DNA from: Burkholderia pyrrocinia
GTDB taxonomy: Bacteria > Pseudomonadota > Gammaproteobacteria > Burkholderiales > Burkholderiaceae
Reading direction: 5' to 3'
Assembly (NCBI RefSeq): GCF_018417535.1
Contig: NZ_CP070978.1
Location: forward strand, 682,001 to 746,000
Length of the DNA: 64,000 nt
Shown here: in pieces, positions 1 through 64,000 of the stretch
Layout: the number at the start of each line of letters is the position of its first letter
How positions within the stretch are numbered: the stretch's first letter is position 1
Translations under genes and position numbers: made by a program
Notes under the pieces: model-generated
The model's input: only the letters and a program-made list of their open reading frames with translations
Told to the model about the DNA's origin: nothing
Databases searched by the model: none

Positions 1-715
1 CGCGCTGGTATCGGCCGGACGCGCGTTGCCGCTGCGCGATCTCGCGGCGGCGGCCGGGATGCCGGCGGCAAAGGCGTTTCCGCATCTCGTCAGCCTGCAG
101 AAGATCGGCCTGCTGAGCCGCGACGACGCGGGCTGTTTCGACGGCGGCCCGCTCGGGCAGGCGCTCGGCCTGATCGCGATGCAGCGCGTGTCGCCGACGC
201 GCGACGCGGAAGCCGAGATCGTCGCGCTGGCCGCCGCGACCGACATGAGCGTGGCCGCTGCGACGCTCGGGCCGCTCGGGCCGACCGTGATCCGCCTCGA
301 GGAATCGGCGCGGCCGCAGCACGTGAGCCTGCAGGTCGGCACCGTGATGTCGCTCGTCAATACGGCGATCGGCCGGATCTTCGCGGCCGGCATGTCCGAC
401 GACGTGCTGGCCGACCTGCTCGCCAACGAACCCGTGCGCCTCGCCGGCAGCGGCCCGGCGCAGGCCGACGATGCATTCCGCGCGCGGCTCGCGGCGATCC
501 GCGCGGACGCGCTCGATTTCGCGTTCGACGCGCCGGTGCCGGGCATCGGGACGGTCGCCGCGCCCGTGTTCGATCACACCGGCAGCATCCGGCTCGTGAT
601 CGCGATCATCGGCTCGTCGCGCGGCTTCCCGCGCGGGCCGGACAGCGACCTCGCGCAGACGCTGCTCGCCGCGACGCGGCGGCTGTCGTGGCGGTTCGGG
701 TGGATCGGCCGGTAA
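1..715 (+). CDS. IclR-family transcriptional regulator (5' truncated by window edge)
   Basis: Open from the first base, so the true start lies upstream of the window. The visible part begins inside the N-terminal winged helix (LPLRDLAAAAGMPAAKAF, then LVSLQKIGLLSRD) and continues into the IclR effector-binding domain (GPTVIRLEESA, VGTVMSLVNTAIGRIFAA, and the C-terminal GIGTVAAPVFD and LVIAIIGSS segments). IclR proteins usually repress catabolic or transport genes and respond to a small aromatic or organic acid; the effector cannot be read here. A TTG at 26 could be mistaken for a start, but it sits within the HTH, so the gene is truncated by the window rather than short. A 10-bp stem-loop follows the stop. 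Confidence 0.88.
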   Translation, partial: ALVSAGRALPLRDLAAAAGMPAAKAFPHLVSLQKIGLLSRDDAGCFDGGPLGQALGLIAMQRVSPTRDAEAEIVALAAATDMSVAAATLGPLGPTVIRLEESARPQHVSLQVGTVMSLVNTAIGRIFAAGMSDDVLADLLANEPVRLAGSGPAQADDAFRARLAAIRADALDFAFDAPVPGIGTVAAPVFDHTGSIRLVIAIIGSSRGFPRGPDSDLAQTLLAATRRLSWRFGWIGR

Positions 716-773
716 TCGACGCAGCGCCGCTGCCGTCCTCCCCGTCGCTCGATTCCCCCTCTCGTTCTCCTCG

Positions 774-798
774 CAAGGCCGTGCTTGCCACGGCCTTG
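774..798 (+). terminator. stem-loop after the IclR gene
   Basis: A perfect 10-bp stem, CAAGGCCGTG with CACGGCCTTG and a 5-nt loop, lies 58 bases after the IclR stop. There is no strong T-run, so it is terminator-like rather than a classic intrinsic terminator. Confidence 0.5.
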
Positions 799-918
799 TC
801 GCGCCTGTCCGCGACCTGGCGAATCGCCCAAATTCATGTTGCGCAGCAGCAACATAAATTGTCAGTAATTCTCATATAACGAAATCGCATTTCACAAGGC
901 GGTGACGTTTCGCTATGA

Positions 919-934
919 TTAGGGTTATCCCTAA
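919..934. promoter_or_regulatory. inverted repeat TTAGGG-N4-CCCTAA upstream of small peptide gene
   Basis: TTAGGG (919-924) and CCCTAA (929-934) form a perfect 6-4-6 inverted repeat, 25 bases before the ATG of the 47-codon gene. A second dyad, TGTTGC-N6-GCAACA, is at 837-854. The compact symmetrical form and position suggest a protein binding site, or a motif in the early leader. The regulator is unknown. Confidence 0.5.
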
Positions 935-959
935 CTCGCCACCTCTATGGGGCTTCGTC

Positions 960-1103
960 ATGCAAACGTCCAATGTCTCCGATCGTTCCACCCAATCCGC
1001 TGGCTGGCTCGCACGTGTCGGCGAGCTGCTTGCAGAAGCCTGGCAACTCCACCTCGAGAACTGCAAAGTCATCGCCGAAGCACACGCGCGCCTCCCGCGC
1101 TGA
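960..1103 (+). CDS. small hypothetical protein, 47 residues
   Basis: The ATG at 960 gives a 47-residue product starting MQTSNVSDRSTQSAGW and ending AEAHARLPR. The middle (WLARVGELLAEAWQLHLENCKV) reads as one amphipathic helix. An in-frame ATG at 915 would put the inverted repeat at 919-934 inside the gene, so the later start is preferred. It stands alone, with a regulatory-looking dyad in front and a strong 13-bp stem-loop behind, which supports a real transcription unit. The length and helical make-up recall small stress- or LysR-controlled peptides of proteobacteria, but no family is recognised and no function is proposed. Confidence 0.55.
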   Translation: MQTSNVSDRSTQSAGWLARVGELLAEAWQLHLENCKVIAEAHARLPR

Positions 1104-1135
1104 GCGGAACGACCGGGGCTGCACAGGTTTGAAAT

Positions 1136-1166
1136 GAATGACGGTCCGTCGAGCGGACCGTCATTC
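1136..1166. terminator. perfect 13-bp stem-loop, likely bidirectional terminator
   Basis: GAATGACGGTCCG and CGGACCGTCATTC pair perfectly around a 5-nt loop. The site lies between the small peptide gene (+) and the phosphoesterase gene (-) that ends at 1235, so it can serve both. No long T-tract follows on either strand. Confidence 0.7.
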
Positions 1167-1234
1167 GTCATCCGGCATGCTTTCCGCCGCGGCCTGCGCC
1201 GGTCTCCCGGCCAGGTTCCCGCGACGGACGGGCG

Positions 1235-4105
1235 TCAGCCCTTCACCGCATGCTTCGCGGTCGTCGGCCGCGCGTCGTCATCGTCGTCGTGCCGCCGCGT
1301 CGCCTGCTGCGTGTCGCCCGGCCGCACCGGGTACGCCTTCGCACCCATCAGCCCCTTCCACAGCACCTTGTTGTATGCGACCGCATCGAGCCGGTCCTCG
1401 ACTGAGAAGTCCATCCCGCGCGTGACCGCTGCCCAGTAGCGCATCCCGTGCGTCGGCTTCAACGCGGCCGTCTTGATGTCGCCCGCCGGGATCGGCAACT
1501 GCGTATTCGCGAGCAGGCCCGACGCGACCGCCTTGTACGTCCACTTCGACTGACTCATGTCGAACACGTCGGTCATCGGCCCTTGCGTCGCGTCGAACAG
1601 CCCGAGGTGATCGAGATTCAGCACCTCCGTGATCGTCCGGATCATGTTGACCGTCGTGTAATGCGTGCTGACGACCGCGTTCTGCTTCACGTACGGCCCG
1701 ATCACGAATGCCGTGCTGCGATGTGCGTCGACGTGGTCCGGTCCGTCTTGCGCATCGTCCTCGACGATGAAGATCAGCGTGTCCGACGCATACGGGCTGT
1801 TCGCCAGCGTCTGCGCGACGCGGCCGACCGCATAGTCGTTGTCTGCCATGTCGAGCTCCGGCGTGTTGACGCCGTCCAGCGACGACGCAAAGCTGCCGGT
1901 ATGGTCATGCGGCAGGCGCAACAACGTCAGCGCGGGCATCTGGCCGTTGCCGACGAACTGGTTGAATTCGCGCTCCCACTCCAGCTCGCGGTACAGGTCC
2001 GGATACGCGTTGTCATAACCGCGGAAATACGGATCGGTGCGATCGACGAGCGCAGGCGTCACGCTGTACCCCTGCACCTTGTTGTCGGCGAACGGCGCGC
2101 GATCCATCGGAATCGCGTTCGGGCCGCCGTTGCGCGAGATATCCATGAAGAAGCCGTAGTTGCGCACCGTCAGGCCCGCGCGCAACGCGGCGTTCCAGAT
2201 ATAGCCCTGCTGTACGGCGTCGGACGGGCCGTCCGGCGCCGACACGTCTGCCGTGCCGGGCAGCAGGTCGGGATCGGCCGGCGTGAGCGGGTTCGCCGTC
2301 GTGCGTTGCGCGCCGGTCAGGCCCACGTCGACGTTTCGGTTCTGGCCTTCCCAGTCGTAAGAGCCGCCGCGCGAGCCGCTGCGCGCCGGGCTGCCGGCAT
2401 AGTTGACGGGCAGCATCTTCGCGCCGGCGTCGGATTCGCGCGCGCCGGTCGACCACGGCCAGCCGTTGCCGCTCACGTCGCCGGAATCGTGGAAGTTGTC
2501 GAGCGTGACGAACGTCTTCGCGAGCGCGTGCATGCTCGGCGTCGTCGCGTCCGGGAACTCGGCCAGCGACGGATCGCCGTTCCCGCGGCCCAGATCGCCG
2601 AGGACCTGGTCATACGTGCGGTTCTCCTTGACGATATAGATCACGTGCTTGATCTTCTGTCGCAGCGCGTTCATCGTCGCGACATCGGCCGTGGAGAGCG
2701 CGGCATTGAAGCTGTTGTTGTCGGCGACCTGCTTCGTCAGCAGACCGAGCGTCGCGCTGTCCGGCGCGGGCATCCACATGAAGCCGCCCTTGCTCAACTG
2801 CTCGATGTACTGGTTCTGCACCAGGTGCACGGGCGAGTTCTTGACCGGGCACGGCACGGTCCGGCCGCTGTCCTTGCAGTTGCCCGGATTCGGCCCTGGC
2901 ATGTTCTTCGTGTAGACCACATAGAGCGCGTTGTTCGCGCCGACCGCGACATCGGACGGATACCATCCGGTCGGAATCAGTCCGGTGACTTTCGCCGTAT
3001 CGCCGGACAGCGATACGACCGCGACGTCGTTGGTGCCGCGATTGGTCACGTACAGTGCGGTTTCGTCCGGCGACAGCGCGAGCCCGTTCGGCGACGCGCC
3101 GCGATACTGCATTTCCGTGACGAGCCCCGCAGGCGCAACCGTCGACACGCTCGACACGACCTTGTTCGATGCCGTATCGATCACCGACACGATGTCGGCG
3201 TTGTCTGACGCGACGTAGAGGCGCGTCTGCGCCCGGTTCAGCACCATCTTGTTCGGGTTGCCCTTGACCGGAATACGCGTGACGACCTGCGGTGCATTGG
3301 TCGAGATATCGACGACGACGACCTCCCGATCGCGTTCGCTCGACACGTAGGCCGTCTTGTTGCCGACGATGCGCACCGCGTTCGGATATTCGCCGCCCGG
3401 CGTGCCCGACGCGCCACCGCTCTTGCCCGGGCGGAGATCGCGTTCGGCGAGCACGGCGCCCGCGGCGAGATCGACCAGCGTGACGCTGTCGTGATAGCGG
3501 TTCGCGACGACCGCGCGCTTGCCGTCCGCCGTCACGTCGACGCCGGTCGCGAGCGGCGAGCTGCCGAGGCCGTTGCCGCCCTTGTGATTCAGCGCGATCG
3601 GCGCGCCGGCTTCGCCCCACACGCCCTGCGACAACGCGAACACGTGCAGGTTGTCGTCGCCGCCGCCGGTCACGTAGAAATGCTGGCCGTCCGCCGCGAA
3701 AGCAATGCCGACGTAGGTGTCCGCCACCGGCAGCACCTGCTTCTTCACCGGCGTGCCGCCCGACACGTCGAACACGAACACATACTCGTTCGAATCGGCA
3801 TTGATCAGCTTGCCGCCCGCGTCCAGCCTGTTGTTGTAGCCGCTCGTCAGCACCAGCAGCGTCTTGCGGTCCGGACTGAGCGCCTCCGACACCGGCTGGC
3901 CGGCGATCAGGTCCGGCACATCCTGCAGCCCCGGATTCAGCGCGACGAGCGTCGTGCCGGGCGCGGCCGCCGGCGTGATGCGCTGTCCGGTCGACAGCAG
4001 CGTCGATGTCGTGTCGCCGAGCGTCGCGGTCGTGTTCACGGAATCGCTGTTGCACGCGGTCAATGTCGCGGCAACCGCTCCGGCTAGGACGAGAATCTTG
4101 TACAC
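1235..4105 (-). CDS. lipoprotein: YncE-like beta-propeller fused to phosphoesterase (alkaline/acid phosphatase superfamily)
   Basis: A 956-residue exported protein. The N-terminus MYKILVLAGAVAATLTAC is a lipoprotein signal with the acylated Cys at 18. Residues about 50-430 carry repeated WD/YVTN-type blades (LSPDRKTLLVLTSGYNN, TADGKRAVVANRYHDSVTLVDL, LSPDETALYVTNRGTNDVAVV). From about residue 480 comes the PF04185-type phosphoesterase domain: KHVIYIVKENRTYDQVLGD, then the metal-site region FIVEDDAQDGPDHVDAHR near 780. The tail is rich in Asp (HDDDDDAR) and could bind cations. The fusion is typical of 'bifunctional YncE/alkaline phosphatase family' proteins, thought to hydrolyse phosphoesters in the periplasm; the substrate is not known. 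It is monocistronic; about 275 bases separate it from the upstream lrp-type gene and presumably hold its promoter. Confidence 0.88.
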   Translation of the reverse strand: MYKILVLAGAVAATLTACNSDSVNTTATLGDTTSTLLSTGQRITPAAAPGTTLVALNPGLQDVPDLIAGQPVSEALSPDRKTLLVLTSGYNNRLDAGGKLINADSNEYVFVFDVSGGTPVKKQVLPVADTYVGIAFAADGQHFYVTGGGDDNLHVFALSQGVWGEAGAPIALNHKGGNGLGSSPLATGVDVTADGKRAVVANRYHDSVTLVDLAAGAVLAERDLRPGKSGGASGTPGGEYPNAVRIVGNKTAYVSSERDREVVVVDISTNAPQVVTRIPVKGNPNKMVLNRAQTRLYVASDNADIVSVIDTASNKVVSSVSTVAPAGLVTEMQYRGASPNGLALSPDETALYVTNRGTNDVAVVSLSGDTAKVTGLIPTGWYPSDVAVGANNALYVVYTKNMPGPNPGNCKDSGRTVPCPVKNSPVHLVQNQYIEQLSKGGFMWMPAPDSATLGLLTKQVADNNSFNAALSTADVATMNALRQKIKHVIYIVKENRTYDQVLGDLGRGNGDPSLAEFPDATTPSMHALAKTFVTLDNFHDSGDVSGNGWPWSTGARESDAGAKMLPVNYAGSPARSGSRGGSYDWEGQNRNVDVGLTGAQRTTANPLTPADPDLLPGTADVSAPDGPSDAVQQGYIWNAALRAGLTVRNYGFFMDISRNGGPNAIPMDRAPFADNKVQGYSVTPALVDRTDPYFRGYDNAYPDLYRELEWEREFNQFVGNGQMPALTLLRLPHDHTGSFASSLDGVNTPELDMADNDYAVGRVAQTLANSPYASDTLIFIVEDDAQDGPDHVDAHRSTAFVIGPYVKQNAVVSTHYTTVNMIRTITEVLNLDHLGLFDATQGPMTDVFDMSQSKWTYKAVASGLLANTQLPIPAGDIKTAALKPTHGMRYWAAVTRGMDFSVEDRLDAVAYNKVLWKGLMGAKAYPVRPGDTQQATRRHDDDDDARPTTAKHAVKG

Positions 4106-4380
4106 GGATGCTCCTGTTCGTCGATGAGAACGTTTTCACTGGCCCGCCGTAACGGGCAGTAATAATTCGTAACGAACAGCAGGATAATGACCGCGAATGA
4201 ACCACCGGTGACGCCAACCTTGCCGAAGGCATTTCAAGTTCTTTCGTTTTGCTTTCCGTCACGACTCGGTGCGAGCGCAGGACCGTGCGCATTGCGCGTC
4301 GACGACGGGCGGGCACACCGATCGCGGGCGACCGACAACACGCGCAGTGTCGCGCGCGCAGCGCCCCACGCCCCGAACGT

Positions 4381-4863
4381 TCACACCTGGATCGAAGGCA
4401 CATCCTTCATGCAGCGCAGCGCGAACATCGAGCGGCTGTGACGGATGCTCGAGATCCTGTACAGCTTTTCGCGCAGGAAACGCTCGTAGCCGGCCGTGCC
4501 GTCCACCGCGACCTTGATCCAGTAGTCGTACTCGCCCGATACCAGATACGCCTCGAGCACTTCCGGCAGCGCCGCCAGTTCGGCGCCGAAACGCGCAAGC
4601 GCATCGTCTTCGTGGCGATCGAGCGTGACTTCGAGGATCACGATGTCCGCGTAGCCGAGCATGCGCTGGTTGACCAGCGCAACGTAACCGTCGATGTAGC
4701 CGTCGACTTCGAGCTGCCGCGTGCGGTTCCAGCACGCGGTCGTCGACATGCCGATCTGTTCGGCCAGTTCGGCGTTCGACAGCCGCGCATTTTTTTGCAA
4801 TGCGCCAAGGATCTTGCGGTCCTGATTGTCGAGCGTTTTCGGCGTGCGTTCGCGGATAGCCAT
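4381..4863 (-). CDS. Lrp/AsnC-family transcriptional regulator
   Basis: 160 residues, standard for the family. The N-terminal HTH (LDNQDRKILGALQKNARLS, then LAEQIGMSTTACWNR) is followed by the RAM/ACT-type ligand domain (LVSGEYDYWIKVAV, RISSIRHSRSMFALRCMKD). Lrp/AsnC proteins are octameric DNA-binding regulators that sense amino acids. It is divergent from a LysE-family exporter gene starting at 5151, with a shared upstream region of about 290 bases. That layout is the classical one for an Lrp-type regulator that senses an amino acid and activates its exporter, so local control of the exporter is likely. The amino acid cannot be read from sequence. Confidence 0.92.
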   Translation of the reverse strand: MAIRERTPKTLDNQDRKILGALQKNARLSNAELAEQIGMSTTACWNRTRQLEVDGYIDGYVALVNQRMLGYADIVILEVTLDRHEDDALARFGAELAALPEVLEAYLVSGEYDYWIKVAVDGTAGYERFLREKLYRISSIRHSRSMFALRCMKDVPSIQV

Positions 4864-5150
4864 GATGAGAAGAATCTTCTACTGAAAATCGGCATTCTAT
4901 CTGAACAGGATTCTGGTTTCAGGCCCGTTTTGCCGGAAAACAGGAAGCCTTTTAACCGGCTCGCTTGATACATTTTCACCATGCCTGTTGCCCGGCACGC
5001 TCCCCGCGACAACCCCTTCGCACCGGGACGCACGGCCGCAATCACGAGTTGCGGTGCCGGACAAGCAGGCATGCGATTCCCCGCCGCCCGCACGCCTATC
5101 CGACCGCGTGCGGAGCCGGTGCCTGCATCCCCGTTCCTGCCCTTCCCGCC

Positions 5151-5801
5151 ATGTCGTTCAGGCTTTATCTGTCGTTCCTCGCTGCTTCCGTCGTTCTCAT
5201 CTACGCGCCCGGCCCCGTCAACCTGCTCACGATGAACCAGGCGTTACGCGCCGGCTGGCGTCGCGCGCTGCCGTGCGTGTGGGGCGGCACGCTCGCCGTG
5301 CTGCTGCAACTCGCGCTGACCGCGCTGTGCCTGAATTCGCTGGTCCACGTCAACGAACACGCGCTGACCGTGCTGCGCTGGGCCGGCGCCGCGTATCTCG
5401 TGTGGCTCGGCGGCAAGCAATGGCTCAACCGCGCACCGGCCGGCGCGCCCGCCGCATCGTCCGAAGCCGCGGCGGCGAGCGCCGCACCGGACACCGACAC
5501 CGGGCGCGCGCTGTTCTGGCGCGGCGTCGCGACGTCGGGCCTGAATCCGAAGACGCTGCTGTTCTTTCCGTCGTTCTTTCCGCAGTTCATCAGCCCGAAT
5601 GCCGACTGGAGCCTGAATCTTCAATTCCTGCTGCTCGCCGCGACGTTCGCGCTACTGTTCGCGGGCGGCGTCGCATCGATGGCGCTGTTCTCGCACCGGC
5701 TGAGCCGCGCGTTGCAGCGGCCCGCACGGATGCGCGCGATGAACCGCGTGACGGGCGGGCTTCTCGTCGGGATGGGCGCGATCATGGTCGGCTGGAACTG
5801 A
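5151..5801 (+). CDS. LysE/RhtB-family amino-acid exporter
   Basis: 216 residues from the ATG at 5151. The frame stays open further upstream, but that stretch is Arg/Pro-rich and has no signal for this family. The start region FRLYLSFLAASVVLIYAPGP has the conserved Gly-Pro after helix 1, and SGLNPKTLLFFPSFFPQF is the hallmark central motif of LysE/RhtB translocators. About six hydrophobic segments are seen, with an Ala/Ser-rich cytoplasmic loop near residues 100-120. These inner-membrane proteins export amino acids or homoserine-like metabolites by proton exchange. The divergent lrp-type gene at 4381-4863 is the likely regulator. Confidence 0.9.
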   Translation: MSFRLYLSFLAASVVLIYAPGPVNLLTMNQALRAGWRRALPCVWGGTLAVLLQLALTALCLNSLVHVNEHALTVLRWAGAAYLVWLGGKQWLNRAPAGAPAASSEAAAASAAPDTDTGRALFWRGVATSGLNPKTLLFFPSFFPQFISPNADWSLNLQFLLLAATFALLFAGGVASMALFSHRLSRALQRPARMRAMNRVTGGLLVGMGAIMVGWN

Positions 5802-5928
5802 ACGACCGGGTGCGCGCTTCGTCGTGACCATCGACAAGTCGGCGATCTCGCACCTGCTGTTCGGCACGGCCGATGCCGCCCGACCCTGTGACCCAGGGCG
5901 GCAGCCGTACGGCCGGTACAATCGCGCG

Positions 5929-6360
5929 ATGTCCGAATTGCTCACTTACGGCGGCCTGTTCGCCGTGTCGATGGTCGCCGCGACCCTGTTGCCGCTCCAG
6001 TCCGAAGCCGTGCTCGCCGGCCTGCTGCTCGCCGGGCGCGAACCCGTGTGGGCGCTCGTGCTCGTCGCGAGCATCGGCAACGTCGCCGGTTCCGTGATCA
6101 ACTGGGCGCTCGGGCGCGGCATCGAGCATTTCCGCGACCGCCGCTGGTTTCCGGTCAAGCCGTCCGCGCTCGCGCGCGCCGAACGCTGGTATGCGCGCTA
6201 CGGCCGCTGGTCGCTGCTGCTGAGCTGGGCGCCGGTGATCGGCGATCCGCTGACGATGATCGCCGGCGTGCTGCGCGAGCCGCTGCCGACGTTTCTCGCG
6301 ATCGTCACGATCGCGAAGGTGGGCCGCTATCTGGCGGTCGCGTGGCTCGTCGTGCATTGA
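5929..6360 (+). CDS. YqaA/DedA-like small membrane protein
   Basis: 143 residues from the ATG at 5929; an upstream in-frame GTG adds only a low-complexity, non-hydrophobic leader. Features are LPLQSEAVLAGLLLAG, GNVAGSVINWALGRG and LLLSWAPVIGDPLTMIAGVL, as in the short YqaA branch of the SNARE-associated/DedA (VTT) membrane family. Members are inner-membrane proteins with re-entrant helices, implicated in lipid scrambling or transport; the role of this small branch is not settled. It lies 127 bases after the LysE exporter on the same strand and converges on the acyl-CoA synthetase gene. Confidence 0.82.
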   Translation: MSELLTYGGLFAVSMVAATLLPLQSEAVLAGLLLAGREPVWALVLVASIGNVAGSVINWALGRGIEHFRDRRWFPVKPSALARAERWYARYGRWSLLLSWAPVIGDPLTMIAGVLREPLPTFLAIVTIAKVGRYLAVAWLVVH

Positions 6361-6384
6361 GCCGCGCGACGCGCCACGCGTCTC

Positions 6385-8037
6385 TTATTTCTTGTCGCCC
6401 GCGAGGTCGATCGCCTTGTCCGATCCGACCGCATTGCGCAACTGGAACTTCTGGATCTTGCCGGTCGATGTTTTCGGCAGCTCGCCGAAGCGCACGGCCT
6501 TCGGCACCTTGAAGCCCGCGAGCAGTTGCCGGCAGTGCGCGACGATCTCCTCCTCGGTCGCGCTCGTGCCTTCGCGCAGTTCGACGAACGCGCACGGCAC
6601 CTCGCCCCATTTCGGGTCGGGCATCGCAACGACGGCCGCGACCGCGACGGCCGGATGCCGGTACAGCGCATCCTCGACCTCGATGCTCGAGATGTTCTCG
6701 CCGCCCGAGATGATGATGTCCTTGCGGCGGTCCTTGATGCGGATATAGCCGTCCGGCGTCAGCACGCCGAGATCGCCCGTATGGAACCAGCCGCCGTGGA
6801 ACGCCTCGTCGGTCGCCTTCGGGTTCTTCAGGTAACCCTTCATGCAGATGTTGCCGCGGAACATGATCTCGCCGAGCGTCTCGCCGTCGGCCGGCACCGG
6901 CGCCATCGTGTCGGGATCGAGCACCGTCGCGCCCGCTTCCAGGTGGTAGCGCACGCCCTGGCGCGCATTGAGCCGCGCACGTTCTTCATCGGGCAACGCT
7001 TCCCAGTGCGACTGCTTCGCGCACACGGTTGCAGGGCCGTAGACCTCGGTCAACCCGTACACGTGCAGCAGGTCGAAGCCGATCTCCTTCATCTTCGCGA
7101 TCACGGCCGGCGCGGGTGCCGCGCCCGCGACCATCGCGTGCACCGTGTGGTCGATCCCTTCGCGGAATTCGGCCGGCGCGTTCGCGATCGCGCTCTGCAC
7201 GATCGGCGCGCCGCAATAGTGCGTGATGCGCTCGCGGCGGATCAGGTCGAACACGGTCTTCGCGTCGAACTTGCGCAGGCACACGTTTACGCCCGCGCGC
7301 GCCGCGACGGCCCACGGGAAGCACCAGCCGTTGCAGTGGAACATCGGCAGCGTCCACAGATACACCGCGTGCTTCGGCATGTCCCATTCGAGGAGGTTGC
7401 TGATCGCCGCGAGATACGCGCCGCGATGGTGATAGACGACGCCCTTCGGGTCGCCGGTCGTGCCCGACGTGTAGTTCAGCGCGATCGCGTCCCATTCGTC
7501 GGCGGGCGGCGTCCATGCGTAGTCGGCGTCGCCGCCGGCGACGAATGCTTCATAGTCGGTCGCGCCCGTGAAACGGTCGGGATCGGCCGGCATCGCGTCG
7601 GCGACGCTGACGATCTTCAGGCCCGGCACCTCGAGCGCCGCGCGATGCGCGAGCTCCGCGTATTCGGTGTCGACGATCAGCACCTTCGCCTCGCCGTGAC
7701 GCAGCATGAACAGCACCGACGGCACGTCGAGCCGCGTGTTGATCGTGTTGAGCACGGCGCCGGCCATCGGCACGCCGAAGTGCGCCTCGACCATCGCCGG
7801 AATGTTCGGCAGCATCGCCGCGACCGTGTCGCCGCGCTCGACGCCGGCCTGCGCGAGCGCGCTCGCCAGTTGCTTCGCGCGCGTATGGGTCTCGCCCCAC
7901 GTGCGCCGCACGTCGCCGTGCACGATCGCGAGGCGCTCGCCATAGACTTCGGCCGTCCGGACCAGGAAGTCGATCGGGGTGAGCGGTACGTAATTGGCAT
8001 CGCGGCGGCCGAGCCCGGCCTCGAACATCTGCGTCAT
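6385..8037 (-). CDS. AMP-forming acyl-CoA synthetase
   Basis: 550 residues from the ATG at 8037, preceded by a GGGAGA ribosome site. The same frame stays open antisense across the next genes as a GC artefact, so the start is set by homology and the RBS. It carries the adenylation core LNYTSGTTGDPKGV (residues 188-200), GLTEVYGPATVC, the acyl-adenylate motif GWFHTGDLGVL, and the C-terminal hinge and lysine region (DRRKDIIISGGENISS, LPKTSTGKIQKF). It activates a carboxylic or fatty acid to acyl-AMP and then to the CoA thioester. The sequence looks like the medium/long-chain 'AMP-binding, LcfB-like' branch; chain length cannot be decided. A Crp/Fnr-type regulator gene is divergent from it. Confidence 0.93.
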   Translation of the reverse strand: MTQMFEAGLGRRDANYVPLTPIDFLVRTAEVYGERLAIVHGDVRRTWGETHTRAKQLASALAQAGVERGDTVAAMLPNIPAMVEAHFGVPMAGAVLNTINTRLDVPSVLFMLRHGEAKVLIVDTEYAELAHRAALEVPGLKIVSVADAMPADPDRFTGATDYEAFVAGGDADYAWTPPADEWDAIALNYTSGTTGDPKGVVYHHRGAYLAAISNLLEWDMPKHAVYLWTLPMFHCNGWCFPWAVAARAGVNVCLRKFDAKTVFDLIRRERITHYCGAPIVQSAIANAPAEFREGIDHTVHAMVAGAAPAPAVIAKMKEIGFDLLHVYGLTEVYGPATVCAKQSHWEALPDEERARLNARQGVRYHLEAGATVLDPDTMAPVPADGETLGEIMFRGNICMKGYLKNPKATDEAFHGGWFHTGDLGVLTPDGYIRIKDRRKDIIISGGENISSIEVEDALYRHPAVAVAAVVAMPDPKWGEVPCAFVELREGTSATEEEIVAHCRQLLAGFKVPKAVRFGELPKTSTGKIQKFQLRNAVGSDKAIDLAGDKK

Positions 8038-8205
8038 GATCCTGTCTCCCGTGTTCTGTCGACCGGTGTGCATGCACCCCGAATCGTTTTGATGTGGTTC
8101 AATTGCCGACAGCCTAACGGGCGTTATTGTGAGCCGTCTGTCATCGAAACGACAGAGTGCCTTTCGAGTGCCGCGCGTTATCCCTATCCTCGCAAACCCG
8201 CACCC

Positions 8206-8961
8206 ATGCACGACCACCTCGTTGCGCCGCCCGACGCGACCGCCCGCCCGGCCGACGCGCTTCCCGAACCGGGCCCGCTGCCGGCGCTGTCGACGCTGTT
8301 CGGCCAGTGCGCGTGGTTCCGCACGCTCGCGCCCGAACACCAGGCGCTGGTGCTCGCGCAGTCGCGCGTCGAGCAGTGCGAGGCCGGCGACGTGATCGCG
8401 CACCGGCTCGCGCCGTCCGAATACTGGATCGGCGTGCATCGCGGGCTGCTGAAGCTTGCGATCTTCAACGCGTCGGGGCGCGGCTGCACGTTTTCCGGCG
8501 TGCCGTCGGGCGGCTGGTTCGGCGAAGGCAGCGTGATCAAGCGCGAGCTGCGCAAGTACGAGGTCGTCGCGATCCAGCGCTCGACCGTGCTGTTCGTGCC
8601 GGCCGACACGTTCCATGCGCTGCTCGACACGAGCCTGCCGTTTACGCGTTTCGTGATCCACCAGTTGAACAACCGGATGGGCGAATTCATCGCGTCGATC
8701 CAGAACAGCCGGCTGCTCGACGTCGATGCGCGCGTCGCACAGGCGCTCGCGCAGCTCTTCAACCCCGACCTGTATCCGGACACCGGCCCGTCGCTGTCGA
8801 TCTCGCAGGAGGAACTGGGCATGCTCGTCGGCGTATCGCGGCAGCGGATCAACCAGGCGCTGCAGCAACTCGAGAAACTCGGCGCGCTGCGGCTCGCGTA
8901 CAACCAGATCGAGGTCGTCGATCTGGGGGCGCTCGCGCGCGTCGGGATGGAGCAGATCTGA
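8206..8961 (+). CDS. Crp/Fnr-family transcriptional regulator
   Basis: 251 residues. An N-terminal cyclic-nucleotide-binding-type beta-roll (about residues 30-150; LSTLFGQCAWFRTLAPEHQ, GGWFGEGSVIKRE) is followed by the dimer helix (VIHQLNNRMGEFIASIQ) and a C-terminal winged HTH (SISQEELGMLVGVSRQRINQALQQLEKLGAL). There is no Cys cluster for an Fnr iron-sulfur centre. The gene is divergent from the acyl-CoA synthetase with about 170 bases between the starts, so control of the synthetase, of itself or of both is a fair inference. The effector is unknown. Downstream bases 8962-9189 hold nothing recognisable before the RND operon. Confidence 0.9.
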   Translation: MHDHLVAPPDATARPADALPEPGPLPALSTLFGQCAWFRTLAPEHQALVLAQSRVEQCEAGDVIAHRLAPSEYWIGVHRGLLKLAIFNASGRGCTFSGVPSGGWFGEGSVIKRELRKYEVVAIQRSTVLFVPADTFHALLDTSLPFTRFVIHQLNNRMGEFIASIQNSRLLDVDARVAQALAQLFNPDLYPDTGPSLSISQEELGMLVGVSRQRINQALQQLEKLGALRLAYNQIEVVDLGALARVGMEQI

Positions 8962-9189
8962 GCGCGGCGCGATGAGCGAAGCCGTCGCCGGCTCGATGCG
9001 CGCATCCGTTGCCGCAACCGTTCGCGGGTCGCAGCATGCGCATGCCTTCCGTCTGCAGAATCGACCGACCGCGACCGCGCCACAACCTGACAGTTCCGCC
9101 AGTTTCGCGACAGTAACCCGTTCCACGCCGACGCCTATCATTCGGGTTCCCTTCACCGACGCCTGATCACCGCCTGTCCCGCTGCCTCC

Positions 9190-12100
9190 ATGTGGATTGT
9201 CAATCTCGCGCTCAGGCGCCCCTACACGTTCATCGTCATGGCCATCATGATCGTGCTGGCCACCCCGCTTGCGCTGATGCGCACGCCGGTCGACGTGCTG
9301 CCCGCGATCAACATCCCCGTGATCAGCGTGATCTGGAATTACAGCGGCTTCTCCGCGACGGAGATGACGAACCGCATCACGGCCGTCCATGAACGGATCC
9401 TGACGACGACCGTCAACAACATCCAGCATGTCGAGTCGACGTCGCTGCCCGGCATCGCGGTCGTGAAGGTGTTCCTGCAGCCCGGCGCGAACGTGCAGAC
9501 AGCGATCGCGCAGACGGTCTCGTCCGCGCAGGCGATCGTGCGGCAGATGCCGCAGGGCGCGACGCCGCCGCTCGTGATCACCTATTCGGCGTCGAGCATC
9601 CCGGTGATCCAGCTCGGGCTGTCGAGCAAGACGCTCAGCGAACAGTCGCTCGCCGACATCGCGCTCAACTTCCTGCGCCCGCAGTTGATCACGGTTCCGG
9701 GCGTGCAGATCCCGTTCCCGTACGGCGGCCGCACGCGCGTGGTCGCGATCGACATCGACCCGCAGGCGCTGCTCGCGAAGGGGCTCACGCCGGCGGACAT
9801 CGTCAACGCGGTCAACGCGCAGAACCTCGTGCTGCCGACCGGCACCGCGAAGATGGGCCAGACCGAGTACCGGATCGACACCAACGCGTCGGCCGACACG
9901 ATCGCGGACATCAGCCGCCTGCCGATCCAGACCGTCGGCGGCGCGACGACCTACCTGAACGAGGTTGCGGCGGTGCGCGACGGCTTCGCGCCGCAGACCA
10001 ACGTGGTGCGCCAGAACGGCCAGCGTGGCGTGCTCGTGTCGATCCTGAAAAGCGGCGACGCGTCGACGCTCAAGGTCGTGTCGGACCTGAAGGCGCTGTT
10101 GCCGAAGGTGATTCCGACACTCCCCGAAGGGCTCGCGATCACGGCGCTGTTCGACCAGTCGGTGTTCGTCAATGCGGCCGTGCAGGGCGTGATCCACGAG
10201 GCGCTGATCGCCGCCGTGCTGACCGCGATGATGATCCTGCTGTTCCTCGGAAACTGGCGCAGCACGCTGATCATCGCGATCTCGATTCCGCTGTCGATCT
10301 TCACGTCGCTGATCGCGCTGTCGGCGCTCGGCGAGACCATCAACATCATGACGCTCGGCGGGCTCGCGCTCGCGGTCGGGATCCTGGTCGACGACGCGAC
10401 CGTCACGATCGAGAACATCGAGCGGCACCTGCATCTCGGCACGCGCCGGGCCGCCCCAAGCGTGCCGAGCGGCCCCCTCGGGGGGCAGCGACCGGAGGGA
10501 GCGCGGGGGTCGTCGTTCGGCACGGACCTGCACGAGGCAATCCTCGAAGGCGCCGGCGAGATCGCGGTGCCCGCGTTCGTGTCGACGCTGTGCATCTGCA
10601 TCGTGTTCGTGCCGATGTTCTTCCTGACGGGCGTCGCGCGCTACCTGTTCGGGCCGCTCGCGGAAGCCGTCGTGTTCGCGATGCTCGCGTCGTACGTGCT
10701 GTCGCGCACGCTCGTGCCGACGCTCGCGATGCTGCTGTTCCGCCCGCAGCAGGCGAGCACCGGCCCCGATCATGCGACGTCGCGTTTCGCACGCGTGCAT
10801 CATGCGTTCAACAACGCGTTCGAGGGGCTGCGCGCGTGGTACCTCGTGCTGCTCAGCATGCTGCTCGTGCGCCGCCGCTTCTACGCGATGTGCTTCCTCG
10901 GCTTCTGCGTGGTGTCGACGGGCCTCGTGTTCGCGCTCGGCCGCGACTTCTTCCCGAATGCCGATTCCGGCAACATCCGGCTGCACATGCGCGCGCCGAC
11001 CGGCTACCGGATCGAGGAAACCGCGCGCCTCGCCGACCAGGTCGAGCGCGTGATCCGCGAAGCCGTGCCGCCCGACGAGCTCGGCGCGATCGTCGACAAC
11101 CTCGGCCTGCCCGTGAGCGGCATCAACCTGTCGTACAGCAATGCCGGCACGATCGGCACGCTCGACGGCGAACTGCTGATCGCGCTGAAGCCCGGCCACC
11201 GGGCGACCCGGCATTACGTGCAGACGCTGCGCAAGCTGCTGCCCGAGCGCTTCCCGGGCGTCGAGTTCTTCTTCCAGCCGTCGGACATCATCACGCAGAT
11301 CCTCAACTTCGGTCAGCCGGCCGCGATCGACGTGCAGGTGCTCGGCAACGATCTCGCGAGTAACATGACAATCGCGAGCAACCTGATGAAAAAGGTCAGG
11401 CAAATCCCCGGCGCCGTCGACGTGCACGTGCTGCAACGCAACGACGAGCCGACCCTGCTGGCCGACATGGATCGTACGCGCATGCAGCAGCTCAATCTCT
11501 CCGCGCAGAACGTCGCGCAGAACATGCTGATCTCGCTGTCCGGCAGTTCGCAGACGACGCCGTCGTTCTGGATCAACCCGCGTACCGGCGTCCAGTACCC
11601 GCTGCAGATCCAGACCCCGCAATACGACATCTCGTCGGTCGACGACCTGCTCGGCACGCCGATTTCGGCGAGCGGCCGCACGGGCATGCCGCTGCAACTG
11701 CTCGGCAACCTCGTGCAGGTGCGCACCGCCGCGAACCCGGCCGTGATCACGCACTACAACATCCGCCCGGCGATCGACCTGTACGTGAGCGTCGAGGGCC
11801 GCGACCTCGGCTCGGTCGCGGGCGAGATCGAGCGCATCGTGTCCGACATGCGCGCGAGCCTGCCGCGCGGCACCGACCTGACGATGCGCGGCCAGATCGA
11901 GACGATGCGCACGTCGTATATCGGCCTCGGCGCGGGTGTCGCGATGGCGATCGTGCTCGTCTACCTGCTGATCGTCGTCAATTTCCAGTCGTGGCTCGAC
12001 CCGCTGATCATCATCAGCGCGATGCCGGCCGCGCTCGCCGGCATCGCGTGGATGCTGTTCATCACCGGCACGCACCTGAGCGTGCCCGCGCTGACCGGCG

Positions 12101-12438
12101 CGATCATGACGGTGGGCGTCGCGACCGCGAACAGCATTCTCGTCGTGTCGTTCGCGCGCCAGCGCCTCGCGGCCGGCGCGCCGCCGCTCACGGCCGCGCT
12201 GGAGGCCGGCGCGACGCGGATCCGGCCGGTGCTGATGACGGCGCTCGCGATGATCATCGGGATGGTGCCGATGGCGCTCGGTCTCGGCGAAGGCGCCGAG
12301 CAGAACGCGCCGCTCGGCCGCGCGGTGATCGGCGGGCTGCTGTTCGCGACCGTTTCGACTTTGCTGTTCGTGCCGCTCGTGTTCGGCGGCGTGCATTCGC
12401 GGCTGGCCCGCCGGCGCGCGCGCCAGGCCGGACACTGA
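9190..12438 (+). CDS. RND efflux transporter permease subunit (with 27-codon repeat insertion)
   Basis: 1082 residues: an inner-membrane proton/drug antiporter of the HAE1-type RND superfamily. The start MWIVNLALRRPYTFIVMAIM, the porter segment MPQGATPPLVITYSASSIPV, and the TM4 motif GILVDDATVTIENIERHL with the proton-relay Asp pair (401/402) are all present, along with twelve hydrophobic helices in two halves. Between residues 416 and 444 it contains an Arg/Gly/Pro-rich insert that comes from an inserted DNA repeat; without it the protein would be a normal 1055 residues. It is the first gene of a five-gene operon: adaptor, outer-membrane factor, response regulator and sensor kinase follow closely. 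Substrates could be drugs, solvents or detergents; nothing identifies metal specificity. Confidence 0.94.
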   Translation: MWIVNLALRRPYTFIVMAIMIVLATPLALMRTPVDVLPAINIPVISVIWNYSGFSATEMTNRITAVHERILTTTVNNIQHVESTSLPGIAVVKVFLQPGANVQTAIAQTVSSAQAIVRQMPQGATPPLVITYSASSIPVIQLGLSSKTLSEQSLADIALNFLRPQLITVPGVQIPFPYGGRTRVVAIDIDPQALLAKGLTPADIVNAVNAQNLVLPTGTAKMGQTEYRIDTNASADTIADISRLPIQTVGGATTYLNEVAAVRDGFAPQTNVVRQNGQRGVLVSILKSGDASTLKVVSDLKALLPKVIPTLPEGLAITALFDQSVFVNAAVQGVIHEALIAAVLTAMMILLFLGNWRSTLIIAISIPLSIFTSLIALSALGETINIMTLGGLALAVGILVDDATVTIENIERHLHLGTRRAAPSVPSGPLGGQRPEGARGSSFGTDLHEAILEGAGEIAVPAFVSTLCICIVFVPMFFLTGVARYLFGPLAEAVVFAMLASYVLSRTLVPTLAMLLFRPQQASTGPDHATSRFARVHHAFNNAFEGLRAWYLVLLSMLLVRRRFYAMCFLGFCVVSTGLVFALGRDFFPNADSGNIRLHMRAPTGYRIEETARLADQVERVIREAVPPDELGAIVDNLGLPVSGINLSYSNAGTIGTLDGELLIALKPGHRATRHYVQTLRKLLPERFPGVEFFFQPSDIITQILNFGQPAAIDVQVLGNDLASNMTIASNLMKKVRQIPGAVDVHVLQRNDEPTLLADMDRTRMQQLNLSAQNVAQNMLISLSGSSQTTPSFWINPRTGVQYPLQIQTPQYDISSVDDLLGTPISASGRTGMPLQLLGNLVQVRTAANPAVITHYNIRPAIDLYVSVEGRDLGSVAGEIERIVSDMRASLPRGTDLTMRGQIETMRTSYIGLGAGVAMAIVLVYLLIVVNFQSWLDPLIIISAMPAALAGIAWMLFITGTHLSVPALTGAIMTVGVATANSILVVSFARQRLAAGAPPLTAALEAGATRIRPVLMTALAMIIGMVPMALGLGEGAEQNAPLGRAVIGGLLFATVSTLLFVPLVFGGVHSRLARRRARQAGH
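10436..10524. repeat. 81-bp GC-rich palindromic insertion within the RND gene, flanked by 8-bp direct repeats
   Basis: TCGGCACG at 10436-10443 is repeated exactly at 10517-10524, 81 bases apart (27 codons). The DNA between is unlike RND coding sequence and contains a self-complementary GCCCCCTCGGGGGGC core. Deleting one unit restores HLHLGTDLHEAILEG, the expected continuous RND sequence. This looks like a small non-autonomous repeat that inserted with an 8-bp target duplication and happened to keep the frame. Similar GC-rich elements occur between genes in Burkholderia and relatives (recollection, not checked here). Confidence 0.8.
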
Positions 12439-12464
12439 CCTTCGCCTATAGACCCGGTTAATTC

Positions 12465-13694
12465 ATGGAAGAGAAACATCACAGCTCCGTCGGCATCCAG
12501 GTGGACGAACACGGCATGCACCTGCCGACGCGCACGTCGGTGTCGCGGCGCGGGCGAATCGTACTGGTCGTGATCGTCGTGCTGCTGGCCGCGGGCGCCG
12601 CGCGCACGATCGTCGTCAACGTGCTGAACCGCAACCGGCTCGACGCGATCGCCGAGCAGAACACGCGCCAGTACGTGAACGTCGTGCGCCCGGTCGACGC
12701 GGCCACCGGCGGCAAGCTGACGCTGCCCGGCACGCTGCGCGGCTTCGTCGAGGCGCCGATCTACGCGCGCGCGAGCGGCTATGTGCTGCGCTGGCAGGCC
12801 GACATCGGCGCGCACGTGAAGCAGGGGCAAGTGCTCGCCGAACTCGACACGCCCGAGCTGAACCAGGAGCTCGCACAGGCCACCGCGCAACGGCAGCAGG
12901 CGCAGGCGGCGCTCGCGCTCGCGAAGACGTCGTTCGACCGCGCGCAGCAGTTGCGCCAGCGCGATGCCGTGTCGCAGCAGGAACTCGACGACCGCCAGGG
13001 CGCATTCAACCAGGGCACCGCGAACCTCGCCGCGGCCGATGCGAACATGCGCCGGCTCACCGAACTGAAGGGCTTCCAGCGGATCGTCGCGCCGATCGAC
13101 GGGATCGTCACGCAGCGCAACGTCGACGTCGGCGATCTCGTCGGCTCCGGCAACGCGGGCCGCTCGCTGTTCACCGTCGTGCAGGCCGACCGGCTGCGCC
13201 TCTACGTACAGGTGCCGCAGGCGTACGCGCAGCAGGTGAAGGTCGGCCAGCACGTGAGCGTCACGCAGGCCGAGCTGCCGGGCCGGACCTTCGACGGCAC
13301 GATCACGCGCACGTCCGAAGCGATCGATGTCGCGACGCGCTCGCTGCAGATCGAGATCACGCTGCCGAACCCGGATGCACGGCTGCTGCCCGGCGCGTAC
13401 GTGCAGGCGACGCTGCCGATGACACCGGTCGGCCGCCTGCAGATCCCCGCCAATACGCTGCTGTTCCGCGCCGAAGGCCCGACGGTCGCGACCGTCGACG
13501 CGAACGGCCAGGTCCGCCTGAAACCGGTGACGGTCGTGCGCACGATCGGGCAGACGCTCGAAGTCGACGGGCCGCTCACGCCGAACGACCGCCTCGTCGC
13601 GAACCCGAGCGACGCGCTCGCGAACGGCGACCCGGTCGTCGTGTCGACGCCGGCGGCAAAACCCGCATCGGCCGCCGCGGGAGCGAAGTCGTGA
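12465..13694 (+). CDS. RND periplasmic adaptor (membrane fusion protein)
   Basis: 409 residues. A single N-terminal membrane helix (about 25-47, IVLVVIVVLLAAGAARTIVV) anchors it. It is followed by the lipoyl/barrel-sandwich half (YARASGYVLRWQADIGAHVKQGQ), an alpha-helical hairpin (residues about 130-200, ELNQELAQATAQRQQAQAA) and the returning half (FQRIVAPIDGIVTQRNVDVGDLV), then beta-barrel domains. It links the RND pump to the outer-membrane factor in the periplasm. It starts 26 bases after the permease stop and overlaps the next gene by 4 bases, so it is cotranscribed. Confidence 0.94.
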   Translation: MEEKHHSSVGIQVDEHGMHLPTRTSVSRRGRIVLVVIVVLLAAGAARTIVVNVLNRNRLDAIAEQNTRQYVNVVRPVDAATGGKLTLPGTLRGFVEAPIYARASGYVLRWQADIGAHVKQGQVLAELDTPELNQELAQATAQRQQAQAALALAKTSFDRAQQLRQRDAVSQQELDDRQGAFNQGTANLAAADANMRRLTELKGFQRIVAPIDGIVTQRNVDVGDLVGSGNAGRSLFTVVQADRLRLYVQVPQAYAQQVKVGQHVSVTQAELPGRTFDGTITRTSEAIDVATRSLQIEITLPNPDARLLPGAYVQATLPMTPVGRLQIPANTLLFRAEGPTVATVDANGQVRLKPVTVVRTIGQTLEVDGPLTPNDRLVANPSDALANGDPVVVSTPAAKPASAAAGAKS

Positions 13695-15205
13695 TCGCGA
13701 CGCGCGCCCGCGTGCGGCCCGCTGCGCTCGTCGCCGTCGTGGCGGCAGCCGCCGTCGCCGGCTGCACGGTCGGCCCCGACTACCGGCGCCCGGCCGTCGA
13801 TACGCCGGCCGCATGGCGACTCGACCCGGCCGACGCGTACTGGCACCCGGCCGCGCCGGCCCGTGCGCCGCTCGATCCGGCGTGGTGGACCGCGTTCGGC
13901 GATCCGCAGCTCGATGCGCTCGAAACCGACGCGCTGCGCAACAACCAGAACCTGAAGGTCGTCGCCGCGCGCTACGACCAGGCGAAGGCAACGCTCGCAT
14001 CGGTCGCGTCCGCGCAGTATCCGGCCGTCGGCCTGAACGCGAGCGGCCAGCGCTTCAAGATCTCCGCCGACCGGCCGCGGACCAACTACGCGACGCAAAA
14101 CGCATCGACGGTGCAGAACGACATCCAGGTCGGTGCGAGCGTCAGCTACGAACTCGACCTGTTCGGCCGCGTGCGGCGCAGCGTCGAATCCGCGCAGGCG
14201 AGCACCGAGCAGGCGCACGACGATTTCGCGAACGCGCGCCTCGTGCTGACCGCCGATCTCGCATCGAGCTATTTCGCGCTGCGCGAACTCGACACCGAGA
14301 TCGACGTCGTCAAGCGCTCGATCGACCTGCAGCAAAAGGCGCTCGACTACGTGAACGCGCGCCACGAACTCGGCGCGGTATCGGGCCTCGACCTGCTGCA
14401 GCAGCGCGCACAGCTCGACGCGACGCGCACGCAGTTGCAGTTGCTGATCCAGCAGCGCACGCAGGTCGAAACCGCGATCGCGACGCTGGTCGGCACGCCG
14501 GCCCCCGAGTTCTCGCTGCCGCCGCGCGTGGTGCCGATCAACGCGCCCGCGCTGCCGACCGGCATGCCGAGCGACCTGCTGCAGCGGCGCCCCGACGTCG
14601 CGTCGGCCGAGCGCGCGATGGCCGCCGCGAACGCGCAGATCGGCGTCGCGCGCGCCGCGTATTTCCCGCGCATCACGCTGTCGCCGGACATCGGCTGGGA
14701 TGCGACGCGCTTCGCGGGCCTGTTCACCGTGCCGGCGCTGCTGTGGTCGGTCGGCGCGTCGGTCAGCCAGCCGCTGTTCGAAGGCGGCAAGCTGAAGGCC
14801 GGCGTCGATTTCGCGCAGGCCGGTTATGCCGCCGCGCAGGCCAGCTACCGGCAGACCGTGCTCACTGCATTCCAGGAGGTGCAAAATGCGGTGACGGGCC
14901 TGTCGGTGCTGGCCGACGCCGCGCAGCAGGCATCGGCGGCCGTCGACGATGCGCGCAAGCTCGTGTCGCTCGCGCAGGATCGCTACGCGGGCGGCCTGAC
15001 ACCATTCATCGACGTACTGACGGCCCAGCAGCAACTGCTGACGAGCGAGCGCCAGGCCGTGCAGATCCAGGGCCAGCGCGCGACGCTCGTCGTCTTTCTC
15101 GCGAAGGCGCTCGGCGGCGGCTGGGACGGCGGCGCGACGAACGGCCCCGCGCCGTCCGACGTCGCGGCGGCCGGTCCGCAGCGCACCGCGGGCGTCGACC
15201 CTTAA
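13691..15205 (+). CDS. RND outer-membrane factor lipoprotein (NodT/OprM-like)
   Basis: 504 residues from a GTG at 13691 that overlaps the adaptor stop (GTGA). The signal ends in VAAAAVAGC, a lipobox, followed by TVGPDYRRPAVDTPAAW, the typical start of NodT-family outer-membrane channels. Two homologous OEP halves follow, with the usual HDDFANARLVLTADLASSYFALR and TVLTAFQEVQNAVTGL helices. It trimerises to form the exit duct of the tripartite pump. Translational coupling to the adaptor supports fixed stoichiometry. The response regulator gene starts 22 bases later. Confidence 0.94.
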   Translation: MIATRARVRPAALVAVVAAAAVAGCTVGPDYRRPAVDTPAAWRLDPADAYWHPAAPARAPLDPAWWTAFGDPQLDALETDALRNNQNLKVVAARYDQAKATLASVASAQYPAVGLNASGQRFKISADRPRTNYATQNASTVQNDIQVGASVSYELDLFGRVRRSVESAQASTEQAHDDFANARLVLTADLASSYFALRELDTEIDVVKRSIDLQQKALDYVNARHELGAVSGLDLLQQRAQLDATRTQLQLLIQQRTQVETAIATLVGTPAPEFSLPPRVVPINAPALPTGMPSDLLQRRPDVASAERAMAAANAQIGVARAAYFPRITLSPDIGWDATRFAGLFTVPALLWSVGASVSQPLFEGGKLKAGVDFAQAGYAAAQASYRQTVLTAFQEVQNAVTGLSVLADAAQQASAAVDDARKLVSLAQDRYAGGLTPFIDVLTAQQQLLTSERQAVQIQGQRATLVVFLAKALGGGWDGGATNGPAPSDVAAAGPQRTAGVDP

Positions 15206-15227
15206 CCCGATTAGGCGGACAACCAAC

Positions 15228-15923
15228 ATGAAAGTCCTGATCGTCGAAGACGAACCGAAAGTCGTCGAATACCTGAAGAGCGGCCTGACCGAGGAAGGCT
15301 GGGTCGTCGACACCGCGCTCGACGGCGAAGACGGCGCGTGGAAGGCCGTCGAATTCGACTACGACGTGGTCGTGCTCGACGTGATGCTGCCGAAGCTCGA
15401 CGGCTTCGGCGTGCTGCGCGCGTTGCGCGCGCAGAAGCAGACGCCCGTCATCATGCTGACCGCGCGCGACCGCGTCGACGACCGCGTGCGCGGGCTGCGC
15501 GGCGGCGCCGACGACTACCTGACCAAGCCCTTCTCGTTCCTCGAACTGATCGAACGGCTGCGCGCGCTGACGCGCCGCGCGCGCGTGCAGGAATCGACGC
15601 TGATCTCGATCGGCGACCTGCGCGTCGACCTGATCGGCCGCCGCGCGACCCGCGACGGCACGCGCCTCGACCTGACCGCGCAGGAATTCCAGTTGCTCGG
15701 CGTGCTCGCGCGGCGCAGCGGCGAGGTGCTGTCGAAGACGACGATCGCCGAACTCGTGTGGGACGTGAACTTCGACAGCAACGCGAACGTCGTCGAGACG
15801 GCGATCAAGCGCCTGCGCGCGAAACTCGACGGCCCGTTCGCGGACAAGCTGCTGCACACGATCCGCGGGATGGGCTACGTGCTCGAGGCGCGCGAGGACG
15901 GCGACACCGAGAGGCACGCTTGA
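15228..15923 (+). CDS. OmpR/PhoB-family response regulator
   Basis: 231 residues. The receiver domain has acidic residues at 7-9 (VEDEP), phospho-acceptor Asp51 (VVVLDVMLPKLDG) and the conserved Lys in YLTKPFSF. The C-terminal winged-helix DNA-binding domain ends NVVETAIKRLRAKLDG, HTIRGMGYVLEAR. It belongs to the CzcR/CopR/IrlR-like subgroup. Its stop overlaps the sensor kinase start (TGATG), and it follows directly on the efflux genes, so it very likely controls the pump operon, probably by positive autoregulation. Confidence 0.95.
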   Translation: MKVLIVEDEPKVVEYLKSGLTEEGWVVDTALDGEDGAWKAVEFDYDVVVLDVMLPKLDGFGVLRALRAQKQTPVIMLTARDRVDDRVRGLRGGADDYLTKPFSFLELIERLRALTRRARVQESTLISIGDLRVDLIGRRATRDGTRLDLTAQEFQLLGVLARRSGEVLSKTTIAELVWDVNFDSNANVVETAIKRLRAKLDGPFADKLLHTIRGMGYVLEAREDGDTERHA

Positions 15924-17380
15924 TGAAACGCTCGATCGTCCTGCGGCTCTCGGCGATGTTCGGCATCGTGTCGCTGCTCGTGTTCACGCTGGTCGGCTGC
16001 GGGCTGTTCGTGATGATGGAACGCCAGCTCTTCGCGGAACTGCGCGCGACGCTCGATACGCGCACCAAGGTCGCCGAGATGATCGTGTCGCATGCGACGA
16101 CGGCCGCGCGCGGTCGCCTGATGCAGGAAAAACTCGCCGATCTCGTCCCGCCCGACGGCTCGACGCGCTATCAGGTCGACAGCACGAACCCGGCATTCCG
16201 CTTCGGAACGCCGGTAAACGGCGTGCCCGTCGATCCGCCATTCGGCGCGTTCCAGCGCTATGCGCTGAACGACAGCAGCTACGACGTGATGACGAAGACC
16301 GTCACCGTGGCCGGCAGCGGCGAGCGCCCGGCGCTGAAGCTGATCGTCGCCAGCTCGTGCGAGCGCACGCAACGGATGCTCCGCCGCTTCGGCTTGACGC
16401 TCGCCGCGCTGATCGCGACGGCGACCGTCATCACGCTGCTGCTGAGCCGCGCGGTCGCGCGCTTCGGGCTCGCGCCGCTCGACCGGCTGTCGCAGGACGC
16501 GTCGGCGATCAGCCTCGCGAACCGCCGCCAGCGGCTGCAGACCGACGCGCTGCCGGCCGAGCTGCGCGATCTCGCTACCTCGTTCAACGGCGCGCTCGAA
16601 CGCATCCAGCAAACCTACGCGCGGCTCGAAGCGTTCAACGCCGACGTCGCGCACGAGCTGCGCACGCCGGTCAGCATCCTGATCGGCCAGACCCAGGTCG
16701 CGCTGACGAGCCGCGACCGCTCGGTCGACCGGATGCGCCAGACGCTGCAGTCGAACCTCGAGGAATTCGAACGGCTGCGCGTGATCATCAACGACATGCT
16801 GTTCCTGTCACGCAGCGATCGCGGCGAACGCGCGACCGACCTGAAGGACGTGTCGCTCGCCGACGAGGTGCGGCGCATGCTCGACTTCCTCGAAATCCCG
16901 CTCGACGAAGCGCAACTGCGCGCCGAACTGCACGGCGATGCGCGCGCGGCCGTCGATCCGTCGCTGTTCCGCCGCGCGATGACGAACCTGCTGATCAACG
17001 CGATCCAGCATTCGGCGCCCGGCGCGACGGTGAACGTGACGATCACGCGCCGCGACACGCTCGTCGACATGGCCGTCTCGAACCCCGGCGAGCCGATCGA
17101 TCCCGTGCAGCGTTCGCACGTGTTCGAACGCTTCTACCGGCTCGAGGAAGCGCGCGCGAACAGCAAGGAAAACCACGGCCTCGGCCTGTCGATCGTCAAG
17201 GCCGTGGCCGAGATGCACGGCGGCAGCGTGTTCGTCGCGTGTTCGGGCGGCGTCAATACGTTCGGCTTCTCGGTGTCGACGCAACCCTGCGCGGGCGGCC
17301 CGCTGCGCCCGGGCGATGCCGCCGGCGCGGCCGATCCGCACGCGACGCAGCCGGCGCACGCGCCGCGCGCGTTGCACTGA
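15923..17380 (+). CDS. sensor histidine kinase paired with the efflux response regulator
   Basis: 485 residues from the ATG at 15923, overlapping the regulator stop. Two membrane helices (about 10-32 and 150-175) bracket a periplasmic sensor region of roughly 120 residues. Then come a HAMP linker, the DHp box FNADVAHELRTPVSI with phospho-His244, and the ATPase domain with the N box (NLLINAIQHSA), G boxes (ENHGLGLSIVKAVAEMHGG) and a Pro/Ala-rich tail. It matches the heavy-metal-type sensor kinase architecture. The periplasmic sensing of a pump substrate or envelope stress is inferred from context; no metal-binding cluster is seen. Confidence 0.94.
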   Translation: MKRSIVLRLSAMFGIVSLLVFTLVGCGLFVMMERQLFAELRATLDTRTKVAEMIVSHATTAARGRLMQEKLADLVPPDGSTRYQVDSTNPAFRFGTPVNGVPVDPPFGAFQRYALNDSSYDVMTKTVTVAGSGERPALKLIVASSCERTQRMLRRFGLTLAALIATATVITLLLSRAVARFGLAPLDRLSQDASAISLANRRQRLQTDALPAELRDLATSFNGALERIQQTYARLEAFNADVAHELRTPVSILIGQTQVALTSRDRSVDRMRQTLQSNLEEFERLRVIINDMLFLSRSDRGERATDLKDVSLADEVRRMLDFLEIPLDEAQLRAELHGDARAAVDPSLFRRAMTNLLINAIQHSAPGATVNVTITRRDTLVDMAVSNPGEPIDPVQRSHVFERFYRLEEARANSKENHGLGLSIVKAVAEMHGGSVFVACSGGVNTFGFSVSTQPCAGGPLRPGDAAGAADPHATQPAHAPRALH

Positions 17381-17479
17381 CGGCGGCCGCGCGCCGCCGA
17401 GGGCAGTTTTCTTCAATACGGGCCGGCGCAGCTCCCGTAGTCTCGATGCGACTTTCGACATTTCGCATGGAGACACCTG

Positions 17480-18067
17480 ATGAGCATGCTGGTTTCGATG
17501 GCCGCGTTCGCGCTCGCCTCGTCGATCACCCCCGGTCCCGTCAACATCGTCGCGCTCAGTGCCGGCGCACGCCACGGCCTCGGCGCGAGCCTGCGCTATG
17601 CGGCCGGCGCGACGCTCGGCTTCGTCGCGCTGTTCCTGCTGATCGGCCTCGGCCTGCACGCGGCGCTCGTGCGCTGGCCCGTGCTGACGACCGCGACGCA
17701 GTGGTCGGGAATCGCGTTCCTGCTCTATATGGCGCTGCGGCTCGCGCTCGATGACGGCCGGCTGGCGGCCGACCCGGACGTGGCCGGCCCGTCGGCGGCG
17801 GCCGGCGCGGCGATGCAGTGGCTGAATCCGAAGGCGTGGCTCGCGTGCGTGGCCGCGATGGGCGCGTATGCGGCCGATGGCGACCGCACGCAGGTCTGGT
17901 TATTCGCCGCGCTGTATCTGGTGATCTGTTTCGCGTCGATCGCGTGCTGGGGATATGCGGGCGCGTCGCTGCGGCACCGGCTCGCGAACGCGCGGCGCAT
18001 GCGCGTATTCAACCGGTTGATGGCATTGCTGCTCGCGGGCAGCGCACTCTTTCTGCTCGACGTCTAG
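17480..18067 (+). CDS. LysE/RhtB-family exporter
   Basis: 195 residues. The N-terminal SMAAFALASSITPGPVNIVAL has the conserved Pro-Gly-Pro, and GAAMQWLNPKAWLACVAAM is the central family motif. About six membrane spans. It starts 99 bases after the sensor kinase, behind its own AGGAG-like leader (GGAGACACCTG), and converges on an AraC-type regulator gene. It exports an amino acid or related small metabolite; the substrate is unknown. It is not similar in detail to the other LysE-type gene at 5151. Confidence 0.9.
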   Translation: MSMLVSMAAFALASSITPGPVNIVALSAGARHGLGASLRYAAGATLGFVALFLLIGLGLHAALVRWPVLTTATQWSGIAFLLYMALRLALDDGRLAADPDVAGPSAAAGAAMQWLNPKAWLACVAAMGAYAADGDRTQVWLFAALYLVICFASIACWGYAGASLRHRLANARRMRVFNRLMALLLAGSALFLLDV

Positions 18068-18132
18068 CCGGCCGGCCTGCGGATCAGCCGCTGCCACGCA
18101 TCGACAGCGCAAGCGCAGTCGCGCCCTGCCGT

Positions 18133-18978
18133 TCAGTTCATCGCGCTACGGTACTGCCCGGGCGTCGCGGCCGCGATCCGCCGGAACGCGCGCTGGAAAT
18201 GCGCCTGGTCCGCGAAACCCGCGTCGAGCGCGACCTCGGCGATCGGCCGCCCACGGCGCAGCTCCGTGCGCCCGTACTGCACGCGGCGATCGATCAGGAA
18301 CGCATGCGGCGTCATCCCGTAGCGCGCGTTGAATGCGCGGATCAGGTACGACGGCGACAGGTCGGCCGCCGCGCAGATCGCATCGAGCGTGACGCCCTCG
18401 CGGCAATGCGCGGCGATGTAGTCGGCCGCTCGCGCGAGCTTGGCGTTGTCGTCCGCGGGCCGCAGGCCGGGCAGCTCGCGATCGAGCGCGCCGTGCAGTT
18501 GCGTGAAGAATTCGATCGCCGCGCTCTCCTTGCCGAGCGGATCGACGCCGGACGACACGAGCGTGCGGTAGAAGCCGCCAAATTGCGCGAACAGGTCGCG
18601 CCGCTCCGTCAACTTCGGCGAAAACCCGTGAAAATCGCTGTTCGGATCGCGGCCCAGCGAGTGCTGCAGCCGCGCGAGCCACGGCACGTCGACGTAGACC
18701 ATCCGGTACGCCCATGCGTCGGGGCCATACGGATTGCACGCGTGCACCTGCTCCGGATCGATGATCACGAGCACGCCGCGCCCGACATGCGCGTTCGTCG
18801 CGCCGTTCACGTAGGTGCTCGTGCCGCCGACGATCGCGCCCAGCGAAAACGTGTCATGCGTATGCTTCGCGTAGCAGATCGCGCGCCCGTCGTCGACGGT
18901 GCGCGCCTCGATGAATGGCAGCGCGGCATCGCGCCAGAACGGCGACGGCACGGCGGATCGGTTGGTGGGACGGCTCAC
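18133..18978 (-). CDS. AraC-family transcriptional regulator
   Basis: 281 residues from a GTG at 18978 with an AGGAG ribosome site; no suitable ATG lies before residue 85. The N-terminal cupin-like arm (YAKHTHDTFSLGAIVGG, RGVLVIIDPEQVHACNP) resembles AraC_binding/ARPII-type sensors. The C-terminal double HTH (LDAICAAADLSPSYLIRAFN, IAEVALDAGFADQAHFQRAF) is canonical. AraC proteins with this arm often regulate exporters of the LysE family, and the convergent LysE gene ends 65 bases away, so that link is a reasonable guess. The SDR gene at 19150 is divergent and is another possible target. Confidence 0.9.
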   Translation of the reverse strand: MSRPTNRSAVPSPFWRDAALPFIEARTVDDGRAICYAKHTHDTFSLGAIVGGTSTYVNGATNAHVGRGVLVIIDPEQVHACNPYGPDAWAYRMVYVDVPWLARLQHSLGRDPNSDFHGFSPKLTERRDLFAQFGGFYRTLVSSGVDPLGKESAAIEFFTQLHGALDRELPGLRPADDNAKLARAADYIAAHCREGVTLDAICAAADLSPSYLIRAFNARYGMTPHAFLIDRRVQYGRTELRRGRPIAEVALDAGFADQAHFQRAFRRIAAATPGQYRSAMN

Positions 18979-19149
18979 GCGGCGGGCTCCTGGTTCGGGC
19001 GGCGAACGCTCACCGTACAAGACTGTGCGGGCCGATGCAACCGACGCCTTGCACCTTCGATGCCGGATCGCGCGGTTTGGCCTAAGCTTTGAATTCCGCC
19101 CGCCGCGGCGAGCGCGGCGACTCCCGTTCACTCCTCTCCCGTCACACTC

Positions 19150-19944
19150 ATGCACATCGATCTGAAAGGCAAGACCGCGGTCGTCACCGCCTCCACCGCC
19201 GGCATCGGGCTCGCGATCGCCAAAGGGCTCGCGCGCGCCGGCGCGCGTGTCGTCGTCAACGGCCGCAGCGACGCATCGGTACAGTCCGCGCTCGCGCAAC
19301 TGCGCGCCGCCGTGCCCGGCGCGAGCGTCGACGGTGTTGCCGCCGACCTGTCCGACGCAGCCGGCGTCGCGCGCGTCACGCAGCACACGCCCGATGCCGA
19401 CATCCTCGTCAACAACGCGGGCATCTACGGCCTGAAGGCGTTCTTCGACATCGACGACGCCGAATGGGAACATTACTTCCAGATGAACGTGATGTCCGGC
19501 GTGCGGCTCGCGCGGCATTACCTGAAAGGGATGATCGAACGCAATGCCGGACGCATCGTGTTCATTTCGTCGGAATCGGGCCTGAACATCCCGGTCGACA
19601 TGATTCACTACGGGTTCACGAAAACCGCGCAACTGTCGATCGCGCGCGGTCTTGCGAAGCTCGCGGCCGGCACCCAGGTGACCGTCAACTCGGTGCTGCC
19701 GGGGCCGACGCTGTCGGAAGGCGTGCGCGCGCTGCTGAAGGAAACGGCCGACGAAACGGGCCGCAGTGTCGAAGACGTGGCCGTGGATTTCATACGCGAA
19801 CATCGCGCGAGCTCGATCATCCAGCGACCCGCGACGCCCGAGGAAGTCGCGAACCTGGTCGTGTACGTGTGCTCGCCGCAGGCTTCGGCGACCACGGGTG
19901 CGGCGTTGCGCGTCGATGGCGGCGTGGTCGATACGCTCGCCTGA
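19150..19944 (+). CDS. short-chain dehydrogenase/reductase
   Basis: 264 residues. Rossmann motif TASTAGIG (13-20), NNAG (88-91), catalytic Ser140/141, Tyr154 and Lys158 (YGFTK). The N-terminal HIDLKGKTAVVTASTAGIGLAIA and the C-terminal insert around ALLKETADETG are as in the classical family 'oxidoreductase, YohF-like'. It catalyses an NAD(P)-dependent carbonyl/alcohol redox step on an unknown substrate. Divergent from the AraC regulator with 171 bases between starts. A small hairpin (GCGCGGC and GCCGCGC, 19952-19970) lies between it and the convergent lipoprotein gene. Confidence 0.9.
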   Translation: MHIDLKGKTAVVTASTAGIGLAIAKGLARAGARVVVNGRSDASVQSALAQLRAAVPGASVDGVAADLSDAAGVARVTQHTPDADILVNNAGIYGLKAFFDIDDAEWEHYFQMNVMSGVRLARHYLKGMIERNAGRIVFISSESGLNIPVDMIHYGFTKTAQLSIARGLAKLAAGTQVTVNSVLPGPTLSEGVRALLKETADETGRSVEDVAVDFIREHRASSIIQRPATPEEVANLVVYVCSPQASATTGAALRVDGGVVDTLA

Positions 19945-19969
19945 CAGCCGGGCGCGGCGTGCCGCCGCG

Positions 19970-20344
19970 CTAGCGCGAAGCGGCCTTGTCCGGCTGGAGC
20001 GTGCCCTTGCGGTCGGCGTCCATGCAGGAATCGAAGCCGTATTGCGTAACGACGCCGGCCTTGTCGAATACGACGAAGTAAGGCCGGTGATCGTTGCCGT
20101 GCTCGATGAAGTAGTTGTAGCAGACGCCGCTGCCGTTGCGGACCATCCATACGCTGCGCGGGTTGCCGCCGGCGCGGACGACGTCGGCGCGCGTCGCGCC
20201 ATGCCGCGATGCGGCCCGCGCGAGCGGCGTGCGCGAATACGAGAACGGTAGCCACGAGTCGAACCACGCGCAGCCATGCAACATCAGGCAACCGGCGGCC
20301 AGGGACAGCGCCGCTGCAGGACGGGACATCGGAATCAATCGCAT
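19970..20344 (-). CDS. small outer-membrane lipoprotein, OsmE/SmpA-like
   Basis: 124 residues from the ATG at 20344 (another ATG at 20368 only extends the leader). The signal MRLIPMSRPAAALSLAAGCLML is followed by HGCAW; Cys25 (or Cys19) is the likely lipidation site. The mature part (SRTPLARAASRHGATRADVVRAGGNP, VCYNYFIEH, PYFVVFDKAGVVTQYGF) resembles the BamE/OsmE beta-lactamase-inhibitor-like fold, with an early Gly-Asn-Pro turn. Such lipoproteins sit on the outer membrane and are often osmotically induced. The function here is not established. The promoter probably lies at 20345-20450. Confidence 0.7.
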   Translation of the reverse strand: MRLIPMSRPAAALSLAAGCLMLHGCAWFDSWLPFSYSRTPLARAASRHGATRADVVRAGGNPRSVWMVRNGSGVCYNYFIEHGNDHRPYFVVFDKAGVVTQYGFDSCMDADRKGTLQPDKAASR

Positions 20345-20425
20345 GCTTGGGGAAATCTGCTGCGCCATGCCGGCGTGATCGAAAGCCCCATGCTACTAGA
20401 CCTTTGGGTCCGGATCGAAAAGAAA

Positions 20426-20441
20426 TATAGAGATCCCTATA
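20426..20441 (-). promoter_or_regulatory. AT-rich inverted repeat TATAG-N6-CTATA in lipoprotein upstream region
   Basis: TATAG and CTATA flank AGATCC, making a 16-bp dyad in the only AT-rich stretch of the 20345-20555 gap. It may hold the -10 region of the lipoprotein promoter or an operator overlapping it. This is by inspection only. Confidence 0.35.
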
Positions 20442-20555
20442 CGAACCCCTGCCTTGCATGCCCGTGCGCAAGCCGGATCGTCGCCCCGGCGCATGCTTGC
20501 ACGCGCATCCATCCCGTCGCGCCGATGCATCGAATCGGCGCGACGGCGAGCGTCG

Positions 20556-21626
20556 TCACGCGATCCATTCGGCCCACAGCATCGTCAGCACCGTCATCAG
20601 CGCGGGGCCGACGAACAGCCCGATCAGGCCGAACGTCTCGGCGCCGCCGAGGATGCCGAACAGCACGAGCAGGAACGGCAGCCGCGCCGAACTGCCGATC
20701 AGCACCGGCCGCACGAAGTGCTCGGCGACGAACACGACGACGAAACCGAGCACCGCCACCACGACGGCCCACACGGTCGCACCCTGCACGAACAGCCAGA
20801 GCGCCGCGCCGCAGAACACGACCGGCGCGCAGAACGGCAGCATCGCGGCAATCGCCGTGACGAGGCCGAGCAGCGCCGCATGCGGCACGCCCGCGAGCGC
20901 ATAGGCGATGCCGAGCAGCGCGCCCTCGCCGAGCCCGACGACGACGAGCCCCGTCACCGTGCCGTACACGGCCTTGACCATCCGGTCGATCAGTTCCGCG
21001 CCGTTGCGGCCGAACGCGCGCTGCGCGCCCTGCAGCAACGCGCCCGACAGCTTGTGGCCCGCGCGCAGGATCACGAACAGCGTGACGAGCATGAAGCCGA
21101 ATTCGAGCAGCACATGCGCGAGTTTCGTGCCGAACTGCCGGCCGAACGCGAGGAATTTCTCGCTGCTGACGCCATGCATCGCGCTGGACGCATGCAGCGG
21201 ATGACCGAGATTGGCCTGCCACCACTCGGCGATCTGCACCGAGCCGTAAGGCAGCCGGCTGACGACGTCGGGCAGCGGAATGCCGTTGTCCTGGATCGTA
21301 CGCAGCCACTCGCGCAGGTCGTGCGCCTGCCCGACCGCCTGGGTCGCCGCGACGGCGATCGGCAACACGACGAGCAGCGAAATCGCCGCCGTGATGACGA
21401 GCGCGATGACCGTTGGCCGGTTGCGGAACAGCCGGTGCGATTCGAAGCGTTTCAGCAGCGGCCACATCGCGATGGCGATCACGCAGGCCCACGCGATGGC
21501 GGGAATGAAGTCGCGGATCACCCACAGCGCAAGCACCAGCAGCGCCGCATACAGCACGACGCGGGCGATCTGCTGCACGCGTGGCCGCGCGGCGGACTCG
21601 TGAGACGACGGGACATGTGCGCCCAT
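20556..21626 (-). CDS. AI-2E family (PerM/YdiK-like) transporter
   Basis: 356 residues from the ATG at 21626; the frame opens 18 codons earlier inside a terminator and is not used. It has seven to eight hydrophobic helices, the long periplasmic/cytoplasmic segment after helix 3 and the family signature region in the C-terminal half (VVVFVAEHFVRPVLIGSSARLPFLLVLFGILGG, LIGLFVGPALMTVL). The family includes AI-2 exporter TqsA, PerM and sodium/proton antiporters; this YdiK-like branch has no firm substrate. It stands alone downstream of the terminator of the OYE gene. Confidence 0.9.
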   Translation of the reverse strand: MGAHVPSSHESAARPRVQQIARVVLYAALLVLALWVIRDFIPAIAWACVIAIAMWPLLKRFESHRLFRNRPTVIALVITAAISLLVVLPIAVAATQAVGQAHDLREWLRTIQDNGIPLPDVVSRLPYGSVQIAEWWQANLGHPLHASSAMHGVSSEKFLAFGRQFGTKLAHVLLEFGFMLVTLFVILRAGHKLSGALLQGAQRAFGRNGAELIDRMVKAVYGTVTGLVVVGLGEGALLGIAYALAGVPHAALLGLVTAIAAMLPFCAPVVFCGAALWLFVQGATVWAVVVAVLGFVVVFVAEHFVRPVLIGSSARLPFLLVLFGILGGAETFGLIGLFVGPALMTVLTMLWAEWIA

Positions 21627-21648
21627 GAAACCTCTATCGAAATGGAAA

Positions 21649-21691
21649 AATGGCGGCTCGCGCAGGCAACCTGCCTGCACGAACCGCCATT
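21649..21691 (-). terminator. rho-independent terminator downstream of OYE gene
   Basis: AATGGCGG and CCGCCATT (outer arms) plus GCAGGC and GCCTGC (inner arms) make a long interrupted stem. On the minus strand it is followed directly by a T-run (ATTTTTCCATTT). It ends transcripts from the Old Yellow Enzyme gene before the AI-2E gene. Confidence 0.85.
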
Positions 21692-21762
21692 CTATCCATC
21701 GGCGCCGGATCGGCGGCGCGCGTCATGCGCGGGCCGCCCCGGCGCTACGTTGCCGCGCCCGC

Positions 21763-22872
21763 TCAGGCCACCTTGTCGGCGATCCGGTAGCGTTCGAGCC
21801 AGTGCGCGTACGGCGCGGGCAGCGTCCACGACGGACGCTCGACGCCGAGCTGCTTCGCCGCGTAGTACGGCCAGTGCGGATCGGCGAGATGCGCGCGGCC
21901 GACCATCACGAGATCGAGCTGCTCTTCGGCCACCACGCGGTTCGCCAGTTGCGGCGTGTCGATCCCCCACGCGGACGACACCGGCAGCCCGGCCTCGCGG
22001 CGCACGCGCTCGGCGATCGGCGCGAGGAACGCCGGGCCCCACGGAATCCGTGCGTCGGGCGTCGTGAAGCCGACCGACACGCTCAGCATGTCGAGCCCTT
22101 CCTGCTTCATCCGCTGCGTGAGCGCGATCGACTCGGCGAGCGTTTCTTCGTCGCGGCCGTCGTATTCGATCACGCCCAGGCGTGCCGTCAGCGGCAGATG
22201 CTCGGGCCATACCTTGCGGACGGCTGCGAGCGTGTCGACGAGGAAACGGCCGCGATTCTCGGCCGAACCGCCGTATTCGTCGCCGCGCCGGTTCGAATGC
22301 ACCGAGAAGAAGCTCTGGCCGAGATAACCGTGCGCGAAGTGCAGTTCGAGCCATTCGAAGCCCAGGTCGCGCGCACGCTTCGCCGCTGCGACGAAGTCGG
22401 CCTGTACGCGGGCGATGTCGTCGTGCGTCATCTCACGCGGCACCTTCGGCAGGTGCGCGCCGAACGGCACGGCCGACGGCGCGATGGTCTGCCAGCCGCG
22501 CGGATCGCCGTCGGCGATATGGTCGTCGCCTTCCCACGGACGGTTCGCGCTCGCCTTGCGGCCCGCGTGTGCGATCTGGATGCCGGGCACCGCGCCGGCC
22601 GCCTTGATCGCCGCGACCGACGGCGCGAACGCTTCGGCCTGCGCATCGTTCCACAGCCCCGCGCAGCCCGGCGTGATGCGCCCTTCCGGCGACACGGCCG
22701 TCGCTTCCGCGATCACGAGGCCCGCGCCGCCGCGCGCGATGCCGGCCAGATGCACGTGATGCCAGTCGTTGACGACGCCGTCTTCGGCGACGTACTGGCA
22801 CATCGGCGGCACCGCGATGCGGTTGCGCAGCGTGACATCCTTGAGTTTGAACGGTTCGAACAGGGCTGACAT
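21763..22872 (-). CDS. NADH:flavin oxidoreductase, Old Yellow Enzyme family (YqjM-like)
   Basis: 369 residues from the ATG at 22872 with an AAGGAG site. An FMN-binding TIM barrel: LKDVTLRNRIAVPPMCQY has the redox-tuning Cys25 and Tyr27 of the YqjM branch. QIAHAGRKAS, HFAHGYLGQSFFS (His pair for substrate binding) and NRRGDEYGGSAENRGRF follow. It reduces activated C=C bonds of electrophiles, such as enones, maleimides and nitroesters, with NAD(P)H. Together with the neighbouring DJ-1/PfpI gene (23014-23700), 141 bases upstream on the same strand, it looks like an electrophile/aldehyde defence pair, as in nemRA-type systems. Confidence 0.92.
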   Translation of the reverse strand: MSALFEPFKLKDVTLRNRIAVPPMCQYVAEDGVVNDWHHVHLAGIARGGAGLVIAEATAVSPEGRITPGCAGLWNDAQAEAFAPSVAAIKAAGAVPGIQIAHAGRKASANRPWEGDDHIADGDPRGWQTIAPSAVPFGAHLPKVPREMTHDDIARVQADFVAAAKRARDLGFEWLELHFAHGYLGQSFFSVHSNRRGDEYGGSAENRGRFLVDTLAAVRKVWPEHLPLTARLGVIEYDGRDEETLAESIALTQRMKQEGLDMLSVSVGFTTPDARIPWGPAFLAPIAERVRREAGLPVSSAWGIDTPQLANRVVAEEQLDLVMVGRAHLADPHWPYYAAKQLGVERPSWTLPAPYAHWLERYRIADKVA

Positions 22873-23013
22873 CCACGACTCCTTTGCTTGGTTCTGCAAA
22901 ACGACTGGGAACTCGCCGCGCGACGCGCACGGCGCAACGATTCGGGCCGTCGGCGGGCCGGCTGCGCCCGGCGACGGATACGGAACGGCGCCGGCCCGGC
23001 CGGCGCCAGGTGC

Positions 23014-23700
23014 TTACCGCTGGCCGAGCTTCGCGAGCAGCGCCTCGGCAGCGGGCGCCGACGACGCGGGGTTCTGCCCCGTGATCAGCAGCCCGTTGGT
23101 GACGACATGCGGCGCCCAGTCGGCGCTGCGCTCGAATTGCGCGCCGTTGGTCTTCAGCATGTCCTCGACGAGGAACGGCACGACTTCCGTCAACTCGACG
23201 GCCGCTTCCTCGCTGTTGGTGAACCCCGTCGCGCGCTTGCCGCGCACGACCGATTCGCCGGTCGCCGGGTTCTTCACGTGACGCAGCACGCCCGGCGCGT
23301 GGCAGACGGCCGCGACCGGCTTGCCGGCCGCGAGCGTGCGCTCGATCAGGCCGATCGAATGCAGATCCTCGGCGAGATCCCACAGCGGGCCATGGCCGCC
23401 CGGGTAGAACACCGCGTCGTAGTCGTCCGCCGACACGTCGGCCAGCTTGCGCGTCGAAGCAAGTTCGGCCTTGGCCGCCGGATCGGCGTCGAAGCGGCGC
23501 GTCGCGTCGGTCTGCGCGGCCGGATCGTTGCTTTTCGGGTCGAGCGGCGGCTGGCCGCCCTTCGGCGACGCCAGCGTCAGCTCGACGCCCGCATCCTTGA
23601 ACGCGTAGTACGGCGCGGCCAGTTCCTCGAGCCAGAAGCCGGTCTTCTTGCCGGTGTCGCCGAGCGTGTCGTGCGAGGTCAGGACAACCAGAATCTTCAT
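23014..23700 (-). CDS. DJ-1/PfpI-superfamily protein (Hsp31-like glyoxalase III type)
   Basis: 228 residues from the ATG at 23700 with an AAGGAG site. The nucleophile elbow AVCHAPGVL places Cys133 and His134; GFWLEELAAPYYAF supplies the acidic residue (Glu25/26); YPGGHGPLWDL is the glycine-rich loop. Family members act as cofactor-independent glyoxalases (methylglyoxal to lactate), deglycases or chaperones. Its place just upstream of an Old Yellow Enzyme suggests detoxification of reactive carbonyls. Two identical-type operator palindromes lie in its 5' region. Confidence 0.9.
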   Translation of the reverse strand: MKILVVLTSHDTLGDTGKKTGFWLEELAAPYYAFKDAGVELTLASPKGGQPPLDPKSNDPAAQTDATRRFDADPAAKAELASTRKLADVSADDYDAVFYPGGHGPLWDLAEDLHSIGLIERTLAAGKPVAAVCHAPGVLRHVKNPATGESVVRGKRATGFTNSEEAAVELTEVVPFLVEDMLKTNGAQFERSADWAPHVVTNGLLITGQNPASSAPAAEALLAKLGQR

Positions 23701-23833
23701 GATCGAATCTCCTTCGAAAATGGGGGGAACGGGGCCGCGCGGCCCGGCATCGGCCGGCACGGCACGCCTGTCGGTTAGTCAGATACGGCGCGCCAACGTG
23801 CCGCTCGCGACGCCAAAATACCGCCCGACCTAT

Positions 23834-23849
23834 TAGACCAGTCGTCTAG
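23834..23849. promoter_or_regulatory. operator-like palindrome, copy 1 (TAGAC-N5-GTCTA)
   Basis: TAGACCAGTCGTCTAG contains arms TAGAC and GTCTA around CCAGTC/CAGTC. It lies 134 bases upstream of the DJ-1-type gene start. It matches the copy at 23981-23996 in 15 of 16 positions, with shared flanks (ATT before, A after). The form is typical of a TetR-family binding site. Confidence 0.6.
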
Positions 23850-23980
23850 AAGAAATCCGAAAAAAACGACGGCGTCTCGCTGCATGTTCAGCATCGCAGG
23901 GCGATATGGCATTTTCGCGTCCGCGTTGCCCGAGCCGGGAGGCGTCGTCGCATTCATGAGGACGGATGATATCCGCTGAT

Positions 23981-23996
23981 TAGACCGGTCGTCTAG
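23981..23996. promoter_or_regulatory. operator-like palindrome, copy 2 (TAGAC-N5-GTCTA)
   Basis: TAGACCGGTCGTCTAG, 147 bases from copy 1 (close to 14 helical turns, so both sites face the same side of the DNA). The 23701-24097 gap otherwise holds no convincing gene. No TetR-type gene adjoins it; a divergent target or regulator may have been lost, or the regulator is encoded elsewhere. Confidence 0.6.
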
Positions 23997-24097
23997 AGAA
24001 CGGGCATTCATCCCTGCACGCGTCATGGCCTTTTCGGCCGGGCGCGATCCGGCAACGTCCGCCACCGATCGCGCCCTGCCCGGGTCCGTCGCGCCGG

Positions 24098-25111
24098 CTA
24101 GCCGCGCACCGGGCCGTCGGTATCGCCGGCCTCGATTACCGGCGCCTCGAGCCGATGCTCGCGTACGCCGTCGTCCAGCCGCCTCAGCATCAATTCCGCC
24201 AGCGCGCGCCCCGATGCGTGCCCGGTCGGCTGCATGACCGCCGTCACGCGATGCGGATGCGCGAGGTCCGGCGGCACGCCGTCATAGACGATCAGCGACA
24301 GGTCCTGCCCCAGGCGCAGCCCGCTGTCCACGAGCGCCCGAAACGCGCCGCCGCCCGCGAGATTGTTGTCGACCAGCAGCGCCGTCGGCCGCTCGGCGCG
24401 CGCGAGCAGCGCCCGTGCGGCCTGCAGCCCGCCGTCGTGCGTAAACGGACCCTCGACGAGCAGCGCCGGATCCGGCGCGATACCGGCTTCGTGCAATGCC
24501 GACAGATAGCCTGCGCGACGCTGCGCGGCGAAATTCAGCGCCAGCGGCGCGCTGATCATTGCGATGCGCCGATGCCCGAAACCGATCAGCCGACGGACGG
24601 CATCGCGCGCGCCCGCCTCGTTGTCGAAATCGAACCACGCATACGGCTCGGCAGCTTGCGTGCGGCCGTACGCGACGTACGGAAACGCGCTCGACTGCAG
24701 GTAGGCGATGCGCGGATCGTCGACGAGCGTACGCGCGACGATCAGCCCGTCGACGAGCTTGCCGTCGACGATCCGCCGATAGGTGTCGAGTTCCGCATTC
24801 GGTCGCGCAGACGCGATGATGAAATCGAGATTGCGCTCGGCGAGCCGCTCGGTGATGCCCGCGACGACCTCGCCGAAACGCGGATCGCCGAGATCGCCCG
24901 CACCGAACGGATAGACGATCCCGATCACGTCGGCCCGCCCGGTCGCCAGCCGGCGCGCGGTCGGATCCGCCACGTAGCCCATTTCCCGTGCAGCCTTCGC
25001 CACGCGTTCGCGCGTCGCCTCGCTGACGTCGTCGTAACCGTTCAACGCGCGGCTGACCGTCGTGCGCGACAGCCCGAGCGCATCCGACAGCGCCTTCAGA
25101 TTCACCTTCAC
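24098..25111 (-). CDS. LacI-family repressor of the levan/sucrose locus
   Basis: 337 residues from a GTG at 25111, chosen because a GAGGAG ribosome site precedes it; the ATG at 25126 would put this site inside the gene. The HTH (LKALSDALGLSRTTVSRALNGYDDVSE) and hinge (ADPTARRLATGRADVIGIV) are canonical, followed by a periplasmic-binding-protein-type effector domain with the usual conserved parts (VDGKLVDGLIVART, LLVDNNLAGGGAFRALVDSG). It is divergent from the levansucrase gene, and two perfect LacI-type palindromes lie in the shared region. It should repress levansucrase and perhaps itself, relieved by sucrose, fructose or a phosphorylated sugar. Confidence 0.92.
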   Translation of the reverse strand: MKVNLKALSDALGLSRTTVSRALNGYDDVSEATRERVAKAAREMGYVADPTARRLATGRADVIGIVYPFGAGDLGDPRFGEVVAGITERLAERNLDFIIASARPNAELDTYRRIVDGKLVDGLIVARTLVDDPRIAYLQSSAFPYVAYGRTQAAEPYAWFDFDNEAGARDAVRRLIGFGHRRIAMISAPLALNFAAQRRAGYLSALHEAGIAPDPALLVEGPFTHDGGLQAARALLARAERPTALLVDNNLAGGGAFRALVDSGLRLGQDLSLIVYDGVPPDLAHPHRVTAVMQPTGHASGRALAELMLRRLDDGVREHRLEAPVIEAGDTDGPVRG

Positions 25112-25239
25112 CGTCGCTCCTCGCATTCGCCGGTCCGCCCGGTCGTCCGGAGGCCCGGACGCCGGAGGCCCGGACGCCCCGATCGGGTAATTATTTCCAT
25201 TTGGTAAGTATTACCGTCAAATAAATATCTTTTGCGTTC

Positions 25240-25274
25240 CAAACCGGTTTGAAATAGCATCCAAACCGGTTTGG
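25240..25274. promoter_or_regulatory. tandem LacI-type operators CAAACCGGTTTG
   Basis: CAAACCGGTTTG at 25240-25251 and the fully symmetric CCAAACCGGTTTGG at 25261-25274 are centred 22 bases apart, about two helical turns. The central CpG-containing CCGG palindrome is the LacI/GalR operator form. Both lie 55-90 bases before the levansucrase start, positioned to block its promoter. The AT-rich stretch at 25190-25235 likely holds promoter elements. Confidence 0.88.
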
Positions 25275-25328
25275 ACATCGATGCCCACTTAGCCGTTCAC
25301 TTTCACTTTCCCAGGAAACAACGACGAG

Positions 25329-26912
25329 ATGAAACACTTTCCCCTGTTCCGTTCGCCCGCGACCAAACGTTTGCTCCTCGCTGGCGGCGCACTCGCCGCC
25401 TTCGCGTCCGTCGCGCACGCGCAGTCCGGCGGCACGGGCGCGCCGGTGCCCACGCCCCATACGCAGCAGGCCTACGATCCCGAAGGCAACTTCACGATGC
25501 GCTGGACCCGCGCGGACATCCGCCAGATCGTCGCGCAGTCGCACACGGCCGGCGCCGACAGGAATTCGCTGCCGCAAGCGCTGACGATGCCGGACATCCC
25601 GCAGGATTTCCCGCTGATCAATTCGAACGTGTGGGTCTGGGATACCTGGCCGCTGGCCGACCTGCGCGCGAACCAGCTCAGCTACAAGGGCTGGGAAGTG
25701 ATCTTCTCGCTCACCGCCGATCCGCATGCGGGCTACACGTTCGATGACCGCCACGTCCATGCGCGCATCGGCTTCTTCTACCGCCGCGCGGGCGTCCCCG
25801 CGTCGCAGCGGCCCGCGAACGGCGGCTGGACCTGGGGCGGCCACCTGTTCCCGGACGGCGCGAGCGTCAAGGTGTTCGGTACCTCGCCGATGACCAATAA
25901 CGCCGAATGGTCGGGCTCCGCGCGCCTCACGCACGGCGACAACGTCAGCCTCTACTACACCGCGACGTCGTTCAACCGCTCGGCGCCCGGCGGTGCCGAC
26001 ATCACGCCGCCGCAGGCGATCATCACGCGCGCCGACGGCCACATCCACGCCGACGACAAGCACGTGTGGTTCAGCGGCTTCGACGACCACAAGGCGCTGC
26101 TGCAGCCGGACGGCAACTACTACCAGACGGGCCAGCAGAACACCTACTTCTCGTTCCGCGATCCGTTCGTGTTCACCGATCCCGCACACCCGGGCAAGAC
26201 CTACATGGTCTTCGAAGGCAATACGGGCGGCCAGCGCGGCGCCCGCACCTGTACCGAAGCCGATCTCGGCTATGCGCCGAACGATCCGTACAAGGAAGAC
26301 CTCAACGCGGTGATGAACTCGGGCGCAGTGTATCAAAAGGCCAACGTCGGCCTGGCGGTCGCGACGAACCCGCAACTGACCGAGTGGAAGTTCCTGCCGC
26401 CGATCCTGTCGGCGAACTGCGTCGACGACCAGACCGAGCGTCCGCAGATCTACCTGAAGGACGGCAAGTACTACCTGTTCACGATCAGCCACCGTACGAC
26501 GATGGCCGCGGGCGTCGACGGGCCGGACGGCGTGTACGGCTTCGTCGGCAACGGCATCCGCAGCGACTTCCTGCCGCTGAACGGCGGCAGCGGCCTCGTG
26601 CTCGGCAACCCGACCGATTTCTCCGCACCGGCCGGCGCACCGTATTCGCAGGATCCGAACCAGAACCCGCGCGAATTCCAGTCGTATTCGCATTACGTGA
26701 TGCCAGGCGGGCTCGTCGAATCGTTCATCGATGCGATCGGCGCGCGTCGCGGCGGCACGCTCGCGCCGACGGTGAAGGTCAACATCAACGGCGCGTCGAC
26801 GGCGGTCGACCGCGCGTATGGACGCGGCGGGCTCGGCGGTTACGGCGACATCCCGTCGAACCTGCCCGCGACGGGCGCCGGCCACAACGACGGCCCGGGC
26901 ACCCGTCCGTAA
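25329..26912 (+). CDS. sacB: levansucrase (GH68), exported
   Basis: 527 residues with a Sec-type signal (LLLAGGALAAFASVAHAQS, cleavage near residue 31). All three GH68 catalytic residues are present: nucleophile Asp105 (VWDTWP), transition-state stabiliser Asp278 (FSFRDPFVF) and acid/base Glu370 (DDQTERPQIYL). It transfers fructosyl from sucrose to growing beta-2,6-fructan (levan), or to water, in the periplasm or outside the cell. It resembles the Gram-negative levansucrases of Gluconacetobacter, Pseudomonas and Burkholderia rather than Bacillus enzymes in length. Under LacI control from the double operator; the downstream levanase gene is on the same strand beyond a terminator. Confidence 0.94.
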   Translation: MKHFPLFRSPATKRLLLAGGALAAFASVAHAQSGGTGAPVPTPHTQQAYDPEGNFTMRWTRADIRQIVAQSHTAGADRNSLPQALTMPDIPQDFPLINSNVWVWDTWPLADLRANQLSYKGWEVIFSLTADPHAGYTFDDRHVHARIGFFYRRAGVPASQRPANGGWTWGGHLFPDGASVKVFGTSPMTNNAEWSGSARLTHGDNVSLYYTATSFNRSAPGGADITPPQAIITRADGHIHADDKHVWFSGFDDHKALLQPDGNYYQTGQQNTYFSFRDPFVFTDPAHPGKTYMVFEGNTGGQRGARTCTEADLGYAPNDPYKEDLNAVMNSGAVYQKANVGLAVATNPQLTEWKFLPPILSANCVDDQTERPQIYLKDGKYYLFTISHRTTMAAGVDGPDGVYGFVGNGIRSDFLPLNGGSGLVLGNPTDFSAPAGAPYSQDPNQNPREFQSYSHYVMPGGLVESFIDAIGARRGGTLAPTVKVNINGASTAVDRAYGRGGLGGYGDIPSNLPATGAGHNDGPGTRP

Positions 26913-26955
26913 CGGTTCCGTTACGGTCGCAGCGGGTACCGCCCGCAAGCGTTGA

Positions 26956-26999
26956 GGCGGCGCACATCGCGCGTGTCGCGTGCGCGCCGCCCCTTTTTT
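26956..26999 (+). terminator. rho-independent terminator between levansucrase and levanase
   Basis: GGCGGCGC (26956-26963) pairs with GCGCCGCC (26984-26991), extended by inner GC pairs, and is followed by a TTTTTT run at 26994-26999. It should separate levansucrase transcripts from the levanase gene, allowing only partial read-through. Confidence 0.85.
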
Positions 27000-27081
27000 C
27001 TTTCGCAGATCGCGCGTGCCGCCGTCGCAAGCGGCATGCGCCCTCCTTTCCCGCTTCGCGCGACGGAGCACCGGACCCCGC

Positions 27082-28728
27082 ATGAGATCGACGTTTTTCC
27101 GCTTTTCCTTCCGGATCGCCCGGCTGCTGCTCGCGTGTGCGGCGGGCGCGGCCTGCACGCAGGCCGCCGCCGCGCCCTGCGGCACATCGCCCGAAAACGG
27201 CACGCCGCAATGGCGCCCCGCGCTGCATTACACGCCGCAGCGCAACTGGATGAACGATCCGAACGGCCTCGTCTACGACAACGGCCGCTACCACCTGTTT
27301 TATCAGTACAACCCGGCCGGCAACGACTGGGGCAACATGTCGTGGGGCCACGCGACCAGCGCCGATCTGGTTCACTGGCGCGAGCAACCGGTCGCGATGC
27401 GCGCGAACGCCACCGAGGAAATCTTCTCCGGCTCGATCGTCGCCGACACGCACAACACGTCGGGCCTCGGGTCGCCAGGCACGACACCGCTGGTTGCGCT
27501 CTACACGAGCGTCTACAAGGACGGCTCGGGTCACGCGCCCGGCACGCAGGCGCAGTCGCTCGCCTACAGCGTCGACCACGGCACGACGTGGCAGCCCTAC
27601 GCGCACAACCCGGTGCTCACGCTCGATCCCGAATCGAAGCAGTTCCGCGACCCGAAGGTGTCGTGGTACGCGCCGGGACGCTACTGGCTGATGACGACGG
27701 TCGTCGCCGACGCGCATGTCGTCAAGCTCTATCGCTCCGACGACCTGATCCATTGGTCGTTCCTGAGCGACTTCACGTTACCGGACGTGCCGCACGCAGG
27801 CGCACTATGGGAGATGCCCGACCTCGTGCCGCTGCCGCTCGACGGCGATGGTCGACACATCAAGTGGGTGATGATCGTCAATGTGAATCCGTGGTCGATC
27901 GCGGGCGGCTCGGGCGCGATGTATTTCGTCGGCGACTTCGACGGCCGCACGTTCACGCCCGATCGTGTCGCGCCGGCCGGTTCCGATCCCGTCCAATTCC
28001 GCTGGGTCGATCACGGCGCCGACTTTTATGCCGCCGGCACCTTCTCGGGCGCGCCCGGCACCCGGCCGGTCGCGATTGCGTGGATGAGCAACTGGGATTA
28101 CGCGGCAAAAGTGCCGACGACGCCGTGGCGCGGCGCGACGACCCTGCCGCGCGAGCTGGCGCTGGAGACGATCGACGGCGAACCCCGGCTCGTCGTCACG
28201 CCGGCCGCCGCGTTCGACGCGTGGACGGACGGTCGGCCCGCCGTGCACGAAGGCGAGCTCGCCGTCGAGTCCGCCACGCGCGAGCTGTCGGCTGCGACGC
28301 GCGGCGTCGTGCAACGCATCACGGTGACGATCACGCCGCAGCGCGCGGCGCGCGCCGGTCTCATCGTCCGGCGCTCGGCGGACGGCACGACCGGCACCCG
28401 GATCGTGTACGACACGGCGAAACGCATGCTGACGCTCGACCGCTCGCAGTCAGGTGAAACGAATTTCGCCGGTACGTTCAGCCGCGAGCACATCGTCGAC
28501 CTGCCGCTTGAGCACGGGCAACTGCGGCTCGAAATCGTCGTCGATCGCGGGTCGGTCGAAGTGTTTGCGAACGGCGGTCGCGTCGCGCTCACCGACCTGA
28601 TCTTTCCGCCGCTCGACGCGGATCGCGTCGCGGTGTTTGCCGAGCATGGCCGCGCGACGTTCTCCGGGCTCACGGTGACGCGGCTCGACGGGCGCGGCGA
28701 GCCGCGTGACGCTTGCACGTCGCGATAG
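27082..28728 (+). CDS. levanase / exo-beta-fructosidase (GH32), exported
   Basis: 548 residues from the ATG at 27082; an earlier in-frame ATG at 26980 overlaps the terminator. A signal peptide (LLLACAAGAACTQAAA) precedes the GH32 five-bladed propeller with nucleophile Asp59 (WMNDPNG), Asp190 (FRDPKV) and acid/base Glu244 (LWEMPDL), then a C-terminal beta-sandwich (from about residue 370; VDRGSVEVFANGGRVALT is typical). It hydrolyses terminal fructose from levan, inulin or sucrose outside the cytoplasm. With the levansucrase it allows making levan and recovering fructose from it. No sugar transporter adjoins. Confidence 0.93.
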   Translation: MRSTFFRFSFRIARLLLACAAGAACTQAAAAPCGTSPENGTPQWRPALHYTPQRNWMNDPNGLVYDNGRYHLFYQYNPAGNDWGNMSWGHATSADLVHWREQPVAMRANATEEIFSGSIVADTHNTSGLGSPGTTPLVALYTSVYKDGSGHAPGTQAQSLAYSVDHGTTWQPYAHNPVLTLDPESKQFRDPKVSWYAPGRYWLMTTVVADAHVVKLYRSDDLIHWSFLSDFTLPDVPHAGALWEMPDLVPLPLDGDGRHIKWVMIVNVNPWSIAGGSGAMYFVGDFDGRTFTPDRVAPAGSDPVQFRWVDHGADFYAAGTFSGAPGTRPVAIAWMSNWDYAAKVPTTPWRGATTLPRELALETIDGEPRLVVTPAAAFDAWTDGRPAVHEGELAVESATRELSAATRGVVQRITVTITPQRAARAGLIVRRSADGTTGTRIVYDTAKRMLTLDRSQSGETNFAGTFSREHIVDLPLEHGQLRLEIVVDRGSVEVFANGGRVALTDLIFPPLDADRVAVFAEHGRATFSGLTVTRLDGRGEPRDACTSR

Positions 28729-28804
28729 CCTCGCAGGCGACGACGCGGGCCGCCCGCCTGCCCGACGTCGCGTCGGGCGCGGGCCGCCCTGCCGGCTTCC
28801 CGGC

Positions 28805-29554
28805 TCAGAGCAACCCCATCCCGCCCGACGCGATGATCTCCGCGCCGACGATGAACGCGGATTCCGCCGCGCTGAGGTGCAGCACCGTCGACGCGATTTC
28901 GTCCGGCGTGCCGAACCGGCCGATCGGGACCAGGCCCTTGATCTTCGCGGCCGTCTCGTCGAGCGTCGCCGCATCGAGCCCGAGCTTGCCGTACAGCGGC
29001 GTCTGAACGGGCCCCGGGCTCACGACGTTCACGCGCACGCCGTGCGGCAGCAGTTCCGTCGACAGCGTCTTCGCGAACGAATTGACGGCCGCCTTGCTCG
29101 CCGCGTACACCGACGAGCCGGGCATCCCGATGTGCGCGTTGATCGAGCCGTTGATCACGATCGATGCGCCGCGGTTCAGCAGCGGCACCAGCGACTGGAT
29201 CTGGAAATACGCGCCCTTCACGTTGGTGTTGAACACGAGGTCCCACATGGCCTCGTCGCTATCCGCGAACGGCGCGAGTTTCGCGACGCCCGCGTTGATG
29301 AACACGGCGTCGAGCCGCGCGCCCGCCGTCGCGATCGCGTCCGCCAGCGCGCGGGCCGACGCGACGCTGCCGGCCTCGTTGCGGATCGCGAGCGCGCCTT
29401 CGCCGAGCGTTTGCCGTGCGGCTTCCAGCGTCTGCGCGTCGCGCCCGGTGATGATGACCCGCGCGCCTTCGGCCGCGAATGCTTTGGCGGCCGCGAGGCC
29501 GATGCCGCTGTTGCCGCCCGTGACGAGGACCGTTTTTCCTTCGAAGCGTTGCAT
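28805..29554 (-). CDS. short-chain dehydrogenase/reductase
   Basis: 249 residues from the ATG at 29554 with an AGGAG site. Motifs: TGGNSGIG (12-19), N-A-G (FINAGVA), catalytic Ser137, Tyr150 and Lys154, and the C-terminal SGGMG. Classical SDR with NAD(P)H preference (GRD after the second strand suggests NADP). Substrate unknown. It lies 122 bases downstream of a LysR gene on the same strand; two CGAAC dyads occupy that gap, so LysR control is likely. Confidence 0.92.
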   Translation of the reverse strand: MQRFEGKTVLVTGGNSGIGLAAAKAFAAEGARVIITGRDAQTLEAARQTLGEGALAIRNEAGSVASARALADAIATAGARLDAVFINAGVAKLAPFADSDEAMWDLVFNTNVKGAYFQIQSLVPLLNRGASIVINGSINAHIGMPGSSVYAASKAAVNSFAKTLSTELLPHGVRVNVVSPGPVQTPLYGKLGLDAATLDETAAKIKGLVPIGRFGTPDEIASTVLHLSAAESAFIVGAEIIASGGMGLL

Positions 29555-29634
29555 GATGTTCTCCTGTGAACCGGTGAGTTGACCGTGAACACAGGATGCG
29601 CGCGGCGTTCGGCGTAGCCGTACGACGGGCGCGA

Positions 29635-29665
29635 CGAACACGTTCGAAAACGTCGAACATGTTTG
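29635..29665. promoter_or_regulatory. paired CGAAC-N2-GTTNG dyads in front of the SDR gene
   Basis: CGAACACGTTCG (29635-29646, perfect arms CGAAC and GTTCG) and CGAACATGTTTG (29654-29665, one mismatch) are offset by 19 bases, about two helical turns. The outer halves also make GTTCG-N7-CGAAC. The site lies between the LysR gene and the SDR gene and is a good candidate for LysR binding. Confidence 0.55.
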
Positions 29666-29676
29666 AGTGGGCGTGA

Positions 29677-30594
29677 TCAGCCGGCCACGTCGATCCCGTC
29701 GAGCAACCGCTGCGCGAGTCTCGGCTCGTGCAATTGCTCGAGCCACCATTGCAGCGCACGGCCATCGCGGTCGCTGTGCCACGCGACATACAGCAGGTTC
29801 GGTTCGCGCGGGTTGGTCGTCTGTTTTTCGACGAGTTCGCCGCGCGCGAGCAGCGACGCCACGCGCCGGCGCGGCACCCAGCCGACGCCGAGCGCATCGC
29901 GCTGCGCGAGGATCTTCGCGCGCATCGACGGCACCGCGAGCACGGCCTGCCCGCCGAGCAGGCCATACGCGCGTCCGGCCGCGCGCCGCGACGAATCGGC
30001 GACGACGACCGCGCGATGCGCGCCGATCGCGTCACGCGTCAGCACGTCGCTCACCGACGCAAGCGGATGGCGCGGCGACACCGCGAACACCCACTCCATC
30101 GCGCCCAGCTCGAACCATTTGAGGCCCGGAATCGCCGGCGGCTCGTTGGTCGCACCGACGACCAGATCCGCGCGACCGTCGCGCAGCGCTTCCCAGGTGC
30201 CGCCGAGCACTTCGTGCGTGAAGCGCAGCGACACGCCCGAATCGAGCGCGTCGAACGCACGGACGACCGGCAGCAGCGTGTCGAACTCCAGCACCTCGTC
30301 GCTGACGATCCACAGCCGGTCCTCCCAGCCGCTCGCGACCTGCCGCACGCGCTGCGTCAGCCGCGCGACGTCCAGCGCCAGCCGCGACGCTTCATCGGCC
30401 AGCAATTGTCCGGCCGGCGTGAGCTTCAGCCGGTAGCCGCGCCGGTCGAACAACAGCGCGTCGAAACGCGTTTCGAGCTGGCGCGCGGCGTGCGACACGG
30501 TCGACGGCGCCTTGCCGAGGCGCGCGGCGGCACGCGACAGGCTGCCGGTCGCGCGGATCGCGTCGAGCAGCGCAAGTTCGTCTTCGGACAGCAT
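29677..30594 (-). CDS. LysR-family transcriptional regulator
   Basis: 305 residues from the ATG at 30594. N-terminal HTH (LALLDAIRATGSLSRAAARLGKAPSTVSHAARQLE) and the two-lobed co-inducer domain follow. The effector is unknown. Its nearest downstream gene is an SDR reading in the same direction, with paired dyads between. Divergent from the MocR-type gene at 30929. Confidence 0.92.
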   Translation of the reverse strand: MLSEDELALLDAIRATGSLSRAAARLGKAPSTVSHAARQLETRFDALLFDRRGYRLKLTPAGQLLADEASRLALDVARLTQRVRQVASGWEDRLWIVSDEVLEFDTLLPVVRAFDALDSGVSLRFTHEVLGGTWEALRDGRADLVVGATNEPPAIPGLKWFELGAMEWVFAVSPRHPLASVSDVLTRDAIGAHRAVVVADSSRRAAGRAYGLLGGQAVLAVPSMRAKILAQRDALGVGWVPRRRVASLLARGELVEKQTTNPREPNLLYVAWHSDRDGRALQWWLEQLHEPRLAQRLLDGIDVAG

Positions 30595-30753
30595 GGGGCG
30601 CTCCGGTGTGGGGTTGGTCTGGGGTTGTGATGGCTCCGGTGGATCGTAAGGCAGTGGCAAGCGGCGGTCCAATCGGATGGCGTTCGATGCAGCGGATGGG
30701 TGGGCAGGTGTCGGGCAAACGTCGCTTCATTCGGCGTTCCGCTCGAATGGCCC

Positions 30754-30780
30754 GCCGGTTTCGCCGGTTTCGCCGGTTTC
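30754..30780. repeat. three tandem copies of CGCCGGTTT
   Basis: CGCCGGTTT occurs three times with no gap at 30754, 30763 and 30772. It lies in a non-coding gap and may vary in copy number by slippage. Confidence 0.75.
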
Positions 30781-30875
30781 TAACGCTCGATCACCGCTCC
30801 CACCCTCCGGTTCCCCGCCCCCACACCGCGTCGAACGCAACATCCCGCCAACCCGAATCCGCGCGCCGGCGGCAT

Positions 30876-30892
30876 ACTGGCGGCACACCAGT
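30876..30892. promoter_or_regulatory. dyad ACTGG-N7-CCAGT before the MocR-type gene
   Basis: ACTGG (30876-30880) and CCAGT (30888-30892) form a perfect 5-7-5 dyad, 36 bases before the MocR-type start codon. Autoregulation is common in this family, so this is a candidate self-binding site. Confidence 0.4.
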
Positions 30893-30928
30893 TTCGGCAA
30901 AACAGCACAAACCGAGGTAACCACTGCG

Positions 30929-32413
30929 ATGGACATCGCGATCCGCATCGAAGGCCGCCACGACCTGACAGGGCAAATCTTCCGGCAACTGCGCACTGCG
31001 ATCGTCGACGGGCGCCTGGCAGCCGGCGCCCGGCTGCCGTCGACGCGCGATCTCGCGAAGCAGCTCGGCGTATCGCGCAAGACGACGCTCGACGCGTTCG
31101 AGCGTCTCGTCGCCGAGGGCTACCTGAATACGCGTGCGGGCGACGGCACGTTCGTCGCCGATGGCCTCGCGCGCGTGCCGCATGCCGCGGCCATGTCGGC
31201 ACCGTCGCTCGTCGAGGACACGCCGCGCATCGACGCGGTCGACGCGCGCGCGCTGTGGAACGACCTGCCCGACGCGCTCGCGATGCCCGCGCCGCAGGAT
31301 TCGCCCGGCTTCGACTTCCGCGGCGGCGTGACCGACAAGACACTGTTCCCGTTCGACGCATGGCGGCGCTGCCTGCACCACGCGCTGCGCCAGCAGGCAC
31401 GCGGCCCCGGCCAGTATCACGCCCCGGCCGGCGATCCGCAGTTGCGCGGCGCGATCGCGCGCTACGTCGCGTTCAGCCGCGCGGTCGCCTGCAGTTGGGA
31501 CGACGTGCTCGTCACGCAAGGCGCGCAACAGGCGCTCGATCTGCTCGCGCGCGTCGTCGTGCGGCCCGGCGACGTGGTCGCGGTCGAGGATCCCGGCTAT
31601 CCGCCGGCGCGCGCCGCGTTCGCGTCGCTCGGCGCGACGGTGATCGGCGTGCCGGTCGACGCGCACGGTCTCGTCACGGAACGGCTGCCCGACGAAGCGC
31701 GCCTCGTCTACGTGACGCCGTCGCACCAGTTCCCGCTCGGGATGCCGATGACGCTGGAGCGGCGCATCGCGCTGCTCGAATGGGCGCAGCGCCGCCGCGC
31801 GGTGATCATCGAGGACGACTACGACGGCGAGTTCCGCTTCGAAGGCCGGCCGGTGGAATCGCTGAAGAGCCTCGACCGGACGGGCCTCGTCGCGTACGTC
31901 GGCACGTTCTCCAAGACGATCTTTCCCGAACTGCGGATCGGTTACGCGATTCCGCCGCGCGCGCTGCGCGGCGCGCTCGCCAAGGCGAAGCAGATCGTCG
32001 ACTGGCACACCTGCACGCTGACGCAGGCGGCGCTCGCGCGCTTCATGCTCGAAGGCGATTTCGCGCGGCACCTGAAGCGCGTGCAGAAGCACTACGATGC
32101 GCGCCGCAAGATGCTGATCGCGCATCTGCGCGGTGGACTCGCGCCGTGGTTCGACGCGATCGTGCCGACCGCCGGCATCCACCTCGCCGCGCACCTGAAG
32201 CCTGGGCTCGACGAAGCGGCGCTGGTCCGCGCGGCGCGCACGCAGGACATCGGCCTGTACGGCATCTCGGCGTTCCACGTCGGCGTGCCGGTCCGCGCGG
32301 GGTTGCTGTTCGGCTATGGCGGGATCGACGCGCCGCGCATCGACACGGCACTCGCGAAGCTGGCCGGGCTGCTGGGTGCCGGCAGCGTCGGCGCACCGGC
32401 ACTGGTTACCTGA
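30929..32413 (+). CDS. MocR/GabR-type regulator (GntR HTH fused to aminotransferase fold)
   Basis: 494 residues from the ATG at 30929; the open frame extends further upstream, but the HTH starts here. Residues 11-75 are a GntR winged helix (LTGQIFRQLRTAIVDGRL, LPSTRDLAKQLGVSRKTT). From about 110 follows a class I aminotransferase domain with the PLP lysine at 329 (GTFSKTIFPEL) and its partner Asp297 (IEDDYDGEFR). Such proteins bind PLP or a PLP-amino-acid adduct and control vitamin B6, GABA or amino-acid genes. The following carboxymuconolactone-decarboxylase-like and cupin genes are the likely regulon, 94 bases downstream. Confidence 0.93.
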   Translation: MDIAIRIEGRHDLTGQIFRQLRTAIVDGRLAAGARLPSTRDLAKQLGVSRKTTLDAFERLVAEGYLNTRAGDGTFVADGLARVPHAAAMSAPSLVEDTPRIDAVDARALWNDLPDALAMPAPQDSPGFDFRGGVTDKTLFPFDAWRRCLHHALRQQARGPGQYHAPAGDPQLRGAIARYVAFSRAVACSWDDVLVTQGAQQALDLLARVVVRPGDVVAVEDPGYPPARAAFASLGATVIGVPVDAHGLVTERLPDEARLVYVTPSHQFPLGMPMTLERRIALLEWAQRRRAVIIEDDYDGEFRFEGRPVESLKSLDRTGLVAYVGTFSKTIFPELRIGYAIPPRALRGALAKAKQIVDWHTCTLTQAALARFMLEGDFARHLKRVQKHYDARRKMLIAHLRGGLAPWFDAIVPTAGIHLAAHLKPGLDEAALVRAARTQDIGLYGISAFHVGVPVRAGLLFGYGGIDAPRIDTALAKLAGLLGAGSVGAPALVT

Positions 32414-32507
32414 TTTTCCAAACAATTGGTTATTCAAGAAGGCCAATCAACGTCTTAAAGTGGGTCCTGTCGCGCCGCCGGGCGCACCAACCGAACAAGG
32501 ACCCGCC

Positions 32508-32945
32508 ATGCAACCGCGCCTGAACTTCTATGCCGCCAGCCCGAATGCGATCAAGGTGATGCGCAACGCCGAGGAATTCCTCGCGAAGAGCTCGATCGAG
32601 AAGCCGCTCGCCGAACTCGTCCGCCTGCGCGCGTCGCAGATCAACGGTTGCGCGTTCTGCGTCGACATGCACACGACCGACGCGCGCAAGGGCGGCGAAA
32701 CCGACCGCCGTCTTGCGACCGTCGTCGCATGGCGCGAAACGCCGTTCTTCACCGAGCGCGAACGCGCGGCGCTGGAATGGACCGAGGCGCTGACGCTGGT
32801 CGCCAGCAATCACGTGCCCGATGCCGTCTGGGAAGCCGTGAAGCCGCACTTCAGCGACGAGGAGCTGTTCGACCTGTCGGTGCTGATCGCGACGATCAAC
32901 TCGTGGAACCGCTTTGCGATCGCGTTCCGCAAGATGCCCGAGTAA
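32508..32945 (+). CDS. carboxymuconolactone decarboxylase family / AhpD-like protein
   Basis: 145 residues. The CMD signature is clear: ELVRLRASQINGCAFCVDMHTTDARKGGE, with the CxxC pair Cys48 and Cys51 and His55, as in AhpD-type peroxidase-linked alkylhydroperoxidase proteins. The CxxC points to thiol redox chemistry rather than to decarboxylation. It lies after the MocR-type regulator and 10 bases before a cupin gene with the same orientation. This trio is often seen in proteobacteria; its biochemical role is not fixed. Confidence 0.9.
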   Translation: MQPRLNFYAASPNAIKVMRNAEEFLAKSSIEKPLAELVRLRASQINGCAFCVDMHTTDARKGGETDRRLATVVAWRETPFFTERERAALEWTEALTLVASNHVPDAVWEAVKPHFSDEELFDLSVLIATINSWNRFAIAFRKMPE

Positions 32946-32955
32946 GGCGCCGACG

Positions 32956-33375
32956 ATGATCCGCTCCACGCTCCGTCGAGCCGCCCTGTGCGCGGGGCTC
33001 GCGCTCGGCGCCGCACTGCCGGCCGCCGCCCATGCGCACGACGCCGGCGACAACGTGCACGCGATCATGCGGCAAGCCGTGCCCGAAGCGCCCGGCAAGC
33101 TCGTCGTCGTCGCGACCGTCGACTATGCGCCCGGCCAGGCTTCCGAAGCGCACCGGCACCTCGGCTCGGTGTTCGCGGTCGTGTCGAAAGGCGAAGTACT
33201 GTCGCAGGTCAACGGCGGCCCGCTGCATCGCCATCGCGCCGGCGAAGGCTGGTACGAGCCGCCCGGCTCGCGCCACCAGGTGTCGCGCAACGCGAGTGCG
33301 ACCGAGCCCGCGCAGCTCGTCGTGTTCGGGCTGACCGGCGAACACGCGCCGCTGAAGTCGCCGATCGATCAGTGA
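32956..33375 (+). CDS. exported small cupin protein
   Basis: 139 residues. A signal peptide (LRRAALCAGLALGAALPAAAHAHD, cleaved near 26) precedes a single cupin barrel (PGQASEAHRHLGSVFAVVSKGEV, LHRHRAGEGWYEPPGSRHQVSRNAS) with the metal-type His residues in the two motifs. Location is periplasmic. The enzymatic or binding role is unknown. It follows the AhpD-like gene with only 10 bases between, so they should share a transcript. Bases 33376-33648 after it hold no feature apart from AT-rich sequence before the TetR gene. Confidence 0.82.
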   Translation: MIRSTLRRAALCAGLALGAALPAAAHAHDAGDNVHAIMRQAVPEAPGKLVVVATVDYAPGQASEAHRHLGSVFAVVSKGEVLSQVNGGPLHRHRAGEGWYEPPGSRHQVSRNASATEPAQLVVFGLTGEHAPLKSPIDQ

Positions 33376-33648
33376 CGACGTTTCGGGGGTGCGTGCCGTG
33401 TCAGGCCCGCGCCTCCGATTCGCGACCGGTTTTCCCGCCGGGTCCGTGCGGTTTCTCCGCCGCTTTTCGCTGTTCCCCTCCGCCGTTTCCCCATTAGCCG
33501 CTCCCTACACTCCGCCGCCGGCACACCGCGCGCCGCCGCGTCATCTCCCTGCCCGTCCGCGCCGCCATTCGACGCGCGTCCGATCGCGATCAACGCAGGC
33601 GAAAACCCTTTCTTGAAATTAACTAACTCATCAATTAGCGTCGTCTGC

Positions 33649-34347
33649 ATGAACGCGAAATCCACCGTTGCCAGGCCGCGCGGGCGCCGCCCGTCGACGG
33701 GCGATTTCGATCTGCGCGACCACATGCTCGACGTCGCGATGCAGTTGTTCGCCGAGCACGGCATCGCCGCGACGACGGTCGCGCAGATCGCCGCCGCCGC
33801 CGGCGTCACGTCCGCGATGGTCCACTACTACTTCACGAACCGCGAACAACTGCTCGACGCGATCGTCGAGGAGCGGCTCGCGCAGGTCATCGCGTTCGTG
33901 TGGCGACCGACCGAGCCGCGGATCGAGAACGATCCGTTCGCGCTCGTCGCCGAACTCGTCGATCGCTTCTTCGACGTCACGCACCGCATGCCGTGGCTGC
34001 CGTCGATCTGGCTGCGCGAGATCGTCCACGAAGGCGGGCTGCTGCGCGAGCGGATGCTCCGGCGCATTCCGCTCGAGCATGTCGGGCGTTTCGCCGAACG
34101 CATCCGCGCCGCGCAGCAGGCCGGCACGCTGAACCCTGCGCTCGAACCCGCCTTCCTGTTCCATTCGATCATCGCGCTCGTGATGCTGCCGCTCGCGACC
34201 GCAAAGCTGTGGCAAAGCGCGCGCGGCCTGCCGCCGATCGACCGCGACGTGCTGCACCGGCACGTCCGCGCGCTGCTCGGTTCCGGCATGCAGCCGCCGG
34301 CCGCCGCGCCGCGTGCCCGGACGCGCTCGCCGCGGAGGCCGTCGTGA
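33649..34347 (+). CDS. TetR-family repressor of the adjoining ABC exporter
   Basis: 232 residues from the ATG at 33649; an in-frame ATG at 33613 lies in the AT-rich probable operator. HTH: LDVAMQLFAEHGIAATTVAQIAAAAGVTSAMVHYYFTNREQLLDA. The C-terminal ligand domain resembles the CecR/YbiH (DUF1956) group in shape (WLREIVHEGGLLRERML). The stop overlaps the GTG of the membrane fusion gene by 4 bases, so regulator and exporter form one operon. The AT-rich sequence at 33617-33640, with imperfect CTAAC and ATTAG arms, is a plausible operator for autorepression. Confidence 0.92.
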   Translation: MNAKSTVARPRGRRPSTGDFDLRDHMLDVAMQLFAEHGIAATTVAQIAAAAGVTSAMVHYYFTNREQLLDAIVEERLAQVIAFVWRPTEPRIENDPFALVAELVDRFFDVTHRMPWLPSIWLREIVHEGGLLRERMLRRIPLEHVGRFAERIRAAQQAGTLNPALEPAFLFHSIIALVMLPLATAKLWQSARGLPPIDRDVLHRHVRALLGSGMQPPAAAPRARTRSPRRPS

Positions 34348-35306
34348 ACGCGGCCCGCGCGCGGCCGCTCGCGCTGGCCGCCATCGCGCTGCTCGTCGGT
34401 TGCGGACGGTCGACGGACCACGGCACAACCTACCAGGGCTATGTCGAAGGCGAATTCGTGTACCTGTCGTCGTCGCAATCGGGCACGCTGACGCAGTTGT
34501 CGGTCGCACGCGGCCAGGCCGTCGCCGCCGGCGCGCCGGCGTTCTCGCTCGAAGCCGCGAACGAAGCAGCCGCGCTGCTGCAGGCGCAACATCAACTCGC
34601 CGCGGCGCGTGCACAGCTTGCCGACCTGCAGACCGGCAAGCGCCCGCCGGAAGTGGCCGTCACGCAGGCGCAGCTCGTACAGGCCACCGCGCAGGCCGCG
34701 CGGGCCGCCGCGCAGCTCGCGCGCGACGAACGCCAGTACGCGGCCGGCGGCCTGTCGAAGCAGCAGCTCGACGATTCGCACACGTCCGCGCAGACCACCG
34801 CCGCGCAGATGCGCGAGTTGCGGAACCAGGTCGACGTCGCGCGCCTGCCGGGCCGCGCGCAGCAGGTCGCCGCGCAGGCCGCGCAGGTCGACGCCGCGCA
34901 GGCGGCAGTCACCGAAGCGCAATGGAAGCTCGACCAGAAGCGCGTCGCCGCGCCCGCCGCCGGGCGCGTGTACGACACGCTGTACCGCGTCGGCGAATGG
35001 GTGCAGGCCGGCAATCCGGTCGTGCAGATGCTGCCGCCGCAAAACCTGAAGGTGCGCTTCTTCGTGCCGGAAGCCGCCATCGCATCGCTCGCGCCGGGGC
35101 GCGCGGTCGCGATCCGCTGCGACGGCTGCGCGGCCGACGTGCCCGCGCGCGTCACCTACGTGTCGAGCGAGGCCGAATACACGCCGCCCGTGATCTACAG
35201 CAACGAGAGCCGGACCAAGCTCGTGTTCATGATCGAGGCGCGCCCCGCCGTCGCCGACGCGCCGAAGCTGCATCCTGGCCAGCCCGTCGCCGTGGGGGTG
35301 CAATGA
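34344..35306 (+). CDS. HlyD/YbhG-type membrane fusion lipoprotein
   Basis: 320 residues from the GTG at 34344 overlapping the TetR stop. The N-terminus ARPLALAAIALLVGC is a lipoprotein signal, with the Cys about residue 20. The middle carries the long helical hairpin (EAANEAAALLQAQHQLAAARAQLADLQTGKRPPEV, with repeated AQAAR segments) and the barrel-sandwich halves (QSGTLTQLSVARGQAVAAGAPAF; KRVAAPAAGRVYDTLYRVGEWVQAG). Its ATG-overlapped neighbour is the ABC ATPase. It couples the ABC-2 exporter to the outer-membrane channel at the end of the operon. Confidence 0.92.
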   Translation: MNAARARPLALAAIALLVGCGRSTDHGTTYQGYVEGEFVYLSSSQSGTLTQLSVARGQAVAAGAPAFSLEAANEAAALLQAQHQLAAARAQLADLQTGKRPPEVAVTQAQLVQATAQAARAAAQLARDERQYAAGGLSKQQLDDSHTSAQTTAAQMRELRNQVDVARLPGRAQQVAAQAAQVDAAQAAVTEAQWKLDQKRVAAPAAGRVYDTLYRVGEWVQAGNPVVQMLPPQNLKVRFFVPEAAIASLAPGRAVAIRCDGCAADVPARVTYVSSEAEYTPPVIYSNESRTKLVFMIEARPAVADAPKLHPGQPVAVGVQ

Positions 35307-36262
35307 ACGCGCCGGCCGCTCCGTACGCGATCGACGTCGATCGCCTGAACAAGCGCTTCGGCGACAAGCACGTCGTGAAGGACGTCTCGCTGCGCGTCGC
35401 GCGCGGCGAGATCTTCGGCTTTCTCGGACCGAACGGCAGCGGCAAGACGACGTCGATCCGGATGATGTGCGGCCTGCTCACACCCGACTCGGGCAGCGGC
35501 ACCTGCCTCGGCTACGACATCGTGCGCGACAGCGCGCAGATCAAGCGGCGCGTCGGTTACATGACGCAGCGCTTCTCGTACTGGGAAGACCTGTCGATCC
35601 GCGAGAACCTCGATTTCGTCGCGCGCGTGTACGGGATGCCCGACCGCAAGGCGGCCGTCGCGCGCACGCTCGACGGGCTCGGCCTCGCGAGCCGCGCGGA
35701 CCAGCTCACGGGCGCGCTGTCGGGCGGCTGGAAACAGCGCCTCGCGCTGGCCGCGTGCATGCTGCACGAGCCCGAACTGCTGCTGCTCGACGAGCCGACC
35801 GCCGGCGTCGATCCGGCCGCGCGCCGCGACTTCTGGGAGGAACTGCACCGGCTGGCCGCGCAAGGGATTTCAGTGCTCGTCAGCACGCACTACATGGACG
35901 AAGCCGAACGCTGCCACAAGCTCGCGTATATCGCGTACGGCGAACTGCTCGCGCAGGGCACGTCGGCGGAGATCGTCGCATCGCAGCGCCTGTCGACGCG
36001 CACGATCACCGGCGGGCACCTGACCGAACTGTCCGCGCGGTTGCGCACGATGCCGGGTGTCGATCAAACCGTCGTGTTCGGTTCCGCGCTGCACGTGAGC
36101 GGCCGCGATCGCGCGCTGCTCGACGCGACGCTCGCGCAGGTCGCGGCGCAGGCGGACGGGAGTGCAACGCTGCAGATCGCGCCGGCCGACACGGGGCTCG
36201 AAGACGTCTTCATCTTCATGATGGGCCGCGCATCCGGGCCGCCCGGCGGAGCATCGTCATGA
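35303..36262 (+). CDS. ABC-2 exporter ATPase (YbhF/CcmA-like)
   Basis: 319 residues. One nucleotide-binding domain: Walker A GPNGSGKTT (42-50), ABC signature LSGGWKQRLALA (139-150), Walker B LLLLDEPTAGVDP (159-171), switch His in STHYMDEAE. The C-terminal 70 residues are a short regulatory extension typical of ABC-2 drug exporters. Only one NBD is present, unlike YbhF, which has two. It overlaps its neighbours by 4 bases on each side. Confidence 0.94.
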   Translation: MNAPAAPYAIDVDRLNKRFGDKHVVKDVSLRVARGEIFGFLGPNGSGKTTSIRMMCGLLTPDSGSGTCLGYDIVRDSAQIKRRVGYMTQRFSYWEDLSIRENLDFVARVYGMPDRKAAVARTLDGLGLASRADQLTGALSGGWKQRLALAACMLHEPELLLLDEPTAGVDPAARRDFWEELHRLAAQGISVLVSTHYMDEAERCHKLAYIAYGELLAQGTSAEIVASQRLSTRTITGGHLTELSARLRTMPGVDQTVVFGSALHVSGRDRALLDATLAQVAAQADGSATLQIAPADTGLEDVFIFMMGRASGPPGGASS

Positions 36263-37413
36263 ACGCGTGGGCGGGCCTGCGCGAATCGTTCTCGGTCGCG
36301 CGCTGGTGGAGCATCGTGCTGAAGGAGTTCCTGCAGTTGCGCCGCGACCGCGTGACGTTCGCGATGATCGTCGGCGTGCCGATCATCCAGCTCGCGCTGT
36401 TCGGCTTCGCGATCAACACCGATCCGAAGCACCTGCCGACCGCGGTGATCGTCGCCGATTCGAGCCCGTTCGCGCGCAGCTTCATCGCCGCTATGCGCAA
36501 TTCCGCGTACTTCGACATCGTCGAGACGCTGCCCGACGAGGCGGCCGGCCGGCATGCGCTCGCCCGCGGCGACGTGCAGTTCGTACTGAGCGTGCCGGCC
36601 GATTTCTCGCGGCGGCTGCTGCGCGGCGAACGTCCGTCGCTGCTCGTCGAGGCGGACGCGACCGATCCCGTCGCGACCGCATCGGCGATCGGCGCGCTGC
36701 CGGGCCTCGTGCAGCCCGTCGCGGACAAGGACCTGACAGGGCCGCTCGCGCACCTGAACGGCCGCCCGGCCGCGTTCGACGTCGTGCTGCACCGGCTGTA
36801 CAACTCCGAAGGCATCACGCAATACAACGTCGTGCCGGGCCTGATGGGCGTGATCCTGACGATGACGATGGTGATGATGACGGGCCTCGCGATCACGCGC
36901 GAACGCGAGCGCGGCACGATGGAGAACCTGCTCGCGACGCCCGTGCGGCCGCTCGAGGTGATGACGGGCAAGATCGTCCCGTACGTGTTCATCGGGCTGA
37001 TCCAGGTGTCGATCATTCTCGCGGCCGCGCGGTTCGTGTTTCACGTGCCGTTCGTCGGCGGCGTGTTCGCGATCTACCTGTCCGCGCTGCTGTTCATCGC
37101 CGCGAACCTGACGGTCGGCATCACGCTTTCATCACTCGCGCAGAACCAGTTGCAGGCGATGCAGCTCGCGGTGTTCTATTTCCTCCCGAATATCCTGCTG
37201 TCGGGTTTCATGTTCCCGTTCGCCGGGATGCCGAAGTGGGCGCAGCTCATCGGCAACCTGCTGCCGCTCACCTACTTCAACCGCCTCGTGCGCGGCATCC
37301 TGCTGAAAGGCAACGGGTGGGCCGACCTGTGGCCGTCCGTGTGGCCGGTCGCGCTGTTCACCGTCGTCGTGATGGGCATCGCGCTGCGCTTCTACCGGCG
37401 CACGCTCGATTAG
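36259..37413 (+). CDS. ABC-2 type permease (YbhS/YbhR-like)
   Basis: 384 residues. The first helix (VTFAMIVGVPIIQLALFGFAI) is followed by a large periplasmic segment of about 130 residues, then five helices with the ABC-2 signature (VMMTGLAITRERERGTMENLLATPVRPLEVMTGKI, NILLSGFMFPFAGMPKWAQLIG). Only one permease gene is present, so the transporter would be a homodimer rather than a YbhS/YbhR heterodimer. It overlaps the ATPase gene by 4 bases. The outer-membrane factor follows after 9 bases. Confidence 0.93.
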   Translation: MNAWAGLRESFSVARWWSIVLKEFLQLRRDRVTFAMIVGVPIIQLALFGFAINTDPKHLPTAVIVADSSPFARSFIAAMRNSAYFDIVETLPDEAAGRHALARGDVQFVLSVPADFSRRLLRGERPSLLVEADATDPVATASAIGALPGLVQPVADKDLTGPLAHLNGRPAAFDVVLHRLYNSEGITQYNVVPGLMGVILTMTMVMMTGLAITRERERGTMENLLATPVRPLEVMTGKIVPYVFIGLIQVSIILAAARFVFHVPFVGGVFAIYLSALLFIAANLTVGITLSSLAQNQLQAMQLAVFYFLPNILLSGFMFPFAGMPKWAQLIGNLLPLTYFNRLVRGILLKGNGWADLWPSVWPVALFTVVVMGIALRFYRRTLD

Positions 37414-37422
37414 GCGCGCACG

Positions 37423-38913
37423 ATGAAACCGGCTTCGCATCGCGCCTCCATCGCTGCCCGCGGCTTTGCGTGGGCCGCCGCTGCGCTGCTCGTCGCCGGT
37501 TGCGCGGTCGGGCCGGATTTCCGCACGCCGGATGCGCCGGCCACGCAGCAATACACGCGCGATGAACCGCCCGTCACGACGGCGGCCGCCGGCGGCCCGG
37601 CCGGCGACGCGCAGACGTTCGCATCGGCCGTGCACGCGCCGCGACACTGGTGGACCGAGTTCGGCTCGGAACCGCTGAACCGGCTTGTCGACACCGCGTG
37701 GCAAAACAGCCCGACGCTCGCCGAGGCCCGCGCGCGGCTCGACGAAGCGCGGCAGGACCATGCGGCCGAAGCCGGTGCGACGATGCTGCCGCGCGTCGAC
37801 GCGAACCTGTCCGCCACGCGCGAGAAGGTCGACACCACGGCGTTCGGGCTGCCGGCCAACGTGCCGAATCCGGGGCCGTTCACGCTGTACGACGCGTCGG
37901 TCAGCGTGTCGTACGTGCTCGACGTGTTCGGCGGCAACCGGCGCGCACTCGAAGCACTGCGCGCGCAGGTCGACTATCGGTCGTACACGCTCGACGCCGC
38001 GCGGCTGACGCTCGCGGGCAACGTCGTCGCCACCGCGATCCTGCGCGCGTCGCTCGCGCAGCAGGTCGCGCTCACGCAGCAACTGGTCGACGCGCAGGCG
38101 CGGCAGTTGCGCATCGTCGAAGCGCGCTTCGCGGCAGGCGGCGTGTCGCAGGCCGACGTGCATGCGCAACGCGCGCTGCTCGCACAGACACAGGCATCGC
38201 TGCCGCCGCTCGCGGCCCGCCTCGCACAGGCCGGCCACCGGCTCGCGATCCTGCTCGGTGTGCCGCCGTCCAGCGCCGTGCTGCCCGACCTCACGCTCGA
38301 TGCATTCGTGCTGCCGCGCACGCTGCCCGTCACGCTGCCGTCGACGCTCGCGCGCGAACGGCCCGACATCCGCGCGGCGCAAGCCGTGCTGCACCAGGCG
38401 AGCGCGAACGTCGGCGTGGCTACCGCAAACCTGTATCCGCGTTTTTCGATTTCGGCGGGGATCGGCTCGGAGCGCACGCGCATCGCGGATATCGTGAGCG
38501 GGTTGAATGTCTGGAACGTCGGCCTTGGTCTTGCGCAGCCGCTCTTTCACGGCGGCGAGCTGCACGCGAAGAAACGCGCGGCCGAAGCGGCGTACGACGC
38601 CGCGTTCGCGAGCTATCGGGAAACCGTGCTGCAGGCGCTTCAGCAGGTAGCCGACGCGATGCGCGCAGTCGAACACGACGCGGCCGAATTGCAGGCCAGA
38701 GACACCGCCGCGCAGGAAGCGGCGGCAAGCAACGCGATTGCCGGCGACCGTTACGCGGTGGGCGGGATCAGCACGTTCGACCTGCTCGACGCGCAGCGGC
38801 AGGCGCTGCAGACGGCGCTCGACCGTACTCGCGCGCAGGCCGACCGGCTTGCCGATACGGCGGCGCTGTTTCAGGCGCTGGCGGGGAACTGGATGGATGA
38901 CTCGGCGCAGTGA
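37423..38913 (+). CDS. outer-membrane factor lipoprotein of the ABC exporter (NodT family)
   Basis: 496 residues. Signal with lipobox (AAAALLVAGC), then AVGPDFRTPDAPATQQY, the family start, and two OEP halves (QVDYRSYTLDAARLTLAGNVVATAI; ETVLQALQQVADAMRAVEHDA). It completes a tripartite efflux machine with the fusion protein, ATPase and permease before it; all five genes (TetR to this one) are spaced 9 bases or less or overlap. A perfect 14-bp stem-loop 90 bases downstream is its likely terminator. Confidence 0.93.
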   Translation: MKPASHRASIAARGFAWAAAALLVAGCAVGPDFRTPDAPATQQYTRDEPPVTTAAAGGPAGDAQTFASAVHAPRHWWTEFGSEPLNRLVDTAWQNSPTLAEARARLDEARQDHAAEAGATMLPRVDANLSATREKVDTTAFGLPANVPNPGPFTLYDASVSVSYVLDVFGGNRRALEALRAQVDYRSYTLDAARLTLAGNVVATAILRASLAQQVALTQQLVDAQARQLRIVEARFAAGGVSQADVHAQRALLAQTQASLPPLAARLAQAGHRLAILLGVPPSSAVLPDLTLDAFVLPRTLPVTLPSTLARERPDIRAAQAVLHQASANVGVATANLYPRFSISAGIGSERTRIADIVSGLNVWNVGLGLAQPLFHGGELHAKKRAAEAAYDAAFASYRETVLQALQQVADAMRAVEHDAAELQARDTAAQEAAASNAIAGDRYAVGGISTFDLLDAQRQALQTALDRTRAQADRLADTAALFQALAGNWMDDSAQ

Positions 38914-39003
38914 CCGACAGGAAGGCCGTGACACAGGCCGGATGCTGCCTGGCCAAAGCCAGTCGATGACGAAATGCGCGTAACGCAAATAAGAAATGGA
39001 CGG

Positions 39004-39033
39004 CGTCAAGCCGTTTGCACAAACGGCTTGACG
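39004..39033. terminator. perfect 14-bp stem-loop
   Basis: CGTCAAGCCGTTTG and CAAACGGCTTGACG pair perfectly around a 2-nt loop, 90 bases after the outer-membrane-factor stop. No T-run follows. Its location right at the island border could also mark an end structure. Confidence 0.65.
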
Positions 39034-39228
39034 ATTGAAAGACTATACGGGACGCGGGTTTAGCTCTACTTCGGGCCGCTTTGCGGGAGTGCGGCATTGT
39101 GGGCCAGGAGCCACATAAGAGCGTCGCGGCGGAAAGCCGGAGCGTGCGTGCTGCATCGGGAGCGATTGCCAGCAGACGGCGGACGTGCGCCGATCATAGC
39201 CCAATCGGCTGTCTCCCTCCAGAACGAA

Positions 39229-39255
39229 GAACGCGCAGCCTTGGGCTGCGCGTTC
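39229..39255 (-). terminator. perfect 12-bp stem-loop after DUF2274 gene
   Basis: GAACGCGCAGCC pairs with GGCTGCGCGTTC around a 3-nt loop, 31 bases after the stop of the DUF2274 gene on the minus strand, then a T-rich stretch (TTCGTTCT). Likely the terminator of the remnant conjugation operon. Confidence 0.7.
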
Positions 39256-39286
39256 GAGGAATAGCCGCCAGCGGAATCCAGCAGCA

Positions 39287-39535
39287 TCAGCTTGGCGTCG
39301 GCGGAGCTGCCTTACCCGCGCCCGAGCCACCCTTCCTGAATCCCCTATCCCCCACCATGAAGGCTTCGAGCATGTGCGGGATCAGCGTCGCCGCGTCGAC
39401 CGCTTCGCCGTAGGTCTGCGCGTTCAGCGCGGCGTAGCGGTCGAGGTCGGCTTTCAGGCTGGCCGGGCAAGCAAAGGTCAGCTTCGTGGATTCCGTTTTC
39501 GGTAGCGGCCCGAGCCGCAGCTTGCGCGTCGTCAT
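39287..39535 (-). CDS. DUF2274 protein (trb-operon-associated, Tn4371-type)
   Basis: 82 residues from the ATG at 39535. The sequence MTTRKLRLGPLPKTES, TKLTFACPASLKADLDRY and VDAATLIPHMLEAFM fits the DUF2274 family, whose genes lie right after trbI at the end of the mating-pair-formation operon in Tn4371-like ICEs. The fold is probably a ribbon-helix-helix-like small protein; function unknown. It starts directly where the trbI remnant ends and is followed by a 12-bp stem-loop. Without the rest of the trb operon it is most likely a non-functional left-over. Confidence 0.82.
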   Translation of the reverse strand: MTTRKLRLGPLPKTESTKLTFACPASLKADLDRYAALNAQTYGEAVDAATLIPHMLEAFMVGDRGFRKGGSGAGKAAPPTPS

Positions 39536-39536
39536 C

Positions 39537-39826
39537 GTGAAGCCCCCTGTTGAGGAAAAGCGGCTGGTACGGCCGCAACACCCAATCACGGTTGACGATG
39601 ATGCGAACCGGCAGACCCGGCCGCTCAGTCAAGGTGGGCTGGATGTCGAGGTTGCGCCGGGTCATCTCATGACCGACCTGATCGATGCTGTCCGGTGCGT
39701 GTCGCGCCCGGCGACGATGACGCGATCGCCGTCCTGCCGGTTCTCCGGCGCGGCCAGCTCGGCGCCGACGCCCAGCAGCGTGGTCGACGCCGCACCGGCG
39801 AAGACACGATCCCGATGCCAGTCCAC
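39537..39826 (-). pseudogene. trbI: trbI 3' fragment, frameshifted
   Basis: The minus-strand translation gives VDWHRDRVFAGAAS, then LLGVGAELAAPENRQDG and VIVAGRD in one frame. It then switches frame near 39690-39700 to DSIDQVGHEMTRRNLDIQP, then ERPGLPVRIIVNRDWVLRPY. This is the C-terminal quarter of TrbI (VirB10-like), a core protein of the type IV secretion channel. The 5' three quarters are missing and replaced by the start of a LysR gene. The frameshift confirms that it is dead. Confidence 0.8.
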
Positions 39827-39886
39827 GAAGTGGCGTTCTTCGGCCACGGCAAGGAAACAACGCAGATGCCGCAGCTCCATCGTCAT
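39827..39886 (-). pseudogene. LysR-family gene, first 20 codons only
   Basis: MTMELRHLRCFLAVAEERHF is the standard start of a LysR regulator helix-turn-helix. After Phe20 the frame runs directly into TrbI sequence (VDWHRDR). The ATG overlaps the stop of the MFS gene (ATGA), so in the original cargo this regulator was the last gene of the operon; its remaining part has been deleted at a recombination junction with the trb operon. Confidence 0.75.
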
Positions 39887-41100
39887 TCCCTCCCTGGGGT
39901 TTGTGCTGCGCGAGGTTCACCAAGTACCGTCAACGCCTTGAACACGAACAATCCGCCCAAGCCTGCGATCAGGGCCAGCACGATGGCGAACAGCGTGGCG
40001 CCTCCCGCCAATCCAAGCCAGTCGATCAGGTAGCCCGCCGCGACCGGCAGCGACCCTGCCGGGATGTAGCCGCCGATGTTGAGCACTGCATTCGCCTCGG
40101 CGCGCCGTCCGTCGGGCACGTGCAGGCCAATCAGGGTCAGGCCGCCCAACTGGCCCAGGCCCTGACCGGCACCCGCCAGCAGCGCCGCCGCCAGCAGCAT
40201 CGGCGCGAGCGAGGCATGTACGGCGATGCCCAGGCTCGCCATCGCCAGTACCGTGGCCGTGGTGCTGCACAGGAAGATCGCGCGTACCGGCCAGTGACGC
40301 ACCGCGAACTGCACGCCGGTCGCGGTCAAGAACATCGCGCACGCCATGCCGCCGGCGATCATGGGGCTGCGCACGTCGAGCAACCGGGACAACAGCGATG
40401 GCCCCAGCGCCAGCACGAACGAGGTTGCCGTGATACCCGGCCCGAAGGTGGCGATGCCGTAAGCCAGATGCCGTCGATTGGTGGCAGGCACCGTGGGCAG
40501 CCGAAGCCGAAACGGTTGGCCGCCGGATCGCAGCGGACGCCGCAAGGGCAACAGGCAGGCAACGATCAGCGCACTGCCGAGTGCAACCAACTCGGTGCCG
40601 AACACCGGCAGGATCGGACGCGCCAGCGTTTGCGCCAGGCCGCCTGCGAGCAGCGGCCCCAGCCCGGCCCCGAAGACCATCGACACCGAAGCCAGCAGTG
40701 CCGCCTGGCGCCTGCGTTCGCTGCCGCCCAGGTCGCCGACCGCCGCCATGCCGGCCGATACCATGATGCCCACGGCAATGCCAGTCAGCAGGCGGGCAAT
40801 GCCCAACGCCAGCACCGATTGCGCACCGGCGAACAACAGGCAGGCCGTCAGCGCGGCCAGCAGGCCCGGCAGTAACACCGGCTTGCGGCCATAGCGGTCG
40901 GACAACTGCCCGGCCACCAGCAAGGTGCCCAGCAGGCCGGCGATGTAGAGGGCGAAGATCACCGTCAGCATGCCGGTGGAGAAACCGAGTTCCTGCTGCC
41001 AGTGGACGTACAGCGGGGTTGGCAAATTGGACAGCATGAACACGGCTGTCACCAGCCATGCCGCGCCGAGCATGGAAACCGTCGATGTGCGGCCGGTCAT
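39883..41100 (-). CDS. MFS transporter (12-helix)
   Basis: 405 residues from the ATG at 41100, which overlaps the LLM gene stop by 3 bases. The MFS A-motif region GQLSDRYGRKPVLLPGLL follows helix 2, and about twelve membrane helices are seen. The AraJ/CynX-like texture suggests drug or small-metabolite efflux. It is the third gene in the cargo operon (DHA2-type MFS, LLM oxidoreductase, this MFS, LysR remnant), all coupled by 3-4-base overlaps. Codon use is of the island type. Confidence 0.88.
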   Translation of the reverse strand: MTGRTSTVSMLGAAWLVTAVFMLSNLPTPLYVHWQQELGFSTGMLTVIFALYIAGLLGTLLVAGQLSDRYGRKPVLLPGLLAALTACLLFAGAQSVLALGIARLLTGIAVGIMVSAGMAAVGDLGGSERRRQAALLASVSMVFGAGLGPLLAGGLAQTLARPILPVFGTELVALGSALIVACLLPLRRPLRSGGQPFRLRLPTVPATNRRHLAYGIATFGPGITATSFVLALGPSLLSRLLDVRSPMIAGGMACAMFLTATGVQFAVRHWPVRAIFLCSTTATVLAMASLGIAVHASLAPMLLAAALLAGAGQGLGQLGGLTLIGLHVPDGRRAEANAVLNIGGYIPAGSLPVAAGYLIDWLGLAGGATLFAIVLALIAGLGGLFVFKALTVLGEPRAAQTPGRE

Positions 41101-42113
41101 GGCCGGGCCTCTCCGGCGTCTTGTATCGCCGCATCGACCACCCCGACGGGAAACTCCGGCAGCACGTATTCCGCTAGTTCCGCCAGAACTTCGGCGGCGG
41201 GACGCCGCAACGGTTTCAGGTTCAACGCGACGTGGGACACCCCTTGCGCCTGTTGCCGCTTCCAAAGGGCGATCAGCGCATTCCTGCCCGTGCGGATGCC
41301 GCGGCCGACCTGCAAGGGTGCGTCCGGGTTCTCGTCGAGGTCGAAAAAGACGCCATAGCCGTAAGGCTTGAACACCTGCCCATCGCCGCTGGCACGCCAT
41401 TGCGCCAGTACGTCGGGCAGGCGGTCGAAGTCGCTTTGATGCCAGATCCAGCCATCCATGTGCTTGGCGAGCCAGTCGACGTCCTGGCCGCAGCGACCGA
41501 TCGCCAGCGTCGGCAGGCGGCCGCCCACGGGCTTGGGCACCAGGTCGAGGTTTCCATCGAGCCGCCCGTAGTGCGCCGTCTGGTGCATGGGGAAAGGCTG
41601 CTCGGTCACGACGCGCAGCAGCGCATGCGCCTCCCGATAGCGTTCCGCCCGGTTATCGTAGGGCTGGGCCAGCGCCGGGTACTCCGTCGCCCGGTCCCCC
41701 GTGGACAGCCCCAGCAACAGCCGGCCGCCGGAGAGCTGATCGACGCTGGCCGCCTGCTTGGCGACCAGCACGGGATCGCGCAGGGTCATCACCATGCCGG
41801 CCGTGCCGACGGCGATGTGCCGGGTGACCGCTGCCAGCCAGCCGGCATAGACCATCGGATCGTGGATTTGCCCCACGTCCCCGAAGCTCGGATCGAGGAA
41901 TGGTACGTCGCGCAGCCAGATCGCCGCAAAACCGAGTGCGTCGGCCTGGCGAGCCAGCGCCGCATGCCTCTCCAGCGTGGGCGCGGGGGCATCCGGGTAG
42001 CCCTCCAGTGGAGCGATGAAACCGAAGGTGAGCTGTCCCGGCTGAAAAACCCGCGCATAGGCCCGATGCCGTGCAAGGTCGGTGGGCAGAGAACCTGTCC
42101 TGATTGGGTTCAT
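41097..42113 (-). CDS. LLM-class flavin-dependent oxidoreductase (BA3436/TIGR03571 type)
   Basis: 338 residues. A luciferase-like TIM barrel with FGFIAPLEGYPDAPAP near the N-terminus, DALGFAAIWLRDVPFLDPSFGDVGQIHDP, the flavin-site strand GTAGMVMTLRDPVLVAKQAASVDQLSGGR, and DRATEYPAL. These features match the BA3436-like group. Members are predicted F420- or FMN-dependent monooxygenases; substrate unknown. It sits between two MFS transporters with 4-base overlaps, suggesting that the transported compound or its product is oxidised. Confidence 0.88.
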   Translation of the reverse strand: MNPIRTGSLPTDLARHRAYARVFQPGQLTFGFIAPLEGYPDAPAPTLERHAALARQADALGFAAIWLRDVPFLDPSFGDVGQIHDPMVYAGWLAAVTRHIAVGTAGMVMTLRDPVLVAKQAASVDQLSGGRLLLGLSTGDRATEYPALAQPYDNRAERYREAHALLRVVTEQPFPMHQTAHYGRLDGNLDLVPKPVGGRLPTLAIGRCGQDVDWLAKHMDGWIWHQSDFDRLPDVLAQWRASGDGQVFKPYGYGVFFDLDENPDAPLQVGRGIRTGRNALIALWKRQQAQGVSHVALNLKPLRRPAAEVLAELAEYVLPEFPVGVVDAAIQDAGEARP

Positions 42114-43642
42114 GCCGTCGCTCCCGCTTCTTCATGCGCGCGCGAGCGGCCGAGCAAGGCGAACACCAGCAATGCGGTCAGTGCCGACGCAGCGGCCAGG
42201 ACGTACAAGACCCAGCGGAATGCGTGGTCGTAGGTCGCCAGCAGCAAGGCGCGCTCTCCAGTGACGCGGGCGCTGGCCTGCGCCAGATCGCCGAGCGCGG
42301 CACGATTGGCCGCCTCGATCACAACGGCTGGATCGGTTGCGCCCAAGGCGCCGAGCAACCCGGCCTGGATCAGGAACGCCAGCAGCGCACCGGCTACCGC
42401 AATGGCGATGCCGTCGGCCGAGACGCGCACGCAATTGAAGATCCCGGTCGCCATGCCCGCGCGTTCTTTCTCCACCACGCTCACGGCCATCCCGTCCATC
42501 AATCCCCACGGCAGGCCAATGCCGATGCCGATCAGCGCCAGCGGCGTCACCAGCGCGGGGCCGGGGCCGCCAGCCAGCACCTGGCCCAGCCAGACCAGCC
42601 CGACCGCCACCAGCAGCAGCCCGACGCCGGACAGCACGCCGGAAGTGAACCAGCGCGACAGCAGCGCGGCCAGGAACGGCACGACCAGCAGCGGTGCGGC
42701 CAGGGCAATCATCATTTGTCCCGCTTCAAGCGCACCCAGCCCGTCGATGCCGATGAAGCGGCCCGGCAGCATCACGATCAGCGTGACGAAGAAGAAGGCC
42801 GGCGACGCGGCCAGTACCTGCACGCCGACGAAACGCCCACGACCGAACAGCGACAGGTCGAGCATCGGCCGCACCGCGCGCCGCTCGATTTGCACGAAGG
42901 CCACGAACAGCACGGCTGCCGCCAGCAGCGACCCAATGACCGAGGCGCTGCGCCAGCCTTCTTCCGGCGCCAGCAGGATGCCGTAGGTGAACAGAGCGAG
43001 CGCGGCGGTGAAGCTGATAGCGCCCGGCCAGTCCAGGCCAGTGGCCTGCGGGTCGCGGGACTCCGTGGCGCTGGCCCATACCAGCCCGAAGCCGGCCACC
43101 CCGATCAGCGCCGTCGCCAGAAACACCCAGCGCCAGCCGGCAACCTCCACCAGCCAGCCGGACGCCAGCGGCCCGAAGGCCAGGCCGATGCCAAACGTGG
43201 TGCCGAGCAGGCTGAACACCCGCGTGCGGATGGGGCCGTGGAAGGTCTGCGCCAATGAGGACATGGCGCCCGCGAAGGCCGCCGCGCCGCCCAGTCCTTG
43301 CAGCAGGCGCAGGCCGTCAATCCAGCCGACCGTTGGCGCCAACGGGATGGCGAACGTCACCAGCGCGAACAGTGCCAGGCCGACCAGCCACACGCACTTG
43401 CGGCCATAGGTATCGGTCAGGCTGCCAGCCGCCATCATGGCGCTCCCGTAGGTCAGGATGTAACCGTTGACCACCCAGTTCAGTTGCACCGCCGTTCCGC
43501 CCAGTTCCCGGCTGATGGAAGGCAGCACGACGGCCGGCCCGGTGAAGCACAACGGGATCAGGAGGCCGGTGAGGCAGGCGGCGAGCAATTGCAACCAGTC
43601 GCGGCCAGTGGTGCCGCTTGTGGCGGCCGGGGCTTGTGTCAT
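42110..43642 (-). CDS. MFS transporter, DHA2 (QacA/EmrB-like) drug efflux type
   Basis: 510 residues and about fourteen helices, as expected for DHA2. PSISRELGGTAVQLNWVVNGYILTYG matches the helix 1-2 region, DTYGRKCVWLVG is the A motif, and LGTTFGIGLAFGPLASGWLV is the antiporter motif C. It exports cationic or hydrophobic compounds by proton exchange. It is the first gene of the cargo operon and is divergent from the LysR gene at 43817, the likely regulator. It overlaps the LLM gene by 4 bases. Confidence 0.92.
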   Translation of the reverse strand: MTQAPAATSGTTGRDWLQLLAACLTGLLIPLCFTGPAVVLPSISRELGGTAVQLNWVVNGYILTYGSAMMAAGSLTDTYGRKCVWLVGLALFALVTFAIPLAPTVGWIDGLRLLQGLGGAAAFAGAMSSLAQTFHGPIRTRVFSLLGTTFGIGLAFGPLASGWLVEVAGWRWVFLATALIGVAGFGLVWASATESRDPQATGLDWPGAISFTAALALFTYGILLAPEEGWRSASVIGSLLAAAVLFVAFVQIERRAVRPMLDLSLFGRGRFVGVQVLAASPAFFFVTLIVMLPGRFIGIDGLGALEAGQMMIALAAPLLVVPFLAALLSRWFTSGVLSGVGLLLVAVGLVWLGQVLAGGPGPALVTPLALIGIGIGLPWGLMDGMAVSVVEKERAGMATGIFNCVRVSADGIAIAVAGALLAFLIQAGLLGALGATDPAVVIEAANRAALGDLAQASARVTGERALLLATYDHAFRWVLYVLAAASALTALLVFALLGRSRAHEEAGATA

Positions 43643-43772
43643 GGAAAACGTCCGCAAAGAGTCCGTGAAGGGACAGGCAGACACCGAAGCCGTATTTCGA
43701 AAGCCGAGACGACCGCATCCAACCTGCGCAGCCGTCAGCGTAGGGGCGCGCACCATCAAGAAAAATAGGCTA

Positions 43773-43785
43773 ATGTTCCCAACAT
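43773..43785. promoter_or_regulatory. dyad ATGTT-N3-AACAT in the LysR/MFS divergent region
   Basis: ATGTT and AACAT flank CCC, a perfect 5-3-5 dyad 32 bases before the LysR start and about 130 before the MFS start. It has the size and position of a LysR autoregulatory half-site pair. Confidence 0.45.
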
Positions 43786-43816
43786 ATCGGACCAAATTTC
43801 TTAAATCGGCGACGAG

Positions 43817-44707
43817 ATGGACTCTCTCAATGGCATTGCGTTCTTCGTGCAAGCGGCGGACGCCCGTAGCTTCTCGGAAGCCGGGCGCGTCCTCGGTATC
43901 TCGTCCTCCGCCGTGGGCAAGAGCGTGGCGCGGCTGGAGGAGCGGCTGGGCGTGCGCCTGCTCCACCGCAGCACGCGCAGCATCACGCTGACGGCCGAAG
44001 GGGCACTGTTTCTGGAGCGCTGTCGGCGCATCCTCTGCGAGGTCGAGGCGGCCGAACTGGAACTGTCGGAAACCCGGCAAGCACCCCGGGGCAAGCTGCG
44101 CGTGAGCCTGCCGCTGGTCGGCGGCTTGGTCGTGCCGGCGCTGACGGCCTTCATGCATCGCTACCCGGCCATCGAACTGGACGTGGATTTCTCGGATCGG
44201 ATGGTCGATGTGATCGAGGACGGGTTCGATGCCGTTATCCGCACCGGGGAGCCGACGGACTCCCGGCTCATGTCCCGCCCGTTGGGCACCTTCAAGCTGC
44301 TGCTGGTCGGCGCGCCCCGGTATTTCGCGGCGCACGGCACGCCGCGCGTGCCCGCTGACCTGGCGGCTCATGCCTGCCTGCAACACAAGTTCCCGAGCAC
44401 CGGCAGGTTCGAGCCGTGGCCCGTGCGCGTGCCGGAGGACGAGGCGGAACCCGTCCTCTCGGCGTCAATGGTGTGCAACACCACCGAGGCCCTGGTGCAC
44501 GTCGCCCGCGACGGCCTTGGAATCGCTTGCCTGCCGGACTTCATGGTGCGCGACGCGATCGCAGCAGGTGAACTGGTGACGGTGCTGGATGACTTCAACC
44601 AGCATCAGGGCACCTTCCGCATGCTCTGGCCGTCGAGCAAGCACCTGGCACCGAAGCTGCGCGCGTTCATCGACTTCATGAGCGCGGAGCTTTTCAAGCC
44701 CCGATAG
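43817..44707 (+). CDS. LysR-family transcriptional regulator of the cargo operon
   Basis: 296 residues. HTH (LNGIAFFVQAADARSFSEAGRVLGISSSAVGKSVARLEERLGVRLLHRSTR) and the two effector subdomains (VSLPLVGGLVVPALTAFMHRYPAIELDVDFSDRMVDVIEDGFDAVIRTGE; MVCNTTEALVHVARDGLGIACLPDFMV) are complete. It is divergent from the DHA2-type MFS gene and lies at the right end of the island. The effector is not known; drug-like or aromatic compounds are typical for this DsdC/CrgA-like branch. Confidence 0.93.
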   Translation: MDSLNGIAFFVQAADARSFSEAGRVLGISSSAVGKSVARLEERLGVRLLHRSTRSITLTAEGALFLERCRRILCEVEAAELELSETRQAPRGKLRVSLPLVGGLVVPALTAFMHRYPAIELDVDFSDRMVDVIEDGFDAVIRTGEPTDSRLMSRPLGTFKLLLVGAPRYFAAHGTPRVPADLAAHACLQHKFPSTGRFEPWPVRVPEDEAEPVLSASMVCNTTEALVHVARDGLGIACLPDFMVRDAIAAGELVTVLDDFNQHQGTFRMLWPSSKHLAPKLRAFIDFMSAELFKPR

Positions 44708-44823
44708 GGGTGGGGCCGCGCCAACTGCCGCGGTCCCACCGGGAAAGCCACGCAGATGCCGATGCCCATCGCCTGCGCCTGTCCCCGACACTGTGAGTAC
44801 GCCCTGCCGGGCGCACGAAATAA

Positions 44824-44849
44824 AAAAACCGGCCCGAAGGCCGGTTTTT
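44824..44849. terminator. bidirectional rho-independent terminator between island and porin
   Basis: AAAAACCGGCC pairs with GGCCGGTTTTT around CGAA, a stable 11-bp stem with T-runs on both strands. It terminates the porin gene (-) and any transcript from the island (+). Confidence 0.9.
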
Positions 44850-44890
44850 CATACTGCATGCCGTGAGCGGCGCTCGCGCGCCGCGCGACA

Positions 44891-46111
44891 TCAGAAGCGG
44901 TGGATCAGGCCAACGCCGGCGCCGATCTGGTTCTGCTTCGAACCTGCGCCCACGCCGTCGCCGATCGACGTCGTTGCATTGACGATGCCGCCGGTAAGGC
45001 CGCTGATCGTGTTGCCGCTAGCGTGCTGGTACGCTTCAACCGCGTACAGACCCGTGCGCTTCGACAGGCTGTAGTACTGCGACAGCGTGACCTGGTGGTA
45101 CTTGGCCGAGCTCGAAACACCGTTCGACTGCGTTGCCGCCGTGTACGAGTAGCCTGCCGCGAAGTCCCACTGCGGCGATGCCTTCCAGTGCAGCACGGCG
45201 CCTGCCGTGTTGAAGATCGCCGTGTTGCGGAATGCCGACAGCGTGCCCGGGATGTACTGGACGTTCGAGTACGACACCGAGATGTCCCACGCCGGCGTGA
45301 ACTGGTAACCGGCCGTCACGGCGAGACGCTGTTGCGACTGTGCCGTCTTGTAGCCGCCGTTGATCGACGACACGGCCTGCTCCGCGCCGTTGCCGCTCGA
45401 ATCCAGACCGTTTTGCGCGGTCGAGTTCGCGCCCCACACGCCGCCGCCGAGCGTCGCGTTGTTGATGCGCTGATAGCCGACTGCGATGCCTGCCGGGCCG
45501 TTCAGGTACTGGACCGCCGCGCTCCAGGTCGAGCCGCGGTTGAAGCTGCCTGCCACGCCGCCGAGCGAGTACGAACCGCCGACCGTGAAGCCGTAGAACT
45601 TCGGCGACATGTAGACGAGCGAGTTGTTCGCGCGGTAGCTGGTATCCAGCGAGTCGATATCGCCCGGGTGCGCGCCGTAGTAACCGGTCAGCCAGGTCGT
45701 CGGGCTATACGGCGACAGCAGCGTGTAGTACGCGGTGTACTGGCGGCCTGCCGTCAGCGTACCGTACGTTGCGTTGGTCAGACCAACCCACGCCTGACGC
45801 GTGAAGATGCCGTTCGTCCACTGCGACGAGCCGTTGTTCGCGTTGAAGCCGGCTTCCAACTGGAAAATCGCCTTCGTGCCGCCGCCGAGATCTTCGCTGC
45901 CCTTCAGGCCGAAGCGGCTGCCTGCCCAAATGCCGGTGGCCATCTGCACCTTCGAGTGACCACCCGAGACCGCGCTGGTCGCCGACGAGTTGTTCTGGTA
46001 AGCGATAGCGTTATCGACGATACCGTACAGGGTCACGCTGCTCTGGGCGTGGGCGGCGGTAGCGGCTGCAAGGCCCGCTGCCGTCATGGCGAAAGCGACG
46101 CGCTTTTTCAT
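44891..46111 (-). CDS. Gram-negative general porin (Burkholderia OpcP/Omp38 type)
   Basis: 406 residues. The signal MKKRVAFAMTAAGLAAATAAHA is cut before QSSVTLYGIVDNAIAYQNN, the standard first strand of betaproteobacterial porins. A further set of amphipathic strands ends in the C-terminal aromatic motif GVGLIHRF, which targets the outer membrane. A 16-stranded trimeric pore for small hydrophilic solutes is expected. It stands alone with a terminator after it and a long upstream region. Confidence 0.94.
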   Translation of the reverse strand: MKKRVAFAMTAAGLAAATAAHAQSSVTLYGIVDNAIAYQNNSSATSAVSGGHSKVQMATGIWAGSRFGLKGSEDLGGGTKAIFQLEAGFNANNGSSQWTNGIFTRQAWVGLTNATYGTLTAGRQYTAYYTLLSPYSPTTWLTGYYGAHPGDIDSLDTSYRANNSLVYMSPKFYGFTVGGSYSLGGVAGSFNRGSTWSAAVQYLNGPAGIAVGYQRINNATLGGGVWGANSTAQNGLDSSGNGAEQAVSSINGGYKTAQSQQRLAVTAGYQFTPAWDISVSYSNVQYIPGTLSAFRNTAIFNTAGAVLHWKASPQWDFAAGYSYTAATQSNGVSSSAKYHQVTLSQYYSLSKRTGLYAVEAYQHASGNTISGLTGGIVNATTSIGDGVGAGSKQNQIGAGVGLIHRF

Positions 46112-46588
46112 TGATTCTCCGTCCTCAAAGAATGATTTCTTTTCTGGTGTGGTTTTATGACTGACACATGTGCGAGTACATGCCGGCGCAATTCTGACGG
46201 ATTACCGATTATTTCCCAACACGCGCAGTCGGTCATCGTATGATCGACGCAACGCACGGGTTCACCAAGCGGTTACATAACACCTGAAAACGCTTACGCG
46301 ATGGGCACTTCCGGCATTTCCCGGTGAAAACCCTAGCTTTACATTTTTACTGGTGTAACGAGACCGCCCGATGTCGTCAGACGCCTTCGGCAAAAATCAT
46401 CTTACAAATGCGCGATCGCATCCGACATCGCGATTCACGCCGCCGCGCAGGATCGCTGACGTTCATGACACCCACATTTCGGAAAACGAAATCATGAAAA
46501 CGTTTCAGTCCGTGCGCGGGAGATCGGACGGGAACGGCCCGGCGAATGCGGGCCGAGAGGCAATGCCGGCGCGGCGCGCCGACAATAT
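46112..46588. other. porin 5' region / gap to the synthase gene
   Basis: A 477-base gap. The part next to the porin is AT-richer than its surroundings (for example 46320-46370) and should hold its promoter. No gene, tRNA-like fold or clear operator was seen. Confidence 0.55.
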
Positions 46589-47653
46589 TCAATGCGATGC
46601 CGGACGGGCAAGCCGCGTGTTCACCGCATCGGCGAGCGCGGTCATCCGCGCACGGATCGCCGTGTTCGAGCCGACCAGCGCGAGCGACGACGCCATGATC
46701 CGGTAGATGCGTTTTCTCGGCACCTTGGCCGGCTTCGCCGGGTCGAGCCACGCATCGTGGCCAGCCAGCAGTTCGAGCGTTTCGAGGCCGATCATGATCG
46801 GCCACAGGCACGCGAGCCGCAGCCGCACGAAGCGGCGCGGGATCGCGAGCGTGTACAGGCACGCGTCGCGATACTGGTCGAGTGCGACGCGCAGCAGGTC
46901 GACCAGCACGCCGCGCGCGCGCGCCGACGCATCGGGCGACATCAGGTCGGCAAGGCCGATCCCGTGCGCACCCAGCACGTCGTCGGGCAGGTAGCAGCGG
47001 CCGATGCGCAGGTCCTTCGCGCAGTCGCGCAGGATGTTGGTCATCTGCAGCGCCTTGCCGAAGCGGATGCCCTTCTCGCGCATGTCCGGCAAGTCCCAGC
47101 CGCGCGCGGCACGCGTGTGCGCGCCCGTCATGTCGGTCCAGAATTCGCCCACGCAGCCCGCGACAAGATACGTGTAGCGGTCGAGCACGTCGCGCGTCGG
47201 CAGCGACGCGCCCTGCCCCGACTGCTCGTCCGGGAACGTGCGCAGGTCGAATTCCATTCCTGAAGTGAGCGTCGCGACGACCTTGCGGATCGATGCGCGG
47301 TCGGCGTCCGGCTGCGCGCGCAGCAGCGCGAGCATCGGCTCCATCGAGCCGAGCAGCACATGCTCGTGCGAATCCGTCTGCATCCGCGTCACGTCCTCGA
47401 GCGAACGCGACAGCGCCGCGCCGTCGCCGAGCCGCTCGATCTCGTCGCGCAGGTCGGTCAGCAACGCCGCCCGGCGATCGGGCGCGACGAGCGCGGTATC
47501 GGCGATCGTGTCGGCCGCGCGCGCGAGCAGGTACGCGAGGCCGACCGGGTCGCGCATGCCGTCGGGCAGCACGCGCAGCGTCAGGTAGAAGGAGCGGGAA
47601 ACGTGCTTCAGCAGGTCGCCGAGCAAGTAGGCGGAATCGGTTCGAGTCGTCAT
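46589..47653 (-). CDS. squalene/phytoene synthase family protein (farnesyl-diphosphate farnesyltransferase type)
   Basis: 354 residues from the ATG at 47653; the frame extends upstream through Arg/Pro-rich, non-homologous sequence. Two Asp-rich motifs bind the prenyl diphosphate Mg2+: DTIAD (48-52) and NILRDCAKD (206-214). The N-terminal SAYLLGDLLKHVSRSFYLTLRVLP and the FPDEQSGQGA loop are closer to squalene synthases than to the bacterial HpnC/HpnD pair. It would condense two farnesyl diphosphates head to head, giving presqualene diphosphate or squalene. No hopanoid or carotenoid gene adjoins it, so the pathway link cannot be read from here. Confidence 0.88.
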   Translation of the reverse strand: MTTRTDSAYLLGDLLKHVSRSFYLTLRVLPDGMRDPVGLAYLLARAADTIADTALVAPDRRAALLTDLRDEIERLGDGAALSRSLEDVTRMQTDSHEHVLLGSMEPMLALLRAQPDADRASIRKVVATLTSGMEFDLRTFPDEQSGQGASLPTRDVLDRYTYLVAGCVGEFWTDMTGAHTRAARGWDLPDMREKGIRFGKALQMTNILRDCAKDLRIGRCYLPDDVLGAHGIGLADLMSPDASARARGVLVDLLRVALDQYRDACLYTLAIPRRFVRLRLACLWPIMIGLETLELLAGHDAWLDPAKPAKVPRKRIYRIMASSLALVGSNTAIRARMTALADAVNTRLARPASH

Positions 47654-48025
47654 GGGTCGGGAAAAATCGGCCGGCGCGGGCGCCGGACGCACACGGGCGC
47701 CGGGCGCCCGCGCCGGCCCGCGAGTCGCCGCATCGTCGCGCCGCGCGGGCGTCGGCCCGGGCGCTGCGATGCAAAATTCCCGCAAGTTTAGTGCATCCGG
47801 CGCGCGGCCTGCCTGCGACGGCCGGAATGCGGCACGCACATGGATGCCGCGCCCCTCCCGCCGCCCTCATCGCACCGCCGAACAAAGCAGAAAGGCCAAA
47901 GTAATACATATGTAATTATTCGATGCGACGATCGCGTCCCGTTCGATTCCGTACGGCACGGCAAAACAGCCGCGCCGGCGGAGCGAGCGCCCCTTTTCCG
48001 ACTCCCGTTTCGAAGGTTCATCGAC
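47654..48025. other. divergent promoter region of synthase and glycerophosphodiesterase
   Basis: A 372-base gap. The AT-richer part (47890-47930, with ACATATGT) is the best promoter candidate. No gene or operator with clear symmetry beyond that short palindrome was seen. Confidence 0.5.
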
Positions 48026-49171
48026 ATGTTCTTCACGCGCCCGACCGCCCTGCGCTACGTCCCGTTCGCCTGTGCCGCCGCCTTCCTGCTCGCCGCGTGC
48101 GGCGGCGACGACGACCTGACGTCCGATCCCACGCAGCCGATTTCCGCGAAGGTCCAGGTGGTCGGCCATCGCGGCGCGAGCGCGCTGCGCCCCGAACACA
48201 CACTCGCGTCGTATCGCAAGGCGATCGAGGACGGCGCGGACGTCATCGAGCCCGACCTCGTGTCGACGCGCGACGGCGTGCTCGTCGCGCGCCACGAGAA
48301 CGAGATCTCGGGCACGACGAACGTGTCGGCGCTGCCGCAGTTCGCGAGCCGCAAGGCGACCAAGACGATCGACGGCGCGCAGCTCACGGGCTGGTTCACC
48401 GAGGATTTCACGCTCGCCGAGCTGAAGACGCTGCGTGCGCGCGAGCGCATTCCGCAGGTCCGCCCCGCGAACACCGCATACAACGACCAGTTCGAGATTC
48501 CGACCTTCGACGAGATCGTCGCGCTCGCGAAGCAGATGTCCGCGCAGACCGGCCGCACGATCCACCTGTATCCGGAAACCAAGCATCCGACCTACTTCCA
48601 GTCGATCAACCTGCCGCTCGAGGATCGCCTCGTCGACGCGCTGCTGAAGGATTCGTACACGTCGCGCACCGCGACCGTCTACATCCAGTCGTTCGAAGTG
48701 GCGAACCTGAAGACGATCCGCAACCGGATCAAGTCGAGCCAGCCGAACTGGAAGCTCGTGCAGTTGATGGACGAAGCCGGCCAGCGCCCGTTCGACTTCG
48801 TGAAGGCGAACGACAAGCGCACCTACGGCGACCTGTCGACGCGCGACGGCATGCGCGAGATCGCGACTTATGCGAACGGCGTCGGCCCGTACAAGACGTC
48901 GATCATCGCGGTCGCCGCGGACGGCACGCTGCAGCAGCCGACGCCGTACGTGCGCTACGCGCACGAGGCCGGCCTCGTCGTGCATCCGTACACGTTCCGC
49001 CCGGAAAACAACTTCCTGCCCGCGTCGCTGAAGGACGGCGGCACGCCGGCCACGCGCAACACCGCCGGCTCGGTGCGCGAGATCCAGGCTTACCTGCGCG
49101 CGGGCATCGACGGCTTCTTCACCGACGATCCGGCCGTCGGCCGCACGGCGGTCGATACGTTCAAGCGCTGA
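48026..49171 (+). CDS. glpQ: exported lipoprotein glycerophosphodiester phosphodiesterase
   Basis: 381 residues from the ATG at 48026. Lipobox AAFLLAAC (Cys25). The GDPD domain starts VVGHRGASALRPEHT with catalytic His49/Arg50 and Glu58, then EPDLVSTRDGVLVARHENEISGTT (metal and second His). The C-terminal half (FTFRPENNFLPASLKDGGTP, EIQAYLRAGIDGFFTDDPAVG) completes the TIM barrel. It hydrolyses deacylated phospholipid headgroups (glycerophosphocholine and similar) to glycerol-3-phosphate and an alcohol in the periplasm. It resembles the GlpQ of Escherichia coli except for its lipoprotein anchor. Confidence 0.9.
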   Translation: MFFTRPTALRYVPFACAAAFLLAACGGDDDLTSDPTQPISAKVQVVGHRGASALRPEHTLASYRKAIEDGADVIEPDLVSTRDGVLVARHENEISGTTNVSALPQFASRKATKTIDGAQLTGWFTEDFTLAELKTLRARERIPQVRPANTAYNDQFEIPTFDEIVALAKQMSAQTGRTIHLYPETKHPTYFQSINLPLEDRLVDALLKDSYTSRTATVYIQSFEVANLKTIRNRIKSSQPNWKLVQLMDEAGQRPFDFVKANDKRTYGDLSTRDGMREIATYANGVGPYKTSIIAVAADGTLQQPTPYVRYAHEAGLVVHPYTFRPENNFLPASLKDGGTPATRNTAGSVREIQAYLRAGIDGFFTDDPAVGRTAVDTFKR

Positions 49172-49200
49172 ACACACTGAACGTGCCGAACGCGCGATAG

Positions 49201-49231
49201 CCGGGCGCGGCGCACTGCATGCCGCGCCCGG
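49201..49231. terminator. bidirectional terminator stem-loop
   Basis: CCGGGCGCGGC and GCCGCGCCCGG pair perfectly (11 bp) around a 9-nt loop, between the convergent glycerophosphodiesterase and rhodanese genes. Confidence 0.8.
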
Positions 49232-49246
49232 TGGCCGCCGTATCGG

Positions 49247-50872
49247 TCAGATCACGCTGAAGTGGTGCGTACCGTCGCGCTTCAACTGGTCGACCAGCCC
49301 GTATTCCCAGTCGAGATACGCCTGCATCGCGGCAGCCGCGTTGTCGGTGCCTTCGTACGGGCGCCGGTAGCGGTCGACGCGCGGTGACGCGAGCCGCGTC
49401 TCGCCGCTTTCGAGCGGCAGCCCGGCATCGATCCAGGCGGCCGTGCCGCCGGTCACCACCGAGATCTCGGCCGACGCCGGCAGCAGCGCGCGCGCGTCGT
49501 CCGCCGCGAACCGCGCGAGCAGGCTCGATCCGCACGTGAACACGTAGCGCTTCGCGGGCGGGACCGCCGCGAGCGCGTCGCGCAACTGCGCGCGCACGAC
49601 GAACCAGGCGCCCGGAATATGGCGCTTCACGTAATTCGCGCTGGCCGTCACGTCGACGATCGCGAGTTCGCCGGGCGCGGCTTCCTTCAGCCAGCCCGCT
49701 AGCGTCGCAGGCGACACGTCGGCCGCGGGCGGCGTCGCCGGCACGTCGCGCGGCGGCTGGCCGCGCTCGCCGAACGCCGCCGCGCCGGCCGGTTCGACCA
49801 CGCGCACGTCCCAGCCCATCTGTGCGAGCCACGACGCGGTCATGTCCGCGCGCACGCCGTCGTCGTCGGCGAGCACGATCCGCGCGCCGCGCACGGCCGC
49901 GTGATGGTCGGTCTCCTGCACGAGCTGGCCGCCCGGCGCGCTCAGGAAGCCCGGCAGATGGCCGGCCTCGTATTCCTCCGGCGTGCGCACGTCGAAGCGG
50001 TACAGCGTGCGGCCCGGCTCGTCGAGCGCGGCGATGCCTGCGAGCGCGATGCGCGGCACGCCGGCGCGTTCGGCCACCGCGCGCGCAGCCTGGCGCGCGT
50101 CGGCGCGCTGCGTCGCGTCGATGTCGTCCGGAAAGCGGCGCGCCGCGCCGTGCTCCAGCGTCTGGCCGGCGAGCGTCCAGCCGATCGTGCCGTTGCGCAG
50201 TGCCGCGACCGGGTTCGGCAGCCCCGCGTTGACGAGCGACTGCGTGCCGATGATGCTGCGCGTGCGGCCCGCGCAGTTGACGACCACCTGCGTGTGCGGA
50301 TTCGGCGCGAGCGCGCGCACGCGCAGCACGAGTTCCGCGCCCGGCACGCTCGTCGAGGTCGGGATGTTCATCGTCTGGTATTCGTCGAAACGGCGCGCGT
50401 CGACGATCACGACGTCGGCCTTCGCATCGATCAGCGCCTGCACTTCCTGCGCGGACAGCGACGGCGTATGCCGCTCCGCCTCGACCCATTCGCCGAACGA
50501 CTTGCTCGGCACGTTCACGTCGATGAACAGTTCGCCGCCCGCGGCCAGCCAGCCCGCGAGGCCGCCGTCGAGCAGCCGCACGTCGGTATAGCCGAGTTGC
50601 GCGAGCTTCGCGGCCGCGCGCGGCGCGAGATCCTCGCCGCCCGCTTCGCCGAACACGACGATCGGCGTGTCGCGGCGCGGAATCCGCGTCCACGCGTCGA
50701 GTTCGAGCTTCGACAGCGGAAAGTTGGCGGCCCACAGCGGGTGGCCCTGCGCGTACGGATCTTCCTCGCGTACGTCGATCAGCGCGATCTCGTCGCGGGC
50801 AAGCAGGCGCGCGCGCACGTCCTGGTACGACGCGGCGGAAAAGCGGGAAGTGGAATCGGCGGATTGCGTCAC
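49247..50872 (-). CDS. four-module rhodanese-like sulfurtransferase
   Basis: 541 residues from a GTG at 50872. Four rhodanese modules in tandem can be recognised by their repeated ...LIDVREEDPYAQGH, VDARRFDEYQTMN, YRFDVRTPEEYEAGH and VDVTASANYVKRH entry segments. Modules 2 and 4 have catalytic cysteines (Cys200 in VVNCAGRTRS; Cys447 in VFTCGSSLLAR); modules 1 and 3 lack them (FGEAGGE, ADDDGVR). Rhodaneses carry a sulfane sulfur on the Cys. It is downstream of, and on the same strand as, the cysteine/thiol dioxygenase gene, so the two should process sulfur from the same substrate. No signal peptide is seen, so cytoplasmic. Confidence 0.88.
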   Translation of the reverse strand: MTQSADSTSRFSAASYQDVRARLLARDEIALIDVREEDPYAQGHPLWAANFPLSKLELDAWTRIPRRDTPIVVFGEAGGEDLAPRAAAKLAQLGYTDVRLLDGGLAGWLAAGGELFIDVNVPSKSFGEWVEAERHTPSLSAQEVQALIDAKADVVIVDARRFDEYQTMNIPTSTSVPGAELVLRVRALAPNPHTQVVVNCAGRTRSIIGTQSLVNAGLPNPVAALRNGTIGWTLAGQTLEHGAARRFPDDIDATQRADARQAARAVAERAGVPRIALAGIAALDEPGRTLYRFDVRTPEEYEAGHLPGFLSAPGGQLVQETDHHAAVRGARIVLADDDGVRADMTASWLAQMGWDVRVVEPAGAAAFGERGQPPRDVPATPPAADVSPATLAGWLKEAAPGELAIVDVTASANYVKRHIPGAWFVVRAQLRDALAAVPPAKRYVFTCGSSLLARFAADDARALLPASAEISVVTGGTAAWIDAGLPLESGETRLASPRVDRYRRPYEGTDNAAAAMQAYLDWEYGLVDQLKRDGTHHFSVI

Positions 50873-50934
50873 GATGTCTCTGTCTGATTCTGTTGAAGTC
50901 GGTGAAGAAAGCGAAACGGATGAAACCCGGGCCT

Positions 50935-50966
50935 GCCGGCGCGTGCCCGCAACGGGCCGCGCCGGC
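50935..50966 (-). terminator. long GC stem-loop between dioxygenase and rhodanese genes
   Basis: GCCGGCGCG (50935-50943) pairs with CGCGCCGGC (50958-50966), and the inner GCCCG with CGGGC, leaving one bulged T. There is no T-run. It could attenuate or process the transcript between the dioxygenase and the rhodanese. Confidence 0.5.
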
Positions 50967-50976
50967 GGGCGCTGCA

Positions 50977-51543
50977 TCAGGCGTTCGAATAGCCCGACAC
51001 GAAAGGCTTCACGGTGCCGTCGTCCAGGTACACCGCGCGCTCGACCTTGCCGATGTTCGCGCCGTACACGTGGATGCTGATCGATACCTGGTCGTCGAAT
51101 GCGTTGGTCACGCGATGGACGTCGCCGATGCGCGGCGACACGGCCTCGATCTCGCCCGGCTGCAACCGCACGGCTTCGCCGGACGGCACGGGCCGGCCCG
51201 CTTGGTCGAACCGGTACGGCTGCGAGAACTCGCCGCCGCGCAGCATCCCGATCAGCCCCCACACCGTGTGGTTGTGGATCGGCGTCGTCTGGCCGGGCCC
51301 CCACACGAAGCTGACGACCGAGAACCGCTCGTCCGGATCGAGATACAGCAGGTACTGCCGATAGCGCACGGGATCGGGCTGGGCGAACGCGTCGGGCAAC
51401 CAGTCGTCGTGTGCGACGAGCGCAGCGAGCAGCGCGCCACCCTCGTCGAGGATGCGCGCCTCGTTCGCGCCGGACGCGAGCAGCGCGCCCAGACCGTCGA
51501 CGAACGGCCACAGCGGCGTCTGCTGCAACGAAAGCGTACTCAT
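50977..51543 (-). CDS. cysteine dioxygenase-family thiol dioxygenase (cupin)
   Basis: 188 residues from the ATG at 51543. Iron ligands: His90, His92 (TPIHNHTVWGLIGMLRGGE) and His143 (GDVHRVTN); His158/Tyr160 (SIHVYGA) complete the catalytic triad of the CDO fold. The enzyme oxidises a thiol (cysteine or 3-mercaptopropionate) to a sulfinate with O2. It lacks residues that would decide cysteine versus 3-mercaptopropionate with confidence, although the proximity of a rhodanese is typical of bacterial mdo/cdo operons. The divergent LysR gene starts 75 bases away; GAATATGATG is repeated in the gap. Confidence 0.9.
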   Translation of the reverse strand: MSTLSLQQTPLWPFVDGLGALLASGANEARILDEGGALLAALVAHDDWLPDAFAQPDPVRYRQYLLYLDPDERFSVVSFVWGPGQTTPIHNHTVWGLIGMLRGGEFSQPYRFDQAGRPVPSGEAVRLQPGEIEAVSPRIGDVHRVTNAFDDQVSISIHVYGANIGKVERAVYLDDGTVKPFVSGYSNA

Positions 51544-51556
51544 CGGCTGCCTCCTC

Positions 51557-51578
51557 GAATATGATGCCGAATATGATG
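51557..51578. promoter_or_regulatory. direct repeat GAATATGATG x2 in the dioxygenase/LysR divergent region
   Basis: GAATATGATG at 51557-51566 is repeated exactly at 51569-51578 (12-base period). The whole divergent gap is 74 bases, so this repeat overlaps or abuts both promoters and is the obvious LysR target. Confidence 0.6.
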
Positions 51579-51617
51579 GATCGTCATGATGCACCCGAAA
51601 GACCATGCAGAACAAAC

Positions 51618-52535
51618 ATGAAAATTAGCGATATCGACGCTTTTGCAGCAGTCGTCCGCTGCCAGACCCTGAGCCAGGCCGCGGCCGAGCTCGGGATGAC
51701 GCAGCCCGCGATCACGCGGCGCGTCCAGAATCTCGAGGAAGCGCTCGGCGTGATCCTGCTCGATCGCAACACGAAGCCGCCGCGCCCGACCGATATCGGC
51801 CGGCAGGTCGTCGAGCAGTGTCGCGCGATCCAGCGCGAAGTCGATGCGCTGCGCGAACTGACGGCCGGCCAGCAGCCGCCCGCCGGCGAATTCCGGATCG
51901 GGCTCACGCAGGGGCTCGGCGAACTGATGCTGCCCGCGCTCATCGCCGAACTCGCCGCGCAGTGGCCCGCGCTCGCGACGCAGGTCACGACCGCATGGGG
52001 CGGCATGCTCGTCGAGCGCGTCGCACGCCGCGAACTCGACGCGGCGCTCGTGTTCCTCGCGCGCGAGATGGTGCTGCCGGCGCAGGTCGAAGGCGCTCGG
52101 CTGCTGGCCACGCGGCTCGTCGCGGTCGGCCGCAAGGGCGACTGGCCGCGCCGCAGCTACCGGCTCGCCGATTGCCACGCGCGCGGCTGGGTGCTCAATC
52201 CCGACGGTTGCGGCTTTCGCGCGGGCCTGCGGCGCGCGCTCGACGCGCAGGGCCTGCCGATGCCGGTCACGCTCGACACCTACGGCCGCGACCTGCAACT
52301 GCAGAGCGTCGCGAACGGCTTCGGCATCGGGCTGATGCCGCTGCCGCTCGTCGAAGGCAGCCCGCTGCGCGACGCGCTCGAGATCGTGCCGCTCGCCGAT
52401 TTCAAGCCGCAGATCGATCTGTGGCTGCTGCGCCGGCACGATGCGGCCCGCTTCGACGCGCCGCTCGCGGCCATCGCCGCGCATGCGCGCACGGCGTTCG
52501 CGTTGCCCGAACAGACGCACGGCAAGGCTGCGTGA
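51618..52535 (+). CDS. LysR-family regulator (CysB/Cbl-like) of thiol metabolism
   Basis: 305 residues from the ATG at 51618. HTH (IDAFAAVVRCQTLSQAAAELGMTQPAITRRVQNLEEALGVILLDRNTKP) is complete; the effector domain includes GEFRIGLTQGLGELMLPALIAELAAQWP and FGIGLMPLPLVEG. It is divergent from the thiol dioxygenase with 74 bases between. Sulfur-metabolism control is inferred from the neighbours; sequence similarity to CysB is only at the family level. Confidence 0.9.
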   Translation: MKISDIDAFAAVVRCQTLSQAAAELGMTQPAITRRVQNLEEALGVILLDRNTKPPRPTDIGRQVVEQCRAIQREVDALRELTAGQQPPAGEFRIGLTQGLGELMLPALIAELAAQWPALATQVTTAWGGMLVERVARRELDAALVFLAREMVLPAQVEGARLLATRLVAVGRKGDWPRRSYRLADCHARGWVLNPDGCGFRAGLRRALDAQGLPMPVTLDTYGRDLQLQSVANGFGIGLMPLPLVEGSPLRDALEIVPLADFKPQIDLWLLRRHDAARFDAPLAAIAAHARTAFALPEQTHGKAA

Positions 52536-52596
52536 CCGGACGGGGCGGCGTCTGCATCGCGCCGCCCTGTTTGCTTGCGTGGCAGCGCTGCACCGC

Positions 52597-53943
52597 TCAC
52601 GCATCGTTTCGATCGCGTTCGACCTCGTTGCGTGACGCCCCGCCCGCCTCCGCTGTCGTTTCGCCCCGCCCCGCCGCTTCGAGCGCCGCACGCCCGGCCG
52701 CCACCGCGATCGCGTCGTCCTGCGGCGTATGCACGCGGCTGCACAGCACGTCGCGATAGTGGCGTTCGAGCGGATTGCCGCGGCTCAGCCCGTGGTTGCC
52801 CGACAGCTTCAGCGCCTGCTCGACCGCGCGGATCGCGTGCTCGGTCACGGTCCGCTTGACGAGGCCGCTCGTCGTGACCGACGGCGCGTTGCCGGCGTCG
52901 GTCCGCGCAATGTGATCGTCGAGCAGCACGCGGTTCGCATGCAGCCAGCCCTCGATTTCACCGACCGCCTCCTGCACGCGCGGCAGCGTCGCGAGCGGCG
53001 CGCCGAGCCCGCTCGGCGCACGCGTCGTCGCGAACCCGACCAGCCAGTCGCGCGATGCGCGCGCCACCGCGTCGTACAGGCTGCCGAGCAGCGCGACCAT
53101 CCACGCCTGCTGGTCGGCTTGCGCGTCGGCATCCGCATGGGTCGCGGCCGACACGGCCCACGCGTGCGGCGCACGCACGTCGACCGCATGGTCGGCCGGC
53201 AGCCGCACGTCGTCGAATACGACCTCGTGACTGCCCGATGCGCGCAGGCCGAGGTGATTCCAGCTTTCGATCACGCGGATGCGGTCGCCGTCCGCGTCGC
53301 GGTCGCGCGGCACGAGAAACACGCCGACGCGCGGCTCCGGTTCATCGGTACGCGCCCACACGGCCAGCCAGCGCAACGCCGGAATCCCGGTGCTGTACAG
53401 CTTGTGGCCGGACAGCCGCCAGCCGTCGCCGTCGCGGCGCGCAACAGTGTCAGGCAGGCCGCCGCGCGACGGCGAACCGAGCGCCGGCTCGACGCGCAGC
53501 GCGTTGATCAGCGCGCCGTGCGCGACCGCGCTGTCGAACACCGCACGCCGCACCGGTGCAGGCCAGCGGTTGTCGGCACGGCCGAGCGCGCGATGCTGCA
53601 GATACGTCATCGTCAGCACCAGCGCGGTCGCCGGGTCGGCACGCGCGACCGCGGCGACGATCCGGCTCGCCCGCGCAAGCGTCGCGCCCGCACCACCATG
53701 CTCGCGCGGCACGACCTGCGCGATCAGCCCCGCGCGATGCAGCCGCGCGAAGTTCTCGTGCGGAAAGCGGCCGTCGACGTCGTTGCGAGCGGCGTCGGCG
53801 GCGAGCTCGGGTGCGAGGCGGTCGAGCAGCGCGGCGACGCGCGCGTCTTCTGCATCGTCGGCATCGTCGGCGTCGTCGGCAGGCAGAAGGCGCAGCGAAG
53901 GCTGCTGCGGCGACTGTGAGGAAGCGGCAAGGCTGGCGGACAT
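52597..53943 (-). CDS. acyl-CoA dehydrogenase-like flavoprotein (SfnB/DszC family)
   Basis: 448 residues. The acyl-CoA dehydrogenase fold is clear: N-terminal helices (FPHENFARLHRAGLIAQVVPREHGGAG), middle barrel (GWRLSGHKLYSTGIPALRWLAVWART, VIESWNHLGLRASGSHEVVFDDVRLP) and the C-terminal helices (EQALKLSGNHGLSRGNPLERHYRDVLCSRVHTP). The catalytic Glu of true acyl-CoA dehydrogenases is not obvious, as in SfnB and DszC, which are flavin monooxygenases of sulfones and thiophenes. A DDADDADDAEDA stretch after residue 23 is coded by a 9-bp repeat. It is divergent from the LLM monooxygenase at 54228, so the two are likely coregulated for organosulfur use. Confidence 0.85.
   Translation of the reverse strand: MSASLAASSQSPQQPSLRLLPADDADDADDAEDARVAALLDRLAPELAADAARNDVDGRFPHENFARLHRAGLIAQVVPREHGGAGATLARASRIVAAVARADPATALVLTMTYLQHRALGRADNRWPAPVRRAVFDSAVAHGALINALRVEPALGSPSRGGLPDTVARRDGDGWRLSGHKLYSTGIPALRWLAVWARTDEPEPRVGVFLVPRDRDADGDRIRVIESWNHLGLRASGSHEVVFDDVRLPADHAVDVRAPHAWAVSAATHADADAQADQQAWMVALLGSLYDAVARASRDWLVGFATTRAPSGLGAPLATLPRVQEAVGEIEGWLHANRVLLDDHIARTDAGNAPSVTTSGLVKRTVTEHAIRAVEQALKLSGNHGLSRGNPLERHYRDVLCSRVHTPQDDAIAVAAGRAALEAAGRGETTAEAGGASRNEVERDRNDA
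53852..53878. repeat. 9-bp tandem repeat in the flavoprotein gene
   Basis: GCATCGTCG twice, then GCGTCGTCG, coding the Asp-Asp-Ala repeats near residue 25 on the minus strand. Copy-number change would add or remove whole Asp-Asp-Ala units without shifting the frame. Confidence 0.75.
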
Positions 53944-54112
53944 CGAGACGGATTCCCTGGGTAGTGCAAACGCGGCAACGCCGGCAATAGCGATGATCGA
54001 TCGTCACGCGGCGCGGGTTCGCGTGAAGTCGGCGATGCGTAACGTAACGCGCACCCGCCCGATCGTTCGTGAGCCCACAGCGTATGCGCAGCGCCCATCC
54101 ACCCAAACCATG

Positions 54113-54131
54113 CAAATCTGATATTCAAATC
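54113..54131. promoter_or_regulatory. CAAATC direct repeat in the AcdH-like/LLM divergent region
   Basis: CAAATC at 54113 and 54126 (13-base spacing) lies in the only AT-rich part (54110-54160) of the 284-base divergent gap. The region should hold one or both promoters; the repeat is a weak regulatory candidate. Confidence 0.35.
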
Positions 54132-54227
54132 GGGATTGATTATTTCCATTCCGCATGATCGCGGCGTTAACCTGCGCTCCATTCCTGCCCGGCCGTGCGC
54201 CGGGCCGTCCCTGCACCGGAGACCCAG

Positions 54228-55313
54228 ATGAGCGTCGAATTCATCGGCATGATCCAGAGCCAGAAGCAGTCGGAAATCCACCCGGCGTCCGGCCCCGTGG
54301 TCGATCCCGACTATGTGCGCGACTTCGCGCGCGCCCACGAAACGGCCGGCTTCGACCGGATCCTCGTGCCGCATCACTCGACCGGCCCGTCGGCGACGCT
54401 GACGATCGCGTTCGCGGCGGCCGCGACCGAGCGCATCCATTTCATGCTCGCGCATCGCCCGGGCTTCACCGCACCGACGCTCGCCGCGCGGCAGATCGCG
54501 ACGCTCGACCAGTTCAGCCGCGGCCGGCTCGCCGTGCACTTCATCTCCGGCGGCTCGGACAGCGAGCAGCAACGCGACGGCGATTTCCTCGACCACGATG
54601 CGCGCTATGCGCGTACCGACGAATACCTCGGCATCCTGCGGCGGATCTGGACCGAAGCGCAGCCGTTCGATCACGACGGCGCGCACTACCGGTTCAAGCA
54701 GGGCTTCTCTGAAGTGAAGCCGTTCCAGCAGCCGCATGTGCCGATCTACTTCGGCGGCGCATCGGAAGCCGCGCTCGCGGTGGCCGGCAAGCACGCGGAC
54801 GTCTATGCGCTGTGGGGCGAATCGCTCGACCAGGTGCGCGACCTGACGACGCGCGTGCGCGCCGAAGCCGCGCAGCACGGCCGGCAGGTGCGTTTCTCCG
54901 TATCGTTCCGGCCGATCCTCGCCGCGACCGAGGACGAAGCGTGGGCGCGCGCGTATCGCATCCTCGACGAAACGCGCCGGCTGCGCGAAGCGGCCGGCCT
55001 CGGCGCCGGCGGCCCGCAGCAGAGCGAAGGTGCGCGCCGCCTGCTCGCCGCGGCCGAACGCGGCACGCGCGTCGACAAGCGGCTGTGGACCGAGATCGCG
55101 AAGCTCACCGGCGCGCGCTCGAACTCGACGGCGCTCGTCGGCACACCCGAACAGGTCGCCGACGCGCTGCTCGACTACTACGACCTCGGCGTGACGACGT
55201 TCCTGATCCGCGGCTTCGATCCGCTGGAAGACGCGATCGACTACGGCCGCGAACTGATTCCGCGCGTGCGCAGCGCCGTCGCCGCACGCGACGCGGCGCT
55301 GCGCGCCGCATGA
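54228..55313 (+). CDS. LLM-class flavin monooxygenase (SsuD/alkanesulfonate monooxygenase-like)
   Basis: 361 residues. Bacterial luciferase-type TIM barrel: SVEFIGMIQSQKQSEIHP, GFDRILVPHHSTGPSATLTIAFAAAATERIHFMLAHRPGF, QIATLDQFSRGRLAVHFISGG, PHVPIYFGGASEAALAVAGKHADVYALWGE. This arrangement matches alkanesulfonate monooxygenase, which uses reduced FMN and O2 to release sulfite from sulfonates. No NADH:FMN reductase gene adjoins. It is the first gene of an eight-kilobase run with an aldolase-like gene, an ABC transporter, a cytochrome and a second binding protein. Confidence 0.92.
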   Translation: MSVEFIGMIQSQKQSEIHPASGPVVDPDYVRDFARAHETAGFDRILVPHHSTGPSATLTIAFAAAATERIHFMLAHRPGFTAPTLAARQIATLDQFSRGRLAVHFISGGSDSEQQRDGDFLDHDARYARTDEYLGILRRIWTEAQPFDHDGAHYRFKQGFSEVKPFQQPHVPIYFGGASEAALAVAGKHADVYALWGESLDQVRDLTTRVRAEAAQHGRQVRFSVSFRPILAATEDEAWARAYRILDETRRLREAAGLGAGGPQQSEGARRLLAAAERGTRVDKRLWTEIAKLTGARSNSTALVGTPEQVADALLDYYDLGVTTFLIRGFDPLEDAIDYGRELIPRVRSAVAARDAALRAA

Positions 55314-55333
55314 CGCCAACGGAGCCGCACGCC

Positions 55334-56173
55334 ATGTCCGCCGTCCTCGCCACGCCCGTTCGCACCGCATCGGGCCTCGTGCTCGCCGAAGCGCCGCGCC
55401 AGCATTTCTGGTTCGACCCGCCCGCGCCGCGCATCGACGTCGCCGCCGAACGCCGCCACCGGCAGGAGCGGCTCGCGGCCGCGTTCCGCCTGTTCGCGCG
55501 CTTCGGGTTCGCGTCGGGGCTCGCCGGCCACATCACCGCGCGCGATCCGGAGTTGCCCGACCACTTCTGGGTGAATCCGCTCGGCGTGCATTTCTCGCAG
55601 ATCAAGGTGTCCGACCTGCTGCTCGTCAACGCGCGCGGCGAAACCGCGATCGGCACGCGGCCGCTGAACAAGGCCGCGTTCGCGATCCATGCGGCGATCC
55701 ACGAAGCCCATCCGCACATCGTCGCCGCCGCGCATACGCATTCGACCTACGGCAAGGCGTGGTCGACGCTCGGCCGCCCGCTCGATCCGCTGACGCAGGA
55801 CGCGTGCGTGTTCTACGAGGATCACGCGCTGTTCGACGACTTCACGGGGATGGTCGTCGACACCAGCGAAGGCGCGCGGATCGCACACGCGCTCGCGAAG
55901 CCGGACGGCAGCACGCACAAGGGCGCGATCCTGAAGAACCACGGGATCCTGACGGCCGGCCCGACGGTCGAGGCCGCCGCGTGGTGGTACATCGCGCTCG
56001 ACAACGCCGCGCACACGCAGTTGCTGGCCGAAGCGGCCGGCACGCCGCAGCCGATCGATCATGCGACCGCGCGCCACACGCACGGCCAGATCGGCGGCCC
56101 CGACGGTGCGCTGCATGCGTTCGGCAGCCTGTTCGCGCGCGTCGTCGCCGACGAACCCGACCTGCTCGACTGA
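55334..56173 (+). CDS. class II aldolase/adducin-family protein
   Basis: 279 residues from the ATG at 55334 (GGAG site). An in-frame ATG at 55310 overlaps the LLM stop and would add 8 residues. The fold is recognisable from LAAAFRLFARFGFASGLAGHITARDPELPDHFWVNPLGVHFSQIKVSDL, NKAAFAIHAAIHEAHPHIVAAAHTHSTYGKAWSTLGRPLDPLTQDACVFYEDHAL (metal His cluster) and AILKNHGILTAGPTVEAAAWWYIALDNAA. Family members are fuculose- or ribulose-phosphate aldolases and epimerases, or sulfolactaldehyde-type aldolases. An aldehyde or C-C cleavage step on the monooxygenase product would fit. Confidence 0.9.
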   Translation: MSAVLATPVRTASGLVLAEAPRQHFWFDPPAPRIDVAAERRHRQERLAAAFRLFARFGFASGLAGHITARDPELPDHFWVNPLGVHFSQIKVSDLLLVNARGETAIGTRPLNKAAFAIHAAIHEAHPHIVAAAHTHSTYGKAWSTLGRPLDPLTQDACVFYEDHALFDDFTGMVVDTSEGARIAHALAKPDGSTHKGAILKNHGILTAGPTVEAAAWWYIALDNAAHTQLLAEAAGTPQPIDHATARHTHGQIGGPDGALHAFGSLFARVVADEPDLLD

Positions 56174-56203
56174 GCGCCTATCCGCAAGCCCGGAGACCAC
56201 ACA

Positions 56204-57238
56204 ATGACCCAACCCACCGCACCGGCGCCGGCCGACGCGCACGACGACAAACGCCGCCGGCTGCTGCGCGCGGCCGGCGCCGCCGCGCTTGCCGCGCCCG
56301 CGATCACGCTCGGCCGCAACGCATGGTCCGCGCCGCCGCTGAAGAAGCTCACGTTCGCGTGGAACCAGAACGCGTTCTGCCTGACGCCGATCGTCGTCGC
56401 GCAGGAACGCGGCTTCTTCGAGAAGAACGGCCTGAAGGTCGAGCTGATCAACTACAGCGGATCGACCGACCAGTTGCTCGAATCGATCGCGACCGGCAAG
56501 GCCGATGCGGCGGTCGGGATGATCCACCGCTGGCTGAAGCCGCTCGAAGCCGGCTTCGACGTGAAGATCATCGGCAGCTCGCACGGCGGCTGCGTGCGGC
56601 TGCTCGGCGCGAAGGCGGCCGGCGTCACGACGCTGCAGGCGCTGAAGGGCAAGACGGTCGGCGTCAGCGATCTCGCCGCGCCCGGCAAGCATTTCTTCTC
56701 GATCCTCCTCGCGAAGAACGGGATCGATCCCGAGCGCGACATCACGTGGCGACAGTATCCGGCCGACCTGCTCGGCGTCGCGGTCGACAAGGGCGAGATC
56801 CATGCGATCGCCGACGGCGACCCGAATCTCTTCCTGCTCGAGAAGCGCAGCAACGGCGCGTATACCGAACTGGCGACGAACCTGTCCGGCGAATACGCGC
56901 GCAAGGTGTGCTGCGTGATCGGCGCGCGCGGCGATCTCGTGCGCAACGACCGGCCGTCGGCCGCCGCGCTCGCGCGCTCGATCGTGCAGGCCACCGAGTA
57001 CACGCACGACAACCCGAACGAGGCCGCGAAGGTGTTCGCGAAGTATTCGCCGAAGATCAGCCCCGAGGATCTGCGCAAGCTCTACGCGACGCTCACCTAT
57101 ACACATCACCCGACCAACGTCGACCTGCAGCAGGAAATCGCGTTCTATGCGGACGATTTCCGCCGCATCAGCGTGCTGAAGAAAAGCACGGACCCGCAGC
57201 GCTTCGCGCAGCAGGTCTATGCGAACGTGCTGGGGTGA
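56204..57238 (+). CDS. ABC transporter substrate-binding protein (nitrate/sulfonate/taurine type), Tat-like signal
   Basis: 344 residues. The N-terminus carries a twin-arginine-type stretch KRRRLLRAAGAAALAAPAITLGRNAWSA, with cleavage near residue 45. The mature part (LTFAWNQNAFCLTPIVVAQERGFFEKNGLKVELINYSGSTDQLLESIATGKADAAVG) is typical of SsuA/TauA/ThiY-type binding proteins (NMT1 family). The permease gene follows after 4 bases. The ligand is not known; the sulfonate class is suggested by the LLM gene. Confidence 0.9.
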   Translation: MTQPTAPAPADAHDDKRRRLLRAAGAAALAAPAITLGRNAWSAPPLKKLTFAWNQNAFCLTPIVVAQERGFFEKNGLKVELINYSGSTDQLLESIATGKADAAVGMIHRWLKPLEAGFDVKIIGSSHGGCVRLLGAKAAGVTTLQALKGKTVGVSDLAAPGKHFFSILLAKNGIDPERDITWRQYPADLLGVAVDKGEIHAIADGDPNLFLLEKRSNGAYTELATNLSGEYARKVCCVIGARGDLVRNDRPSAAALARSIVQATEYTHDNPNEAAKVFAKYSPKISPEDLRKLYATLTYTHHPTNVDLQQEIAFYADDFRRISVLKKSTDPQRFAQQVYANVLG

Positions 57239-57242
57239 CGCG

Positions 57243-58331
57243 ATGTCGACGATCGAACACGCTCCCACCGCAGCACCGGCCGGCGGCAGCGCCAGTGCCT
57301 CCACCGCATCCTTGCGCGTCGCCTGCACGGCCTGCGAAGCTACGCTGGCCGCCGACGCCCGCCGCGCCCGGACCTGGCCGACCGGCATCGCCGCTGCGCT
57401 CGCATGGGCCGCGCTCGGCGCGCTCACGCAACTGTGGCCGAACCGCGTCGTCGGCTTCAGCGACTGGGCTTACACGGACACGTTCGGCACGGCCGCGTGG
57501 TCGATCGCCGCGCTGCTGCTCGCCGCCGCGACGCTCGGCCATCTCGTCCCCGCCACACGCTCGCGGCTCGCGCGCGTGCGTCCGGCCGGCCCGTGGCTCG
57601 TCGCGCTGCCGCTCGTGCTCGCCGCATGGGAAATCGTCACCGCGAAAACCGGCTGGCTGCCGACGCCGTTCTTCGCGCCGCCGCAGGCGCTGATCGAGGT
57701 TTATGTCGACGACTGGCCGCGCCTGCTCGGCAGCGCCGGCAACACGCTGAAGCTGCTCGCGCTCGGGTTTGTTTACGGCGTCGCGGTCGGCTTCGCGGTG
57801 GGCGTGTCGATCGGCTGGTCGCGCCGGATCGGCTACTGGGTGCATCCGGTGCTGCGCGTGCTCGGCCCCGTGCCGGCCACCGCACTGCTGCCGCTCACGT
57901 TCTACTTCTTCCCGTCGAGCTATTCGGCCGCCGCGTTCCTGATCGCGCTGTCGACCGGCTTCCCGGTCGCCGTGCTGACGTGGTCGGGCGTCGCGAGCGT
58001 CAACCGGCAGTACTACGACGTCGCGCGCACGCTCGGCGCGAACGCGCGCTTCCTCGTGCTGCGCGTCGCGATTCCGGCCGCGCTGCCGCACGTGTTCGTC
58101 GGCATCTTCATGGGGCTGAGCGCGTCGTTCACGGTGCTGGTCGTCGCCGAGATGATGGGCGTCAAGTCGGGGCTCGGCTGGTACCTGAGCTGGGCGCAGG
58201 GCTGGGCATCGTACGTGAACATGTATGCGGCGCTGATCGTGATGGCGCTGCTGTTTTCCGGGCTGATCGCGCTGCTGTTCGCGGTGCGCGACCGCGTGCT
58301 CGCGTGGCAGAAGGGAACCGTCAAATGGTAA
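57243..58331 (+). CDS. ABC transporter permease (SsuC/TauC type) with long N-terminal extension
   Basis: 362 residues, about 100 longer than a usual SsuC. The C-terminal half has the classic binding-protein-dependent permease features (LLGSAGNTLKLLALGFVYGVAVGFAVGVSIGWSRR, VHPVLRVLGPVPATALLPLTFYFFP, VFVGIFMGLSASFTVLVVAEMMG), including the cytoplasmic EAA loop (ARTLGANARFLVLRVAIPAALPHV). The N-terminal extension adds two more helices (near residues 42-60 and 82-105). The stop overlaps the ATPase start by 7 bases. Confidence 0.92.
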   Translation: MSTIEHAPTAAPAGGSASASTASLRVACTACEATLAADARRARTWPTGIAAALAWAALGALTQLWPNRVVGFSDWAYTDTFGTAAWSIAALLLAAATLGHLVPATRSRLARVRPAGPWLVALPLVLAAWEIVTAKTGWLPTPFFAPPQALIEVYVDDWPRLLGSAGNTLKLLALGFVYGVAVGFAVGVSIGWSRRIGYWVHPVLRVLGPVPATALLPLTFYFFPSSYSAAAFLIALSTGFPVAVLTWSGVASVNRQYYDVARTLGANARFLVLRVAIPAALPHVFVGIFMGLSASFTVLVVAEMMGVKSGLGWYLSWAQGWASYVNMYAALIVMALLFSGLIALLFAVRDRVLAWQKGTVKW

Positions 58332-59140
58332 GCGCCGCCGTACTCGAACCGTCCGTTGCAGCTTCGTCCACCGTCACGGCACCGCGCGGTGCGCGCATCG
58401 ACATCCGCCGCGTGAGCCATGCATTCGACGGCCCCGGCGGCCCGCTGCCGGTGCTCGACGACGTCACGCTGTCGGTCGCGGCCGGCGAATTCGTCGCGCT
58501 GCTCGGCCCGAGCGGCTGCGGGAAATCGACGCTGCTGCGCCTCGTCGCGGGCCTCGACGCCGCGCGGCAAGGCACGATCGCGCAGGACGGCGTGCCGATC
58601 GAACGACCCGATCCGTCGCGCATCGTCGTGTTCCAGGACCCGACGCTGTACCCGTGGCGACGCGTGCGCGCGAACGTCGCGCTCGGCCTCGAAGCGCGCG
58701 GCGTGGCGCGGGTCGCGCAGCATCGCGTCGACGATGCGCTCGCGCGCGTCGGGCTGCAGGAATTCTCGAATGTGTTTCCGCATCAACTGTCCGGCGGGAT
58801 GGCGCAGCGGGTCGCGCTCGCCCGCGCGCTCGTCAACGATCCGCGCCTGCTGATTCTCGACGAGCCGCTCGGCAAGCTCGATTCGCTGACGCGACTCACG
58901 ATGCAGGCCGAGTTGACCACGCTGTGGCAACGCGACGGGTTCTCCGCGCTGCTCGTCACGCACGATGTCGAGGAAGCGCTGTTTCTCGCGCAGCGCGTGA
59001 TCGTGTTCGGGCCGCGTCCGGCACGGATCGTCGCCGAATTGCACGTCGACCTGCCCTACCCGCGCCATCGCGGCGACCCGCGCCTAGCCGAACTGCGCCA
59101 CGACGCGCTGCGGCATCTCGGGCTCGATGCGAGCTGGTAG
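58325..59140 (+). CDS. ABC transporter ATPase (SsuB/TauB type)
   Basis: 271 residues. Walker A GPSGCGKST (61-69), signature LSGGMAQRVALARAL, Walker B LLILDEPLGKLD, and the switch His in LLVTHDVEEALFLAQRV. The family is that of nitrate/sulfonate/taurine importers. It pairs with the permease (7-base overlap) and binding protein upstream. The cytochrome gene starts 50 bases later. Confidence 0.94.
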   Translation: MVSAAVLEPSVAASSTVTAPRGARIDIRRVSHAFDGPGGPLPVLDDVTLSVAAGEFVALLGPSGCGKSTLLRLVAGLDAARQGTIAQDGVPIERPDPSRIVVFQDPTLYPWRRVRANVALGLEARGVARVAQHRVDDALARVGLQEFSNVFPHQLSGGMAQRVALARALVNDPRLLILDEPLGKLDSLTRLTMQAELTTLWQRDGFSALLVTHDVEEALFLAQRVIVFGPRPARIVAELHVDLPYPRHRGDPRLAELRHDALRHLGLDASW

Positions 59141-59190
59141 ATGCAGGGTGCCGTTCGACGATGGGCCGCGGCGCGGCGGGAACGCGGCCG

Positions 59191-60390
59191 ATGAACGCGC
59201 CGCCGCTCTCCGACTGGACGCTCGCATTCCTGCAACTGCTGTATCGCGCGCAAATCGCGTTGACGCGCATGCTGCATGCGGTCGGCCTGACCGGCGACGC
59301 CGACGGTCAGGCCGCGTGGCCGTGGACGTACCGGATCGCGCTCGAGACGCTGCGCATCGACGCGGGCCTCACGCGGCAACTCGCGTTCGCCTGTGCGGTG
59401 ACGGCGCTGGCCGTGGCGCTCGGCGTCGTCGCGCTCGCTTCGCGCAAATGGCGCTTCGCATCCGCGATCGCCGCGATCGCCGTCGCATGGTTCGCACCAT
59501 GGCCGCCGTCGTCGCTATGGCTCGCGCCCGCGGTGCCGACGAGTTTCCAGCGCGATCCCGCGCCGTTTTCGGTGTCGAACGTGATGCACGGCGCGCATCT
59601 GTATGCGCAACACTGCACCGCCTGCCACGGCGCGGACGGCCGTGGCGAAGGGCCGCTCGCGGCCACGCTCGCGCACTGGCCGCCGACCTTTGCCGGCGCG
59701 CTGCTTGCGCGTCGCCTCGACGGCGAACTGTTCTGGCATGTGCGCCACGGCACGCACGACGAACACGGCGCGCCGACGATGCCCGGCTTCGCCGCGACGT
59801 TCGGCCCGCAGGACACGTGGGCCGTGCTCGACTACCTGAAAGCGCTCGCCGCCGGCAGCGGCGCGCAGGCGGAGGGCGCGTGGCCCGTGCCCGTCCCGCT
59901 GCCGGCGCTCGACGTACGCTGCGGCGGCGCCGCGCCTCAACCGCTCGATCGCTGGCGCGAAGGCCAGCGCGTGCGCATCGTCGCACTCGCGCCAGGCGCC
60001 GCGCCGCCGCCGGAAGATGCGCGCTGGCAAACCTTGCTCGTCACCGCACGGGGCGCGTCCGTGCCGCCGGCAACCGGCACGCGTGCGAACTGCGTCGCGT
60101 CGACGCCCGATGCGTGGCTTGCGTTCGCGACGATTGCCGGCGTCGCACCCGACGCGCTCGGCGGTACGCAACTGCTCGCCGATCGGCGCGGCTGGCTGCG
60201 GGCGCGCGCGTTGCCGGGCAGCGCCGGCTGGTCGGATGCCGACCTGCTGTGCCGTTCCGATACCGCTGCACGGCCAGCCGCGCCCGCCGTGCCGGCCGCG
60301 CCCGCCGCGAACGGCGACCCGCTGACCGCGCTGCTGCTGCGCGTCGACGCGGAACCCGTACGCGACGTGCAGGCCGGGCTCCCGCACTGA
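59191..60390 (+). CDS. membrane-anchored c-type cytochrome of the sulfonate-type cluster
   Basis: 399 residues from the ATG at 59191 (an ATG at 59161 adds a Gly/Arg-rich leader). Two membrane helices (residues about 62-84 and 90-110) are followed by a cytochrome c domain with heme motif CTACH (142-146) and axial Met197 (PTMPGF). The remaining 190 residues are an unassigned periplasmic domain. Cytochrome c genes are unusual inside SsuABC/TauABC-type operons. It could accept electrons from a sulfite- or aldehyde-oxidising dehydrogenase, but none was seen in the window. It lies between the ATPase and a second binding protein, in the same orientation. Confidence 0.85.
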   Translation: MNAPPLSDWTLAFLQLLYRAQIALTRMLHAVGLTGDADGQAAWPWTYRIALETLRIDAGLTRQLAFACAVTALAVALGVVALASRKWRFASAIAAIAVAWFAPWPPSSLWLAPAVPTSFQRDPAPFSVSNVMHGAHLYAQHCTACHGADGRGEGPLAATLAHWPPTFAGALLARRLDGELFWHVRHGTHDEHGAPTMPGFAATFGPQDTWAVLDYLKALAAGSGAQAEGAWPVPVPLPALDVRCGGAAPQPLDRWREGQRVRIVALAPGAAPPPEDARWQTLLVTARGASVPPATGTRANCVASTPDAWLAFATIAGVAPDALGGTQLLADRRGWLRARALPGSAGWSDADLLCRSDTAARPAAPAVPAAPAANGDPLTALLLRVDAEPVRDVQAGLPH

Positions 60391-60427
60391 ATTCCCGAAC
60401 CCTTCTTTCGATCGACCCAACTTCACG

Positions 60428-61381
60428 ATGAATTCGACCCGACGCCATTTCCTCGCACAAGCGAGCGCCCTCGCCACGATCGCCGCGGCCCCGACCGCGC
60501 TGCGCGCGCAATCGGGCGCACGGCCGCTGCTGCGCGCCGGCGACCAGAAAGGCGGGTTGCGCGCGCTGCTCGAAGCGGCCGGCGAACTGAACGGCCTCGC
60601 GTACGACATCGCGTGGACCGAGTTCCCGGCCGCCGCACCGCTCGCCGAAGCGCTGAACGCGGCCGCCGTCGATTGCGGGCCGATCGGCGATGCGCCGGTG
60701 ATCTTCGCGCTCGCGTCGGGCGCACGCATCAAGGTGATCGGCGCGAACCGTTCCGATCCGTACGGCACGGCCGTGCTCGTGCAGCCCGACGCGGCGCTGA
60801 AAGGCGCGGCCGACCTGAAGGGCAAGCGCATCGGCACCACACGCGGCTCGATCGGCCATTTCGTCACGTTGAAGGCGCTCGACGCGGCCGGCCTGCCGCC
60901 CGATGCCGTGTCGTTCCGCTTCCTGCCGCCGGCCGACACGATGCTCGCGCTCGCGACCGGATCGATCGACGCATGGGCGACGTGGGAGCCCTATACCGCG
61001 CTCGCGGAAACGAGCGGCCGCGCGCGCGTGCTCGTCAACGGCCGCGGCCTGTGGTCGGGCCTCAGCTACATCGCGGCGACCGACACCGCGATCGCGTCGA
61101 AGCGCGACGTGCTGCACGATTTCCTGCGGCGCGTCGTGCGCGCGCAGACATGGTCGTACCGGCATGTCGACGCATATTCCGCGGCGCTCGCGCGCATCAT
61201 CGGCATTCCGCCGGCGGCCGCGAAGCTGCAGTTCGAGCGCCGCAACACGCGCTGGCTGCCGATCGACGCGTCGGTGATCGCCGAACAGCAGCGCACGGCC
61301 GACTTCTACCTGAAGGCCGGGCTGCTGCGCCAGCCGCTCGACGTGCGCACGACGTTCGACCCGGGCTTCCCGCTCGCATGA
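60428..61381 (+). CDS. second periplasmic substrate-binding protein (SsuA-like), Tat-like signal
   Basis: 317 residues. STRRHFLAQASALATIAAAPTALRA is a twin-arginine signal. The mature domain (PLLRAGDQKGGLRALLEAAGELNGLAYDIAWTEFPAAAPLAEALNAAAVDCGPIGDAPVIFAL; ATWEPYTALAE) is of the aliphatic-sulfonate binding-protein type. It differs clearly from the binding protein at 56204. It probably uses the same permease/ATPase with another ligand, or acts as a sensor for the cytochrome system. Confidence 0.9.
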   Translation: MNSTRRHFLAQASALATIAAAPTALRAQSGARPLLRAGDQKGGLRALLEAAGELNGLAYDIAWTEFPAAAPLAEALNAAAVDCGPIGDAPVIFALASGARIKVIGANRSDPYGTAVLVQPDAALKGAADLKGKRIGTTRGSIGHFVTLKALDAAGLPPDAVSFRFLPPADTMLALATGSIDAWATWEPYTALAETSGRARVLVNGRGLWSGLSYIAATDTAIASKRDVLHDFLRRVVRAQTWSYRHVDAYSAALARIIGIPPAAAKLQFERRNTRWLPIDASVIAEQQRTADFYLKAGLLRQPLDVRTTFDPGFPLA

Positions 61382-61474
61382 CCGGCCGCGCGGCGGTGCG
61401 CAACCGACCGAACGGCTTCGGCACGATCTGGCACAATCGCGCTTTGACTATCCACGTCATTCGAAGCCAGCGCC

Positions 61475-62341
61475 ATGCCAGCCATCAGCGAACTTTTCGT
61501 CTACCCGATCAAATCCTGCGCCGGCATCGCGCTGCCGCGCGCGCAACTGCTCGAAACGGGCCTCGCATACGACCGCCACTGGCTGATCACCGATCCCGCC
61601 GGGCAGATGATCACGCAGCGCACACACCCGCGCCTCGCGCTGATCCGCACCGCACTCGACAGCGATGCACTCGTGCTGAACGCGCCGGGCATGCGCGAGA
61701 TTCGCACGCCGCTCGACGGCGACGTGTCGCCCGCCACGCCGAAGATGGCCGCGACCGTCTGGCGCGACACGGTCGACGCGATCGACACGGGTGCCGAAAC
61801 GGCCGCGTGGCTCACCGAATTCCTCGGCATGCCGACGAAGCTCGCGCGCTTCGGGCCTGACGCGCGTCGCGGCTGCAACCGCAAATGGACGGGCGAGATC
61901 GATACGCACACGCAGTTCGCGGACGGCTATCCGCTGCTCGTGATCGGCCAGACGTCGCTCGACGACCTGAATGCGCGGCTCGTCGCGAAAGGCGCGCCGG
62001 CGATCCCGATGAACCGCTTCCGCCCGAACATCGTCGTGTCGGACCTCGATGCATACGAAGAGGATTTCGTCGAACACCTCGACACCGACGGCGCGACGCC
62101 CGTGCGGCTGCGCCTCGTGAAGCCGTGCACGCGCTGCCCGATGCCGACGATCGACCAGGTCACCGGCGCGCCCGACCCTGCATGGCCGCATGAGCCGACC
62201 GACACGATGCAGACCTATCGCGCGAATCCGAACTACGACGATGCGCTGACGTTCGGCATCAACGCGATCGTCGTCGAAGGCGCGGGCGCGTGGCTCGAAA
62301 TCGGGCAGTCGGTCGAAGCGGAGATCGGGTTCGGCGATTGA
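61475..62341 (+). CDS. MOSC domain protein (mARC/YcbX-like)
   Basis: 288 residues. N-terminal beta-barrel MOSC_N (ELFVYPIKSCAGIAL, LAYDRHWLITDPAGQMITQRTHPRLALI) and C-terminal MOSC domain with the Mo-cofactor cysteine in KPCTRCPMPTID (Cys221; Cys218 nearby). YcbX/mARC enzymes reduce N-hydroxylated bases using the molybdenum cofactor. It follows the second binding protein by 93 bases and may have its own promoter. A molybdenum link to a nearby cytochrome is possible but unproven. Convergent with the exported protein gene after 7 bases. Confidence 0.92.
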   Translation: MPAISELFVYPIKSCAGIALPRAQLLETGLAYDRHWLITDPAGQMITQRTHPRLALIRTALDSDALVLNAPGMREIRTPLDGDVSPATPKMAATVWRDTVDAIDTGAETAAWLTEFLGMPTKLARFGPDARRGCNRKWTGEIDTHTQFADGYPLLVIGQTSLDDLNARLVAKGAPAIPMNRFRPNIVVSDLDAYEEDFVEHLDTDGATPVRLRLVKPCTRCPMPTIDQVTGAPDPAWPHEPTDTMQTYRANPNYDDALTFGINAIVVEGAGAWLEIGQSVEAEIGFGD

Positions 62342-62348
62342 GCCGCGC

Positions 62349-63242
62349 TTACGGCACCGTATAGCCGTCGCAAGCGGGCAGCAGCCGGTCCGGCACGTAG
62401 GTCGCGGAAGCCGGCTCGAACCCGAAGCTGCGCCGATATGTGCACTGCCGATCGACGACCGTGACCAGATCGCGCTTGCGCAGCGGCGGTGCGGCGAGCG
62501 AATCCTTGTCCCGCGACACATGCCCCGGAAAGCTCGTTGCGCGCGTCGCGTACAGCAGTCGCGGAAAACCGGACCCGACGGCCCGGTCGAGGTGCAGCGT
62601 TGCATTGAACGCGTATTCGTCGTGACATGCGCCGAGCCGCCTGCGCTCGTCGCGCTCGGAAAAGCACGCGCGGATCATCGCCGAACCCGACAGCGAAACA
62701 GTCAGCACTTCCTGCGTACGGAACGCGGCGCCTTCCGGCACGACGCGGATCAGCCGTAATTCCGACGCCGATGCGCCGCCGCCCGAATAGCCGGTGGACA
62801 GGTTGTACTCGACGCCGACGATCACGCCGCCGGCCGCGTCGGCGACGCGCAGCACATGCGGCCACAGCGTGAAGCCGCCGTGGTTGTCGCCTGACAGATC
62901 GTCGAAGTCGGCGCGCACATCGGCCGCCTGCCCGTCGATTCGCGTGACACGCAGCGCGGCCGGACGGTCGACATCGCCGCTCCGGATCTCGACGCAAACC
63001 TGCCGATCGTCCGTGCAGCCCTGCTCCGCATCGGCCAATTTCGCGGGCACCGTCACGCTCAGCGGTTCCATGCGATTGCCCGCGCGGTCGGTTTCGACGG
63101 TTGGCGCGGTCGCGGCATAGGCCGGCATCGTCGCCCCGAGCGCGAACAGCGCCGCGACGCCGAGCATCGCGGCGCGGCCACGACGAATGCGCTGCGCGTG
63201 CCGCGCCGGCGCGGCGGAAAAGGATGCGGTAGTGAAATTCAC
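62349..63242 (-). CDS. exported protein of unknown function
   Basis: 297 residues from a GTG at 63242 with an AGGA-like site; an ATG at 63302 is an alternative. A signal-like stretch (GRAAMLGVAALFALGATMPAYAATA) places it in the periplasm. The body is a beta-rich, Asp/Arg-rich domain with conserved-looking cysteines (EQGCTDDRQVCVEI, RACFSERDER, LGACHDEY, QCTYRRSFG, LLPACDGYTVP), probably paired as disulfides. No family is recognised. It lies between a MOSC protein and a sensor kinase, and a link to either is not shown. Confidence 0.75.
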   Translation of the reverse strand: MNFTTASFSAAPARHAQRIRRGRAAMLGVAALFALGATMPAYAATAPTVETDRAGNRMEPLSVTVPAKLADAEQGCTDDRQVCVEIRSGDVDRPAALRVTRIDGQAADVRADFDDLSGDNHGGFTLWPHVLRVADAAGGVIVGVEYNLSTGYSGGGASASELRLIRVVPEGAAFRTQEVLTVSLSGSAMIRACFSERDERRRLGACHDEYAFNATLHLDRAVGSGFPRLLYATRATSFPGHVSRDKDSLAAPPLRKRDLVTVVDRQCTYRRSFGFEPASATYVPDRLLPACDGYTVP

Positions 63243-63365
63243 GGCATTATCCTGACGGTTATCGGGCCTCGGCGCGCATGGCGCCGGCACGCTTGCCTGC
63301 ATGTGCCGGCGTCGGCTTCGCAGCCTACCCTGCCGCGGGATCATCGGCCAGCCGCAGGCACGTCG

Positions 63366-64000
63366 TCATGCCGCTCGCGACGCCGCGTCGTTCACCGCCG
63401 GCAACCGGATCGTCACGACCAGCCCGCCGCCGGCCGCATCGGCAAGCGTCACGCTGCCCTGGTGCACGCGTGCGATCTCGCGCACGATCGACAGCCCGAG
63501 CCCCGTCCCTTCGACGGTCTGCGTCTTGCTGCCGCGATGGAAGCGCTCGAACACCGCGTCGCGCTCGTTTTCTGGAATCCCCGGCCCGTTGTCGATCACA
63601 TCGAGCCGCGCGTGCTCGTCGTCGCGCGACACGCGCACCGTGATCACCGCGCGGTCGCCCGCATAGCGGATCGCGTTGTCGATCAGGTTGCCGATCATCT
63701 CGCCGAGCAGGTCGGACTGCCCATGCACGTCGACATCGGCCTCGTGTTCGAAGCCGAGATCGATGTCGCGCGCGCGTGCAACCGGCGACCAGTCGAGCGT
63801 CACGCTGCGCGCGAGCCGATGCAGCGCGACCGGCTTGTGCGCGATCGCATGGCCGCTGTCCGAATCGAGCCGCGACAGCGACAGCAGTTGCTGGACGATC
63901 TTCGCGGCCTGTCGCACCGCGCCGTTCGCGCGCCGCAGGTGACCGTTCACGCGCGGCTGCTCGTCGGGTCGCAGCGCGAGTTCGACACCGGCCTGCACGG
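63366..64000 (-). CDS. sensor histidine kinase (5' part outside window)
   Basis: The C-terminal part of a two-component sensor, reading off the right edge. It includes the end of the dimerisation domain (VELALRPDEQPRVNGHLRRA), the N box (EMIGNLIDNAIRYAG), G1 (DNGPGIPENERDAVFERFHRG) and G2 (GTGLGLSIVREIARVHQGSV). The phospho-His box, sensor region and membrane helices are beyond the window. The QseC/TctE-like style suggests a partner regulator gene upstream (further right). Confidence 0.9.
   Translation of the reverse strand, partial: VQAGVELALRPDEQPRVNGHLRRANGAVRQAAKIVQQLLSLSRLDSDSGHAIAHKPVALHRLARSVTLDWSPVARARDIDLGFEHEADVDVHGQSDLLGEMIGNLIDNAIRYAGDRAVITVRVSRDDEHARLDVIDNGPGIPENERDAVFERFHRGSKTQTVEGTGLGLSIVREIARVHQGSVTLADAAGGGLVVTIRLPAVNDAASRAA

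What the first reader, a model, noticed from the sequence alone, without database searches (positions are those of the whole stretch)
52597..61381. Candidate undescribed organosulfur (or related) oxidation system with its own cytochrome
A compact divergent block joins two flavin enzymes (an SfnB/DszC-like flavoprotein and an SsuD-like LLM monooxygenase), a class II aldolase, a sulfonate-type ABC importer, a membrane-bound c-type cytochrome with a novel C-terminal half, and a second binding protein. Each family is known, but I do not know this combination as a described pathway. Model (inference): import, FMN-dependent C-S cleavage, aldolase processing of the carbon product, and periplasmic oxidation feeding electrons to the cytochrome.
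Basis: partly seen in the sequence, partly recalled or inferred. Interest (0 to 1): 0.8.

Follow-up and report, generated by a model that had tools for sequence, protein, structure and literature searches.

The report
Sulfur-scavenging locus with importer-linked cytochrome
A Burkholderia gene cluster that probably takes up and dismantles a sulfur-containing organic compound carries, locked to its importer, an unstudied membrane cytochrome that appears to stand where related bacteria keep copper-handling proteins.

Summary
Three corrections matter. (1) The set is larger: a 3-mercaptopropionate-dioxygenase-type thiol dioxygenase and a four-domain rhodanese lie just to the left and belong to the neighbourhood. 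(2) The LLM enzyme is not a canonical alkanesulfonate monooxygenase: both sulfonate-binding arginines of MsuD are replaced in 49 of 49 relatives at about 58% identity or more, while this genome's own SsuD keeps them. (3) The cytochrome belongs to the importer: it follows SBP1-permease-ATPase in 34 of 34 loci, including three whose fetched stretch holds no ortholog of the LLM, ACAD, dioxygenase or rhodanese. Among these 34, aldolase and second binding protein occur together in 22. The cytochrome's "novel" C-terminal half is predicted to be thioredoxin-like (TlpA/SCO/peroxiredoxin) without CxxC, with three conserved cysteines and a terminal His. In six alphaproteobacterial loci ordered ACAD-LLM-SBP1-permease-ATPase, the next genes are CopC/CopD-type, preceded by YcnI in five. 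Best reading: a widespread proteobacterial organosulfur-scavenging locus whose Burkholderiales form has an importer-coupled cytochrome doing periplasmic redox, possibly copper, chemistry. Substrate and cytochrome function are undemonstrated.

The parts
49247..50932 (-). multi-domain rhodanese (sulfurtransferase); start approximate
   Evidence: PF00581, 4 stretches; conserved beside the 3MDO gene
50977..51543 (-). 3-mercaptopropionate-dioxygenase-type thiol dioxygenase
   Evidence: best PDB matches 4qma 275 bits and 3uss/4tlf (3-mercaptopropionate dioxygenase) 255 bits; His and S-x-H-x-Y motifs aligned
51618..52535 (+). LysR-type regulator (at this place only in the Burkholderia loci)
   Evidence: PF00126/PF03466
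52597..53943 (-). acyl-CoA-dehydrogenase-superfamily flavoprotein, distantly SfnB/desulfinase-like
54103..54147 (.). conserved AT-rich element in the divergent intergenic region, candidate operator
   Evidence: aligned, with few changes, in 14 of 14 Burkholderia rows; core pattern found once in the genome (this site) with up to 3 mismatches, reversed control 0
54228..55313 (+). LLM flavin monooxygenase of a distinct, non-SsuD-motif subfamily
   Evidence: PF00296; motif W/S/R/T/R
55310..56173 (+). class II aldolase/adducin family protein (PRK06208)
   Evidence: 441 bits, cut-off 255
56204..57238 (+). SBP1, NMT1/THI5-type binding protein of the importer
   Evidence: PF09084; 70% identity or more in exactly the 30 of 120 genomes that have the cytochrome
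57243..58331 (+). ABC importer permease
   Evidence: PF00528
58325..59140 (+). ABC importer ATPase
   Evidence: PF00005; ATG at 58325 read from the sequence
59191..60390 (+). membrane-anchored c-type cytochrome with a degenerate thioredoxin-like C-terminal domain
59578..59847 (+). heme c domain of the cytochrome (CxxCH at residues 142-146, Met197)
   Evidence: 32 of 32 rows
59887..60255 (+). predicted thioredoxin-like domain, no CxxC; Cys244, Cys301, Cys354 conserved
60428..61381 (+). SBP2, SsuA-family binding protein without its own permease
   Evidence: TIGR01728 209.6 bits, cut-off 163.5
61475..62341 (+). MOSC-domain protein; found after SBP2 in the Burkholderia loci only
   Evidence: PF03476/PF03473

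Best explanation
This is an organosulfur-scavenging locus made of two modules. Module A (rhodanese, 3MDO-type thiol dioxygenase, ACAD, LLM, aldolase, SBP2, LysR) oxidises and dismantles a thiol or other sulfur compound in the cytoplasm. The dioxygenase would turn a 3-mercaptopropionate-like thiol into a sulfinate, the two flavoenzymes would oxidise it and cleave carbon from sulfur, the aldolase would process the carbon product, and the rhodanese would handle the released sulfur. Module B (SBP1-permease-ATPase-cytochrome) imports the compound. The cytochrome is an importer partner: membrane-anchored, with a periplasmic His/Met heme c and a thioredoxin/SCO-like domain. It most likely carries out a periplasmic redox step on the substrate, or on a metal bound to it (copper is the best candidate), before or during import, and passes electrons to or from the respiratory chain. 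Shown by computation: gene content, conservation, the two-module structure, loss of the sulfonate-binding arginines, the predicted fold, and the slot shared with YcnI/CopC/CopD. Inferred: substrate class, order of reactions, copper link, membrane topology, direction of electron flow.
Confidence: 0.45

Rival explanations
1. The cytochrome is the electron acceptor of a periplasmic dehydrogenase (for example a molybdenum hydroxylase) that converts the substrate before import; copper is irrelevant.
For: In G314 the gene order is SBP1-PERM-ATP-CYT followed by a [2Fe-2S] protein and a molybdopterin-binding protein. The heme domain is an ordinary class I c domain. A MOSC protein follows in Burkholderia.
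Against: No such dehydrogenase was seen among the one to few downstream genes scanned by Pfam in L052, L053, L056, L057, L064, L069, L095 and L096; a distant one is not excluded. The MOSC gene is restricted to the Burkholderia loci.
Confidence: 0.25
2. One reading: a sulfonate is imported, cleaved by an SsuD-like LLM and oxidised periplasmically with the cytochrome as sink.
For: SBP2 is a clear SsuA-family protein. An xsc gene follows the cytochrome in G026 and in G045 (positions). ssuDCAB lies next to the gene set in a Comamonadaceae plasmid.
Against: MsuD Arg225 and Arg296, each needed for activity of MsuD, are Ser and Thr/Ile in 49 of 49 rows at about 58% identity or more, although arginines sit two to three residues away at both places in 44 of 49. 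xsc is next to the cytochrome in only 2 of the 34 searched genomes that have the cytochrome, and is absent over cut-off from this genome.
Confidence: 0.15
3. The cytochrome is a passenger fixed next to the importer by descent, with no role in its function.
For: It is the fastest-diverging gene of the block (43-55% where SBP1 is 74-89%, in the Burkholderiaceae loci outside this genus).
Against: Adjacency survives down to 41% identity and across families while LLM, aldolase, SBP2, 3MDO and MOSC are absent around it in some loci; heme ligands, three Cys and the terminal His stay conserved.
Confidence: 0.1

Closest known systems
Pseudomonas PA2594-PA2603 region (sulfonate SBP, MsuD-like LLM, 3MDO PA2602, sulfurtransferase PA2603)
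   Same: 3MDO and sulfurtransferase apparently in one transcription unit, LLM and sulfonate-type SBP; PA2594 and PA2598 respond with the sulfur-assimilation genes (passages of PMC12947264 and PMC8466066)
   Different: No cytochrome is mentioned in those passages; that these genes form one cluster is inferred from the locus numbers, and orthology with the window genes was not tested, as no named Pseudomonas chromosome was searched
SsuD/MsuD alkanesulfonate monooxygenases
   Same: LLM family, 207 bits to MsuD 7jv3, Trp195 equivalent kept
   Different: Arg225 to Ser, His227 to Arg, Arg296 to Thr/Ile
3,3'-dithiodipropionate/thiodipropionate pathways (Mdo plus Acd desulfinase)
   Same: A 3MDO-type dioxygenase beside an acyl-CoA-dehydrogenase-superfamily enzyme (compare PMC5373536, PMC6370202, passages)
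   Different: No CoA transferase or ligase identified here; ACAD only 104 bits to the desulfinase model (cut-off 600); extra LLM, rhodanese, importer and cytochrome
YcnI-CopC/CopD copper uptake module
   Same: Occupies the same slot after the ATPase in 6 alphaproteobacterial loci
   Different: No detectable sequence similarity to the cytochrome
SCO/TlpA/peroxiredoxin (thioredoxin-like) proteins
   Same: Predicted fold of cytochrome residues 233-355
   Different: No CxxC or CxxxC; a heme c and membrane anchor are fused in front

Membership tests
alkanesulfonate monooxygenase (SsuD/MsuD) | sulfonate site: Trp195, Arg225, Arg296, RGGA loop (MsuD numbering) | tested here: not met
   Trp kept; Arg225 is Ser and Arg296 is Thr/Ile in 49 of 49 rows at about 58% or more; the own-genome SsuD (L002) keeps the motif; motif taken from PMC8234197
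alkanesulfonate monooxygenase (SsuD/MsuD) | NCBIfam TIGR03565 cut-off 518.2 bits | tested here: not met
   237.3 bits
SfnB / 3-sulfinopropionyl-CoA desulfinase | equivalog cut-offs 430.9 / 600 bits | tested here: not met
   102.3 / 103.7 bits
3-mercaptopropionate dioxygenase | full-length match to characterised 3MDO, His residues and S-x-H-x-Y motif | tested here: met
   255 bits over 179 residues to 3uss, motifs aligned; role of the motif residues recalled
3-mercaptopropionate dioxygenase | activity on 3-mercaptopropionate | not testable with these tools
   needs enzyme assay
class I c-type cytochrome | CxxCH plus distal Met | tested here: met
   Cys142, Cys145, His146 and Met197 in 32 of 32 rows
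SCO/TlpA redox protein | thioredoxin-like fold | tested here: met
   (predicted model; moderate Z, no Foldseek E below 0.001)
SCO/TlpA redox protein | CxxC or CxxxC active site | tested here: not met
   no such pair in the C-terminal domain alignment
CopC/CopD copper importer | CopC/CopD domains or detectable homology | tested here: not met
   no Pfam hit beyond cytochrome c; best BLAST alignment 8 residues, E 1.3; hhalign probability 0.2
sulfate-starvation regulon | induction by sulfate limitation | not testable with these tools
   only indirect: PA2594/PA2598 in PMC8466066

The most novel reading that the evidence does not exclude
An ABC importer with its own c-type cytochrome forms a new kind of uptake machine for a metal-binding organosulfur compound (a thiol-copper chelate). 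The cytochrome's heme and cysteine-bearing SCO-like domain would reduce or strip copper at the membrane so that ligand and metal can enter, a job done by YcnI-CopC/CopD in alphaproteobacteria, and the enzymes of the block would then recycle the sulfur ligand.
Probability: 0.17. Interest if true: 0.8.

Novelty: new variant of a known kind. Interest (0 to 1): 0.5.

Why it matters
An ABC importer whose operon carries, in every cytochrome-positive locus seen, a membrane cytochrome with a thioredoxin-like domain is an unusual pairing, and it offers a direct test of whether some binding-protein importers need periplasmic redox chemistry. The matching slot filled by copper-type proteins in another class suggests a link between organosulfur scavenging and copper that can be tested in laboratory strains. 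It also separates a widespread LLM subfamily from the alkanesulfonate monooxygenases it resembles by profile score.

Tried and rejected
Sulfoacetaldehyde link (Xsc-Pta-TauE downstream of the cytochrome in G026): rejected as general. Of 37 genomes searched, 34 of them with the cytochrome, xsc is over cut-off in 16 (all among the 34) and next to the cytochrome only in G026 and G045; this genome has none over cut-off.

Homology between the cytochrome and CopD: none found by BLAST or by profile comparison with alignment A1. An earlier script run printed only part of its BLAST output and an hhalign run in it returned nothing usable.

A standalone version of the C-terminal domain: 14 hits, named cytochrome c or hypothetical protein or unnamed, none with a Pfam domain other than cytochrome c; most are about 100 aa fragments, the longest two without a heme domain call are 228 and 249 aa. 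PHROGs: no hit.

Whole-model VIA-align covered only the heme domain, so the C-terminal domain was predicted alone. The 50 rows shown are thioredoxin-superfamily proteins (by title and recall) and cannot single out SCO, TlpA or peroxiredoxin.

Promoter/terminator scan: no sigma-70-like sites and 5 terminator-like sites against 6.8 expected, so operon limits are inferred from gaps.

Sulfur-regulon motif: the local AT-rich core is unique in the genome at up to 3 mismatches, and local alignment to the 16 kb around ssuD gave only a 13-base and a gapped 20-base match; no shared box was found.

Literature: no title describing this gene combination was seen in the lists. Two lists were capped: 25 of 17,235 papers and 15 of 92. 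Only titles, the openings of abstracts and the passages cited were seen. Tchesnokov 2015 (PMC4591825) is not held.

Errors: the cytochrome was first given in a wrong frame (59178) (protein 7), which spent one protein search and the single genome-contig scan; those results are used only for the two loci they fetched (L009, L010). One search aligned sequences of mismatched length and is not used. One search stopped with a script error after printing the column counts; its regular expression missed L084 and L094, whose cysteines and tails were printed. Several ORFs given to the family scans were picked by ORF lists or a codon-bias script and may have wrong starts. The LLM rows are those with over 80% coverage in the loci fetched by then.

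Full report
WHAT IS THERE. The window lies in an 8.54 Mb, three-contig genome. Cytochrome matches place it near the Burkholderia cepacia complex. On the plus strand runs LLM (54228-55313), class II aldolase (55310-56173), SBP1 (56204-57238), permease (57243-58331), ATPase (58325-59140), cytochrome (59191-60390), SBP2 (60428-61381) and a MOSC protein (61475-62341). Gaps run from overlap to 50 bp as far as SBP2, then 93 bp. On the minus strand lie ACAD (52597-53943), a thiol dioxygenase (50977-51543) and a four-domain rhodanese (49247-50932), with a plus-strand LysR gene between ACAD and the dioxygenase.

THE MISSED HALF. The protein at 50977-51543 matches 3-mercaptopropionate dioxygenases of known structure over nearly its whole length (4qma 275 bits, 3uss 255 bits; cysteine dioxygenase type 1 chains only about 19-25 bits). 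With the rhodanese it is part of the neighbourhood. Of 120 Burkholderiaceae genomes, 56 have any cytochrome match and 30 have one well beyond the heme domain (one of them split by a contig end). Among these 30 the dioxygenase lies within the fetched stretch beside the LLM in 28. It is missing from the stretches of G115 and G079, and in G112 it sits beside an LLM about 13 kb away from the cytochrome. Of nine further genomes with an LLM at 70% or more but no cytochrome, eight LLM loci were fetched: 3MDO in six, rhodanese in eight. Named records repeat the set with variations: Paraburkholderia sprentiae, where LLM-aldolase-dioxygenase-rhodanese run in one row, a Comamonadaceae plasmid, Azospirillum ramasamyi, without the aldolase in the stretch, and Klebsiella pneumoniae, likewise without it.

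TWO MODULES. In all 30 loci the permease and ATPase directly precede the cytochrome, and SBP1 at 70% or more occurs in exactly the same 30 of 120 genomes; 12 more genomes have SBP1 at 36-54% without it. At E up to 1e-30 a phylum-wide sample gives 3 of 299 and an order-wide sample 8 of 399 genomes with the cytochrome, this genome included in both. Four of these hits lie outside the Burkholderiaceae. G738 has the enzyme set (rhodanese, dioxygenase, ACAD, LLM, aldolase, SBP2). G314, G764 and G780 have SBP1-PERM-ATP-CYT with no ortholog of LLM, ACAD, dioxygenase or rhodanese in stretches of 14-19 kb; G780 has one distant LLM-superfamily match at 25% identity. So the cytochrome follows the importer in 34 of 34 loci. 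Among these 34, aldolase and SBP2 were found together in 22 (10 in this genus, 6 and 5 in two other genera, plus G738) and in none of the rest at that position; in L066 the contig ends inside the cytochrome, so SBP2 could not be seen there, and G112 has an SBP2-like gene further away. In loci without the cytochrome the two are not so tightly linked (SBP2 without aldolase in L085 and L091). Downstream of the cytochrome the genes differ: a [2Fe-2S] protein and a molybdopterin-binding protein in G314, where an O-acetylhomoserine-sulfhydrylase-type gene is divergent from SBP1; a carbonic-anhydrase-like protein in G780; sulfoacetaldehyde acetyltransferase, phosphate acetyltransferase and TauE in G026.

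THE LLM IS NOT SsuD. PMC8234197 (passages) defines the sulfonate site of MsuD: Trp195, Arg225, Arg296 and Ala/Ser299, and reports no measurable sulfite from R225A, R296A and W195A. In an alignment of LLM rows from loci fetched by then, the 43 at 72% identity or more and the six printed at 58-60% all keep the Trp. All 49 have Ser for Arg225, Arg for His227 and Thr or Ile for Arg296. The genome's own SsuD (L002, 37%) keeps the motif residues. In 44 of 49 rows arginines sit at the His227 position and three residues after the lost Arg296, so an anionic substrate held in a shifted position is not excluded. Score cut-offs agree: 237 bits against 518 for SsuD.

THE SLOT. Thirteen alphaproteobacterial records were opened, picked by hand from lists of 79 LLM and 79 SBP1 records. 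In six of them, Paracoccus denitrificans PD1222, Rhizobium daejeonense, Pararhizobium gei, Paracoccus yeei, Haematobacter massiliensis and Microvirga lotononidis, the order is ACAD-LLM-SBP1-PERM-ATP, and the next genes are DUF1775/YcnI and a CopC/CopD-type protein (CopC without YcnI in P. yeei). Pfam confirms the domains for the first four; the last two rest on record annotation or tblastn. In the Klebsiella record the ATPase lies at the end of the record, so its slot could not be seen. Passages of PMC12362106 describe YcnI and CopC as copper(II)-binding and CopD as a proposed copper importer. The cytochrome shows no sequence similarity to CopD, so any equivalence would be functional. This is the main ground for the copper idea. 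It remains an inference, because four of the six loci share a larger gene run and may reflect few independent events.

REGULATION. The intergenic region between ACAD and LLM holds a conserved AT-rich element in 14 of 14 Burkholderia rows. The core pattern occurs once in the genome with up to three mismatches, against none for the reversed control. A local regulator, probably the LysR gene, is the simplest reading. Evidence for sulfur control is only indirect: PA2594 and PA2598 are lowered with cys genes in a P. aeruginosa mutant (PMC8466066 passages), and their orthology with the window genes was not tested.

VERDICT. What the cytochrome does (substrate redox, copper redox, or electron acceptor of a dehydrogenase) is open. 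I rate it a new variant of a known kind, because organosulfur scavenging loci of this family are widespread while the importer-cytochrome pairing is the unusual part.

Noticed in passing
L084 (G314) 6765-10941: SBP1-PERM-ATP-CYT is followed by a [2Fe-2S] protein and a molybdopterin-binding (xanthine-dehydrogenase-type) protein, suggesting a cytochrome-linked molybdenum hydroxylase.
   Followed up: partly
L096 (G780) 8783-9370: A beta-carbonic-anhydrase-like protein (Pro_CA) follows the cytochrome; this family also contains COS and CS2 hydrolases (recalled).
   Followed up: no
L098 (Paracoccus denitrificans PD1222 plasmid 1) 10830-23569: Long run ACAD-LLM-SBP-PERM-ATP-YcnI-CopD-LLM-SBP-PERM-ATP-cupin-rhodanese-HupE/UreJ joining organosulfur and metal-transport genes.
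   Followed up: partly
window 61475-62341: MOSC-domain protein 93 bp after SBP2, found at this place only in the Burkholderia loci.
   Followed up: partly
window 56204 and 60428: Both binding proteins begin with twin-arginine-like N-termini (RRRLLRAAG and RRHFLAQ), so both may be Tat substrates (sequence).
   Followed up: no
L056 (G026) 10450-14362: Xsc, phosphate acetyltransferase and TauE directly downstream of the cytochrome; an xsc gene also follows it in G045, otherwise not adjacent.
   Followed up: yes
G083: The one genome among the 11 of this genus (this genome included) that lacks the cytochrome, SBP1 and the close LLM at the thresholds used.
   Followed up: no
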